From the NCBI GenBank assembly GCA_021018995.1, contig CM037596.1, positions 9,437,501-9,501,500 of the forward strand: a stretch of DNA of 64,000 bases, written 5' to 3'. This DNA comes from Chloranthus sessilifolius (lineage: Eukaryota > Streptophyta > Magnoliopsida > Chloranthales > Chloranthaceae). Positions 1-64,000 of the stretch are shown in pieces. Position 1 is the first letter of the stretch; every line of letters starts with the position of its first letter. The notes under the pieces are model-generated. The model searched no databases, was not told where the DNA came from, and was given only the letters and a program-made list of their open reading frames with translations. The position numbers and the translations under genes are program-made.

Positions 1-219
1 CTTTCACCCTGGTTCACAAAGTACCAACAGCAGGAGAGGATACCATATTTCATATATGTTGGTGTCCGTCTGGAGAAAGCAACTCCATTTCTTGATCTTT
101 GCCAGAGATATCTTGTATCAATATACCTCTATTTGATAGGGCTGCCTCCCAACTAATGGAATTGCAATCGGGGATTGCGAGATCTGATTTGGAGGCTTAA
201 AACGTATATGGTCACCCAT

Positions 220-489
220 TCACCAAATAGGATACCCTTGCTGCAGGTCTCTTACGAGAAGGGCCTTTCGTGCTGTTGATTTTCCAAGGGAAACGAACCC
301 CAGAGGCAATCGATGCCTTGCTACTTCTTCTATTACAGAGGGATTTGAACTTGAAGTTGTGGTAACCACAATCCACACATCTCCAATCGCCTTCTCTCCA
401 TTCATATGAACCTGATTGGGATCTCTAGATGCATACCTTCTATCAAACCTGTTACATGTAGCATGCCTCTTGTAGGGAATCCTCGATAT
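220..489 (-). other. Unassigned coding-like fragment
   Basis: The minus strand is open for about 90 codons with balanced amino-acid composition, for example GDVWIVVTTTSSSNP followed by EEVARHRLPLGFVSLGKSTA. This looks more like protein than the AT-rich surroundings do. I do not recognise the family. The apparent start further upstream lies in repeat sequence (CGATA-type, from about 494), so the true 5' part is missing or in another exon. It ends at a stop at 220. It may be an exon of a host gene lying partly outside the window, or a relic. No function is proposed. Confidence 0.25.
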
Positions 490-493
490 GAGC

Positions 494-650
494 CAATATG
501 TATCGGCCGATACATATTCGGTATCGGCAAACATGTATCCGATATCGGCCGATACCTATACTTTTAATTATTTTTTTTTAAATAAATCGATACATATCGG
601 CCGATACCTATATTTTTAATTATTTTTTTTAAATAGATCGATACATATCG

Positions 651-727
<77 letters not shown>
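494..727. repeat. CGATA-type repeat remnant plus (AT)n tract
   Basis: Palindromic CGATACATATCGGCCGATA words occur here. A unit of about 52 bp (CCGATACCTATA plus a T-rich stretch) is present twice in tandem, at about 549 and 601. It runs into a pure AT/TA dinucleotide tract at 655-727. The words match the interior of the hAT-like family seen at 1676, 32296, 38236 and 43020, so this is probably a remnant of one. No clean ends are visible. Confidence 0.55.
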
Positions 728-732
<5 letters not shown>

Positions 733-1036
733 ATTTTATTTTTTTATTTTTTTAAAAAGGCCAACTCGTATCAGTCCTCCAAGGACCAATAATACTCGAT
801 ATCGATGCCGAGTTTATTACCTTATTCGGTCATGCAAAAGTTAAAAAACCTTCACCCGAATCTAACCCATTCAATGAATAGATTGAGATTGTGAACACAA
901 CCCGAAATCAAACCTGACCCATTGCAATTTGCGAGTTTGAGTCCTGGTTAAAATTATCGCCCAAGACAAGACGTCTCGAGCAATATTTTTGTGTCTCAAG
1001 GGTGGGGAGACAAGAAACCAATCACGTTACCCATCC

Positions 1037-1270
1037 GGAGTTGGCGTAGTTGATAGGAGACTTTGATTTATTACTAATAGGTCATGAGATCGAGTGTTGG
1101 CGTCTCCCTTCTATAATAATAAGATGCCCCGTATTATTACTAATAGGTCATGAGATCAAATGTTGGCATCTCCCTTCTATAATAATATGATGCCCCATTG
1201 GATATATATAAATCATGAAATACTCGTTACATGGTGGGGGCCAGGCAACCTTAAGGGATTAGTCACCAAC
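1037..1270 (+). mobile_element. SINE-like element with internal tandem duplication
   Basis: The sequence has a tRNA-promoter-like head (GGCGTAGTTGATAGGAGAC, then GGTCATGAGATCGAGTG resembling box B) and a 3' part with GGTGGGGGCCAGGCAACC and AGGGATTAGTC. The same 3' part recurs at 26415-26620 (GTTGGGGGCGAGGGCATC, AGGGATTAGTC), which supports one dispersed SINE family. A 66-bp segment starting ATTACTAATAGGTCATGAG is present twice in tandem (from about 1069 and 1135). Target duplications were not found. Confidence 0.5.
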
Positions 1271-1675
1271 CACGTTTTGTCCATGGACGATGGAGAGATA
1301 ACTCACATTTGAAAGATAGGTTTGTATTAGATGTTAAGCTACTACAGTGAGTATTGTACACATGGCAGTTTTTTTATTTACATATATATTATTCTTATAC
1401 AAATCTTGGGCTCCATTCTTTAACTGAGATATGTTTCAATGATGGATAGCCACTTGAACTCTTTAAATTGATCAGAGATATGTGTCACGTGATATAATAG
1501 TGAAATATACTTTACGGTGTAAGATCGAATATTTATCTTAATCGTGAAAGATCATTTAAACACCATTTTTTGTTCCGCGCCGTATGGTGAAGTTTGTCTA
1601 TCACCCTTACCCCATAGTCACGTATTCCTGAGATTTAAAATCATGAGTCGAGTTGCGTGACTCATCGAGTTCACC

Positions 1676-2008
1676 CATGGGTCAAAAATTCATAAAATCG
1701 GTATGTATTGTCTAGCTCCAAAACCAATACGTACCGGTCAATATATATTGGTTTCGGATAATACATATCGGTATTTTCCTTTCTTCACTTGAAGTTAGGG
1801 GTCTCATTGGACGATAATTTAAAATTATCGGATGATACATTGAACGATACGACCGATACATTAAACGATACGGACGATACAAACGATAATTTGAATAATA
1901 ATTTGACTATTTTAAAGGGGCCCCAAGAAAAACCCAATTTATCGTATCGTCCAAGTCTAAAACTTATCGAACGATATATATCGGTATCGGACGATATTTT
2001 AATCCATG
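1676..2008. mobile_element. hAT-like MITE (CGATA family)
   Basis: The left end is CATGGGTCAAAAATTC and the right end is GATATTTTAATCCATG, inverted copies of each other. The interior is packed with CGATA/TATCG palindromes. The 8-bp flanks, agttcacc on the left and aattcaca on the right, match at 6 of 8 positions and may be a worn target duplication. Better-preserved relatives at 38236-39036 and 43020-44051 have exact 8-bp duplications, which point to the hAT superfamily. It has no coding capacity. Confidence 0.6.
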
Positions 2009-2624
2009 AATTCACAGAACCTATCTGCAACCCCAACGGTACCTAATATCTTCCCAATCTGAGTGCTAAGCCTATGACACATGCACCACATGTTGTACGC
2101 ACAACTCTCCTTCTACCCGATGCTTCTAAAATCGATATTGGCCACTTGTTGTTTAGGTATCATTATCTTGCAACCAGAATTTTTTCTTCAGAACCAGGCT
2201 TAGACGCACAAAACATTAAACAATAGGGATCATTTTTGTCTTGGTCTATCGTACTATAGATCTTGGCATTACAGTGTTAATTCTATGCTGCAAACATTTG
2301 ATCGGATTTATCGGGATTTGAAACATGTGACCGTCTGATCACCATTACACGAAACATGAGGAATCAACATCTTAGCGTTTGATGGTGTGATGTGAAGAAT
2401 ATTGAGATGAAAATAATCTGTCACCTAAGTAGTTAATAATTTTTTCACATATATAAAAGTTGGTAGCAAAGAAAGAATTTCTGATTGCAAATAACGCTAT
2501 CACTCCGTGTAATCGACAAATCAATATGTCTAGAAAAATATCATAACTTGAGTTTCGTGAGGGTGACCTAATTACATTAATTAGAATAACAAACATTACA
2601 TTATCACATGGCAGAGGAGAACGA

Positions 2625-2775
2625 ATTTCCTCTTTGGTGAGGGTTTGTCCTTCGTTTTTCTGGAAGGTCCGATTTCCTTCTCTTATGTGAGAGCAATTTT
2701 CTGTCTCTCACTCCTCAAGGAGAATTTGTTGGGGGTATATCCGTTTCTTAATAAAATTATAATCTTTCAAAAGAA
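2625..2775 (+). repeat. Possible LINE 3'-end remnant
   Basis: The stretch ends TTGTTGGGGGTATATCCG, then CTTAATAAAATTATAATC, then a short A-rich tail. This resembles the 3' untranslated ends of plant L1 elements. No reverse-transcriptase code is visible upstream, so it would be a strongly 5'-truncated copy. This is a resemblance call only. Confidence 0.3.
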
Positions 2776-3046
2776 AAAATCTCCCTAATCTTATTTTAAA
2801 ATTCAACAAACCTTATTTAAAACACTCAACTTTAGTGTTAACCATTAACATTAAAAACAACATGATTGATATTATAGTAAAGAGCACGGATCGTTTAAAT
2901 CTCTTACAACATCATTTTTAGGCTGATTGCACTTCAATCTATAATCACTTTTAACTTTGATGGTATGGATCACTGACATCTTAAACCATTGATTAATGAG
3001 ATAAGATCATTTTCAATGATCATGGCAGGCATTTCACATATCCACC

Positions 3047-3735
3047 GGATGAGCTCTCTTGACCGTCATTTAAACACCAAATTGGTATTTAAATGATTTT
3101 ATACCATTAAAATTATGCTTTGAAGACAGTAAGATGATTTAGATTTCCATGAAGATAGCTTTAAAGGCACCCGCCGAATCTTGTTAAGACACCTATGCTA
3201 AATAGGGTCCACACCTATGTTAAACAGGGTCCGCCGAATCTTGTTACACACCTATGCTAAAAAGGGTTGATTGCCTTAAATCACAAGCATTGATTGCTTT
3301 AAATCAGATGATGGAGATCTGATGTCAAAATTGTAGCGTCCTAAAAACGTCGTCCTAAAGTTAACCTCAGCGACTTGGGTACTTCAGCAACTTTAAGGCC
3401 ACTTTTTGAATCTGTCATCTGGAATAATAAAACTGGGCGTCTAATATGTTGATCATGATTTAAAAGATCCCTTGGATATGCGGATCATGATCTAAAGAGA
3501 TCCCTTGGATGACCGTCTGATAGGTGGACAAAATAATTTCCATCGTCTCATTTAAAGCAATCAATACTTTTTAATACTTATTAGCACACGTGCCCGGCAT
3601 CATTGATTCAATGGGTGCCTTTAAAGGTACCGTTTCCTTGAAACAGTATTAACACCATTTTGGTATGGAATATCATTTAAATGACGGTAAGGCAACATTT
3701 TTGTCTTGAAATGACGGTGAGGAGAGCGTGGTCCA
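3047..3735. mobile_element. Long inverted-repeat (MULE-type) element
   Basis: The left arm (CTCTCTTGACCGTCATTTAA, then an ATTTAAATGATTTTATACC stretch and GCTTTAAAGGCACCC) is matched in inverted orientation by the right arm (GGGTGCCTTTAAAGGTACC, then ATCATTTAAATGACGG and TGACGGTGAGGAGAG). Between the arms are two short direct repeats of CCGCCGAATCTTGTTA with CACACCTATG. Arms of 100 bp or more suggest a non-autonomous Mutator-like element, but no target duplication was recognised. Confidence 0.5.
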
Positions 3736-4330
3736 AACCCAAAAACCAAAAACAAAAAATTGGCTAGGTAGTACTGTAGTACCTCTTATGTACAGAATTG
3801 GACAAAATAAATGATTTGACAGGTGGCAAATAGGACTACCCTAAAAAGATATGCTATCTTTTTGCATCCTCTCATAGCACGAACACCAAGGCTTCAAATA
3901 TCTGTTGAAGCCTGCACATCTCCGCATGCCACATGTCGGCTATTATCTATAACCGTCAAATATATTTTGTAAACTTCGAAATTCCAATCTTAGCATTCCA
4001 GGTAAGTATAGGCATGTAGTGCCCGTCGCTATACAGAATTGGACCCAAAAAAAATGGCATTAGGTACACCAGTAGTACCCTGAACGGGTCAAAAGCTCCC
4101 GGACCCCTGATTTCAAAACCCCCTAAATTTCTGCTGCGCTCCTAGAGTTTGACCACTTTGTGGAACAAGATTGACTAGCCACCAAAAACAAATACTACAA
4201 ATAAAAATTTTAAAAATAAAAAGGAACTCAAAAGTTAAAAGACCAAAAAACTAAGTATCGCCTCTGTGTTTTCCATTTACAAGTTGCAACGTCCAACGAA
4301 CATTCTAAACGGCCGGCACCCGCCCAAATT

Positions 4331-4879
4331 TTACGCCGCGGGCAAGTACTCGGGCCGATACAAAAAATCCGAAAAATCGGATTGCACCGAAAACACATCG
4401 TTACAGTCAAACAAACCGTCAAAAGCAACACCGTCTTCCTCCTTACTCTTGTTCTCTTCACGAACCCCGACATCAAAAACGTCGTAACCAGACCCTATCT
4501 CATCGTCAAACGCCCAGATCTGACCCAATCCAACGGCGTCAGATGAGCCAGGCACAAGATCCACGCTTTCATCGTGGAAGTTCGGCGGGAGGCCGAGATC
4601 GTAGTCGGATGCTTCTAGAAGGAACCCGAGGTCCGGCTGAGACTCGGGATCTGACGAAGTCGCCGGTGCCGTCGTCGGCGGAGGGATAGCTAACTCGTCC
4701 TCGAAAAGTTTCATAACTGACACCAGATCGCCAGCGGCATCTGGGTTCCGGTCGGCGGCGTTATCAGTGTCGTCAAGTATTTCCAGTAGGTTTTCTCGGA
4801 TGCGCTTCGCCTCGGGTGACTCGGCCGAGTCGTCGTCTCGGACTCGCTTCGTGGCGGTGGGTTTTCCGTTGTCTTCCAT
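4331..4879 (-). CDS. Small acidic plant protein, uncharacterised
   Basis: An intact single-exon reading frame of 182 codons, clearly richer in G and C than its surroundings. The start chosen is MEDNGK at 4879. An in-frame ATG at 4933 would add 18 hydrophobic/Ser-rich residues encoded by a CT-rich leader that looks like 5' UTR. Visible features are: a basic patch KRVR near residue 11; a block SPEAKRIRENLLEILDDTD at about 21-39; DLVSVMKLFEDEL at about 51-63; DLGFLLEASDYDLGLPP at about 84-100; and an aromatic/acidic C-terminal half with GQIWAFDDE. The protein is strongly acidic, with no signal peptide or membrane segment. The two basic patches could serve as nuclear signals (inference). The block order reminds me of a plant-specific family of short acidic proteins, but I cannot name a member safely. 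It is the only apparently functional host gene in the window. Confidence 0.8.
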   Translation of the reverse strand: MEDNGKPTATKRVRDDDSAESPEAKRIRENLLEILDDTDNAADRNPDAAGDLVSVMKLFEDELAIPPPTTAPATSSDPESQPDLGFLLEASDYDLGLPPNFHDESVDLVPGSSDAVGLGQIWAFDDEIGSGYDVFDVGVREENKSKEEDGVAFDGLFDCNDVFSVQSDFSDFLYRPEYLPAA

Positions 4880-4975
4880 GAGAGAGAGAGAGAGGGAAAA
4901 GTTTTGAAGTGTTGAGAGTTGAAAGGGTAACAAGGATACGCTGTGGTGGAGATGAGATGGGGAGAGTTGGAGGCC

Positions 4976-4984
4976 ATTTATAAA
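4976..4984 (-). promoter_or_regulatory. TATA box of the acidic-protein gene
   Basis: On the minus strand the sequence reads TTTATAAAT, 97-105 bp upstream of the chosen ATG. Transcription starting about 30 bp downstream (near 4950) would give a short leader ending in a CT-rich run directly before ATG, as is common in plant genes. Confidence 0.6.
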
Positions 4985-4999
4985 GGGAGTGGTATTGAG

Positions 5000-5346
5000 A
5001 GCGCGTGTTGATCGGATGCTCTTCGGGTGTCATGGACGTATCTACCCTTGTTTTATTTTCACCTATTTAACTCCTTTGAATTCTATTTTTGGAGTCCGAT
5101 CGGCTTGGCTTGGCTTGGCTCGGCTTCTTTTGAACTGTTTTTATGCGTCTATTTTTAGCGATCCGGGTTGGGGTGAATTACTGAAATATCCTTTGACATT
5201 TAGTGGACTTACTTAAAAGTTGGTAGAATAGTGGCACGTGCCGTCTAAGTGACTTGGTATGACATGGACATGGACGTGTGACTTGGGTCGCGTGGCTTGG
5301 CTTCTTTTAACGGGTTGCCAATAGGAACCTCTAATTATTAGTTCGT
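5000..5346. other. Intergenic, no gene seen
   Basis: This is the upstream region of the acidic-protein gene. It holds a short TTGGC tandem stretch near 5103-5127 and CACGTG-type words near 5234. Nothing else is recognisable before the retrotransposon LTR begins. Confidence 0.5.
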
Positions 5347-5745
5347 TGTCACATCCCACGCATAACACCAGATCTTTCTATGCAAGGAGGCTCCAGAAAA
5401 CTATAAAAAGATCCTAAGAAAAGTGTAGAAAGAAGAAAGAGTCGAGAAGCTTTTAGAAAAAATTTTAAAACTTTTTGATCCTTTGAATGGCAGATACATG
5501 TCTCAAACTCACACCATCTATTATATATTTGAAGTTTATAAATAAGGTAAAGTATTTCATTTATAAGGCACATTAATAATTATAAGTATTCTTGAATATA
5601 ATATAAGTGCTCTTTTATTCTCTCTCTTGAGTTCTCTTCTTACTCTTTATAGGTTTTCGATAATTTGATTAATCTTGCGATGCTAGAGAGCGATTAAGCG
5701 CAACAGCCGCACAGATTATCAAGGTGCGACAATTAGGTCTGTGAT
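5347..5745 (+). repeat. Left LTR of the Ty3/gypsy fossil
   Basis: It begins TGTCACATCCCACGC and is followed at about 5749 by the primer-binding site. The opening matches the right LTR at 10424. Its interior contains an AATATAATATAAG stretch near 5595 that could be promoter or poly(A) related. Confidence 0.75.
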
Positions 5746-8700
5746 AGTTGGTATCAGAGTTACGTCGGTTAGGAGAAAGTTACGTTGGTTTAAGACAGAT
5801 CATTCAGAGTAAGAGATCACCATGTCATCTGAAATTATGCAAGAGGGAGAACACGACAACGAGGACGACAAACCGAGGAAGGGAGAGATCTCGAGACGTG
5901 ATTGCTAACATTGGCACGCGGCTAGGTAGGGTAGCGATAGCCAACGTCGATGGGAATAATCGATTTAAGGAAGTAGGCCAAAACATTTCGGCTCTCGAAG
6001 CGAGACTCGAGGAGCTACATGGAAAGATGCAAGGCCAAGTTAACATTATAACACACTCGGAGAAGGTGGCACGCGAGAGCCTCGAGGCTAAGGTATGGGA
6101 TGCCCTCAACGCCATTTATGCATAATTAGAGAAAATTAAAGGCGATTGGGCCTTATACAAGAAGGTTGTGACCAGTGGCACGCCCACAACTCGGGATGTC
6201 CCAAGGAGAGTTAAGGCGCGCGAACCCAAAGCCTTCAATGGGTCTAGAGATGCTAGGAAGATAAATAATTTCTTGTGACACTTGGAACAGCACTTCAAGG
6301 CTATCTCCCTAGACGACAAGAGCTAGAAGGTGTAAGTTGTCACACTCTACCTCAACGATACAACCATATTGTGGTGGAGGCAACGCGAGGTGGATATTGA
6401 ACAAGACACTTATACCATTGACACTTGGGAAGACTTCAAGAAAGAATTAAAAAAATAATTTTATCCCGAAAATGTCTATTACTTAGCCCGAAAAAATTTA
6501 AAGAGTTTGCGGCACACGGGATCAATCCAGGACTATGTTAAAGAATTTTCTACATTAATGTTGGAGATCCCGGATATGCCCAAGAATGACTTCCTCAATT
6601 TTATGGATTGATTGCAAACATAGGTGAAGCGAGAACTACAACGTCAAGGAGTTCAAGATCTTGCTTCGGCCATGGTCGTTGCAAAATCACTCGTAGAATT
6701 TAAGAGGTCCGAGACGTCTAAAAAGTTAACTCCCAAGGGTAATTACGGCAAAAGTGGGGGAGACAAGCCCTCACATTCAAAGGAAGATGTCAGCAAGACA
6801 ACACATGAGAAGTCTTCAAGGAACGATAAACCAAAATATGACAACATCAAGAGTCATGACTTTGAAGTGCTTCTTGTGCGACAGGCCGCACATGGCAAGG
6901 GATTGCCTAAAAAGAAGAGCCTTCACAGCCCTAGCCTCTCAACTGAAAGAGAATGATGAGGCAGAAGATACGGCGATGGGGTCTCTACGACTTTTAAACG
7001 CAGTTAAGAAGCAATATGAGACCCCAAAGCAACGCGAGAACACAAAGCCCCACGAACAAATGGCTCATGTAAGTTGAGGTGACCATCAACGGGAAGACCG
7101 CATGTGCAATGGTGGATACGGGTGTCACTCACAACTTTGTCTTAGTGGAGGAGGCAAACCGATTAGGCGTAAAGGTGACCAAAGAGCAAGGATGGCTTAA
7201 TGGCAAAATCGATTCACGCATGGCACGAGGAGTGCCGCTAGCTGTTGGAGAGTGGAAAGGGACCATAGACTTGTTAGTAGTCCCAATGGATGATTTCCAA
7301 GTAGTGTTGGGGATTGAGTTCTTCAACAAAGTTAAAGCGGTGCCTATGCCCTTTGTAAATATTGTCTGCATCATATAGGAAAGTGTTTCAGGCATGGTTC
7401 CTGCGATAAGAACCAAGTTGATTGCAAAGACACTATCAGCCCTACCATTAGTCAAGGGCGTAAAGAAGGGCGACGTAACATTTCTCACAACGCTCTCGCA
7501 GAAGGATGACGACATTGTAGACCACGAATTGAAGGAGGTAGAAAATGTGCTAAACCAATATCAAGATGTAATGCCCTCAGAGTTGCCTAAGAAACTATCA
7601 CCAAGGAGAGAGGTGGACCATAAAATCGAGTTGGAACTTGGGGCCAAGCCACCTGCCAAAGCACCTTATCGCATGACACCTCCGGAGTTGAAAGAGTTGT
7701 GGAGACAACTTAAAGACTTGATGGATGCAGACTATATCCAACCGTCCAAAGTCCCTTACGGAGCACCGGTGTTATTTCAAAAAAAGTATGATGGCTCCCT
7801 ATGATTATGCATCGACTATAGGGCATTAAACAAAGTCACGATTTAAAACAAGTATCCCATACCGCTCATACCAAACCTCTTCAATCAATTGAGAGGAGCC
7901 TGTTACTTCTTGAAGCTTGACTTGAGATCAAGGTACTATCAAGTCCACATCGTTGAAGGAGATGCGTTGAAAACCACATGTGTAACCCAGTATGACTCAT
8001 ATGAGTTCCTTGTAATGTCCTTCGGTCTCACCAATGCTTCAACAATATTTTGCACGTTGATGAACAAGATATTCCATCCCTACCTTTATCGGTTCGTTGT
8101 GGTGTATCTTGACGATATCTTCATCTATAGTGAGACATTGGAGGAACACATAGAACACTTAAGGAAAGTGTTCTAACTACTACAAGAGAAAGACTTATAC
8201 GTCAAGAAAGGAAAGTGTTCTTTCGCACAATCAGAAGTGATGTTCTTGGGGCATAGGATCTGCGATGGCAAACTAAACATGGATAGTAGCAAGGTATGAG
8301 TCATCCAAGAGTGGGAGCCACCAACAAAAGTAATCAAGCTTAGATTATTCCTAGGCTTGGTGAATTACTATCAGAGATTCATCAAGGGGTATTCAGGGAA
8401 GGTAGCACCCCTCACCGATCTACTAAAGAAAAGCATGCAATGGGCTTGGATGCATAAGTGTCAACATGCCTTTGAAGGCTTAAAGAAGGCAATAATGGAA
8501 GAGCCGGTCTTAAACTTACCAAACCCCAACAAGCCCTATGAAGTCCAAACTGATGCCTCTGACTTTGTCATCGGTGGAGTGTTAGTACAGGAGGGACATC
8601 CGATAGCCTACGAGAGCCGGAAGCTCAATGACAAGGAAAGACGCTACACCACCCAAGAAAAAGGGATGACCACAGTGGTGCACCATTTGCAAACTTGGAG

Positions 8701-10423
8701 ATACTATCACCTAGGATCCAAGTTCATGGTGAAGACGGACAACATTGTCACTAACTACTACCAGTCTCAAAAGAAGTTAAGCCCCAAGCAGGCTAGATGG
8801 TAAGAATTCTTGGCAGAGTTTAATTTGGTGTTCGAATACAAACCAGGAAGAACCAACCTAGTAGCCAACATGCAAGTAGAAAGGGCAAATTGGTTGCATT
8901 AAAGAAAGAAGAGTTGGCCATGATTAGCCAACTCCAAAGCACACTCCCAGACCGCATAAGGGAAGGGTTGAAGGAAGATCATTTAGTAAAGGGATTGCTA
9001 GAAATGGCTCGCATGGGAACTACGAAAAGGTTTTGAGAAAACGATGAGTTGCTCCATGCTAAGGGAGGAAGACTATATATACCAAAGTGGGACAATCTAA
9101 GGAAAAAACTCATTAAGGAGTGTCACGATACTAAGTGGGTTGGCCACCCAGGCCAATGTTGCACAATGGCGCTCCTAGAGTTTGCATACTACTGGCCTCA
9201 GATGAAGAGTGATGTCGATGCCTAAGTGAAGACTTGTCTTGTATGCCAACAAGACAAGATTGAGCAACAAGAACCAGGGGGATTGTTGGAACCCGTATCC
9301 ATCCCTACGAGACCTTGGGAGAGTGTTTCTATGGACTTCATCAATGCGTTGCCAAAGTCGGAGGAATGTGGTTCGATCATGGTAGTAGTGGACCAATTAT
9401 CAAAGTATGACACTTTCATTGCCACCCCAACAGACTGCACTGTCACGGAAGCCGCATGTCTATTCCTTAAAATAGTGGTGAAGCTTTGGGGAGTACCACT
9501 GACCACCATTAGTGATCGAGATCCTCGATTCACGGGAAAGTTTTGGACCGAGTTGTTCAAATTATTGGGTTAAACTTACACTTCTCTACAAGTTTTCACC
9601 CCCAATCAGACCGACAAACAAAGCGCGTCAACGCTAAAGTGGAGTTATACTTACAGCACTTTGTGAGTGCCAACTAAAAAGATTGGGCAAAGTTGATGGA
9701 TGTCACCCAATTTTCGTACAACTTGTACAGGAGTGTGTCCACACATCATAGCTCCTTCAAGCTTGTCATAGGGTAACAATCACTCACTCCACACACTATC
9801 ACGACAAGCTACACAAGGAAGAGCCCAGCAGCCTACCAATTCACCAAGGGATGGCAAGAGAAAGCGGACATGACAAAGACACATTTGGAGAAGGCTACCA
9901 AGAGGATGAAAAAGTAGGCAGATAGAAAGAAGAGGAATGTCGAATACTAAGTCGGTGACTTGGTGATGATCAAGCTCATTCCCCAACAGTTTGAAGTGTT
10001 CAGGAGGGTCCATAAGGGGTTAATACGAAAATCGGAAGGGCCCTTTCCAATCCCTAAAAGGATAGGCAAGATGTCCTACCAGGTTCAACTACCTGAGAAG
10101 TTTAAGTTCCATTAGGTCTTCCATGCTAGCAACCTGAAGCCATACCATGAAGACTCGGAGGATCCAAGCCAGGGCATCTCCAAACGAGCCTCAATTGCCG
10201 TAGTGACTTAATTTGAGAAGGAAGTCGAAAATATTCTCGCTAATAGAATAATTCAACATCGAGGCGTTCATCCTTCCAAGGAGTACCTTGTGAAATGGAA
10301 AAGGCTACCAGACAACAAGACTAGTTGGGAGCATACCGACATGTTATGACAATTCGATGAGCAAATACAGTGATTCGAAGGAGATGATGCTACGAGGTTG
10401 TCGCCAGCATAAGTAGGGGAGAG

Positions 10424-10640
10424 CGTCACGTCTCACGCACAACACCAAATCTTTCCCCACTTTACTTGTACCATAATCAATGTAAATACGATATTGTAAA
10501 TAGTAGAGAAGTATAAGAGACGCTCCATTGGAAGACTCTAGAAAACTAGAGAAAGTCCCTAAGAATAGTATAGAAAGAATGAAGAGTGGAGAAGTTTCTA
10601 AAGAGAATTCTAGAACTTTCCCAATTTAATGAAGATTTCA
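10424..10640 (+). repeat. Right LTR sequence of the Ty3/gypsy fossil
   Basis: It begins CGTCACGTCTCACGCACAAC right after a purine tract (AAGTAGGGGAGAG) and parallels the left LTR through the CTAGAAAAC/GAAAGAA region. The boundary at about 10640 is approximate. Confidence 0.65.
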
Positions 10641-10649
10641 TCATTCGCC

Positions 10650-11500
10650 TTCTTGCCTGATAGTTGTTGCATGGATTGAAAGTCTTTGTCTAAATCAACC
10701 TTCTCATGAAATCTCTGCAAGCACTAAATGCTACCCTGACCTTTATTGCTTGGGCCCCACTGCCCTTGCAGCTAATTGTGTTACGCCACATCAATCGCCT
10801 GCAATTTGCCTGTACAAAACCTACCTTTCATATAATATTGTCCGTGTTAGATGGTGGCGCCTTCATAAAGTAGGTGCTTTCACTACATAGGCAGGTGCGA
10901 ATAAAGGTTTCCCATGTCGAAGGCTACAAAAGTTATGACCGACAAGGGAGCTACAACCTCCACATGATTTGTACAGTGGCACAACAAAGATTATTATTTT
11001 TTTGAGATTTGTCTCATGTGGAATACCATCTAAGCCGTATGATTTGAAGACCATCATGTAAAGATCTTTGAGGCCAAAAGTTGGTATAAAGCGTGACCTC
11101 TATCATTTGATGATGGCCTCTGACTGTATTGAATCAGAACATGGAGATTGTTTTTCATGCCAATTTCTGGCCTCAAAGGTCTTTACATCATGGTCTTCAA
11201 ATCAAATGGCTGAAATAATGTTTCACATGGCATAGATCCTAAAAATAACCTTCTTTTTACCATGTGCCACGATACAAGTGTCGTGTGCAAGTTGTAGCTC
11301 CCGAGACATAAATATGATTTTAAATAGGCTAGCTCCATTCACACCAACTCGATTACTAAAGGCACCTACATTAAAAATCATTGATTCTGTTGAATCGGAA
11401 GATGAGATTAGCTTCCGTCCCAATCTTTTAAACGGACCATGGCATAGTAGCATACTATCATACTCTCGTTTTTCATTTGGGAGCCATTAATTGCACTCGC
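10650..11500. repeat. Cluster of small inverted-repeat element remnants
   Basis: 10700-10850 resembles the MITE family at 21697 and 34275 (a GCCACATCA word and a TGCA-rich frame around a central TTAATT/TAATTG). 10860-11240 carries words shared with other loci: ATTTGAAGACCATCATGTAAAGATC, split here as ATTTGAAGACC and ATGTAAAGATC, and its inverse GATCATGG-type words, as near 20650 and 50700. These are arms of long-TIR elements without clean ends. No gene is seen. Confidence 0.4.
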
Positions 11501-12254
11501 GAAGTTAGCCCTTGCTCTGAATTTAAAGAAAGACTTATATTTTAGGAAGGTGAGATTTGTGAAACGCAATTTAAGCCGTCTGATTCAAATAATTAACAGT
11601 TTTTACGACTTCAAACCATGGTTAGTAACAAATAACCACTGATTACAAATAAAGTTACTCTCCTTTTTTCTCATTAGGTAAACGTTTGAAGCCGACGATT
11701 CGAGCTGAGCCGATACGACTCCAAGTCGAGCCAAAACACCAGAGACGCACAATGATATCATAGCTCGCTTAAAAATACGCCACGTGTGCAACACGCTACT
11801 CTGGCTGTGTGCGCCTCAGTTTCCACGCCCTCCACTGTGGCCACGCACAGCCGAGTGTCTCGGCGAAGAGTTTCTACTCACCGTACATCGCCACGAAGGG
11901 TTTCTAGAGCCACGAAGCGGACAAAAATTAGGGCGCCAAAAATCAAAGACGATTTGGTCACCGGTCCACCTGTTGATCCGGTAAGCTGTTCGATTCGCAT
12001 GTCTTGGGAGGACGTCCCACGTGTAGGTAACTAACCGGTCAACAGGGTTACGATTTCGTGGTTATCACGACGTGCTCGATGTAGACCCACAGCTGAATTA
12101 TTGTTTGACAGGTCCTCTGTATTTCTCTTCTCAAAAAATATCTTTTTCGTCCATATTAACCGCATATATTTTCGTAAGGTATTTGTGAGTCGTGGAACCA
12201 TGTATTTAGCAAATTGATATACGTGATCTTTGTATTTTTTGAGAGTAGCTATGA
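11501..12254. other. No gene recognised
   Basis: The region holds a partial copy (about 11470-11600) of the left arm of the element at 13385 (GGAGCCATTAATTGCACTC). It is followed by moderately GC-rich sequence with overlapping short frames in several phases at 11784-12034, none resembling a protein family. Confidence 0.4.
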
Positions 12255-12955
12255 AGCGAAACCGCTTTAAACCCATTGACTGCTTGAAATCATATAATAG
12301 AGATCGTTTTTAGCCTGATCTTTTACAACAGATTTGGAAGCTATGATCATACTATGATACGATAAGTTTTTGACTATGCATAGATTCTAAGCAATGGCCC
12401 TAAAATGATATTTGAGTGTGCTATATGTTATATGATTTTATGAGTATATTTGGATATCCGTACTATATGAAATAAGAAAATAATTTATTAATGGTACGCT
12501 CTTGGTCTCAAAATCCGTTGTATCAATAATTGGGGTGAAAACAATCTCTACTAGCTTTTGTGGGCGCTTATGTTCAAAACCCATTAACACCCGTTGACTG
12601 CTTCCAAGCATAGACAATTTTTCACCCCAATCTTAATTATGAATTTTGAGGTCATGAGCTTATTATCAGAAGATCTATTTTTAATTTAATATGAGACATA
12701 TTTTAAAAAATGGCTCTAAAATTTTTCTTAAGTGTGATGTGTCCATATAATTTTAGGGCCAAGTTTTTGAGAATTTTTCCCATTTGAAATAAAAGATTAA
12801 CCTTCTGACATACGCGTACACGTGCGGTCTCAAGATCAATGGGTGAAAGATTGAGTTGAAAAACGATATCTTAATCTTAAGCCATTATCTTAATCGAAGC
12901 AATCCACGAGTTTCAATGGGTTCAATGGGTTTCGAGTCGCAGGAGCGGTCATATC
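12255..12955. repeat. MULE-type inverted-repeat element, degraded
   Basis: The arms contain the dispersed words TTGACTGCTT, GAGGTCATGAGC and GGTCTCAAGATCAATGGG with a shared core of the type CATCCCAAAAAGTGACC, as in the better-preserved elements at 20166, 29562 and 48366. The ends are worn and no target duplication was found. Confidence 0.35.
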
Positions 12956-13084
12956 GTAGGCGCAAATGAAGATGCCCTTGAAAAAAAAAAAAAAAAAAAA
13001 TTGTCAACCAAAAGTTAGTTGTGCGTCCTCCACGATAAGAGTTAAAAGTTAAATTTGTCATACCAACCTCTTGTTTTTCAATTT

Positions 13085-13345
13085 TTTTGATAAGAGAACC
13101 TTGCTACTGGAATACTTATATTTTTTTGAGTAAAATCTATTCTTTTCTTTAGCGAAGTATCGATATCTCGATATAAAGGCATCTACACTCTTAAAATGAG
13201 ACATCCAAATGACACTATAATTGTAGGGTGCCAGCTCTTAGCTATTGAGCGTCGGTGCCTCATTTTTGGAGTGTTGGGCACTGCACTATTGAGGTGTTAA
13301 TATTTTTATAGTAAAATATATCATAAATAATAAGTCTGACACTTT
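13085..13345. repeat. Partial copy of the GC-repeat foldback element
   Basis: AGCGAAGTATCGATATCTCG, GAGTGTTGGGCACTGCAC and AGTAAAATATATC run in the same order as in the right half of the element at 33413-34178 (AGCGAGACATCGATGCC, GAGTGCCAGTGCTTTGC, AGTAAAATATACTTG). It is therefore a second, truncated member of that family. Confidence 0.5.
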
Positions 13346-13384
13346 TTTAAAATATAGAGAGAAGAAAAAGAAAAAAAGAGTTCA

Positions 13385-13868
13385 GGAGCCATTACTTGCA
13401 CACGTTTTTTATGTGATTGCATGAAATTTAAAGAAAGTCTTGATATTTTATGGACATATGATATATAAAAATATAATATGAGCTGCCTAATTTAAAGTTT
13501 ATGATTAATAAATCTTTGGTACATAAAATTATAGCAAAACACAATACTTATTATGAGATCTATTGTAGTCAATTGTTAAATTATATAATAAGAGTCTTTG
13601 ACTATATTTAATGAGATGATAAAAATTATATTTTATTCTAATCTTTTATAATTGCTATCTTCAAATTGTAGCTTTTAAATTAAAGGATTTAGATGGTATT
13701 TTTATGTAGTAGAGGTTGTCAAATTTAAAAGTTTGTTTTTAAAATTTGATGTAATTACTTTAAATTTGGCGACCTCTCTCCGATAAAAATACCATCTAAG
13801 TTTGTTTGATTTTAAGTCTTTTTTAATTCGTTGCAGTCACTTTAAAGCGTGTGCAAGTAATGCCTACC
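13385..13868. mobile_element. Long-TIR MITE
   Basis: The left end (GAGCCATTACTTGCACACG, then AATTTAAAGAAAGTC) is repeated inverted at the right end (AAGTCTTTTTTAATTC, then CGTGTGCAAGTAATGCC), giving terminal repeats of at least 55 bp around an AT-rich interior. A left-arm relative lies at about 11470. The superfamily is unresolved because no target duplication was recognised. Confidence 0.6.
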
Positions 13869-14546
13869 CAATCTACTCTCCTAACAATATAGCCGGACCT
13901 AGTTTGAGCAGAGCTAAAGCTAGCCTTTGGCTCCTAATACTGACCTAGATTTTAGGTGGGGCCCAAACCGATCCACCCTCGCAATTAATGCACATAAGTC
14001 TATAATATTATATAGTAATAATATAACTTGCCTATAGACCTGGAAAACATGATCCTTGACTAGATTTATTAGGGGTATTATAGTCATTTAATAACTCCAG
14101 GTATTTGCCTTTTAGATGAGGGCATTTTCATCATTTTATTAGTATTAAAGCATTCCTAGGGTATGACCTGACAAGCTGTCGTGTTTGTTGAGGGCATATT
14201 TATCTAACGACCGTTATAAGCATCTATCGTATGCCGTTGCTTTTCCAACGGCTATAATAAGTTTAACGTCGTCTGGTCCAAAAGCACCCGCTCCACCTCC
14301 TGGGCACCACTCTCCTCACTGTCTTCATTCATTTAATAAATAAAGTAAACGTTTACTTGAACAATAATTCAATGGGATATCAAGCTTGTGAGTAGGTTTT
14401 TGGCAGTAGCGTTCGTTAAAAAACGTAAGGTTCTGTTGAAAAAGCTTACTTTCCCAGATTTCTAAATGGTACGCAGCGTCAGCTTTCGACCAGATTAAAG
14501 TATTGGATGAATACTAGCCTTATGAGCTTATCATGATTTCAAATAT

Positions 14547-15383
14547 GGGAAATTTACAAAATCCACCCTGTCGATTCTATATTTTTACCCAGTTGAGCCC
14601 CTTCTGACTAGCACAAAAAGTCTCAAATACCCCTTCTTTTAATTTTTTATGACTCTACCTAGGTTAAAGTCGCACTTTTTTATATTTACACAATGTGAGG
14701 CACTATTTATACCATCAGATTTGAAGCTTATAATATAAAGATCGATGATGCTAAAGATTGAAAAAAAAAAACGCTATATCGCTTCTAAAAAAAAAAATCT
14801 CCTATTTAAAAAAGTAGTATCAACTATTTAAAAGGTGATAATTATTATTTGAAGAGATCATACTGACGATTTAAACAGGCACTATATAAATACTTTGATA
14901 AAAAAATATATAAATAAGATTACAAATATAATTATAAGCGATTACAATTGATTTAGATAGCTAAATTAGTTTAGATAACTACAATTGATTTATATAACTA
15001 TCAAATAAGGTATACTCTAATAGGCGGTACCGCCTGTTTAAAAAGGCGATATTAACTGTTTTAAGAGGCGACTATTTATTTATTTTATTTTTTTAAGAGG
15101 TGATATTGCCTTTTTTGTGTCAATCTTTGTCACCATCAATTTTTATATTGTGGCTTTCAAATCAGACCGCATAAATGCTGCTTTACATCATATAAATATA
15201 AAAAAGTGTAAATTTTTAAAATTTTAAACTATATAGAATCATAGAAAGTGTAAAAAGGGGTATTTGAAACTTTTTGTGTCAGCTGGAACTGGCTCGGCTT
15301 GGAGCTGGTCGGTTATGAAAAAGGTGAAAATATAGGGTCTCTAGCGGGAATGGTGAATCTAACAAGGTTGATTCTATAAATTT
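14547..15383. mobile_element. Long-TIR element, family shared with window end
   Basis: The left arm (GGGAAATTTACAAAATCCACC, quoted only to AATTTACAAAATCC here, then GCACAAAAAGTCTCAAATAC) is mirrored by the right arm (GGGGTATTTGAAACTTTTTG, then GGTTGATTCTATAAATTTT). The same arm starts at 63836, near the window end (AATTTACCGG, then AGCACAAAAAGTCTCAAATA). The interior repeats GGCGATATT/TAAAAAGGCG-type words. It has no coding capacity and is probably a non-autonomous MULE-like element. Confidence 0.6.
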
Positions 15384-15944
15384 TAGTGGATATGTATTTA
15401 ATATAAATCGAACAAAATATTAAAAATATCTTTTATGCAAATTTTTTTTTTAAAAATATATAATATTTTAATATTATATTCAAAAAATATATATACTCTA
15501 ATATATATTGGTTTGACCGATATGTATTTGATGTATGTAATACATATCAACGTAGGACTTGACTGATATGCCAATATTATCGGTCTTTAAATCACCTTTC
15601 ATAATCTTAGAGCCTGTTTTGATAAAAATATGGAAAATATGGGAAAGTAAAATAATATTTCTATATTTTCCCATGGATACCTAAGTTGTAGTAAATCATG
15701 GGATTCCTTTGTTTTCCTTTGTTTGCTGCTGTTTGGATAACTACATTATTAGTTGGGAAAGCACAGGATCAATCAAATCCTGTGTTTGGATATATATGCA
15801 AGAAATTGTAGGAAAATAACATATCCTAACAAAAAAAAAAGAAGCCATAATATCATAAAAGATCATCCAAACTAAAAATCATAAAAATAATTCACAAAAA
15901 TGACCAAAAAATTATATATGTATTAAAGTTTTTTTTTCTCTTTA

Positions 15945-16075
15945 CATATCTTAGTGAATTGCTCTAGTGATTGACTTAGTGCTTTATGAAGGTTAGGTTT
16001 AAAGTTCAAACCTTGTTATGTGTAATAAATTGTTTATCTTTTTATATTAATTTTACAAGAGCATATATACTATAT
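15945..16075 (+). mobile_element. SINE-like copy
   Basis: TTAGTGAATTGCTCTAGTG is followed about 40 bp later by GGTTTAAAGTTCAAACCTTG, spacing and bases reminiscent of box A and box B of a tRNA promoter, and then an AT-rich 3' part. No target duplication or poly(A) was seen. Confidence 0.35.
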
Positions 16076-17345
16076 ATAGTTTTACAACATAGTAGAGCCA
16101 TTTGTGAGAGAGATCTCTCCAAAAATAATTCGTGTAACACCTAAATAAAAGGAGGGGAGCTTAAAAATAGGCTAAAATTATAGGATTTAATTAAAAAAAA
16201 TCAAAGAAGAAATATTTGTTATGAAAACAAATACTATAAAAAAAATTATTTTAAAGATTTTTGATAAATTTGGGTGGTCAAGATAATTTTGGATGGATGA
16301 GAATCCACTAGTATAAATTAGGGCATTTAAAACTTAGTAACAAATTTTTAGAAAGTTTGGGTAGTCAATTGATCACCCAAGTCATAATGTGGTCTGCCTC
16401 TGATTTTTGGGGATGTGTGCCATATAGAATCAACATCAGATCATTTGATAGGGGCATTATAATCTTAAGATCTATCATGAGAAAGATTGAAAAAAAAAAA
16501 AATCTCTATCAGTCAATGGTTTTCGTCCGTGAAAAATTTGTATAGTATTACTAAATGGGTAAGAAGAGTCGTACAGATGATAAGTTTGAAGGGTCGGAAG
16601 ATAGAAAATTGAGAGACCCCTCAGCATTTATTCTCGAATTTTGACGGACAATGCGAAGATAATTGTCAACCTTTCAGATGTCATCCAAACAACGAGAATC
16701 TCAATAATTTATTTGCCGCATTTGAGGTTTCCCTTATTTCTCCTTATTTACTTTAAAACCAAACATACCTTCTGAGTTGGAATTAGACAATAGGTTGGAG
16801 TGGGTCACTCTTGGTACTTGAGTCACTTTGTAGGATGTGTGTAATAATAAACATCATTTGTTCTTTGTAATTTGACACCTAACTATGATCTCGATAACTA
16901 TTGTGCAAAAAATTGGGTTTTTTGAAGATCTCAATAGTCTAATTCAAAATAATCAAATAACATCTAGTATAATGGTACGTTGGATTTGCATGATTGACAT
17001 TAATTGAAGATATTTCAGTTGATCTGTTTGAATCAGATGACAAAGACCTTTTAACTCATAGTAGATGTTAATTGTAGATGGCAATTGATCGGGTGGTGCT
17101 CGGAGCCGCATAGAGAAGTGGGTTAAAGTCCTAATTTAACTCTTGAAAATATATTGGATATGCTTTATATATAGCCTTTTCTTATTTATAAGCCTCCAAT
17201 CTTTGTGAAAACAACATGTGACCGTCTAATATGCATGCCGTGATCTTAAGATCTATCGTGGGAAAGATTGAAACAAAAACAATCTACATCGTCTGATTCA
17301 AATCATCCAATGATTTTCGTCCGTAAAAACAATATGGTACTTACT
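16076..17345. other. AT-rich sequence with MULE-MITE arms
   Basis: Arm words of the dispersed long-TIR family occur near 16400-16530 and again near 17230-17330 (ATCTTAAGATCTATC, then GAAAGATTGAAA, then a CAATGGTTTTCGTCCGT or CAATGATTTTCGTCCGT stretch), as two copies in the same orientation about 840 bp apart. No gene is seen. Confidence 0.4.
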
Positions 17346-19612
17346 CTTAAAAGAGGAGAGAATGTCCCTACCCGTTTTAAAATAAGGACACTGATATATG
17401 GCGGACCATTCATCGGACTGCTTACAGGGCGTGATGTCAGCGCTGTAGGACCCCCACGATGCAAGTCGCAGCCTGTGCTTACGTCCCGCCACATAAGTGG
17501 TCTGTTGTTGGTCCGCTGTTTCATTGTCCGCTCATTATAATTTCCCTGAAAACTAATGTAAAAATGGGAAGATGTGGCATTAGAATCGCTTATGTTGATT
17601 TCGGGGCCTTCATCACCGTACATTTTGCACGAGATTACGTAGCTAACGGGCGTTAGTCAAGTCCTAGACGATACGTTAGAGCTTAACGCATATAACGGTT
17701 TGTAACGGCAAACAAACGTAATCACCGTCAACTAACTTTTGAAGAAAAACGAGAGAAAAACCATTTTCTCTTGATATGAAAGGGATCTGTAAAGCTATGT
17801 GTTCAGAGCTCTATTTTTCGTAAAGATTAATTCCGGTGTCTCTCTATATAAAGTTAACAAATTCTCTTACCATCTACACCTCGAAACCCCAAACTTCCAT
17901 CTATCAATTTGCTTCCATTAAGTCTAATTACTTAATTGAGATTGAACGCCTAACTTATACAAGATTTTGGGTGTATAAGAAAATACCAGATCAATCCCTA
18001 CAATATTTAACTTTATGCTCCCCGATGTAGTAAAAGTTCACGAGAAACATTATTTTCTCTGTGCTTGTTGTCTGATGTGATGTGGAACAAATCGAATTTG
18101 ATTTGACAAAAATAAATATATCATGAAGCCTAAAAGCAGGGAAGATTGTGGTTTCCAATCTCTCTTCGTCCAATTAATCATCAATTGGAATTAATGGATG
18201 GTCATTAGTTAAAAGATAATTGGTGCACTTAAGATATTCAAAATGCTGTTTTGGTGTCACATGAAGTTCCGAAAAGTTATAGATTAATTTTTTTAAAAAA
18301 AATTAAAAATGATCAAAAAAATTAAAGTTAAATTTTGACTATAATTCAATTGTACAAATTTCAACTTCAAAATTTTCATCTTGGAAATGTTTTTAAATTT
18401 TATTTATATATTTACTTTATATCCAAAACATTATTTATTTATGTTTTTACAAATGATTCAAGGTATAACCAATATTTGCCGGGCAATCTACTAAGCCGTA
18501 GCTCTTTCCTACGTTTTTTAGGCTTCCATATATGGGGTCCTAGTCCAAAAATTAAGGCTTTTAACCCTCGTTTTTTGTTTTACTTTTCAGTTGGGCTTTG
18601 TGGGCCAGCTTGATCCATTCAAATAAGGCTTTAGGTTATCAAGCCCTAGCCCTATTTTTCGGACCAGACTTGTGGGCCAGCTCAGTCGATTGACAACCCT
18701 AGCTTTTGCCAATCCAAGAGTTAGGCTATCATTTTAACGGTTCGGATTAAAAGATAAGGGTAATGGTTAGACCCAACAAATTGTCTTTTTTTTGGTAGGT
18801 AAGCTTGGCTCGAACCTACTACCTTTGTTGGCCTAAACTCTAAAACGATTCAAATCAACAATCAATAGATCCAACCAATTGTGGGTTGAACCAATCCTTA
18901 AATAGTAGGGAATTTGTCCACCCACGAACTCTACTTTCATAGCGTATGAAGAGTAAAATGAGTTGAAGATGTCGGTTATCGAAAGTACTTTTGTAAAATA
19001 TATCTTCAATCCAATGGCTGGACTTGAAGAGGACCCTAAAAGTTGATATGAGCCATTAGATGGCACTATCAAATGACCTCATCCCACATAAGTTTCAAAG
19101 CTCTTGACATGAGAATTGAAAAAGCAGAGAGAGAGAGAGAGAGACCCACACTACAAAGAGAAACTTGGATACCTCTCTTGCCGTTTATTCTTCCCTATCT
19201 TCTTGTACACCTTTTTCTTTTGTTTATATTAGGTGAAAAAACTTTCTACCTTAAAAGATTGATTTGATTTTCCAAGTGGCACAAATGAAATGAGAGGTGG
19301 GTTTTGTTACTTTCACATGTTTTGTATGGTTTTACTTAGCTTTCAATAATGCTTCAAATTAATCTTAAGTTGGTGGTGGTGGTGATTGTGGACCACTATG
19401 TTTTATTGCTATTTTTATATAATAGACACTTTTTTTTCTTTTCAAAGAAAATAAATAAATAAATAAAATGCCTCGAATCTTCCTTTGTTTTTGATAAATT
19501 GACCGAAAACTACTTATGCTTCTGCATAATTTACTCTCCTCCGAGGCATCATAACCTTATGAAACGCTGGAAACCAGGTTGGACATTGGGTGTGTGTCAT
19601 AGACATAGTTGC
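17346..19612. other. No gene recognised
   Basis: 17346-17720 is somewhat GC-richer with short overlapping frames but no recognisable protein. The remainder is AT-rich. A (GA)n tract lies at 19126-19143. The stretch 18480-18700 repeats GGGCCAGCT and AAGCCCTAG-like words but shows no coding or element structure. Confidence 0.4.
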
Positions 19613-19850
19613 AAGTATCAGCTGATACCGATACGTACTATCAAGCCAGAAATCGATATTAATATTAGTTCGATACCAATATCAGGGTAGTATCAAGATC
19701 GATATATTGTCTCAGTATCGACCGCTACTGTCATTTTTATAATTTATTTATTTCTTTAGAAAAAGTGATAGTGGTATTTGTATCGGTCTAAAGATCAGAT
19801 TGTACTCAATACCGATATCGAGTTAGATACCCTGGTATATATATGCCCTG
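19613..19850. repeat. CGATA-type repeat remnant
   Basis: Dense ACCGATA/TATCGG words (GCTGATACCGATACGTAC; CCGATATCGAGTTAGATACC) match the interior of the hAT-like family. No clean ends or flanking duplication were found. Confidence 0.4.
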
Positions 19851-20165
19851 TTTGTTAACACGAGTTTTAGCAAAAATAAGCTGGAAATTTGAAATTTCCT
19901 ACAAAACTGCAATTTGCAAGTGTTTGGCAATATGGTGGGACCCACAAACTAGAGTTTTTTTGAAAAAAAACTCGCATAAAATTGGCCACCCTCGCAACCC
20001 GAAATTCGTTCTTTTCAACTATGATATTTCATGCTTAAAATCGTTTGATTGCTTTAGATCAATCGACCAAGGTTTTTTTTTCACCATAATTTTTCATATA
20101 ATGGATTTTGAGACTATGAGCTTATCATCAAATGCTCAATTTTTTTGTTGATATGGCACACATGT

Positions 20166-20606
20166 CAATACCTCTTTCTTCACGCCCACGCTTTTTTTGA
20201 AAGCGCCTACATCTCAGACCCTTGAAAAAAACGTTGATTTCTTCAGATCAGATGATGGAGATCTTTTTTAACAAATATCTTCCACAAAATAGATCTTAGG
20301 TTCATGGTGCATCAATCTGACGATCAATTTTTAATTTCCTATATCACCGATACCCAAAATATGACTCTTCAATCATATAACACACATCATGCTCAAACGT
20401 GACTTTAGGGCCATATTTTGGGGACTGAGGACACATGGAATCACAAACTGGCCGTCCAATAGGTGTTACATGATCTTAAGATCTATTTTATGGACGACCG
20501 GGATGAAAAATAATCACCCTCATCTGATCCGAATAAATCAATAGTCTTCAAGTGGTCTGGGACGTGGGCGCTTTCAAAGAATGCATGGACGCGAACAGAG
20601 GTACCC
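20166..20606. mobile_element. MULE-type MITE, GGGTACC family
   Basis: The right end (GCATGGACGCG, then AACAGAGGTACCC) and the left end (ATACCTCTTTCTTCACGCCC) are inverted relatives. Both arms carry the family core: CAGATCAGATGATGGAGATC on the left and TCATCTGATCCGAATAAATC on the right. The structure parallels the intact copy at 48366-56141, which has a perfect 9-bp target duplication. Here the left end is worn and the flanks do not match. Confidence 0.55.
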
Positions 20607-21260
20607 ATAAACAACGACGCCAATAAATGTAACCCAACCATCTAAGCCAGTTAATTTGAAGGTCATGATATAAAGATCATAAGTGAAAGATTGGCACGAA
20701 GCATAATCTTTATCATATGACTCAATGCACTTCAACGCCATTATCCGATTAAACAGTTGATTGTATCGAATCATATGATAGAGATTGAGTTTTGCACTAC
20801 TCTTTTACATCGTAGATCTGTAGATCATGGCCTTTATATCATATGGTTTAGATGCAACCTCACCTCATAATCGTACTATTTATTTGCACTGTAAAATCGT
20901 AACCTCACCCCATTTCCTCCGGCTAACATACATTGACTGCTTTAAATTTGAAAAAGGAGATTGTTTTTATCCCAATCTTTCAGATGATGCATCTTGAGAT
21001 CATGGGTATATCAATTTTTTTTATTTCATGTTGCACCCATTCCAAAAAATGACTCGTGATTTGTATTTGAGCTTGATGTATGTCTCACGAGTTTAGAGTT
21101 AATGTTTGGGATTTGTACTAGGCGAAATAAAAAAAAACTATCTGAGTGTATGCCTATGATCTCAAGACCTATCTTGTAAAAAGTTGGGACCAAAAAAAAA
21201 ATTCATGTTTTTATATAAAGCGATTAATGCATTTTGGCCCGACACGATGATGTGAGGTTA
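20607..21260. repeat. Further inverted-repeat arms
   Basis: 20630-20860 is a short palindromic unit (AAGGTCATGATATAAAGATC and its inverse AGATCATGGCCTTTATATC). 20920-21200 carries single arms of the GGGTACC-type family (TTGACTGCTTTAAA, TCTTGAGATCATGGG). No gene is seen. Confidence 0.4.
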
Positions 21261-21696
21261 CATGTTCATATGGAGTGAAAAATGGTGCTTTTAAGAAATA
21301 ATTTTACACAATATAGTCAAACAGTTGAAAAAAAATAAAATCAAACGATGGTAAAATTTTAAAATAAAACTTTTCATGAATTCTTTTTCTTCACCAACCC
21401 ATGGGAAGTAAAAAAAAAACAAAAAACTTCTCATGTGTTTTGTCAAACAAGGCAATAATGTTAAATTTAAAGCAGTAACCTAGTTGACTTGCGTGGGTTC
21501 ATACTAGCTGCTTTTATTACATTATTTTTCATGAACATAAAGGGGAGTCTCCACAGACTCCTGGTTGACTTTGATAGATTTCAAGGCTTGCTTTCTGCGA
21601 CCAAATAGGCTAATACATGACTATGCCTCTCATGAACCATTAAACCCCAATTAAATTATTCTGTTGCATTATTGCATATCTTAAACATTTATAAAA

Positions 21697-21875
21697 GGAA
21701 AATTATAAATGGTAGGCCGATTTGATGCAGACAAAGTTCAGGAGGCTGATGTGGCACGATGTGACTGACTGCACTAATTGAGTGCAAACCTGTATTAATT
21801 GAGCTCCACTGCACTCGGAGCCAATTGCGTCGCACCACATCTGTCCCCTACACTTTGTCTGCATAAAATTTTTCC
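21697..21875. mobile_element. Small MITE, GCAGACAAAG family
   Basis: TGATGCAGACAAAGTTCAGG near the left end is mirrored by CCTACACTTTGTCTGCATAA near the right end, with ends GGAAAATT and AATTTTTCC. The centre contains TTAATTGAGCTCCACTGCAC. A second copy lies at about 34275-34465 and a worn one near 10700. No coding capacity. Confidence 0.55.
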
Positions 21876-22270
21876 ATCAAGTAACACCGTGGTTAATAAA
21901 ATGCCAAAGTAACAAGAGTTGGTATATTGTAACTAATCCATTCCATCTCAAGTGTGAATGAATTAATTTCAAAGTGTGTACTTTCAATTAATATGTAATA
22001 GCTCTGGACTTTTTAAGTTTTGACCATATTAGCATAAGGAGATTCACCCGTTAACATTTGAGAGTGAGTTGGTTAATGAATCTTAACCGACTCAAAAAAT
22101 AATTAAAAAACTAAAAAAGTAAAAAATGAATTGGTATTAGGTGCTTCCCTATAGACCAAGGCAGAGGTGTAGCTAGGATTTTCTTGTCATGGGGCTAGTA
22201 TAAGACCAATGGATATTAATTGTTATTTTACCCTAAATTAGGGTGGGGTGTTGTGAGGGAGGATAGGGGG

Positions 22271-22347
22271 AAGGTTGTATAAGAAGCAAATCTTAATAGG
22301 GGACTTATACTTGAAAAAAAAAAAAAAGGTTGTATAAGAAGCAAATC
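22271..22347 (+). mobile_element. Minute poly(A) retroposon with 22-bp target duplication
   Basis: A 22-bp sequence beginning AAGGTTGTATAAGAAGC is present twice, at 22271-22292 and 22326-22347. It flanks only about 33 bp, which end in a run of 13 or more A. This is the signature of target-primed insertion of a very short, 5'-truncated retroposon (LINE, SINE or mRNA tail). Confidence 0.55.
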
Positions 22348-22496
22348 GTCAAAGGGGTACTTGAGCTCCCACATTACTCTATATGGCTCCACACCTGCAC
22401 CAAGGGTCGTACACTGGTTAATCTCCCTCTCCTCACTCTTGAGAATTGCATAGATATTTATGAGGCATGAAAACAATGAGTAATTAAAAGCATATA

Positions 22497-22706
22497 GGCT
22501 GTATTTATGATTGCTCTTTGGAGGCAAAAAGCAGCCCACTTTAAAGAGTAAATTTAAATTGCTCTTCTCAAGAGAATTAAATTCGGCTCTTTCACTCTCC
22601 GAAAGACCTAAGAGCATTTACAACCGAATACAGTCTTATACTAAAGTGCTCAGTGCAAGAGCAAAGAGCTACTCTTTGCCTCCAAAGAACAATCCAAAAC
22701 ACAGCC
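22497..22706. mobile_element. Tourist-like MITE (PIF/Harbinger type)
   Basis: The left end GGCTGTATTTATGATTGC plus TCTTTGGAGGCAAA is repeated inverted at the right end (TTTGCCTCCAAAGAACAATC, then AAAACACAGCC). It is flanked by ata on both sides, a 3-bp duplication. Length (210 bp), terminal GG and 3-bp duplication fit Tourist-like elements, although the usual trinucleotide is TAA/TTA. A related copy is at 63008-63288. Confidence 0.65.
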
Positions 22707-22879
22707 ATAAAAAACTCTCTGATTTATGTTGTAGTTATGTGGTTTTATTTTTCTTTTTGTTGCTTTTCTGTTGGTAGGGTGTCTCTTGTGGTGTGGTGTG
22801 GGGAGCTATCTTCCCTGCCTTTTGTCTTTAGGTCTGTTTATTATTATTATTACTTTTAATTTTTCGCCGTTTCACTCAA

Positions 22880-23150
22880 GAGGTGAATGGCGCAGTGGTT
22901 GGTCTCCTTGTCCTAATCTTGGAGGTCCCACTATCAAGCCGTCCCAGCCTACTTATTGGTAACCCGGTTGTTAGTTGCGGAGCCAGGATTTTTTAGATGG
23001 GGTCCCTCATGAAGACCGGTTAGGCCCAACTGTTGGGCCTTAAAATTTATCATTTAACAATGGAGGGTCCCAGGTCCCCCATGAGATAACGTGGCTCTGC
23101 CTTCCTGCTATGCCCCATTCTTTTGAATGAAATCCTGGTTAATTATTAAA
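22880..23150 (+). mobile_element. SINE-like element
   Basis: GGTGAATGGCGCAGTGGTTG resembles a tRNA box A region and GGAGGTCCCACTATCAAGCC lies at box-B distance. The 3' part ends near TTGAATGAAATCCTGG and an A/T-rich tail. It is a tRNA-derived SINE by structure. Terminal duplications were not identified. Confidence 0.45.
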
Positions 23151-24761
23151 AAATAAATAAATCAGAAGTATATAAAAAACTTTATCTCATTATTGCGGTT
23201 ATAAATATATGTGCATTTCTCGAGATATAACCAATTAGATTAAAGGATATTATTTTGTGCACGGCATTTGGTGCATGAGAAAGGGAAGATGGGCTTTCAA
23301 CTTTCTATGTTGTCTAAGAGATCCAAATATCCAACTCTCAATTCCACTTGGATTACCTAAAAATTAGGTGAATTTGCTAATTACGAACCTAACTTCTAAA
23401 TTTTAATTTTGTAGGCTTAGTTGTCTTTAAATCTTTTAAATCCTAACTATTAGTTTGTATGATTAAATGGGCCAAGCTGGTTGGTTCGGGCTACTCTAAT
23501 TGTGAAATATTTAGTACGTTGGGTCTAGGCTTAACCTATTTATTGGTCAGGCCGATATTTCAAACATGAATCCATCGTATTGGGCCTAAATCTGTAGCCC
23601 AGGCCTGGCCCAAGGACTTACTCAGATGCTCTAAGAAGCCTAGATATTCGTCATCAAGAAGAGGGATCATGACATGACCATTGACATATCTCTTTATAAT
23701 TTTGTAAAATATCTAATCTATGCATACCAGCACTTCCATTGTCCATATGTTGGTCGAGGCTAGCTAGACAGGCCCATCTCGGTCATGCCTAAATAATCTA
23801 ACACAAAACCCCCTTCTTTCTCATTCGGGCTTTGGACCAGCAACAACGGAATTAGAAACTGACCCCAAGTATAGTGACACCTATAAAAGATAAAATTATA
23901 GAGTGTTGCTTGAGATTGTTTGAAAACGCACAAAGGCCAAAAATTAGACCTTGTATGAAGAATGAAAAGCTGCAAGTATAAGGAAGTAGGAAAAAAGAAA
24001 GATCGGTGAAGAACTGAAGGGAAGCAGTGAAAAAGGGTATAAAGGATTGCATAATTATGGAGAGCTTAACCCTAATTTGAAACGAGTGAAAAAATAGACT
24101 CACAAAACTAACCCTAAATAGATGGGATAACACTGCGATACTGACGGAAGTCTCAGGCCATTCGAAATAGCATAAACAAGCCAGCCATAAACGAAAATAC
24201 CGGGTTTCCTAGGCCCCAAGTTCAACCTATATAGATTTTGGTCTTCGAATTCTAGCCTAGGCTTAGCTGAAATAACCTAGTTGGGCCTTCATGCTTAAAA
24301 CCTAGGTCGGCCTCAGTTTAACCCACATTCTAATTGGGCTTAAAAGTCTATTCTAGATTCTAACATGGCTAGAGTAAATGGGCTGGGCCTAAAAGAGTAA
24401 AGTAAAACGCCTAGACCCATTATTCATTCATCTATTGTCAAACTAGGACCACTGAGATCCCTAGTCATAGTCATAATCTTATCTTTGAGAATTTTTGGTT
24501 CCAATTTCCTAAAGAAAAAGATTGCCAGTTGGAAGCAACTTCAATGAAAATGAGTCCTATAACAAAGAAATAATAGGTTCACATGGGGGAACAAGTTGGA
24601 CAAAGACAAGGGGAATAACATCACTACCTTGTAAAATTGTCTCTTCATCTCTTAAAAGAGTTTTCTTCCTTCCAACTCAGTGGGATAGCCTTAAAAGTCA
24701 AAAGAAAAATCCCCTATGCTTTCTTGATTTGATGATTTTTTAAAGCCTATGGTTTCTGTTT
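23151..24761. other. No gene recognised
   Basis: Unique-looking AT-rich sequence. Short frames are present on both strands, but none shows a protein family signature or splice-consistent exons. Confidence 0.4.
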
Positions 24762-25172
24762 GGGTACCGTTATTTGCAACCGAATATTCAACCTCTGCAA
24801 TTAGGGCTTTCACATGTGAAAATTGTTGATTGCCTTGAATCGGAGGATGAAGATTACGGTCCAAGCTTCCATACAACTGATCTTTAGATTATAGTTCACT
24901 TATCAGTTGGTTCGATGTTGATTCCACATAACACACATCCCAAAAAGGTATATGATTATGGGCATATCATGAGCAGGAGTTCTCAGGGCATTTTTGATAC
25001 GTGTCATGGGAAATCAACATCTGATCGTCTAATAGGTGAGCCATGATCTAAAGATTAGTTGTGAAAGATTAGGTCAAAAAATGTTCATCGTTTGATTGAA
25101 AGCCGCCAACAATTTTCATGTGTAACAACCCTAATTGCAAAAATCGAATCTTCAATTGCAAATACTGGTGCT
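24762..25172. mobile_element. MULE-type MITE, GGGTACC family variant
   Basis: The left end GGGTACCGTTATTTGCAACC with CTCTGCAATTAGGG is mirrored at the right end (CCCTAATTGCAAAAATCG, then TTGCAAATACTGGTGCT). The arms carry GATTGCCTTGAATCGGAGG and the inverse words, with a central CACATCCCAAAAAGG. The 9-bp flanks do not match clearly. The sister copy at 29562 has a perfect duplication. Confidence 0.55.
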
Positions 25173-26042
25173 CTTTTAATTTTTATATTCATTTATTTGT
25201 AATGATAATGATACGAGGTAATTGAAAGTAATGAAATTTAATAAGCTTTTTTGATTAAGACTCGTTAGCCAACGGGCTAGGAGGTAATTGGACGCACTGT
25301 CCACCGTCCACGTCAAGAGGGTTTGAGTAACATAAGGGCAAATAGTTTAGAACTATTTTTTATTAGGTTGTGGTCAGATCACATGTCATGTGGCATGATC
25401 AATCTAAAACAAATTTTGTTTTGGGATGATTAGCCATGGGACATATGATTTAAGAAAAATAAAATAAGATAACACCCCAGAACTTTGATGTATTGATTTT
25501 CTCCCACTTTGATTATATTTTTGACAGTCAAAATGTTATAAAAAATAAAAATTTTAGAATGATACTTAAGGACCTTGCCTAAGTTGCCGTTGCACCAAAT
25601 TCTCATGACAGATGCTACATAATGGCTACCTGGTGGTGGGCGTAGAGATCTCTCTACGCTGGCCGATATTCGCTGGCCTCTTTTTATCATTTTATATCTC
25701 TTTTATTTATGTCAATTGGAGAAATGCATAGTTTTAGGAAACTATTGCTTGAAGGCGATTGATCTCGATTGATCTCGATCTCAAATTAGTCTTCTTCCCA
25801 AACATGAAGAGGTTTGAATTTTGGATTCTTTGATATTTTGACTTTAATGGAATTGAGCTGATGCCAGCCGAGCTGAGATCTTATTTCATTGCTACGATTC
25901 GTGGGGTCATGCTTTTGTACATGATTTATTACTCAAAAAATAGGCTAGGTGGAGTGTTAAGTATTATTAGAAAAAAGGTTTATTTACCTACGAAATATGG
26001 TTAACGGTCAAAAAAATAAATGCCCCAAATTGGACAGGCTTT
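25173..26042. other. No gene recognised
   Basis: AT-rich sequence. GGCGTAGAGATCTCTCTACG at about 25640 resembles the terminal palindrome of the foldback element at 33413-34178 and may be a stub of that family. Confidence 0.35.
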
Positions 26043-26150
26043 CACTACAAAAAAAAAATAAGACTATTAGCGACAGTCAAAAACTGTTGCTATTAACAAA
26101 AAAATTGCTGCTAATAACCTTGCCGCTATATAATTTTAATTTTTATAGTG
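26043..26150. mobile_element. CACTA-type MITE (short copy)
   Basis: It begins CACTACAAAA and a TAAGACTATTAGCGACAG stretch and ends AATTTTTATAGTG, flanked by ttt and ttc. At 108 bp it is an internally shortened member of the family best seen at 41491-41637. Confidence 0.6.
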
Positions 26151-26414
26151 TTCATCTCTTATTGACATTTGATTTGAAGGGCAAATGAGTTTTAATTTTT
26201 TTTTTTGTAAATTACTGTGTCACATGACACAACACTCCATCACTCTAAAAAGGGTGTTGGTTTGGAGATCTTGTGCTCACATCTAGATAACAATGTTTTC
26301 GGCCATCCAAACAAAAGTTAGAACTTCCACAAGGTCTTACAGCCAAGCCCAACTTCAGAAAAAACAAAAGAAAATTTTATTTTGGTAGAGCTTAGAAAGG
26401 GAAAATCAACCCAC

Positions 26415-26590
26415 CAAGGTTGTTGCGACTTCAGTTTTGCTCTCCAAGGTCGTGAGTTCAAATAGTGACTCCTCTTCTGCGATAAGAGGATGCCTTATAA
26501 GGTGCGTAATCGGTGAAATACTTGTGGCATGTTGGGGGCGAGGGCATCTCTTAGGGATTAGTCTAAGAGTAAGCTTCGGATATGCTAAGT

Positions 26591-26620
<30 letters not shown>
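26415..26620 (+). mobile_element. SINE-like element ending in (AT)n
   Basis: A box-B-like GGTCGTGAGTTCAAATAG is followed by the family 3' part GTTGGGGGCGAGGGCATC and AGGGATTAGTC, as at 1037-1270. The 3' end is a (TA)n tract at about 26591-26618. Confidence 0.5.
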
Positions 26621-26621
<1 letters not shown>

Positions 26622-26716
26622 CTTAGAAAAGAAAAATCAAGAAAAAAAGGTAATGTGACCTTTGATTGCTTTGAATCTGACGATAGGTTTGCCAGGGTGG
26701 TAAGGCATATGCACCC

Positions 26717-26881
26717 CACTACCAAAAATAAGACTATTAACGGCAGCCGATAACTACCGCTATTGACAAAAAATTTGCTGCTAATACTTTTGCCGCTAAT
26801 ACTCTTAATAGTTTTTTTGTTAGTAGAGGCAGTTTTTTGTAATTAAAAAAATTGCCGCTAATACTTTTATTTTTTGTAGTG
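26717..26881. mobile_element. CACTA-type MITE
   Basis: CACTACCAAAAATAAGACTA at the left and GCTAATACTTTTATTTTTTG plus TAGTG at the right. It contains repeated TGCCGCTAATA words in both orientations and is flanked by ccc and cct. 165 bp, non-coding. Confidence 0.7.
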
Positions 26882-27350
26882 CCTGTCCCGATACACCTCG
26901 ACTCTGATGAGATGTGGATATATGCCTAGACCTGACCTGAAAAGCTCCCTTAGCTTGATCGGCCAGCTAACTTGAAAACCCTACCCAATTAAAAGCCTCC
27001 TACTTTCATTGAAAATCCTAGGTAGGGCAGATAATGTATCAGATCAACCGGACCCATTGACAAGGCTAAATTATTTTATTCTAGGGGATTTTGCAAATAC
27101 CACCCTGAGTTATGTTGATATTACAAATAAACCCGCCAGTTATAGTTATTTGCTTTAAACCTCCTGAGTTAGCATTTTGGTGTTTATAAAACACCATCTT
27201 TAACGGATGCTATTTTAAATGGTTGGCCAACCGTTAAAGAATAGGCTAAATACCATATTTATCCTTTTTAAAATTAAATTACTAAATTGCCACCCTCTAC
27301 ACGTAATAAGGGTAATTCTAAATCCACCCTTCCACTTATAAAAAAGAATA

Positions 27351-27968
27351 GTTTTAAATCCACCCACCAAATATTTGATTTCACCCACGCTGAAAAACAT
27401 TGACTGCATTGAATCGGACGATGGAGATTGTTTATTGTCCCAACCTTTCACACGATGGATCTTGAGATCACAGTGGCACTATTAGACGATTGACTGCATT
27501 AAATCGGATGATAGAGATCATTTAGCGTCCCAACCTTTCACACGATGTATCTTGAGATCATGGTGGCACCATCAGACAATTGACTACATTGAATTGGACG
27601 ATGGAGGTCGTTTATCGTCCCAACCATTCACACGATGGATCTTGAGATCATGGTGGCACTATCAGACGGTTGATTGCATTGAATCGGACGATAGTGATTG
27701 TTTATCGTCCCAACCTTTCACATGATGGATCTTGAGATCATGGTGGCACCATCAGATGGTTGATTTTTTATTTCATGTGGTACACACCCAAAAAAATGAC
27801 CTTAAAATTAATTATAACCGTATACGTGATGTTTAGGTCACTTTTCTAAGATGTGTGCCACGAAATAAAACACTGATCGTCTAATGGTATGCCTAAACGA
27901 TCTCCATCGTCTTATTCAATGTAATCAATGTGTTTTTGCGTGGGTGAACTCAAAGATTCGGTGGATAG
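27351..27968. mobile_element. Inverted-repeat unit, CACCCACGCTG family
   Basis: The left arm has TTCACCCACGCTGAAAAACA. The right arm has TTTTTGCGTGGGTGAACTC and CAAAGATTCGGTGG. The same arms occur at 28238-28630 and 33015-33408. The core holds the CACACACCCAAAAAAATGACC word. The left arm has been expanded into a 90-bp tandem array. Confidence 0.6.
27400..27760. repeat. Four-copy 90-bp tandem array
   Basis: The word TTGACTGCATT (or one-base variants) recurs at 27400, 27490, 27580 and 27670, exactly 90 bp apart. Each is followed by an AATCGGACGATGGAG-like stretch, then TCCCAACCTTTCACACGATG and CTTGAGATCATGGTGGCAC. The units are about 90% alike by eye. This is a local expansion of the arm of the host MITE, not a CRISPR array, because the whole unit is conserved with no variable spacer. 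Confidence 0.85.
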
Positions 27969-28237
27969 AAGCAAACACGATTAGGCAATCCAATTCCTAA
28001 AAATGGGTCTTGAATCATATTGGAAATTAGAGGGACGAGTATTTTGAGTGGAACACGTAACGAGTATTTTGAGTAGAACACGTAGATTGAAGGTTTTCTT
28101 TTCAGGAATAATTGTATCGTTTGCCACAAATCTTCCATTGGTTGAGTATTCGTCCAAACGTTGACATGCTTTAATGGGGGAATCACCCATCTGATGAGTC
28201 TTAAATCTGATGGGTGAATGAAGGGCCTTTGAGAAGA

Positions 28238-28630
28238 GTACCTTTAAATCCTCCCACCGAATCTTTAAATTCACCCACGCTGGAACACGTTGATTGAATT
28301 GAGTCAAACGATGGAGATCATTTATCCTCCCAATCTTTCACATGATGGATCTTGAGATCATGATCGTACCATCAAACGGTCAATGTTTTATTTCACGTGG
28401 CACACATCTCAGGAAAGTGACCTTAACATCACGTGTATGCTTAAAATTGATATTAAGGTCACTTTTAGGGGTGTGTACCACATGAAATAAAAAGTCGACC
28501 GTCTGATGGTACACCCATAATCTAAAGATCGATCACATGAACGATTGGGACGATAAAAAATCTCTATCGTTTGATTCAATGCAGTCGATGTGTTTCAGCG
28601 TGGGTGAACTCAAAGATTTTGTGGGTATTT
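28238..28630. mobile_element. Inverted-repeat unit, CACCCACGCTG family
   Basis: GTACCTTTAAATCCTCCCAC and TTCACCCACGCTGGAACAC on the left mirror CAGCGTGGGTGAACTCAAAG on the right. The arms hold CACATGATGGATCTTGAGATC and its inverse. It lies within the larger Mutator-like element and carries a single copy of the 90-bp unit found four times in its neighbour. Confidence 0.6.
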
Positions 28631-28819
28631 TTAAAATATTAGTTTCATTAACGACAAAATAGGCTTTCGGTCCATAAACTCACGACTAGTTAACGGCAGA
28701 GAGTTATATGAAATAGAAACACAAAAGTAGGGGCTGCAGAATAAATACCCATAACTCAGGGAGTTTCTTATAATATTAGCATAACACGGGAGGGCATATG
28801 CAAAAAACCCTTTATTCTA

Positions 28820-29552
28820 TTGTCCATAAATGCCACTAATGAATAATTCTAAAAAATTGTCAATTTTTTGTTAATTTTTTTTTGAAAGGAGGTTATTATT
28901 TTTTTTTCTTGAAAGAAGTTTTTTGTTAATTAATTATATGTAACATTGATAAAAATAATTATTCATACCTTGAACAAAAGAAAGGAAAAAAAAATAAATA
29001 CATAAAATCTACTCAATGGAAACTATTGATATTATCAGCATTAATATATGATTTCAATTAAATTTTTTTTATTCCATAAGTAATCTAATTGTAGATTACC
29101 GATACTTGACCTTAGCAGCCGATATGTAACATATCTACCAGTATCTTGATCTATGGTCAAAATTAGTCTCCCAAAAGGAAACCATATTAAAAGTGGATCC
29201 TAACAAGCCATTAGGGAATGGTTGATCCAAGTTAATCTAACCCTAAATTATAACCCACCTTCATTAAAATATTAAAATGACAACTTTTTCATGGCATGTA
29301 GAGTAAGATCTACCGTTAGTTTACACCAAAAAGTAAGTGGGAATGGTGTTGGTGCCTTTGGTGGTAGGAAAGAGTAGAATGCAAATACCTTGTGGAATCA
29401 GCATAGCAGGTGGCCCTCAAGGCTCTTGCACTTTGCTCAGGGAACATCAACAAGGCATGATTATTCAAAGAAGAAAGCAAAAGAAAACCTACTTTGAGAA
29501 ATGTAAGTAAAAGATTGTGTTAGGAACCAAAACGTGTTGCAGGGTAACAAGA
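28820..29552. other. No gene recognised
   Basis: AT-rich sequence with a short CGATA-type remnant near 29095-29150 and otherwise nothing assignable. Confidence 0.4.
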
Positions 29553-29561
29553 TATCTCAAA

Positions 29562-30135
29562 GGGTACCTTTATTTGCAACTTGAGATGCTTTCTTCCCAT
29601 TAAAATTCTACATATGAACATATTGTTGACTGCTTTAAATCATATGATGGATATCATTTTCGCCCCATTCTTTTACACAATATATAGATCTTGAGATCAT
29701 GGACCTACCAATATATAGTACGATGTTGATTCCATGTGGCATATATCTCAAAAAGTGACTTGAGAATTATATTTGATGGTATGCTCATTATCACTTTCAC
29801 TTTTTTGGGATGTTTGTCATATGAATAAATACTTGATTGTTTGATGGTATGCCCACAATCTCAAGATACATTGTGTGGGAGATTGGAACGAAAGATGATC
29901 TTCAACGCTTGCCTCCAAACAGTCTAAGTACAAACGTTCACTACAAAAAATAAGACTATTAGTGACAGTTTTTTTAATAAAAAACTGCCGCTATTAGTCC
30001 TGTCACTATCAAAAATTGCCACTATTAGTTCTGCCGTTATAAAAAACTGCCTTAATAGCAAGTGCCGCTAAAATAATTTATTTTTATAATAGTTGGTTGC
30101 GAAAAAGAATCACATAGTTGCAAATAGCGGCATCC
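29562..30135. mobile_element. MULE-type MITE with perfect 9-bp target duplication
   Basis: The left end GGGTACCTTTATTTGCAAC and the inverted right end GGATGCCGCTATTTGCAAC are flanked by tatctcaaa on both sides (29553-29561 and 30136-30144). The arms carry TTGACTGCTTTAAATCATAT and inverse words, with core ATCTCAAAAAGTGAC. A CACTA-type MITE (29939-30091) sits inside the right arm. Without it the element is about 420 bp, close to the 437-bp sister at 48366. Confidence 0.8.
29939..30091. mobile_element. CACTA-type MITE nested in a MULE MITE
   Basis: The left end CACTACAAAAAATAAGACTA is canonical. The right end reads TATAATA where TGTAGTG is expected, each difference being G to A. It is flanked by gtt on both sides. 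153 bp. Confidence 0.7.
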
Positions 30136-30144
30136 TATCTCAAA

Positions 30145-30627
30145 AAGGGTGAAAGGGTCTTATTCAATATCAAATCTTTAATGGGTATTGAGTGGAAGCC
30201 ATGAAACCCCTAAGGCATTCAACTTTATTTTATGAATAAGTACCAAAGAAGGATAAATTCTGCTAAGATTGCTTTGTTTCTTATGTTTTGTTGACTTTCA
30301 AGAAAGGTTAATGTATATTCTGTAGGGGTATGGAGAAGGTACCTAACCTACATGTGGTAGATAGAGACTTGGGACTTTTTTTGTCCCATAGTTACCTGAT
30401 TTGAGGTTTGGTTTGTTTATTATTATTCACATTGGAAAGAAAATAAATAATCTAAATCTGCAAGGACAGCTCTATTTGCACCCACACAAAATTTTAAAAG
30501 CACTAACATGCAGCCTACCTGTCAAATCATTTACATGTGTCACTAGGTGGGTGCTTTTAAAGTTTTCGGTCGTAGTGATGTCTAAGTTAATGCTCACTTC
30601 CTCGAATTATAATATTATATTATAATT
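30145..30627. other. No gene recognised
   Basis: AT-rich sequence with short frames only. It has no repeat arms or family signatures. Confidence 0.35.
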
Positions 30628-30740
30628 GATTGAGCATTAGCTCAACTAGTTTCCTCTACCCTTGTTGAAGTAAAAGGTCGTGGGTTAATTTTCACTAACA
30701 TTATATCTCGAGTGTGTGTGCCGGATTAAAAAATTGTTTT
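30628..30740 (+). mobile_element. tRNA-derived SINE-like copy
   Basis: GAGCATTAGCTCAACTAGTT (box A like) is followed about 35 bp later by AAAGGTCGTGGGTTAATTTT (box B like), then a short body ending GCCGGATTAAAAAATTG. Order and spacing match plant tRNA-derived SINEs. Flanking duplications are not clear. Confidence 0.5.
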
Positions 30741-31642
30741 GAACTTTTCAAAGGTTGCTGAAATGAGTGTTTCATTGGATTGGGCCATGACCGCCATTTT
30801 ATATTCTCACATGTGACATCTTGAATCAATCAAAGCAGTCCATCAAGCAACTTTTCATTAGAACATATATTTACAAAAAAATATGCATGTTAGAGGATCA
30901 GAATCATCCCATTGGTATACTTTAATATCAATAGTTAAAAAAATATATTTATAACAGTTCATATTAAAAATGATTATAATTGTTCATATTCTATTAAAGG
31001 GGTTAGGTCAAATAATTCAAATCCCCAAAGCGATAAGAATTTTAGGCCTACAGCAGCTTCTAATTTAAGCTATCACTTTAATGACTTCGATTAGTGACAA
31101 CGGAAGGGACCGCTATAATCCAATCAATAAGTTAGTGATCATATTCCATTAAATGGAATGATTGTAATGCTGAAACTTATGTCCTCAAGCATTCAAATCC
31201 TTATATGTTAGCATTAAATCTAATCTCTCATATGCACACACCGACATAAATGTCAAAAGGGAACGACTCGCGCGGTTAAAATGATAGGGCCACCATTGCC
31301 TACTTATATGTCATGTGACACTTATCTTTGATCAATGAAAATGGTACACCTATTAGCTCATCATTAACATATGTCTTAATCGAAAAATCATACCTATTAG
31401 AGGATTTGAAGAATAAATGAATATACACAACAGTTCCGGCTGTCAATGATGAGTTGGGTTGGCTAGTTACCTAGTCCCCTAGACTCGATTTTTAAATTGG
31501 GTTGGGAACATAAACTTGACCCGTTTGGGTTTCAAAATGATCTACTGAGTCAAGGGTTTGTTCAGGAAAAGATCTGCTGACTCGAGCTCAAAATTTTATG
31601 GGTCAAGCTATACCCTTAATTAATCTGATTGGGTTGAGTTGC
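30741..31642. other. No gene recognised
   Basis: AT-rich sequence. Nothing assignable. Confidence 0.4.
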
Positions 31643-31800
31643 CACTAAAAAAAAATAAGACTATGAACGGCATCCAAAAATTGATGCAATTAATAAAAAA
31701 TTATGGCTAATAATATTAATAGCCTTTAATAGATTTTTTTATTAACAGTGACTGTTTTTAGAGCAAAAAGCTGCCTCTAATATTCTTCTTTTTTGTAGTG
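31643..31800. mobile_element. CACTA-type MITE
   Basis: It begins CACTAAAAAAAAATAAGAC and ends TTCTTTTTTGTAGTG, with inverted TGCAATTAAT and GCCTCTAATA-like subterminal words. 158 bp. The flanking trinucleotides do not match, so the target duplication has decayed. Confidence 0.6.
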
Positions 31801-31917
31801 CGGGTCTAGTATAAACCGTTAGGTTGGGTCAGCATGCATCCTCACCCATCGGGCAGCCAGTAGAGTCGGGCATATAGGCTTGACTTATTGGGCAGCCAAA
31901 AATTTGTTGGGCAGCAA

Positions 31918-32135
31918 AAAATTTGGCACAAGATGACATGACCTCTTTACTTAACAACAATCCACATGTATATGAGGCATATCAAATCTCCATAACAATG
32001 AAATATTTTAGGCTAATTTTCAGCATAAAATTTGGCACAAGATGACATGACCTCTTTACTTATTTAACAACAATCCATAGGTAGCTTTGGCATATCAAAT
32101 CTCCATAACAATGAAATATTTTAAGCCAATTTTCG
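31918..32135. repeat. Two-copy tandem duplication, about 108 bp
   Basis: TTTGGCACAAGATGACATGA begins at about 31922 and again at about 32030. The copies run in parallel through CAACAATCCA and ATCTCCATAACAATGAAATA, differing by a 4-bp insertion and several substitutions. Confidence 0.8.
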
Positions 32136-32295
32136 TGAGAATTACCACTTTAATGACTTGATTTGATTAATAGCCATACCAAGTTGCTTATAAATAAGGC
32201 AGTCAAGGCAGGCCTAATCTTTGAGTTGGCGGCCATATTACAATAATCCATGTTAAATATATACAACACTCGTTTCATATGTTTGTTCATAAAAT

Positions 32296-32525
32296 TATGA
32301 ATCAAAACGCTAGAAAACTGATAAGTATTGTCCGAGCTCAAAACCGATACATATCGAATGATACATATTGATATCGAACCATACCGGACGATACATTAAA
32401 TGTATCGGCCAGGTAAATGCATATATATGAACGAAACGGTACTTTCAATGTACCGTATCGTTCGGGTTCGATAGCGATACATATCATCCGATACGTATCG
32501 GTATAGGACAAAATTTTGATCCATG
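32296..32525. mobile_element. hAT-like MITE (CGATA family)
   Basis: The left end TATGAATCAAAACG and the right end AAAATTTTGATCCATG are inverted relatives of the family terminus CATGGGTCAAAA. The interior carries CGATACATATCG-type words, including CGATACATTAAATGTATCG. The 8-bp flanks match only partly. Confidence 0.55.
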
Positions 32526-32729
32526 ATTAAAACTCCTCAAATAGGACGGCTTGCATCTAGGGATTTAAAGACAAATACATTGGCATGTCGACTGGTCCCA
32601 GGCCGAAACATAGCAGATATAGCTGATATGCATCAACAAAACCGGCTGGTATTAAAGTAATTATTTTATTTTAAAATATAAAATAAATTTTTAAGGAGAT
32701 TTTAGTATTTTATTTGGTTCATATCAGAT

Positions 32730-32955
32730 ATGGATCGAGATTTAACCAGTTGATCCAATATTTGATCTTATATCAAATTGGCGGTATATATCGTATCGGA
32801 TGGAGATTTAACCAGTTTGGCCCAATATGTGATCTTATATCAAATCGCGGTATATATTATATCCGATGGAGCCTAACTTGATACATATCGGATCTATATA
32901 TATCAAATCGCGGTATATATTGTATCGGATGGAGCCTAACTTGATACATATGAGA

Positions 32956-33014
<59 letters not shown>
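32730..33014. repeat. Tandem 62-66-bp units ending in (AT)n
   Basis: ATATCAAATCGCGGTATATAT and its variants (20 bases or fewer shared: ATATCAAATCGCGGTATATA) occur at about 32771, 32837 and 32899, each followed by TATCGGATGGAG or ATCCGATGGAG. The last unit passes into a (AT)n tract at about 32961-33014. Confidence 0.7.
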
Positions 33015-33018
<4 letters not shown>

Positions 33019-33408
33019 ACCTTTAAATCCACCCTTCAAATCTTTGAGTTCACCCATGCTGAAACACATTGATTATTTTGAATCTAATCATGGAGAGTGT
33101 TTTTCGTTCCAATCTTTCACACGATGGATCTTGAGATCATGGGTGTACCATCAGACGGCCGATTTTTTATTTCATGTTGTGCACACTTGAAAAAGTGACC
33201 TTAAAATTAATTTAGAGCATACACGTGATGTTAAGGTCACTTTTATGAGATGTGTGCCACGTGAACTAACACACTAACCGTATGATGGTACGAACATAAT
33301 CTCAAGATCAATCATGTGAAAGATTGGGAGGATAAACGATCTCCGTCGTTTGATTCTACACAGTCAATGTGTATCAGCGTGGGTGAACTCAAAGATTCGG
33401 TGGGTGCC
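33015..33408. mobile_element. Inverted-repeat MITE, CACCCACGCTG family
   Basis: GAGAACCTTTAAATCCACCC and GAGTTCACCCATGCTGAAAC on the left mirror CAGCGTGGGTGAACTCAAAG and ATTCGGTGGGTGCC on the right. The core is CACACTTGAAAAAGTGACC. It abuts the (AT)n tract directly. Third copy of the family in the window. Confidence 0.6.
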
Positions 33409-33412
33409 TTGC

Positions 33413-34178
33413 CGTAGAGAAATCTCTATACCAATTGATATGGGCGTGACATGTAGTGCCTTTTTTGTGAAGTGATGGGTGGCATGGGGCCCACTTTACT
33501 AACCAGGGTTAAACTTTTAAAATATTTTAAAAGTTATTTCCTTTTTAGTCATCTTTCTTGACTCTCTAAGAAGTCTTTTTAAAGTTTCTTTCTTTTCTCT
33601 CTTTTTCTAAGAAAGTGCGAGACTTATTTTTTCAGGCATATTTTACTCAAAAACGTGAGCGTTCGATAGCAAAGCGCTAACACCTGAGTAGCGAAGCGCC
33701 GACACCCTGATAGCAAGGCACTGACACCCCAACATCGAGGTGCCAGCGTCGAAGTGCTGACGCCTCTATATCAAGGTGTCGACGCTTTGTTAAAAAAAAT
33801 AAAAAAATGAGGCGTCAGCGCCTCATTTCAGGGGCGCCGACGCTTCTATAAAAAAATTTTTTTTTTAAAAATAAATACAATAAAAATTAGCGAAGCGCTG
33901 AGGTTCCATTGCTTCGATAAAAAAAAAATTATTTTTTTAGCGAGACATCGATGCCTCTAAAATTAGGCATCGACACCCTAGCGCCGGGGTGTCAGCGCCT
34001 CGTTTTCGGAGTGCCAGTGCTTTGCTACCGGGCAACCACATTTTAGTAAAATATACTTGAAAAAGCAAGTCAAGAATGATAGCTAGAAGATATTTAACTT
34101 TTAAAATATTTTAAAAGTATAACAAAAAGTGGCGAAAGGCCATGTAATATCAATTAGCGTAGAGATATATCTACGCTC
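33413..34178. mobile_element. Foldback element with GC-rich internal repeats
   Basis: The outer arms GTAGAGAAATCTCTATACC and AGCGTAGAGATATATCTACG are inverted relatives. Inside them AACTTTTAAAATATTTTAAA occurs at both ends, then GCATATTTTACTC versus AGTAAAATATAC. The interior (33650-34020) is a dense array of words such as GAAGCGCCGACACC, GGTGCCAGCGTCG, GAGGCGTCAGCGCCTC and GGGCGCCGACGC in both orientations. No coding frame. A partial relative lies at 13085-13345. The superfamily is not determined. Confidence 0.6.
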
Positions 34179-34197
34179 AAGGTACATATCCCCAATC

Positions 34198-34198
<1 letters not shown>

Positions 34199-34268
<70 letters not shown>
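34199..34268. repeat. (CT)n(AT)n microsatellite
   Basis: A CT run of 18 bases or so is followed by an uninterrupted TA run to about 34268. The apparent Tyr/Ile repeat frames across it are artefacts. Confidence 0.9.
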
Positions 34269-34272
<4 letters not shown>

Positions 34273-34274
34273 GA

Positions 34275-34465
34275 CAATAAATATAGGACAGATTTATTGA
34301 GGACAAGGTGCAAGTGGCTGATGTGGTTGGCTGGACCGACTTGTATTAATTAAGTCTCACCCCACTTGCAGCCAAATCCATCATGCCACATCAGCTGCCT
34401 GCACTTTGTCTATATAAAATTCAGCTGCACTTTATCTATATAAAATTTGTCCTCCATACGACACT
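34275..34465. mobile_element. Small MITE, GCAGACAAAG family
   Basis: GACAAGGTGCAAGTGGCTGA and TTAATTAAGTCTCACCCCAC parallel the copy at 21697-21875. The right side GCCTGCACTTTGTCTATATA is partly duplicated (CAGCTGCACTTTATCTATAT). It lies between two (AT)n tracts. Confidence 0.5.
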
Positions 34466-34467
34466 TT

Positions 34468-34468
<1 letters not shown>

Positions 34469-34515
<47 letters not shown>
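34469..34515. repeat. (AT)n microsatellite
   Basis: An uninterrupted AT dinucleotide run on the right flank of the small MITE. Confidence 0.9.
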
Positions 34516-34518
<3 letters not shown>

Positions 34519-34928
34519 GATGCTTCCAAATCCTTGAATATGCATGATACAGTCCTCACATCCTTGGATTGTGTGCTTGTAAGGACTACAGAGAACGTGG
34601 TTAGTGGTTTGTGTTTCCGAGAGACACACCACTAGCCACTATAAGTATGGGTACAGGAAACAATAAAAGGTGACACCACTCACCACACGTCCATCCATTG
34701 GAGAGTATGATTCTATTATAAGATATTGGGAATCGGGTGTTGGTACGCCGGCCAATGTAGAAATTTGGCTAGGTTTTATTGCGAATGGCCTTGTAGTATA
34801 GGAATATGGGTCCTTTTCAAGGACAAGGCATTTATCATGCTTCCCTTTGATTCCCACATCTTTTTCATATGGTTCAAAAAGTTAGTGGACTTTTGTCATC
34901 AACTAATAGGAGAGAGAGAGTTCCACTA

Positions 34929-37166
34929 GTAGTAGGCTGATCCGATTAGGCATCTTATGTTTACCGATGATCTGATGATTTTATACGAAGCTGGGTCGGG
35001 TCAAATCCTTACTATTGAGAAGAGTAGTTTTTTTGCGCCTAAAAGTTCTAATGTCTACAAATCATTTGGGAGTTCCTTTATTCCATGGTCGGATGAGAAG
35101 GTCGGATTGTACAAATTTGGTCACTAAAATTTTGCTAAAGGTGGAGGGGTGGAAATCAAAATTTCTTTCAGATGGGGGAAAATTAATTGGTTCTCTTTAA
35201 TCATGTTCTCAACTCTATTCCGATTTACTTACTCTCCATTCTTCCTACACTTCATTCTTCCTATACCAAGGAGTATCATTGACCATATTAAAAAATGCTT
35301 TTCAAACTTTTTTTGGGATACTTGGGATGGAAAAATCAAGCATCACTAGAAAAATTGGGCTGATCTTGCGACTCCATTTGCTGAAAGAGGAGTTGGTATT
35401 CATAGTTTAAAAGATGTTAATCAAGCGGGTCTGATTAGATTAGCTTGGCAGGTGATTGAAAGAAAGTCAGTTTGGGCTTCTTTTGTAAATAGGAGATATA
35501 TTAGGAATGAAGGCTTCTGTTTTGCTCAACCGCATCAAGGAGACTCCTACATTTGGAAGAGCGTGGTGAAGAAAAATAAAGAAACAATGAACCTGTGTCT
35601 CTGGAAGTCAGGGGAAAATTGATCACTACAAAAATAAGGTATTTCAGCGGTAGCTAAAACTATCACTATTAATAAAAAAACTGTCGTTACTAGTCTTGTC
35701 GCTATTGAAACAAGAAGTTTTTTTATTAATAGCGACAGTTTTGGCTGCCGCTATTAGTCTTATTTTTAGTATTGCATCCTTCACTATCTTTAAAGTGCCA
35801 TGACTTGAATCTCCTCCATTGGGTGATTCGGCTCCCAATTAACATCTATTGGATTGCCCAATAGGCCTCATCCAAAATAATAATTCTTGGAATAGTGGTG
35901 CTTTGAGCTTCTTTTCGTCTCATATTTAATCTAAAATCTTAGCCTCTTCTTTGTCGTATGACCGGGAAAACAAGATTTTATGGAAAATCCATAATAGCAT
36001 GGTAATTTTACTTTTAAGTCTGCACGGAACCATGTAAGGAAACAAAAGGAACGACTGATGTTTTGGAAGAGGTAATGTCGATCAATTGCTTCAACTAAGA
36101 TAAGGTTTTTCTCTTGGAAAAATCTTCAAGGCTACTTGGCTACTGATGACAATATTAGAAGGATTAAAATTTCAATTGTTTCAAGATGTTCTTTGTGCCA
36201 TAGGGGCGTGGAGACGTCTTCCCATCTTTTTTCCACTTGCACCCTCACAGTGGAGGTTTGTAAAAAACTATTGGGATTTTTTAATATTCTGTACTGGGAC
36301 TATCAGTCTTTGATTGATAGGTTTAATACTTGGTGTAGGAAGTCTTCATCCCAAAATGATTTTGTTCGCGGATTGGTCCCTTTGGTTCTCTAGTGGAAAA
36401 TTTGTTTGAGCATGAATGCGGCTAGATTTGAAGATAATACTGTTTCTGTAGATGATATATTCAGGAACGTTTGCAAATGGTTGGTAGACCTTAGGTTTCA
36501 GGTCATGCCAAAATCGAATAACAATGAAGCGGGAGAAGAGTCTTTGTCGTGGATTGGAGTGCCTTCGGCTGTTAAAAAAATTAAGAAAGCTATGGCAGTT
36601 TACTGGCATTTCCCGGATATGAATTGTATTAAAATCAATGTAGATGGCTCTTCGTTGGGCAATCCTGGCCCTTCTGGAGGTGGAGGCATCATTAGGGATG
36701 ATAATGGTGATTTTATTGTTGCTTTTAACAACGCCTATGGACGTGTTTCGAACAGTGAAGTTGAAGCACGAGCTATTTTAGATGGAGTTAAGATGGGTAA
36801 AGGCTTCTATAAAAACATGAGTATTGAATCTGATTTCATAGCAATAATCAAGGCGCTCATGGGAGGATCAGTTTTTTGGGTCATTGTTGATGTCATTGAT
36901 CAAATTCAGATGGAGCTACGAGGTTTATGTTGGGAGACAATGCACTATTTTCGTGAGATTAAAGGGGTGTCAGATGGTCTTGCTTAGTTGGCCTCTTCCG
37001 GTGGCAATAGTATTACCTTTTCCCATTTGGTTGACCACCATGGTTAGATCAAGGGTCTGTTTCCGTAGGATAGTAAGGGTATACTCTATGTTAGAAGTCA
37101 CCAATCTTCCTTATTTGTTTTCTTTTTCCTTTATTTAATGCATTTGGCTTCTTAAAAAAAAAAAAG
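34929..37166 (+). mobile_element. 5'-truncated L1-type LINE
   Basis: It starts just before the reverse-transcriptase catalytic box (LMFTDDLMIL at about 34950). The 3' part of the RT/thumb region follows (LPIPRSIIDHIKKCFSNFFW near 35250-35310), then a zf-RVT-like zinc-binding stretch (CSLCHRGVETSSHLF near 36190) and an RNase H domain (INVDGSSLGNPGPSGGGG near 36630, with Asp, Glu and Asp positions kept). The tail is poly(A) at 37154-37165. Flanking gagttccacta (34918-34928) and gagtttcacta (37167-37177) form an 11-bp target duplication with one mismatch. Several stops interrupt the frames, while the RNase H part is open in 36406-36987. A CACTA MITE lies inside at 35624. Confidence 0.85.
35624..35774. 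mobile_element. CACTA-type MITE inside the LINE
   Basis: CACTACAAAAATAAGG at the left and CTTATTTTTAGTATTG at the right. The interior has GCGACAGTTTTGGCTGCCGC. Flanks are gat and cat. It is inserted between the RT and zf-RVT parts, so it is younger than the LINE. Confidence 0.7.
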
Positions 37167-37199
37167 GAGTTTCACTATGAGCATGGCTTTAATTGGTTT

Positions 37200-37720
37200 T
37201 AAATATAGGGCATATCGGCCGATACTTATCGAATTAAGCCCCATCTGATCCCGATATTATACCCGATTTTATATGGGTCAAACTCGGTTAATATCGGGTC
37301 ATATCGTCTAATATGTATCCAATATGAACCAGATATAATACCAAAATTACCCTTAAGGGAATTTTTTTTAATATGTTTAATTATTTATGCAGCGTTTTAA
37401 TATTCCTTTTTTATAAAAGGGTTATATAGTATTAGCCAATTTGGCTGATAAGTATCCGATATATCCGATGCGTATCGGCTTGAATCCTAGCCGATAGGTT
37501 GATTTGTATCAAATTTTAAATCCCTGATTTTAAATATTACCCATATCCAATACATAATAGTTTTAGGTTAGGCCCCATCCGATACAATATACCCCAAATT
37601 TTATATGGGGGACAAATGTTGGGTGAAACTCAATCAATATATGCTCATATCAACTAATATGCATTGGATATAATACCAAAAATGCCTATAGGGTATTTGC
37701 TCAGTCATAGAATATATCAT
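37200..37720. repeat. CGATA-type repeats, two related segments
   Basis: GCCCCATCTGATCCCGATAT with a TTTTATATGGG stretch (37236-37280), and GCCCCATCCGATACAATATA with the same TTTTATATGGG (37570-37610), are direct relatives. Between them ATATCGG/CCGATA words continue. Probably parts of one or two decayed elements. Confidence 0.4.
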
Positions 37721-38227
37721 ATTATAACTCTTAATTTAGTGATGCTAGACCCCAGTTTGTTACTGAAGAGATATTGATGTGCAAATATTAAGAATAAACA
37801 GTAAAAGAGAACCAAAGTGTTAATCTTCGTCAAAATGAACTCATAAAGCAATAAGAAAGATGATCGAGTATAAAAGATGATTCACCGCATGTTTAAAGCA
37901 AAAAAATCGTACTTTGTGATTGAACGAAGCAAAAGAGAAAATGAGAAATCGTAATTTACGATTCTCCATAATGCATGCACTTCAAGCAGAGTGCGATACA
38001 AAAAAGAATTGCGATTTTTTGTAATGCCAAATTGTTCTTGGAGAGTTATGAGCTGAACAAATAAAATCGTAACTTAGATTTTACAAAAATCATAATTTTT
38101 CTATGTAACCTTAGGAAGATTCATATCTAGATGATCACGCTATGCACCACGTGGCCCCAAAAATGGCGCGGCATATATAGAATTGATGATCCGTGCACTA
38201 ACTCGGTCACCGAATACTAGTTAGAGC
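37721..38227. other. No gene recognised
   Basis: AT-rich unique sequence with a few AATCGTAA/TTACGATT inverted words. No element ends and no coding signal. Confidence 0.4.
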
Positions 38228-38235
38228 GGTCAAAC

Positions 38236-39036
38236 CAAGGGTCAAAAAATCGGAAAACCGATATGTATCCTCCTGACCTTCAGGATGATACGTATCGCAT
38301 ATCGTCCGATACATTCAATGTATCGACGATATATTAAATGTATCAGTTCAATATATATTTTTTTGGTATAGTCCAAAGAACGAGCGATATCTTAGGATAT
38401 CGACCGCTATCTTAGGATATTGGCCGCTAACATACCGCTATCTTGAAAAAAATATATATAAAAAAAAAATAAAAAATTTAAGTTAGCGGCCGATATCTTA
38501 AGATAGCAGCCGCTATCTTTAAAAATAGAAAATAAAAAAAAAAAAAATTTAAATTTTAAGTTAGCGGCCGCTAACTTAAAATAAATAAATAAATAAATAA
38601 AATTTTTATTTTTATTTTTTTAAAATTTTAAGTTAGCGGCCGCTAACTTAAGATAGCGGCCGCTAACATACCGCTAACTTAAAAATAATAATAATAAATA
38701 AATAAATAAAATAATTTTTTTTCTAAAAAAAAATTTTAAGTTAGTAGCCGCTAACTTAAAATAATGATCGTTTTGATATATTTAAAAAAAAAAAATTAAA
38801 AATCAAATTATCGGATGATAATTTGAAATTATCGCCCGATAATTTGAAATTATCGCCCGATAATTTTAAAGTATCGTCCGTATCGTCCGATACGAGCGAT
38901 ACATTGCCCATATCGGACGATAATTACCCTATTTTTTAGGGGGTACGATACATAGGCAATGTATCGTACCGTTCAGGTCCAAAACCGATATGTATCGGGC
39001 GATACGTATTGGTATCAGACGATTTTTTGACCCATG
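38236..39036. mobile_element. hAT-like element with palindrome-rich interior
   Basis: The left terminus CAAGGGTCAAAAAATCGG and the right terminus CGATTTTTTGACCCATG are inverted copies. The flanks are ggtcaaac on both sides (38228-38235 and 39037-39044), an exact 8-bp duplication as made by hAT transposases. The interior has outer CGATA palindromes and a central stretch (38390-38770) with repeated TTAGCGGCCGCTAA-type palindromes separated by A/T-rich spacers. No coding frame (non-autonomous). Confidence 0.75.
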
Positions 39037-39162
39037 GGTCAAACACCAAATCCTGTGTAATTGTTTCCCCAAAGAGTTGGTACCGGCCAGTGAAGGACCC
39101 GTCATCATTGCAAGAGGCTTATCGCTCTTGATCTAGTACGTGTGGTGTGTGGGTGCTGCATG

Positions 39163-39430
39163 TGATAGTCCCACATCGCTTGGGCATCATGGCCTTGGGT
39201 TATATATAAACCTGAGCAATCCCCACCTTACAAGTTGAGTTTGGCTCATGAGATTCTACATGGTATCAGTACATGTAACCACAAGGGTGTAGAGAGACAC
39301 GTTACACATGAGGGGGTGTGAGTGATAGTCTCACACCGCCTGAGTATCATGGCCTTGGGCTATATATAAACTTGGGCAATCCCATCTTATAAGCCGGTTA
39401 TGTGAGGTTGAGTTAGGCTCATGGATTCTA
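39163..39430 (+). mobile_element. TRIM (miniature LTR retrotransposon)
   Basis: Two direct repeats of about 100 bp, beginning TGATAGTCCCACATCG (39163) and TGATAGTCTCACACCG (39323), both carry a CATGGCCTTGGG word and TATATATAAAC. The left one ends ATTCTACA directly before a primer-binding site TGGTATCAG at 39261. A purine tract GAGGGGGTGTGAG precedes the right one. Only about 60 bp lie between them, with no genes. The flanking 5-bp duplication is not evident. Confidence 0.75.
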
Positions 39431-41349
39431 TTGTAAAATAAATATTATTAATTAGAGGCAATCAATTTCAATTATGAACAATGATGATAATCGCAAGGTT
39501 AAAACATACTTTGGTGATGAAATTGATTCGCTAAAGAATTCTAATAAATCGATTGGTTAGATGGCTTGATGACAAAATTATCTCATTTCTATCTCTTTCT
39601 ATATGATAGGCACGATAACATTGAGCAGAGATGAAGCAGGGACATTGTCCTCTTTTATAGCATGCCCGTGAATTCGAACCCATCAAGAATTCAAGGGAGA
39701 GGCGTATCACTACAAAAAAAGAATTAGCTTATCACAAATCAATTATGCCGAAACCGACTTAGCTTCTAAAGTTGCGTGGAATAAGATCTTGTTTCCAACA
39801 AAAGTCTTGAAGTCTTTTGTTAATCAAGTTTTAAATAAATAAATAAAAGAGTTAAAATTAGTGTCCAGGTCACAAATACCCAACATCTACAGCATGTACC
39901 AGAAGACTTAATTGGGTGTAAGCCGCCAGATACATCGTTATTAAGAAACAAAAAGAAAAGAGTTACAGACTTTAAGTGCATGGAGATCGGCAAGTCTTCT
40001 TCCATGCAGCACACAACATCCATGTTGCGCCTCAGGTCACAATCTTGGAATGAAGCTGATCTATACTATCTCTATAGTGACAAATTTTGACGAAATTAAC
40101 TGAATTTACTGAAATAAGAGTTCGACGGAACTTATAGCAAAATTTTGATGATTTTGTTAGTTACAGTAAAATTAAAAGACCTTCATTAATTTTGACCTTT
40201 GTTTTTTACGTATTAAACAACATTTTTAAAATATTAAATCTATTTTGTTGTACTTTCCAAAAGAAATTTCAATTTTTAAAATTTGTTTTCCCTCAATTTT
40301 CTTTGAAAGTAGTATTTGAAATCTCATCTCATCTCCTCTCCTCCCGTCAGTATGCATTGATCTCTTTGAATCACAGTTTTCTACATAACGGATCTTGAGA
40401 TCATGACCGAACGATTAATTTGTAATTTCACGTTACACACATCCCAAAAAGTGACCCTAAAATCGCCTTCGAACGAGTTGTGTGCAGGGTCACTTTTCCG
40501 GTGTGCATGTTGTTGGCCCCTCTTAAGTTTAACTGATAAAGTGGTGCTCGGGTCGGAGTACCTAATATTAAAGAGAAAAGCGATCAACCGAGGACTATTG
40601 GATGATCACCTAAGTCATCTAGCGGTGGTGCCTCTCAACTGCATAATTCATGGTCCTATAAATCTGGAAAAGGAAAAAGTCTAGTTCAACAGCTCTAGTG
40701 TGTGGCTACAACCATATCTTAATACAGGAAAGTATGTATGTGATTTATGACGGATACCAACTCTCAGATATTGGAACCAGTGACTCGGATTGGCATCTTT
40801 TCATCTCGCGTTAAAATGGGAGATCTCCAGTGGGCCCAGGAGGGTTTTTGTCATAAGAAAGTGCGACCTACAAAACTGCCGAAACAGACAAGAAACCGGT
40901 TTGCTTTTTGAAAAGGATGATGGACCGTTTCATTTCATGCGAATGTGGGTCCCACGAAATTGCCGGATCATTGGCACGCGGGAACAGTGAAACCGCCGGT
41001 TTACAGGAAACCGGTTTTGAAGAAAATCGGGCCCGGTTTCCGAGGGATTGTCCAATATACGGGGTCGAGTGGGCGACTGATGCATGTTTTTCTGATTTTG
41101 GACTTCCCAACGCCCATATGTATATTGAGTTTCCATCTCTTGTAAAGTGACTATATTTTGAAAAGAAGTACCTCCATTTGCATGCGGAATGCAAATAAAG
41201 GTATTACATGGTCAAATGGAGCCCGTTTTTCATCCTAACCAATTATTAGATGGTCAAATTTTAATTTTACTTAGAACAGATCCCAAAAAGTGATAGGAAA
41301 AATATGGTTGATATATATGTTATTTTGGATGAAGCCTACATGTTTTATA
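39431..41349. other. No gene recognised
   Basis: 39708 starts CACTACAAAAAAAGAATTAG, a possible stub of a CACTA-type MITE without a visible right end. 40074-40170 resembles the second hAT-like family (TATAGTGACAAATTTTGACG). 40360-40520 carries one arm of the GGGTACC-type family (ACGGATCTTGAGATCATGAC). 40780-41160 is GC-richer with overlapping short frames in several phases and no recognisable protein. Confidence 0.4.
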
Positions 41350-42166
41350 TGTTGTTATAGGTTTATTCCAATCAGGTCGCTGGAGCGATTTTGGTTTTCG
41401 CTTGAGCGACCAGGGCACGGTTCAAAAGTAAATCTCTGGGGTGAAAGTTGCTCGAGTGACTTTGGAGACTTTGGTTGTCGCTCGAGCAACCACTACAAAA
41501 AATAAGACTATTAGCGGCAGCCAAAAACTGCCGCTATTAATAAAAAACTGCCGCTAATAGTCTTAATAGGTTTTTTATTAATAGCGGCAGTTTTTTGTTC
41601 CAAAAAATTATTGCTAATAGTCTTATTTTTTGTAGTGGACCCATGACATTGGCTACGTGTAAAGTCCAATTTTTGGTAAATTTCTCTTGGGTTAGAAGTA
41701 AGATTTGGGACTCCTATATAAGTGAAAGCTCATGAACGAATTAGAGAAACTTGGAGAGATTTTGGAGAGAGTTTTCAAGAGAGAAAATTTGGGTGAATAT
41801 CTTGGAGATGTAAGGTATTGAAGAACTGCTTGGGGATTGAAAATCCAATTGAAGTCGTTCTTGTGTCGGATCGTTACTATATTTCGGTAGATCTCTTCTC
41901 TATTTTTTGAAGGACAACGTCCTTGGGTGTTATAGCGGTTAGGCTGTGACAGATCGTGTTTGATCTTATTTGAGAGTGTACTAGAGAGACGAGAGTGTGT
42001 GTGTTATAAACGTTCATAAATAGTGCATATACTCATATGGACGTAGCCCTCGATTGGGTGAATCACACAAATCTTGTGTTGCATGTGATTGTTCTCTTGA
42101 ATCTTCTTATTTTTTTTCGTATTTATCGCGATCAAGAGTTTGTTAGTGTGAGTTGAATTACTAATA
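41350..42166 (+). repeat. Left LTR of the Ty1/copia fossil
   Basis: TGTTGTTATAGGTTTATTCC at the start and a CTAATA end before the primer-binding site. It carries TCGCTCGAGCGAC-type palindromes and a TATATAAG promoter-like box at about 41716. It is lengthened by a 147-bp CACTA MITE. Confidence 0.8.
41491..41637. mobile_element. CACTA-type MITE in the left copia LTR
   Basis: The best-preserved family member here: CACTACAAAAAATAAGACTA at the left and TAGTCTTATTTTTTGTAGTG at the right. Inner inverted GCGGCAGCCAAAAACTGCCG and TAATAGCGGCAGTTTTTTG words are present. It is flanked by aac and gac. The right LTR shows the uninterrupted site (CTCGAGCGACCCGTGAC), confirming gac as the original target. 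Confidence 0.9.
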
Positions 42167-43019
42167 AGTGGTATCAAAGCTAGGTTCACGCTAAAATGAC
42201 GATGCAAGTCTCGAATGTACGATTCGAGGTTGAGAAGTTTTCAGGGAAGAATAACTTGGTTTTGTGGCAAGTCAATGTCATAGATCTCCTTGTCCAATAA
42301 GGCATTGATGATGTTCTACTAAGGAAGGAGATGGGGAAGAAGGCAGAGATGTCTAATGAAGAGTGAAACTCTATTGATAAGAGAGCCGCAAGCACTATCT
42401 GATTGTGCTTGTCCGATGAAGTTCTGTATAACGTTTTTAATGAGAAGACGACTGTGAATCTGTGAAAGAAGATAAAATCTCTTTACATGATAAAGTCGCT
42501 ATCCAACAGACTCTTCATGAAGAAGGAACTTTACACCCTTCGTATGAAGGATAGTACGCGTATTAATGACTATTTGAATTAGTTCAATAAAATAATTATT
42601 GAACTATTAAGCATTGAGGTGAAACTTAAAGAAGAAGATCTAGCACTTATCTTGCTCACCTCACTGCCACCATCTTATAAGCACTTTGTTATCATATTAA
42701 TTTATGGTAAAGATATTATTGCCAGCGAAGAAGTGACTATTGCACTTTTTTTCGACGAATTGAGAAAACAGCTCGAATTTAACTCCGAATGATTAGTCTC
42801 TTGAGCGAAAAAGGTCGACACTATGATCACAAAAGATACAAGTCTAGAAGAGATAATAAATCAACGAGAGGAAACAACATGTCCAAATTCAAGTGGTAAC
42901 AGAAAGGATGTTATTTGTTACTTCTGTAAGTAATCTGGACATATTCGCAAATATTACAAGCAGAGATTGAATAAAAATAAGAGTGATTAATGGACTTTGC
43001 AATAGTCCAGTGTTGTTAA

Positions 43020-44051
43020 CATTGATCAAAATATCAGAATTTCGATATGTATCGTCTAAACCTCCAGGGCGATACGTATCGAGCATCGTCCGATACATTG
43101 AATGTATCGGCGATACATTGAATGTATCAGTTTAATATTTATTTTTTTCAAAAATATCTCCAAAAATACTTTAAAAATAAGAAAAATTATATTTAATAAT
43201 TTTCTATTTATTTCAACTATTTAAAAATTTATTTAAGGCTTATTTTATGTATATTTTAAATTTTATCAACGTAGAACCTAAATTACATTGTACATGGCTC
43301 ATGATCAAAATTAAAAGGTATATTATACATAAAAAATTTACTTTAAAGTCACATTAAATTTCGTGATAGTTTTTGGCCATTGTGATCATTATCATCAATG
43401 CGCAAGCTTTCCCTATAGTGTTGGTCATATTGATACCTATGATCATATGTACCCCGTTGAAACCAAGGCATTAGCGATGAATATGGCTCAATGTAATAGG
43501 TAAAGGTGGTCCTCTAAAAATTTGACCAACGAAGCATATGGCCCGAGGTAGATTGGCCGAGGCCGATATGGGTTACTAATTGTTGAATCTTCGGTGTTTT
43601 GAAAATTAAATTCCCCGAAGCTAGAACACGTATCCTCTCGTAGATGCTTCCTCGATTCGGTGGCGATCTCGCACTTTTCGGCGTCGAATCGACACCTATA
43701 AACCAAAAAAAAAGAAAGAAGAGGAACCCAAGAAGGAAGAAGAAACATAGAAGAAGCAATAATCAAAAAGCAAACGAATACAGGTTTAAAACCCCGAATT
43801 CCTATATCACGTGGGCTGGGAGACCCACCAAAGAAAAAATGAAATTATCAAACAATAATTTAAAATTATCGTCCGATAATTTGGCCATTTAAGGGTCCAA
43901 GTTAATCTGCCAAATTATCATCCGTATCGGACGATACAGATAGTAATTTGATCATATCGTCCGATAAGTTGTTGTCTTTTGTGGGTACCTGATAAAAATC
44001 ATATTTATCATATCGTTGAGCCTTAAAAACGATACGTATCATTGACCTATG
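43020..44051. mobile_element. hAT-like element inside the copia fossil
   Basis: The left terminus CATTGATCAAAATATCAG and the right terminus ATTGACCTATG belong to the CATGGGTCAAAA family. The flanks gttgttaa at 43012-43019 and 44052-44059 are an exact 8-bp duplication. CGATACGTATCG palindromes lie near both ends. The middle (43140-43840) is AT-rich and otherwise unassigned, with a GC-richer patch at 43540-43700. No transposase frame was recognised. Confidence 0.75.
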
Positions 44052-45734
44052 GTTGTTAAGTCGGATTCCGGTGAAGACCTATTGTGTGCATTATTAAGCT
44101 TCAGTCAATTTGATTGTGGATGGATCCTAGATTCAAGGACATTGTATCATATGTGTCCGTACATGTATTAATTTGACCAGTATAAGGGAAGCCAATGGTA
44201 GGACGATAATAATGGGGAATGTCAGTGTATGTGAAGCAATGGGTATTGGCTCTATCATAATTAAGATGTTTGATGATTGTGTTCACACTCTTAATGTTAG
44301 ACATATATCTGGTCTGAAGAAAAATCTGATCTCGTTGGAGGTATTGGATGAGATAGGATGTCGAGTCATCCTAGAATCCGATAAACTAAAGGTCGTACGT
44401 GGTGTTATGACTTTGATGAAAGGTAAAAATATGAAAATTTTATATATTTTTGTAGGCAATACAATCAGTGGCCATGGTGTTGTGGCTACAATAGATTCTA
44501 AGGATCTCTCTAATTTGTAGCACAAGAGGCTTGGCCACATGAGTGAACGTGGGCTGAAAAAGCTCATAAGATAATTTCTGACATTCAAACTTGTAAGCTA
44601 AATTTATGTGGAAATTACATCTTCGGGAAGTAGAAGAAACTCAGTTTCTCCATAGGAAAATATATTTCAAAGGGGCTAATTGATTATATACATTCTAATG
44701 TATGAGGACCGGCTAAAGTCACTTCGATGAGTGGGGCCAACTACTTTGTGTCATTCATAGATGACTGCTCCAGGAAAGTTTGAGTGTATCCGATTAAAAA
44801 TAAGTCAGATATATTTCAGAAATTTAGGCAGTGAAAGAGTATGATTGAAAAGCTGATAGATAGAAAGGTAAAGATTCTCATATCAGATAATTGTGAGAAA
44901 TATTTGTCATCAGAGTTCAAGGCTTATTGTGAAAATTAATGAATTGTTAGGCACTTAACAGTTCCTAAAAATCCTCAATAAAATTGCGTGGCAGAGAGGA
45001 TGAGCAGAACACTACTAAAAAAGCGCAGTATATGTTGAATCATTCTGGCTTGAGTCATGGGTTCTGAGCAGAGGCAGTGAATACAGTTATTTGGTCAATC
45101 GGTTGTCTTCAACGGTATTAAACTCAAAAACTGCAGATGAGGTTTGGTATGAAAGACACAGGAATTACTTTTACTTGAGGGTGTTTAGATGCGCGACATA
45201 TGTATTACTTTAAAGAAGTGAACGATCCAAGTTGGATCTAAAATCTAAAAAGTGTGTCTTGATTGGCTATGGTGAAAGAGTCAAAAGTTATCGCTTGTGT
45301 GATATACAATCTCACAAAGGATATTATTTTTAATGAAGATGAGTTTCGATTGAAAAAGACGGAAGACAAACCTCAGTTATCTGGTGAACCTCAGGTACAA
45401 GTTGATATTGAAAGACATGGGTAGGAATGAGAAAAGAAATAAAAACTCTGAGATAGAGCATAATGACATAATTTTTCAAGACTTGCAGTTCCAAATACCG
45501 GTTCCGGTTCAAACCACCTTGAGTAGGTCAGAAATGACGAAGAAACGTCATGAGAAGTTTAAAAACATGGTCTCGTTAATACTTGTACTTATCAAAGAGA
45601 ATGCAGTGAACATGTTGATTAATCCGGTTATACAAAAAAAGTTTGGACATTGCGTAAACTTCATTAACACTCGTTGAAGGTGTTGAGGCCCGTTAGAGGG
45701 GTGACGCGATTGGGGATGAAACCTAGATAGAGAT

Positions 45735-46362
45735 TGTTATTATAAGTTTACCCCAAGTAGGTCGCTCGAACAATTTTGGTCTTCGCTCGAGCGACCGGGG
45801 CACGATTCAAAGGTAAATCTCTCGAGCTACTTTGGTTGTCGCTCGAGCGACCCGTGACGTCGGTTACGTGTAGAGTCCAGCGCTTGGTAAATTTCTCTTG
45901 GGTTAGAAGTAGAATTTGAGACTCCTATATAAGTGAAAGCTCATGGACGAATTAGGGAAGCTTGGAGAGCTTTTGGAAAGATTTTTCAAGAGAGAAAACT
46001 TGGTTGAATATCTTGGAGAGGTAAGGTATTGAAGAACTGCCTGAGGATTGAAGATCCGATTGAAGCCGTTCTTGTGTCGGAATCAATACCATATTTTGGC
46101 AGATCTCTCTTCTGATTTTTGAAAGACAATATATGTCCTTGGGTGTTACAACGATTAGGCTATGAAAGATCGTGTTTAATCTTTTTTGAGAATACACTAG
46201 AGAGAAGAGAGTGTGCATTATAAACATTTATAAATAATACATATACTCTTGTGGGTGTAGCCCTTAATTGGGTGAATTATGTAAATCTTGTGTTAGTGTG
46301 AGTTGAATTTCTAACATCATATCACGATCAGGAGTTCATTAATATGAATTGAATTCCTAACA
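45735..46362 (+). repeat. Right LTR of the Ty1/copia fossil
   Basis: TGTTATTATAAGTTTACC at the start and GAATTCCTAACA at the end. It is collinear with the left LTR through the palindromic GCTCGAGCGAC box and TATATAAGTGAAAGCTCATG. It lacks the MITE present in the left LTR. Confidence 0.8.
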
Positions 46363-46367
46363 TTACA

Positions 46368-48356
46368 TTGCGACAGCTTTGCTTCTAGAATCTATCAAAT
46401 CAGGCAGTAGATTTCCCCAACTAGACAGGGAGCCTCTAAAATAAATGGCTTCTTGTGTAATTAAGAAATGTAACTACACTTGACCCTAGCTGTTGAAACT
46501 TAAACACACATGGGTTACATGAGTCAGAGATCTCTAAATCATGCTTAAAAACAATATGGTGTCGCACTATGCATGCCACATGGAATCAAAATATAAGAAT
46601 AATATCTACTCGAGGCAGTTGTTGCCCTTAGAGTTTTGGTGGATGAAAATATAAGTATTCATTTTGAAATTGGGTGAATTGGAGCTCGCATTAACAGTCA
46701 TATGAAAAAAGCCTTCACCATCCATTTTTATTCCATATTTCCATATGGTACACTTCTTAGGCATATGTAAATCATCGTCCTCATCTTAATCGTCATGACC
46801 TTATCCCATATATCTGGGGTTGACTTTCTAAGCATTATTTCTCCACCATTTTTTTTATTTTTATTTTTATTTTATTATTGCGACTTCTCAATCCTTTATG
46901 TCCCTTTTCGCTCCTTCGCTGTCAATCTTCATTGATCTTCATATTCTCCTAGTATTGGTAGTTTGTTAACTTTTAGTACAAGGTATGCTTTTGGCCTTAG
47001 ATGATTATATTCAAACAACATCAAACAATATTGCATGATTTTTCTTTTATAGGTATCATTCTCAAACATTATTCTTCTTATGTACTTATTTCTAATGTTA
47101 TTCTTTCTCGTTACTCCATACATCCATCTTAAAAAAAAGCATCCTAGTCACTTATAATTTATCTCTTAATACTTTTTGATAGTCCAACATTTTGCATCAT
47201 AAAATATTGTTGGTCTAACTATATCTTACCAAAATGTTCATTCTAGTACAACTCTTAGATGATTTTGATTCTACATGGCACATCTCAAACATGATTATGA
47301 GCATACATCAAACATGGTTCTTAGATCACTTTTCGAGATCTGTCTAATGTGGAATCAAAATGTATGCCCATATTCTCAAGATATGTTATGTGGAAGATTG
47401 GAGTGAAAAATAATCTCCATCATTGTATTCAAAATAATAAAGTTTTAAGCACATGAAAATGGGGATGAGAAGGAAGAATCTTGGAGAACTCTCTTTGAGG
47501 TACGACATGATCATGTTCATTTTTTGAAATGTGTGCCACATGCAATCAAAATCTGGCCATGTGATAATAGGGCTATGATATCAAAATCTATTATGTCCAA
47601 GATTGGGATGAAAAATGATTCCATTGTGTGTTTGAAGTCAGTCAATGGTGGAAGCACCTAAAACATGGGTTGCGAAGGAAGAACTGGGAGTTAAAAATTA
47701 AGTTACTGTTTTTTTCATGTTTTTTTAGGGAGCTATTTGTTCCCAATGTAAAGTTAAATGAAGGAATTGTGGGAACAGGCAAACAAAAAGAAAGGAGAGT
47801 TGCCTTTGTTCAATTGAAATTTTTTAGTTCTTTTCAACATGAGACAAAACAAAATAGTAGGTAGATTCCAAGTATATCTACTCTTATATCGCTCCAAAAG
47901 TTTAAAGTTGCTTTTCATTTTAATTAAAAAAAAAAACATTAAACACATGAAGGGTGTCGGTATTTGTAATATAAACACATGAAGGGTATCGGTATTTTTT
48001 CTTCTCAACCTAGGTTTTAAGTAATTAAATGGTTCTTTTAATTAGATGATAGAGACGATTTTTCGCCACAATCTTTAACTTTATGAATCTTGAGATTATG
48101 GGCCTATCATCAAACAGTCAAATATTTATTTTATATGGCACCAGTAGTGGAACCACTAAGGGGTTAGTGTGGGTGTTCGCTTGCCCTGTCTTTCTAAGAG
48201 GTGTAAAAAAAAAAATCCTTACAAGCAAAAATGGTGAAAAATCAGTAAATGAATCATTATCTACACCTATTTATAAAGAGTAAATCTATAATTGTAAATA
48301 ATAAACCACAACATTACTTAACTAAACATGTGGTTCGCACTTATGTTTCTCCCTAA
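46368..48356. other. No gene; scattered MULE-MITE arms
   Basis: Single arms and cores of the GGGTACC-type family lie near 47260-47480 and 47520-47640 (ATCTCAAGATATGTTATGTG, TGTGTGCCACATG-like words). 47930-48000 has a short direct repeat of AACACATGAAGGGTGTCGG / AACACATGAAGGGTATCGG. No coding signal was found. Confidence 0.4.
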
Positions 48357-48724
48357 ATCTCTCATGGGTACCTCTGTTTGCACCTACGCTTTCTCTAAAA
48401 GTGCCCACGTCCCAAATCCCTTGAAAGCCATTGATGATTGCTTCAGATCAGATGCTGGAGAAGTTTTTCACCTCGATCTTCCACAAAATAGATTTTGAGA
48501 TCATGGCTCACCTTTCAAATGGCCCGTTTTCATTTCATGTGTCACAAATCCCAAAAAAATCCTTGAAGCATGTGGCACACACTACAAAAAATGTCGGATA
48601 CGTCGACGGCTGAAATTAATATGCCGTCGGCGTAGGGGAGGATTTGGGCCAACCCTCTACAGCTAACTCGGCAACTACACTTAAGCCCACGACCCTTCAA
48701 TCGGGCCAATATATAAGTGAGTTT

Positions 48725-49080
48725 TTCATCTCCCTTCTCCCTTCTCCCTTCTCCCTTCTCCGATCCCTTCTCTCTTCTTGATCCCCTCATTCCCTCTCGC
48801 TCAAACCCTAAATCTCTCTCGCTCAACCCCTAAATCCCTTTCTCCTTTTCACTTCTCCGCCAACGAGAGTATGAAACCCTAGCTAGCTATTGTCGCCATT
48901 TGAAGCAGTCACTCGAGCCTGAAGAATCAGATTCAATCGACGCCGATCTTTCATTTCATCTACATCCTTCGCCATTGAAGATCTTAGAAATTTTCGGAGT
49001 TAATTGCGCATTAAAAAGGTAGATCTTTGAATTTTGTTTTTTCTCTAAATTCCAATTGCAAAACCCTAACTCCTTCGATT
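48725..49080 (+). promoter_or_regulatory. Captured leader/promoter-like segment
   Basis: A TCTCCCTTC tandem CT-rich tract (48729-48780) is followed by AAACCCTAA-type boxes at about 48803, 48871 and 49063. CT-rich leaders plus telo-box motifs are typical of plant housekeeping-gene 5' regions. A GT donor-like AAAAAGGTAGATC lies at 49015-49027. The parent gene is unknown. It could be the element's own leader. Confidence 0.35.
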
Positions 49081-50763
49081 TGATTTCAGCCTCGAAATCT
49101 CCTCCATTTAGATCTTCAATTGGAGCGAATCAGTGTACCCTGCTTTTTCAGTCACAAGGTCAGTTTCTCCAAATCTTAGAAGATTTGGCGATCTGCTGCT
49201 TAGCCTCTTCGATTTGTTCAACTCGATGTTTTCCTTGCTATCAAATTTATTTTTCTCATTTTCTGCAACTATTTTATTATTATTGTTGTTTTTCCATCTT
49301 TATATATTCTCTTCCTCTTTCGGCAAAATCAAATCGTCCGATCATAAAATTATTGTTTCAGAGGTCAGCTTTATCCAATTCTGTATTTTTGCTTCACATA
49401 TTTCTGTTTTAATATCTGAAGTTGTTCCGATTTTTGTTGATTCTGTTCTTGTATTCAGATTTTTGTTCAAGTTTTTATTTGGTTTTATTTTTGAAGATTT
49501 AACCACTTTATTGATTTTGCGGTATTTATTTTTGGTTGTTGATTTCTTAAAGCGAAGGTAATTATTTTTATATCCTAAAATCCTAGCCCCTTTAAATTTG
49601 ACTTTTTTTAAAATTTTTTTATTTTTATTTTTATTATTTGTAAATTTGACTCTTTGACTTCTTTAAAATCATTTTATTTCTCTAAACCATTTTAATTTTC
49701 TAATTTGTGATTCTCACAGTGTCGACTGCAGGCTTGCACCCCATATACAAAACTCTTTAGTATATGAAATAACCCAAATTGAAGTTTTTGAATCATGTCA
49801 TACCAATATATATGTAGCATTGCATTTATATTGTTTGTTGATCTGTCATAAAAATAATATCTTATGCTATGGTATCTTGACACATACCCAATGTAGGGAC
49901 TTGATTTAGGGCTTGGGTGCCCTGAATACTAGTAAGGCTTTTGGGAATTAGATGGTTGTTGTATATGTTTAGCTTCTGGTATCATTTTTAGGAATTAGTA
50001 TAAGCACCCTTATCTCTCTGTTGAGCTGGTATTAAGTACCTGACCCAAGTGCTAGCAATTCGGGTCAATCTCTTTTTGCCCAAAAGGTCAAGCCTTGAGA
50101 ACACAAATCAGTAAAAGTTCACTTCCCCAATCCAAACTGCTATGAATCACAATTACCTATCAAGCCTGCTTAGGATCAAGCACCACTTGTAATACAACTT
50201 GTATTAGTTTTTAAGGACGTCAATTTTCACATCCCAACTCATTTTTAAAAAAAATTACAAACCACTTTGGCACTAAATTCAGAAACTTATCCTATTCTAA
50301 CACATGTGGCATTGTCTTGGGGAACTTTTAGCCAAAATCAGATCATATTCTTAAATCAAATAAGGTAAGAGTTTATATAGGCTATTTTATATAGGGCACT
50401 TTAGAAAACAATGCCTCAAAAACACAAACTTTTTAACAAAAAGGACCTAACCTCAAACGTTTTAGAAAAATCGATGCTTTCATAGTTTTCTGAAGTTACA
50501 AAATCTGTGAAAGCAACGTTTGACAAGTTTGATAAGAGGAAGATTGACCCATGCACCTCCCTTTGTTCTTTTATTTTTTATTTTTTTTATTTTTATGGAT
50601 AATCGTGGATTCGAGAAAAGCTGTAGTTGAAACCATTAAAGATTTACAGTTTAGTGGATAAAACTCAATGGATATGTGCCATGTGGAACACCATCTAAGC
50701 CATCTAATTTGAAGACCATGACAGTCAAAGGCCATCATTTGATTCAATGGTTGATTGTGTGAA

Positions 50764-50830
<67 letters not shown>

Positions 50831-51635
50831 CCTTGGGAACGAAAGTCGATATGAATTAGTGTTAGGTGTTCAGGCCATGCACTGAACGCAGTACATTGGA
50901 CAACCACTCTCTACCAAACTGGTCAACCCTTAGGAGATGCACCCATAGTCATTATTGTCAAATCAGTGATGTCCATAGCATAGAAAGAAGTGTAATGGTT
51001 AATGCCCACAAAAGCTAATGACCCTTTAAGTTCCTCTGTTTCTTGTTTGGAGAAAATGGGCAGCCTTTATTTCACCCTCTCTCTCTCATGGACAATGGAT
51101 AGTCCCCAAAGTAAATGGGGTCCAAAAACCTGGTTTAAAGTGTCACATGTTAAGGACATAGAAAACGTTTTATGAAAGCAGCAAGAGGGGTTCTAAATAT
51201 TATTCATAAAAAAAAGAGAGGTTCTTAATGTGGAGGCTTACCATCCAAGTTGAAAATCTTGGGCTATTTTAGCTACTTTGATGTCTTCTGTGGCATTTGA
51301 CAGGGATCATTGCTCACTCAGCCAAGACAATGAGTTAACTGTTTGTCAACTGTGAATTTATTTGAACTTTGAGATGTTTAAAGATTTTTATGCTCTTTAA
51401 AGACTTGTGTCTCAAAGCCCACTCACTATGCAGCTGAAAAGACTAAACTCATTGTCTGCAATGAGCCACTGGGTCATTGAACGGGTTTACGACTTGGGTT
51501 TGGTTGATGTACCATGAACTTAGATTGATATAGCCTATAAGCTGCAACATGTGAGAGGATGATGTGGTGTGCAACTATGTATGGTTAGGTAGATGAGTTG
51601 CACACGTTGCACTCATGGTTAGGCAAATTAACTTA
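49081..51635. other. CACTA interior, no coding sequence recognised
   Basis: 49100-49700 is T-rich and intron-like, with long Phe/Leu/Ser-rich frames of low complexity. 50560-50760 carries one arm of a long-TIR MITE (ATTTGAAGACCATGACAGTC). 50766-50829 is a (AT)n microsatellite. The remainder is unassigned. Confidence 0.45.
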
Positions 51636-51772
51636 GCATCTCCCAGGTGCAGCCAAGCCGAAGTCGTAACCCAAGAATGTGAATACGTGAGGCTCGTTGA
51701 ATGTGATCCAATGCTTCATCCTGCTTCCAAACTCCCTAAAACACAACTCTGCAAACTTCACATAGTCCTCAC
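51636..51772 (-). pseudogene. Beta-glucosidase (GH1) exon fragment
   Basis: The minus strand encodes a stretch with [17 protein letters not shown] followed by [12 protein letters not shown]. In glycoside hydrolase family 1 the NEP motif contains the acid/base catalytic Glu, and the downstream GY..G..APGRC pattern is also family-typical. The exon is preceded by a good acceptor (TTGTTGTGCAG). It is about 45 residues of a protein usually about 500 long, so only one exon was captured. It ends in a stop right after GRC. It lies inside the CACTA element, antisense to the ACLB and dioxygenase pieces. Confidence 0.8.
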
Positions 51773-52981
51773 TGCACAACAAATTTACAACAACCAACAT
51801 GTCATGACACTTCAAGAGAGAGAGATGAAATATAGGACTGTCAACAGGCATGGTCGGGTTCAGGCCAGGATTTTGATAGGCCCAATTTTATTTAACCTGA
51901 AAACCTAGATCGATGAAAGTTTGGTATGATTCCAGCAGGGGTTTATTTTTTTCAATAGTTATAATGATTAAGTTGGTAATTACTGTCTATACAGCTTAAA
52001 GGTACGGGTGGTGGTGGTGGGGCTGCCGATTTCCAGCCCCACACTTAATGGATTTAAAATGATAGTGTCGTAGTATGCTTTTAAAATGTCGTGGAATGCT
52101 TTCACTTCTGTCTTTAGCTTTCCTGAGCAGTGGTGAGATTTTCTCTTACATGATTTAAATATCAGGTAATGTCATATTACACCGATGCTGCAGATTATCA
52201 AGGTGATTTTGAAGAATCCGGATCCCCCGAAGACAAGTATACTCCTTAACAATGTTAATTTTGGTGCTATTTGTGGGCCTTTTCCAATCACCACTTTTTT
52301 GCGAGTACCTCATGGTTGCCCTGCCGTTTTGCATGCCATCCAACACAGTTGGACTGTGTGATCAGCATCCACCAATGCTGCTACATATAATTTACTCAGT
52401 TGTTTAGAACATTTATATGCCTTTGCTGCATCAGATGGGAGCCCCACCATTTTGCATCAATCAAAACAGTGCATCGTTATTGGGTTCAGGGATTTAAAAA
52501 CAGATATATCGGCAAATAAGCTGGGTCCCATGCCGATACATATATATATATATATATATATCGTCAGCCCAACCGGCTCATATTAAAGTGTGGAATGCTG
52601 TACCTCCATACCAAATTTAAGCTCAAAACTCAAAGTTGTTTAGTTTATAGAAATTTTGGATTACACCTATGTCCAGAGTTGGTTTTAACATAATCTGTCA
52701 AAATTTTTGGAGTGACCTTTGCCCTGAGATCTGTACATTCCTTAAAATCTGTAGGGATATAAACGAAACTTAAAGTATTAAAGTTTTAGAGTGGTTTATG
52801 AGCTTTTCAACGACATATGATATGAAAGATTTGGCTTTGTAGTTTGGGGTAAGGGGCCAAGTCTGAAAATTTTATGAATTTTTAAGTGCTTAGGGGTCAA
52901 GTCTGAAAATTCTGTAATAAGAGCAGTCCATTGTAGACCTAACTTTTCTAACGCCTAGACCTTAAGAGCTGAGTAGGGCTG

Positions 52982-53042
<61 letters not shown>

Positions 53043-54017
53043 CTAGAATGCATCTAAAAATTCCTTTGGTAGGCCCAATGTTACCTAATTCACTGGAATC
53101 AAATTTGGGTTCGGAATTTGCGGTCTACTAGAGCTGGGCGAACCCGGTTCGATGAGTTTTCCCTTATATTAGGAATAGTATATATCTTTGTGATATGTAT
53201 TTAAAATGTAGACTTTATTGCAACAATGTAACGGTAGAGCTGTTGGTTTAAGGAGCATCTGAGTTATGTCAGATCAGAGGATCGACTCGTCTAGTTCACA
53301 CTTTTTGACCTTTATTATATATAAAACAAGAACTAAAGCAGCAATTCAGTGTTGCTTGTAGCGAATTGGGTAACCCTGGGTAGGACCATGAAATCTAGCT
53401 GATAGGAGGAACCTAAAATAGTTGAACATGACAATTATTTTAGGATTGTGTATTCGTTTGGATGCAATAACTTTGTTCATTACATGCTTTTCAATGTTTG
53501 GAAAAAGATTTTCTCTGTGTTGAAACAGACAAATATTTTAAATGAGAAATAGATTCCTTATAGATGTATTGAAAACTTACAGAAGCTCTACGAGTACTGA
53601 GTACATATCCTTATGGCTTATGCAAATATAAATACCTATAATTGTATATTCGCTAATCACTTTTTGACAAGAGACTGATTCAAGAGAGTAAGCCCCTCCT
53701 GTCTCCCCAAAAGGATATTAAAAAAACATGTTTAGTAACTATCAGTCTACTGAAGCTTGTGGCATTGGACTAATATCTTTTTGATTTGCACAGTGATAAG
53801 TGTTTTATTGTTCCTCCCAATTTTTGTAGCTCTGAAAGTAAAGGACGAAACTTATTGGTCATACCTGCTACCTTAGCTTTCGGTATTTGTCTAAATATTC
53901 TCTACTCATTGTTGTGGGAACTCAACCTGTGTTGACTTTGTTATCTCTGGGGGGCTTTTTTACCCCCCTCTTAAAAGGTGTTCATTGTTGAAACTGATGT
54001 CATATTGTATTTTTTAG
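51773..54017. other. CACTA interior, unassigned
   Basis: 52485-52600 has a GATTTAAAAACAGATATATC / CCAACCGGCTCATATTAAAG repeat also seen at 32560-32660. (AT)n tracts lie at about 52540-52561 and 52981-53038. 52150-52480 is GC-richer and might derive from another gene, but I cannot identify it. 53800-54017 looks like an intron leading into the ACLB exon. Confidence 0.4.
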
Positions 54018-54373
54018 GCTGCATTGAGTGCATTGTACGTCATGGCAACAGGACAACTTTTCTCGCGAAATACACAAACATTATTTTACAATTACAAGCA
54101 ACTGCCCATACAACAGATGCTTGATTTCAACTTCCTTTGTGGTGTGTACGGCTGCTCTTATTGTTCTAAACTTGCGCATACGTTTGGATTTATTGTTGTT
54201 GTTGCTAAATGGCTCTTTGATGTCAATATACAGTAATTTAGTAACATTTTCCATTTCTTTATGTTCTTAGGGAGGGAAACACCTTCTGTTGGTGGAATCA
54301 TTAATCCAGGTGCTGAGGGATCCCAGAAACTATTTTTTGGCTAAGAGGAAATTGCCATACCAGTTCATTCAAG
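54018..54373 (+). pseudogene. ACLB: ATP-citrate lyase subunit B, first coding exons (fragment)
   Basis: An exon begins after TTTTTTAG with about 24 bp of leader and an ATG at 54042, encoding MATGQLFSRNTQTLFYN and so on to DFNFLC. After an intron (GT at 54142, AG at 54270) a second exon gives GRETPSVGGIINPGAEG and then EEIAIPVH. This matches the N-terminus of plant ATP-citrate lyase beta chain, the cytosolic enzyme subunit making acetyl-CoA from citrate. Only about 68 of about 610 residues are present. An in-frame TAA at 54342-54344 stands where Gln is expected (LFFG-Q-EEIAIP). A GT donor follows the second exon. It is captured inside the CACTA element and is not functional. Confidence 0.9.
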
Positions 54374-54621
54374 GTACTTTTTTTATTCCATACTTCGCAT
54401 TTAATAATTTTGAGAATGAGATTAATCCTGATTCTAATAGCCTTCAAACTCTCTGTTGTAATTAAACTTGTTTTCTCATTATGCTAATTAAACTTGTTTT
54501 CTCATTTTTCCATTTTTCCCTACTTATATGTTTTGTATTCTTTTTCGCATTTTTGCATTCTACTTACTTTTCTGCTCATCATATCAACCAGAATCCATAT
54601 TTTTTCACTTTGATCCTGCAG

Positions 54622-55137
54622 CATTTCGGGACAGAGAGAGAAATGTTGCCTAATACAACCAGTTCCGACGGAACATGCTAATGATACCTATCACCAAATG
54701 GGAAGACCTCACAGATGACATTCAAGCCATCAATGTCCTACTCGAAGTTTACGGTGATGATGTAGAGAGCTTGGACTTGTTGGTTGGTCTCATGGCAGAG
54801 AAGAAGATCACAGGCTTCGCCATTAGTGAGACGCCATTCTTCATCTTCGTGATCATGGCATCGAGGTACTTACTTATAACATATATATGGCGCTTTATAA
54901 TTTATGTAATATAACATCATTTTGGTTTTTACGGAGATGTTTTGGGTTTCGGGTTTCAGGTTTAGTATTATTAATGCAATTTTATTTTGGGTTTACAGAA
55001 GATTGGAAGCTGATCATTTTTTTACGAGTGATTTCAATGAGGAGACGTATACGGAGGAAGGGCTCAAGTGGGTGAACACAACAGAGAGCTTGAAGGATGC
55101 ATTCCATACTCCGCAGTTTATTCCATACTTTTTTTAA
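54622..55137 (+). pseudogene. DOX: Alpha-dioxygenase C-terminal exons (fragment)
   Basis: The exon 54622-54865 follows TGATCCTGCAG and encodes FRDRERNVA, then YNQFRRN, MIPITKWEDLTDD and GLMAEKKITGFAISET. An intron 54866-54998 (GT..AG) precedes the exon with RLEADHFFTSDFNEE and TYTEEGLKWVNTTESLKD. These are the C-terminal blocks of plant fatty-acid alpha-dioxygenases (pathogen-induced oxygenase, heme peroxidase superfamily), about 110 of about 640 residues. An in-frame TAA at 54651-54653 replaces the Arg expected before YN. The extreme C-terminus after ESLKD diverges and stops at 55137. The heme-binding and catalytic regions are absent. Confidence 0.9.
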
Positions 55138-55408
55138 AGATTAGTTGCGAAGGCAGAGTTTGTATGTGTATGTAATGGCTCCCTTATTATTATTATTATT
55201 GAGATTATATAGCCTGATAATCTTTTGATGTTGGCAGAGAGAGTAATCCCTTTGGCAAAATATATCTATGAATGGAAATTGCTATTTTGATGTTTTTTAA
55301 ACTAAATCAGGAAGCTACTCATTCCAAACATTCTTTACCTGTGTTGGTTCAAAATTCGTGAATTTTTGTGATCTCAGGTTAATCTGAAATCCTACTTTAG
55401 GTTATCAG

Positions 55409-55534
55409 ATGGGCAGAAGCAGCTCCTGGGGACCAGCGGCTTTTAGTTATAGTGCTGGTCAGACCCAGCTTGATGAAGGAAGCAACGGAAGCTATTTCTC
55501 TTTGGTTCTGAAGTCCGCAAAGCAAAGAGCATAA
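55409..55534 (+). other. Short GC-richer open frame, 41 residues
   Basis: A small frame starting MGRSSSWGPAAFSYSAG is GC-richer than its surroundings and lies between the dioxygenase fragment and the CACTA right subterminal repeats. It may be a piece of another captured gene. The family is not recognised, and chance is possible. Confidence 0.2.
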
Positions 55535-55670
55535 GGTTTTTAATTAAAAAATAATGATATCGTCGGCGTAGGTGCGGGAAAATTTAAAAAAATAAAAAAT
55601 ATATTTTTAAAAAAAATTGAAAATATATACGCCGCCGTCAGCGTAGGTGAGGAAATTAAAAGAAAAAAAA

Positions 55671-55685
<15 letters not shown>

Positions 55686-55735
<50 letters not shown>
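55686..55735. repeat. (A)n(AT)n tract inside the CACTA right end
   Basis: A poly(A) run from about 55660 passes into (TA)n. It separates groups of subterminal CCGTCGGCGTAG repeats. Confidence 0.85.
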
Positions 55736-55736
<1 letters not shown>

Positions 55737-56150
55737 TAATTTAAAACCCTACGCCGACAGGTGTAGCCGTCGGCGTAGGACCTCCTTACCCTATGCTGAC
55801 AAAATTATCACCGACGGTTGGAAAAGTCTACGCCGACGGTTGACAGCCGTCGGCCTAAGCTACACCGACGGTTGGAGAACTCTGCGCCGACGGCTGTAGG
55901 TCCCTTTTTTTTGTAGTGACACCTCACACTCAAACGTGAATTAGGGTCATTTTTTGGGGATCTGTAACACATGGAATAAAAAACATACCGTCTGATAAGT
56001 GAGACATAATCTCAAGATCTACTGTGTGGAAGATTGGGCTAAAAAATTATCTTCATCATCTGATTTGAAGCAATCAATGGTTTTCAGGGGTCTGAGACGT
56101 GGTTGCTTTCAAAGAATGCATGGGCACAAATAGAGGTACCCATCTCTCAT

Positions 56151-57314
56151 TTCCAAAAGTAAATATCTTAAGATCATTTCCAAAAGTAAATATCTTAGCA
56201 CACACGCATTTAAGTGCTAAGATTGTTTGACTTTTTTAATCAAATAATAGAAATTATTTTTCGTCCTAATTTTCTATGCTACATATCTTAAGATCATGAT
56301 CCCAAAGTAAAAAATTTCATTAATTTTGGTGAAATTTTGTTAAATTCGTCGAAATTAATGAAATTTTGAAATCCCTGAAATTTCGTTAAAAGTTTTGTCC
56401 AACCCTTATTTCAACGAATTTCTTCGAAATTTGTCTCTATCACTTAGAGCCCGGCTAGATGAAAATTCTGGTTTCATCACTGTATAGCACACATCTCAAA
56501 AAGTGAACATGATCAAGGAACTACAACAAATGTGGTTCTTGGATCACTTGTCGAGATGTGTGCCACGTGAAATCCAAATCAGACCGTTTGATGGTAGGCC
56601 CATGATCGCAAGATCCATGCATGAAAGATTTGAGCGAAAAATGATCACCATTATCTAATTCTAATCAATCAATGATTTAAGCACATGAAACCCAAGTGTG
56701 AAGGAAGAATCTTCGTTTCAAAGTAAAAGTATCAAATATAAATGTCTTGAAAATTCTCTAACTTGAGTGAGATGTAGAAGACTTTAAATATTGCTGGTTG
56801 AACCTGATTTCATCATTTCATGTATAACCAAATTTGTAGCCATTATATAAGAGAGAATCTTAACTGCATGTAATTCAATAAAAATGAAAACTGTGTAAGT
56901 CAAAATTCTCTCTTATCTAATGACTATAAATCTAGTTAAACACAAAATTAGATTCGACCAGTTGGACGTTATCATTGCCCTTGTCAAAGTGGTAGATGAA
57001 AAAGACACTCCAATCAGTCAAAGCTGTTTAAGTGGGAGGGCATCTTTTCGGTAGGCCTCATCCCAAGCATCATGCTAATTGGAGGCTTTAAAAGCACTCT
57101 ATTACAGACTTTTGTTCTGGCTAATTGGAGGCTTTTTAAACCACACTATTACAGGTTTAGAACACTTTTGTTCATTTAATGGAGACCCTCCATGCATGCT
57201 CTTAATAATCTAGTGAAGGTAATGCAATAATTGAGCTTTTTAGCTAAATCCCATGAAAAAAAATATAGATATACATAAATATACAACATTTTAAATCTTG
57301 ATGAAGATATTCCT
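56151..57314. other. No gene; MULE-MITE arms and AAATTTCG repeats
   Basis: A short direct repeat of TTCCAAAAGTAAATATCTTA occurs at 56151-56195. 56265-56700 holds arms of the GGGTACC-type family around a palindromic TTTCATTAATTTTGG / GAAATTAATGAAATTTTG stretch. 57040-57190 has a duplicated CTAATTGGAGGCTTT segment. Confidence 0.4.
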
Positions 57315-57485
57315 TAAAGCATTTAGCACAATGGCCAGGAACAAGAATCACCAAGCGGAGGTCCTGACCTCAATCTCACACCCTATCCTTACTTACCTGA
57401 TACTTGCGATGTGTGAGTGTTGCACATGTACGGGGACTTAGTCGGGCGCTTTAAGAGGCCCGGATACCCCATCATCGAAAAATGA
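57315..57485 (+). mobile_element. tRNA-derived SINE-like element
   Basis: TTTAGCACAATGGCCAGG resembles box A, and CGGAGGTCCTGACCTCAATC lies at box-B distance. The body continues GTGTGAGTGTTGCACATG and ends CCCATCATCGAAAAATG. The structure is that of a plant tRNA-derived SINE. No flanking duplication was determined. Confidence 0.45.
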
Positions 57486-58973
57486 CATTTATGTGGTATT
57501 CAATATCACTGATGGTATGGATCAAGTCGGACTATCCATGGTTCTGCCACAAAAACATGACCCATTGGATCAATCCCAGTCTCAACCTTCTAGTTTGATC
57601 GACTCAAAGGTTGGCTACCAAATTTTAGCTACATTTCGATTTCAGTTAATCTATTTTCTTGCAAATTGGAATCGAATTACAAACCAAAATTGAAAAAATC
57701 AGGTACCTTCGATTTCAGTTAGGTATTGTTTTTTTTTCCATTTTTTCTACTGTTTCAGATTTCTTGGATTTAACCTTTTTTCCGGTTTTTGTCCATTTTG
57801 GGTCAGTTTTCTAAACGTTTCCAATAAATTTTCGGTTTCGGCCACCCACATCTATACTAAACCAATTGAAAATCGGTTTCAGTATTTTGGTTTTGGGTTG
57901 GGGGAGACCCATTTTTTGGTCGATTTCACTTTCACCTAGTTTATTCCTCTTCCATAAAGTCAGAGTAGGAGTGTTCCTTTCTAGATGTCCCTGCCCTACA
58001 CGCCAGGGGTGTCATCAAGAATTCCGGATGCAAAGTCCCTTAAAAATACCCATTAAAAAGCTAAAGCCTGATGCAATGATGAAGGTCGTTTTCTGTTGGT
58101 GCACACCAACTCGCTGGCCCTCCCTTCCCCACTTCACGAGAATTCCCTCTTCCTTTTTTGCTACAACCAAACCCACACAGCTGTTACTCCTCTAACTACC
58201 CACAATACCCTTATGGTAGGGGTTGCTGTTTTTGCAACTAGGATTCAATCTCTGCAACTGATGATTTGACTGATGAGGTAGATAATTGCTTCGAATTAGA
58301 TGATATAAACGCTTTTCTTCCTAATCTTTCACATAATATATCTTTAGATTATGACTTACCCATGAGACATTCTAATGTTGATTCTACATGCAACATATCC
58401 TCAAAGGTGACCGAAGAACACTTCTTTTGATGTTCACTAAGATCACATATGTTTATGATGTGGAATTAATATATGATCATTTAATATGTGAATTATGATC
58501 TTGAGATTTAATTTGTAAAAGATTGGGACAAAAAAAATGGTCTTAATGGTTGAAACCATTAGTAAAACAGACCAAATCTGAGGCTACAAAATCCCCTACT
58601 CTACCCTATTTCATATTTTTACAGTGATTGATGTGCGACTCCATCGGAAATGCATGGCATGCAGTCTGTGGGCAGAGTTGATTATGACATGTGTGCACAG
58701 ATTTCCATGCTATTTAAGTCTGCTTTTGTTTCGAGGTCCACTTGGTGCACTGTGTGCAACGGAGATATAGATTATGATGGTAATTCTTTAATGGGCCCAG
58801 CCCACAATTAGAATGCTGGGCTTTCTGTCTAAGGTTGGGCAACAAAAGGGAACTAGTTATGGGTACAAAGGGCATGACTTGAAAGTTTGATGGGTTGGCC
58901 CACCAAAGTCCTTAGCTGGCTTCCCTCAATAGCAGTTTTCAACTGCTACGAGAAAACCATCCTTAGGCCTATT
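57486..58973. other. No gene; one MULE-MITE-like copy
   Basis: 58215-58600 carries arms resembling the variant at 24762 (TTTTTGCAACTAGGATTCAA, TTGATTCTACATGCAACATA, then ATGATCTTGAGATTTAATTTG, quoted in part). The remainder is unassigned AT-rich sequence. Confidence 0.4.
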
Positions 58974-60200
58974 GAAGTTTAGTCTCACATGGGGGGTATT
59001 TATATCCTTACCTGTCATCTTATAATATCCTGCAACAAAGGACAAATATTAAAACTCTAATTAATTTGATTTGGGATTAATTTTTAAATTTGATTGAACA
59101 ATAAAAATATTCAAATCACTCATTCACGAAAATAGTTTACTAAATTTAATTAAAACAATTAGGTTAAATAAATTTTAGCGTTCGGATGTTTTAACATTTC
59201 TCGATCTAGAAAAACGGATCCGATAAAGGATTCGAGTTTCGCTTTAATTTAAGGTACTAAACGATAATCATGGTATCGTCTCTTGAATCCTCTCGGGTGA
59301 ATAAATACAACTTGAAAGATTAAAACAAATAAAATGGTAGATCAAAAGATTGAAACTAATAATATTTATTTTTTAGAGTTTTAGAGATTTATTAAAGCAA
59401 GAGAAAATATTATCATATGATAAATAGAGAAAAGATAGAATAAGAGAATAGAGGTCAAAATTTTCACACTAAGAATTTTCGAGGCTTCGCACCAAAATTG
59501 TACGTCGGCTTCACACTAAGTTGCAAGAGAGATGCGTAAACACTCCTCAAGTTTGAAAGATTCGTTTATTCGATCGAAGACTCTTCACAAATTCTTTAGG
59601 GTTTGCATAAAAGCTACTCTCAAATTTTCATTAATAAAAAATCAAACTATTACAATGTTTAATGATCTTTTATATGAGGCCTCAAAGTAAAAATCGGAAA
59701 CATAAATAATTACTAAGATGTCATAAAGTAGTTAGTACGAGATAAAAGAAACCTAATAAAACAAAGGAAAATGTCAAAACGCGACACATCTCGCTCGAGC
59801 GACAACCGATGGTCGCTCGAACGACTTAATCCCGAAAATCTCTTGTGCGCATCTCGCTCGAGCGACGAGCTTAGGCAGTGCTCTTTTCTTCAGTTTTTGT
59901 TTTGGGTCTGGCTCCGCTTCTTCCAACGCTTAAGAATCTTTTGCGATCCAAGTTCGATGCTCTTGATCGAGATGTTCCCATCATCCTGGGTTGGGCCGCT
60001 CTGCTCATAGCCAATTGATTTTGAGATGGATGCTCAAATTTATCATGGTATCATATCAGTTTTTTCTCCACTCCACATCACTTATGTTCAATTATCTACA
60101 TAATTTGATTTAGTCCGACCAACATGTGCAGGGGCGTAAGGAAGTTAGTCCCACATGACCACATCGAGTGTCCAAAACCTTGTCTCTCCTCTTAACATCC
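58974..60200 (+). other. Possible LTR-like segment
   Basis: TTTAGTCTCACATGGGGGG lies near the left edge. CTCGCTCGAGCGAC palindromes at about 59788 and 59850 match motifs in the copia LTRs. TTTATCA is followed by TGGTATCATATCAG at about 60048, which resembles an initiator-Met primer-binding site. A purine-rich GCAGGGGCGTAAGGAAG then precedes TTAGTCCCACATG. The order is suggestive of LTR, primer site, polypurine tract and LTR, but no clear direct-repeat pair was established. Confidence 0.3.
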
Positions 60201-60553
60201 CGTGCACACTTAAAAATTGCACTCTAGGCACGTGCGTCCATGCCATAAGAGAGACTGCAGCGGTCACGGAGCAACAATTGCCAACAAACCCTTATTATAT
60301 TTTAGTAGAAAATATTTTATTTAATGGGTAACAAGATATCATAAGCATTTATATATAGACGCTATAATAGGGCACGTGATTACATGTTTTCCATAGTTTA
60401 AGTATTTCATGTCGATTGTCATCACTTTCAGACTAAAAAACATGTCAATCAGAGCATCGGAACCATCCGATACTACCTATTTAATGGATAATATTAAAGT
60501 TTCTGGTCATATGGTTCCACGGCTCCTAGTTTAGAGAACTTGTGCCGTAGAAG

Positions 60554-60830
60554 CATAGTGACAAATTTCACTTTGGGCCATTTTCGGTGCGTGGCTCTTT
60601 CGGTATATTTTGAAATTATTTTGATAAGTTTCAGAAAGAATTCAAGAAAATTTCAGGGATTAAAAATGTATAAAAAATATATTTAATACTTATAATAAGA
60701 CTACTAAAATATATACTAACTAACAACATATTTAAAATAAAAATACAAAAATTATAAATAAAAAAGACAAACCTAAAATTTTGCCGAAAATTTTGTTTCG
60801 ACCCTCTTTGCGGCGAATTTTGTCACTATG
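60554..60830. mobile_element. hAT-like MITE, second family
   Basis: The left end CATAGTGACAAATTTC and the right end GCGAATTTTGTCACTATG are inverted copies. The flanks cgtagaag and ggtagaag match at 7 of 8 positions, an 8-bp duplication. The AT-rich interior has AAAATTTTGCCGAAAATTTT. 277 bp. A possible relative is near 40074. Confidence 0.65.
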
Positions 60831-60838
60831 GGTAGAAG

Positions 60839-61911
60839 TGATATCGATTTCCATAAAATAATAACAATAAATCAATAATCAAAGGTGCAAGCTATATGGC
60901 CTAAACGGATGCTTCTCGTGGCAAGTGACAAATTTTTTTATTTTTTTTGGGTCAGTTTTTAACTTTTCTTGCCGACTTACTCCTAATCTCCCACTTGGTA
61001 GCCATACTTATGGAGAGTGGGGTCAAATGCAGCACGTTAGAAAGAGAAACCTCTGGTGGGGCCTAAACAAGTTGGCCTTATTGAGGGGGAGGGTCTGGGG
61101 ATCCCAATAGGCCCACTAGAATGCAGTTGAGACATGCAGCATGGAATGTTTGGCACCAAAGAAGATCTTGGTCCCTGGACTCAACAGGGATCTCGGGGCC
61201 ACTGGCACTATGATTTATGACTATGAGTGGTACCTAGATAAAAAGAGCAGGGGCATCCTATGTAACTCATCCTAGAAGCCACTCATGCATGGATTTACTC
61301 ATTATTGGTGTTAGCAAGGATCAAAATTTTGGCCGAAATTCTGAATTATCGGTTTCAGTCCCCATCAAAACGATATTTTGAATCAAAATTTCGGTCCAAA
61401 TTTGTATGGGTCCAAACTTTAGAGCAGGATTTGCATGCTTTAGTAAGTTACCTTTCTCTTTGCTAGATCTCCCTTTTTCCTTGCTAACTATCTATAAAGC
61501 ATAATTTATCTATTCCAACAGCATCCCCTGCTCTCTGCTCACTCCTTGCCAAAGCAAATTTTATTTGCTCTGAAAGGAAGTTAATAGAGAGCAAGCAGTA
61601 GCTGCTAGAGTATGTAAATCCTGCTTTGGAGAGAGTTAGCAAAGATAAAGGGGCCCTGTTAAAGCAAGTATATCCAACTCTGATAGGAAACTAACAAAGA
61701 GCTATGCCAAACGTAGCTATAATCACTTTTATAGTGCAAATATCATAAGGTTAGCAGTATTTTTAATTTTTTTGGATAAAAAACTAAGGTTAGCAGTATT
61801 GGCACCCTTTCAAAAGGTTTGTGCACCTACTACCAATTACATTGATCCCATAAGTTGAGCATTAATTTGGAATTGCACCCCTTCAACTTTTACCATTGTT
61901 TATGGTTTTTT
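60839..61911. other. No gene recognised
   Basis: 61325-61430 repeats TCAAAATTTTGGCCGAAATT-type words. 61440-61640 contains a loose inverted pair (GCAGGATTTGCATGC versus ATGTAAATCCTGC) that may mark a worn MITE. No coding signal. Confidence 0.35.
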
Positions 61912-62395
61912 GGGTACCCCTGTTTGCACCTATAGGATTATTGATAGAGCCTACGGCTGAAACCCACAGTAAACCATTGATAATGCGACTTCTTCGAATC
62001 ATACTAAGATTGTTTTTCACTCCATTCTTTGACATAATAGATCTTGAGACCATGATCTCATCCTAATTTCAATACAATGGATCTTAAGACCATAATCTTA
62101 TCAGACAGTCAGTTTTGATTCCAAGTAGCACATATCCCAAAAATATGACCCAAAAATCATGTTTGAGTGATGTGTCATATGATTTTAGGGGCCACTTTTG
62201 GGGATCTATCATCTATGCCATGTGAAATATAAAATGAGTCGTCTGATAGTACGCTTATGGTCTCAAGATCCGTTTATGGAATAATGGGTTGATAAAAAAC
62301 GATCTCAATCATTCGATTCCACACAGTCAACGAGTTTAAGTGGATTTTATATGTATATGCTTTCAGTAATCCTGTAGGCGCAAACATAAGTATCC
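61912..62395. mobile_element. MULE-type MITE, GGGTACC family
   Basis: The left end GGGTACCCCTGTTTGCACC with TATAGGATTATTG and the right end CAGTAATCCTGTAGGCGC with AAACATAAGTATCC are inverted. The arms carry AATAGATCTTGAGACCATGA and GGTCTCAAGATCCG, with core CATATCCCAAAAATATGACC. The T-rich flanks make the duplication ambiguous. Confidence 0.6.
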
Positions 62396-62617
62396 TTTTT
62401 TTTCACAAGCACTTCACTATGTTTGTTTGGTTCCCATTTCCTCCTTCTACCACCGCCACACTTACTAGCTAGTACCTCTTCTTTTGCACCACCTACCCTA
62501 CAACCATTCGATCACCCACAATCCTCCCCCTCCTCATTCCAACCTGCCCGTCCACAATCCACCACGAGCCACAATTCCCACTCAACTTTCCTCAACAATC
62601 AAAAGAACGGCCAATTA

Positions 62618-62768
62618 CACTATAAAAAATAAGATTATTAGGGGCATAAAAAATTATAGCTATTAAAAAAAAAAAAAATTATTTCAATAACGGCAAGACT
62701 AGTAGTGACAATTTTTTTATTAATAACGGCAATTTTTTGTGCCACTAATAGTCTTATTTTCTGTAGTC
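62618..62768. mobile_element. CACTA-type MITE
   Basis: CACTATAAAAAATAAGATTA at the left and GTCTTATTTTCTGTAGTC at the right, with TAACGGCAA words inside. 151 bp, worn ends, flanking duplication not clear. Confidence 0.6.
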
Positions 62769-63007
62769 ACTAAGACCCATGTTCATGTGGCACACCCTCA
62801 ACCCCACACAACCACATCCCCACCACCTTCTTCCACCTGGGTTGTTACAGATACATGTCTGGCAATTAACAACTCCTGATTAGTTGCTACCAGCACTTAT
62901 AAATATGGGCAGTGGCACCCAATCGAGAGTTATAAATGTAGTTTGTGGCACCCCATAATATACTAGTATACATCATAATATGATCATCGCTGTATTCTAT
63001 CTATTTA

Positions 63008-63288
63008 GGTTGTGTTTGGCATTGCTCTCTCGAAGAGTAAGCAGTTGTGACTCTTTGTTGCTGGAAATGAAAATGGGGAGAGAGAGAAGGATTGGAGGAA
63101 GAAAAAAGGGGAGTCCGTTCGAAACATGAAAAATATTCATCTTTAAAAGAACTTGAAAAATCATGCTATATCAAAATGACTGCTTTTCTTATTTCAAAAC
63201 GCAGATCCTTCTCTATAACCTACTTTTCAATAATAAAGAGTAATTTATGCTCTTTTCTACTCTCCCAAAGAACAATGACAACAAAGCC
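63008..63288. mobile_element. Tourist-like MITE
   Basis: The left end GGTTGTGTTTGGCATTGCTC and the inverted right end (AGAACAATGACAACAAAGCC) match the pair seen at 22497-22706. Flanks are tta and ttc. 281 bp, non-coding. Confidence 0.55.
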
Positions 63289-63835
63289 TTCCACTCATAA
63301 GTAAGCCGTATTTTTACACTTTTTTAAGGGTTTGCAAGTGATATCATATCATTTCTCACTTCATACCTCATATCCTCATAAATTTTAGCCCATTGGACCC
63401 TCCCTCTCTATAAGTTTTGCTGATATGAGTGCTTCAAATTTCTAACTCCCTATCTAAATTTTGTGCCATGATTCTTTAGCATTTTATGCCATGGAAATGA
63501 AAAAAAAATTGGTAAAATTTATTGAAAGATTTTTGGGAGGAAGTAAAAACCAAAATTTAAAGTAAACATTTTTTTTATCAAAATAAGGAAACTCGTGGGA
63601 AAATTCGTAGAAAAATACATTATAATGTAAAACTTGCATTTCACAAAGAAATAAAATCTTTTAAACTTATTTCCAGCGTTTTATGAAAAAATGCATTTAA
63701 AACTAATTTCTTCAAAAAGAATAATATGTGGATTTAGGGGATTATTATCCTATTTTGAATTGACCTGCCGAAGTTTGGGTCGGGCCCTAATCGGGCCCAT
63801 CGACAACCCCAATTGCCCCCTTTTATATTATTAAA
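63289..63835. other. No gene recognised
   Basis: AT-rich sequence. Nothing assignable. Confidence 0.4.
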
Positions 63836-64000
63836 TGAGAAATTTACCGGATCAACCATGTTAGATACACCTTTTCCGGTCAGAGACCTTATATGTTTAC
63901 GTTTAACCAAACCGACCAGCTTCAAGCCGAGCTAGATCCAGCTTAGCACAAAAAGTCTCAAATACCCCTTTTACACTTTTTATGGTTTTACATAGCTTAA
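63836..64000. mobile_element. Long-TIR element cut by the window end
   Basis: GAGAAATTTACCGGATCAAC, CATGTTAGATACACC and GCACAAAAAGTCTCAAATAC parallel, in inverted order, the right arm of the element at 14547-15383. Only one arm lies in the window. Confidence 0.6.

Follow-up and report, generated by a model that had tools for sequence, protein, structure and literature searches.

A Pack-CACTA element of Chloranthus sessilifolius with cargo from three or more unrelated host genes and copied filler at its capture seams

The window, comprising the whole 64,000-nucleotide stretch of DNA that was analyzed, contains a 7339-bp non-autonomous Pack-CACTA element inserted in a palindromic repeat. Its features are as follows (C and L numbers denote contigs and loci of the 2.17-Gb plant assembly that was searched; ACLB, ATP-citrate lyase B; GH1, glycoside hydrolase family 1).

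48300..48579, palindromic repeat hosting the insertion, left half
48577..48579, left copy of the ACA target site duplication (ACA present once in two related empty sites)
48580..55918, plus strand, the element, with sister elements on C11 and C3
48580..48591, plus strand, left terminal inverted repeat CACTACAAAAAA, 12 bp
48580..49545, plus strand, family 5′ terminal module, of which the first 601 bp match 40 scored genomic loci
48598..48635, left subterminal repeats of the GCCGTCGGCGTAG type
51302..52852, plus strand, multicopy module with an antisense GH1 exon, large parts shared by 10 loci
51516..51777, minus strand, GH1 beta-glucosidase exon piece, with C2:179494432-179494640 as the nearest copy beyond the module
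53403..54433, plus strand, ACLB piece running from upstream non-coding sequence through exons 1-2 into intron 2, 94.2% to C15:10637950-10638970
54042..54141, plus strand, ACLB exon 1
54271..54373, plus strand, ACLB exon 2, interrupted by an in-frame stop that is absent there in C11, C3, and C14
54434..54479, left junction filler in three parts (7 nt, 18 nt, and 21 nt)
54480..55103, plus strand, alpha-dioxygenase piece (intron end, exon, next intron, partial next exon), 95.5% to C1:15293363-15293988
54622..54865, plus strand, alpha-dioxygenase exon, with an in-frame stop where C11 keeps the donor codon
54999..55103, plus strand, next alpha-dioxygenase exon, end missing
55104..55126, right junction filler, in which short stretches of ACLB intron 2 are copied twice (donor L053:1926-1940 and 1922-1933)
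55127..55918, plus strand, family 3′ terminal module, matched at 12 loci as far as 55444
55559..55894, right subterminal repeats in both orientations
55907..55918, minus strand, right terminal inverted repeat TTTTTTGTAGTG
55919..55921, right copy of the ACA target site duplication (ACA present once in two related empty sites)
55919..56260, palindromic repeat hosting the insertion, right half

The CACTA termini described in an earlier note were confirmed as 12-bp inverted repeats that are exact at both ends and begin with CACTA, as expected of the superfamily. Subterminal repeats of the CCGTCGGCGTAG type, also claimed there, were likewise present. A search for the GCCGTCGGCGTAG motif on both strands, allowing up to 3 mismatches and counting some overlapping matches, returned 12 matches in the element compared with 5 in the remaining 56.7 kb of the window, and all 12 were located near the termini, at most 60 bp from the left end or 360 bp from the right. 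The proposed 3-bp ACA duplication was compared with uninterrupted copies of the palindromic repeat that were readable at the junction (n = 2), all inside the element's own genome. Both empty sites, one in the window at 20169-20608 (in the plus-strand alignment; the minus-strand one was gapped at the junction) and the other at C8:136028420-136028580, carry a single ACA, indicating that the ACA is a genuine target duplication. Two more copies (67-68%) were left aside as too diverged at the junction. The joined flanks were matched across the junction by 39/39 non-self scored loci (the best 40 of 11,522 candidates).

A six-frame Pfam search of the element at E-values up to 0.1 revealed no transposase, as had been claimed for these approximately 7.3 kb, and recovered An_peroxidase and Glyco_hydro_1 only. 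Several non-genic repeats also lie inside the element. The ACLB piece is similar at the protein level to Methanosaeta ACLY-B (8e-13) and to human ATP-citrate synthase chains (~1e-9 to 6e-9), and Pfam gave no match on this short piece; the alpha-dioxygenase protein match was much stronger (2e-53). The parents of both pieces were found, on C15 and C1, where they are still present and open at the captured exons. Both pieces include introns, indicating that genomic DNA rather than mRNA was copied. The antisense GH1 exon was identified by similarity to rice 3gno (5e-17) and by Pfam (1.5e-14). Here the earlier description required revision, since the exon spans approximately 51516-51777 and belongs to a module common to 10 loci, and is thus not private to this element. 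Its parent could be located only approximately: the C2 copy shows 88% nucleotide identity over 51569-51777 and 79% protein identity, and is itself damaged, with an apparent stop and one GH1 stretch only (plus strand, within 9.9 kb), so that the assignment of C2 as the GH1 donor is uncertain. The GH1 exon was probably acquired earlier, as part of the multicopy module. The nearest outside copies of the three pieces are scattered over C15, C1, and C2, instead of being collinear with a single native locus. These findings support the identification of 48580-55918 as a Pack-CACTA element with fragments from at least three unrelated host genes. A literature search found no report tying ATP citrate lyase to transposon gene capture.

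A search for other copies revealed two full sister elements, on C11 and C3, and one partial relative, on C14. The sisters contain the same three gene pieces in the same end-to-end structure, and their target duplications (CAT and TGG) differ from the ACA found here; the same cargo on three contigs, flanked by different target duplications, establishes mobility after capture. A 2.2-kb insertion private to the C3 copy contained no coding domain detectable by Pfam in six frames (E up to 0.1). The C14 relative carries a longer ACLB piece and a terpene-synthase piece, lacks the alpha-dioxygenase piece, and terminates in a different 3′ module. Its ACLB piece has the same left breakpoint (donor position 951) and runs on to donor position 2512, followed by exons 3-4, which are 97% identical to C15:10645864-10646446. 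Matches to the terpene-synthase piece (86-95%, each longer than 330 bp) were present at 18 other loci, with no single parent standing out. The four ACLB copies have in common a 9-nt insertion adjacent to the ATG, along with further differences from the donor, indicating a single ACLB capture. The upstream ACLB junction showed no filler template, the longest match there being 11 bases. The C14 state, with longer ACLB and no alpha-dioxygenase, suggests that the cargo grew stepwise and that alpha-dioxygenase came last, replacing the 3′ part of ACLB; the entry of ACLB before alpha-dioxygenase is well supported.

The seams of the alpha-dioxygenase piece contain filler derived, on each side, from the opposite partner. 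In the left filler, the first 7 nt match nothing tested, the next 18 nt are an inverted copy of the alpha-dioxygenase donor (L048:3982-3965), exact in C11 and C3 and with one base changed here, and the last 21 nt are a direct copy of donor positions 3369-3389. Both ACLB intron 2 copies in the right filler are exact in C11 and C3. The window copy has later base changes in both fillers, and the exact matches therefore come from the sisters. In 200 shuffles against the same target strand, the longest matches were 11 and 12 nt, compared with 18 nt for the inverted segment; same-strand shuffles likewise gave 11 and 12 nt for the 15-nt ACLB-intron match, although shuffles on some other target strands reached 15 bases, making this match modest on its own. 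The shuffles covered the 18-nt and 15-nt matches; the latter is followed by a further 12 nt of ACLB intron. Filler copied from nearby sequence is also produced by end-joining, and fusion of neighboring elements followed by deletions could therefore leave the same marks. Compared with such a fusion, break repair involving template switching is a somewhat better fit to the cross-templated seams.

The terminal modules may connect the element to transposase-bearing relatives. At 4/40 scored 5′-end loci (the best 40 of 541 candidates), a listed PF02992 transposase match follows downstream at a distance of 3.9-6.3 kb, in the same orientation, where ~0.01 would be expected; the four pairs were chosen by eye among 40 and 150 listed places, under a 7-kb distance limit fixed after the pairs were seen, and make these loci candidate autonomous relatives. 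The 3′ module also occurs at nine further loci, all without a match to ACLB or alpha-dioxygenase, and inspection by eye of the best 40 of 541 5′-end candidates showed no 5′ partner near them. At the C12 locus among the nine (L051), diverged 5′-type sequence and motifs precede the 3′ end by ~5.5 kb.

We consider it probable that this Pack-CACTA element moved in trans, that its cargo was built stepwise, and that alpha-dioxygenase was added through repair synthesis with template switching. The module with the GH1 exon would have been gained first, followed by a long genomic ACLB piece with its introns, for which the C15 gene was the template, and then by the alpha-dioxygenase piece from the C1 gene, which would have displaced the 3′ part of ACLB. 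This last step most likely took place as DNA synthesis mended a break or gap within the element. The growing end may have passed from ACLB intron 2 into the alpha-dioxygenase gene, returned briefly to ACLB, and ended in the family 3′ end, the template jumps depositing short copied filler at both seams. Mobilization would have relied on transposase encoded by relatives with a common 5′ end, leaving the finished element at the three sites where it is now decaying. Whether CACTA elements more broadly capture unlinked genes by template switching in repair synthesis, with this family preserving the intermediates and cross-templated seams, we regard as evenly balanced.

A less likely origin, though one to be taken seriously, is the Arabidopsis Pack-CACTA model, in which two related insertions flank the alpha-dioxygenase fragment, their inner ends are lost, and the hybrid moves as one. 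Fusion is the published model for Pack-CACTA and Pack-TYPE elements in two accounts (PMC8903248, section 9; PMC13317346, section 7), and it accommodates both the sharing of the 3′ module with the nine loci lacking ACLB and alpha-dioxygenase matches and the different 3′ module of C14, which looks as though element halves had recombined. However, the alpha-dioxygenase donor is open across the captured stretch, no CACTA end pattern was found in the 9 kb around it using two strict patterns, and the origin of each seam's filler in the opposite partner is simplest under one repair event.

Very unlikely is a functional chimeric gene, in which the ACLB start would drive expression of the alpha-dioxygenase C-terminus. 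The two pieces are co-oriented and retain their GT/AG sites in the window copy, and coding sequence diverges from the donor less than non-coding sequence in 5/7 comparisons, for which constraint on the donor side alone could suffice. Splicing of ACLB exon 2 to the dioxygenase acceptor, however, places dioxygenase out of frame, and in-frame stops interrupt both pieces of the window copy, for which a working chimera was thus rejected. In the relatives, ACLB exon 2 is frameshifted (C11), ACLB exon 1 contains a stop (C14), and the dioxygenase exons carry deletions (C3). Nonsynonymous changes equaled or exceeded synonymous changes in 9/10 exon comparisons, with small counts taken from ACLB exon 1 and the dioxygenase exons only. 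That degraded genes and repeats were stacked by chance between two CACTA-like pentamers, in a region admittedly rich in repeats and AT runs, is scarcely credible and already refuted by the sister elements, since two other loci share the end-to-end structure, each with its own 3-bp duplication, and two empty sites carry a single ACA.

How cut-and-paste elements acquire gene pieces from other chromosomes is debated. With extant donors, three finished copies, a relative from the earlier ACLB stage, and identifiable filler, template switching and neighbor fusion can be compared directly at one locus. Pack-CACTA elements are a known kind, and several gene fragments per element are ordinary for the class as described in PMC8903248 and PMC1947982; the informative part here is the seam record, in which the capture junctions are unusually clear. 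The soybean CACTA element Tgm-Express1, 5.7 kb long with five unrelated host gene fragments (PMC1947982), is similarly composed of several such fragments. As described there, it differs in its cargo, in its location in a gene intron rather than a repeat, and in the splicing of its fragments into host transcripts. For the Pack-CACTA and Pack-TYPE elements of Arabidopsis, rice, and maize, the capture model presented in PMC8903248 is fusion of neighboring insertions, whereas the seams here hold filler copied from both partners. Chenopodium CACTA elements have likewise captured host fragments, which, in the elements described, lie in the 5′ region of elements with coding sequence (PMC8978399), whereas no transposase was found here. 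A 2026 review leaves a template-switching capture route open as undiscovered (PMC13317346, section 7). A mechanistic likeness exists with animal Pack-TIR elements, for which gap filling and template switches in the course of repair inside the element were likewise proposed; that account stresses microhomology (PMC8277862), whereas the plant element described here has multi-step templated fillers.

The element is a Pack-CACTA with pieces of three unrelated genes, encoding ATP-citrate lyase B (ACLB), alpha-dioxygenase and a beta-glucosidase (GH1); more interesting than its class membership are the stepwise record of capture and the seams. These pieces, and those of related elements on other contigs (C1, C2 and so on) of the same genome, are as follows:

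48580-55918: the element, from the start of CACTACAAAAAA to the end of TTTTTTGTAGTG, with ACA on each flank
about 51516-51777, antisense: GH1 exon; nearest outside copy C2:179494432-179494640, 88%
53403-54433: ACLB piece (upstream sequence, exons 1-2 and the intron between); 94.2% to C15:10637950-10638970
54480-55103: alpha-dioxygenase piece containing an intron; 95.5% to C1:15293363-15293988
C11:66388747-66396167: sister element, 7421 bp, duplication CAT, left terminal repeat one base different
C3:127641184-127650788: sister element, 9605 bp, duplication TGG
stretch L043 (C14:15642000-15651900), about 557-812, minus: terpene-synthase exon, Pfam 1.6e-21

The CACTA termini and GCCGTCGGCGTAG-type subterminal repeats described in the earlier note are both present at the element ends, where GCCGTCGGCGTAG and its complement match 12 times, versus 5 times elsewhere in the window (up to 3 mismatches). 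No transposase was found in the element by a six-frame Pfam scan (stops read as X, E up to 0.1), in keeping with the same note; the scan gave only An_peroxidase (alpha-dioxygenase) and Glyco_hydro_1. The element sits mid-copy within a palindromic, very common repeat, whose two halves form its flanks. The genome searched (2.17 Gb, 32 contigs) contains the window itself (G000:C13:9437501-9501500). When the flanks were joined with one ACA, the junction was spanned in 39 of 39 scored non-self loci (40 of 11,522 candidates scored). A single ACA occupies the junction in two uninterrupted repeat copies, window 20169-20608 (plus-strand alignment) and C8:136028420-136028580; this reading leaves out the minus-strand alignment of 20169-20608 and two window copies at 67-68%, which are too gapped. 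The proposed 3-bp target site duplication is thus well supported. This MITE-like repeat and its relatives lie at window 20169-20608, 47320-48579 and 55919-56700, with 11,522 first-look candidates genome-wide. Judged by eye, window 5748-9573 holds open frames resembling LTR retrotransposon gag-pol, and 36394-36987 a frame of 197 codons that includes an RNase H-like stretch and probably derives from a LINE.

The 5′ 601 bp were matched at a minimum of 40 loci (40 of 541 candidates scored), and the 3′ module (from 55127) up to 55444 at 12 or more (40 of 104 scored). Comparison by eye of the 40 5′-end loci with 150 listed PF02992 transposase places, out of 1763 candidates, revealed four same-strand pairs, 3852, 4311, 4798 and 6345 bp from the element end, against a chance expectation of about 0.01 (7-kb limit, chosen afterwards). 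From these paired positions, the ends belong to a family that likely has autonomous members. In L039 (C5:134810000-134819900), reverse-complement about 3659-7227, CACTACAAAAAA and the same subterminal motif lie ~1.2 kb before the GH1 module; this is probably another CACTA element of the family, carrying the module without ACLB. L051 (C12:90080000-90089900), about 540-6114, has subterminal motifs and weak 5′-module similarity at one end and, at the other, TTTTTTGTAGTG with the shared 3′ module, and is probably a further CACTA element of ~5.6 kb.

All three gene identities proposed earlier were borne out, and the nearest outside copies, on C15, C1 and C2, place the pieces outside any one native locus. 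The alpha-dioxygenase and GH1 exons have Pfam matches; the ACLB piece is short and has none, and was identified by its similarity to ACLY chains of solved structure (8e-13 at best). The genome search suggested at the outset located the C15 and C1 parent genes, in both of which the captured exons are open, and the C11 and C3 sisters, whose ends match the element's and which carry all three pieces. The C3 sister has an extra insertion of ~2.2 kb, in which no Pfam domain was found. For ACLB, six loci were found and all scored: four elements, the C15 donor and, on C7, a paralogue at 76%. All 18 alpha-dioxygenase candidates were scored; those reaching the gene part are three elements, the C1 donor and a paralogue at 78%, while 9 match the 3′ module only and 4 a short stretch only.

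The GH1 exon lies within a module (51302-52852) common to at least 10 loci (40 of 200 candidates scored). At the protein level the C2 copy is 79% identical; the runners-up outside the module are at 58% or below. An apparent stop interrupts the C2 copy, and the plus-strand frames, all three read across 9.9 kb, show no other GH1 stretch, so this copy may be a relic and the true donor may be lost. The exon is stop-free in three module copies; the stop-free 85-codon stretches are at C3:171454739, C5:14907773 and C14:43712497, unlike the copies of the Pack-CACTA lineage.

The GH1 module is probably the earliest cargo; 6 of 10 module loci lack ACLB. A 9-nt insertion adjoining the ATG, along with further departures from the donor sequence, is common to all four ACLB copies and argues for a single capture. 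In the fourth, a relative on C14, the GH1 module is split by a long insertion, and the ACLB piece has the same left breakpoint, runs from donor 951 to 2512 (numbered in the fetched C15 gene) and continues into exons 3-4. As these match C15:10645864-10646446 at 97%, intron 2 of the donor gene, in the stretch C15:10639511-10645864, now exceeds its captured counterpart on C14 by about 6.3 kb, which suggests a later insertion in the C15 gene. The C14 relative has no alpha-dioxygenase match among the 18 candidates. Capture of ACLB before alpha-dioxygenase is well supported, and in the C13 (window), C11 and C3 lineage the ACLB piece lost its 3′ part when alpha-dioxygenase entered. The C14 relative ends with the terpene-synthase exon, then GCCGTCGGCGTAGG-type repeats; an intact CACTA terminus and a 5′-module match are both absent from the stretch fetched. 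The surroundings of this exon are matched at 18 other loci (86-95% over >330 bp), which may reflect a further captured fragment on the move, or a gene family.

The ACLB/alpha-dioxygenase seam holds 18 nt that match the distal end of the captured dioxygenase tract (donor 3982-3965) in inverted orientation, without mismatch in C11 and C3 and with one later change in C13. Next come 21 nt of dioxygenase intron; these occur once in C3, and a second time in C13 and C11, where the sequence restarts at donor 3364. The filler at the alpha-dioxygenase/3′ module seam reproduces ACLB intron 2, first donor 1926-1940 and next 1922-1933, exactly in C11 and C3 and with later changes in C13. Among shuffled fillers (200 each), the longest match was 11-12 bases where the target strand was the same and reached 15 on other strands. 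No template was found, among the sequences compared, for seven bases of the left filler or for filler at the upstream ACLB junction. Break repair characteristically leaves copied filler of this kind, which has been described at end-joining junctions in maize (PMC2686159), and template switching was proposed for animal Pack-TIR elements (PMC8277862). The model printed for Pack-CACTA capture is fusion of neighbouring insertions into one hybrid element (PMC8903248), while a 2026 review allows that unlinked genes may involve another, undiscovered mechanism (PMC13317346). In the present case the captured stretch lies open in the C1 gene, the 9 kb fetched around it showed no CACTA end pattern, and each seam's filler is templated by the opposite partner. 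Template switching is judged about twice as likely as fusion to have built the alpha-dioxygenase cargo, though it is not proven.

The captured pieces look inert in the window copy: ACLB exon 2 has a stop absent at that place in C11, C3 and C14, and the dioxygenase exon one absent in C11. Elsewhere, the dioxygenase is damaged in C3, ACLB exon 1 has a stop in C14, and ACLB exon 2 is frameshifted in C11. A chimera spliced from ACLB exon 2 into the dioxygenase acceptor would be out of frame. In 5 of 7 comparisons coding sites are less diverged from the donor than non-coding ones, which counts against full neutrality, though donor-side constraint could by itself account for it.

Several gene fragments per CACTA element are already on record, so the element is of a known kind. 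Soybean Tgm-Express1 is likewise a multi-fragment CACTA element, reported with five gene fragments (PMC1947982) where three are present here. Maize Pack-TYPE elements are described as often having captured more than one locus, most of these in Pack-CACTA (PMC8903248), and the present element resembles them in this respect.
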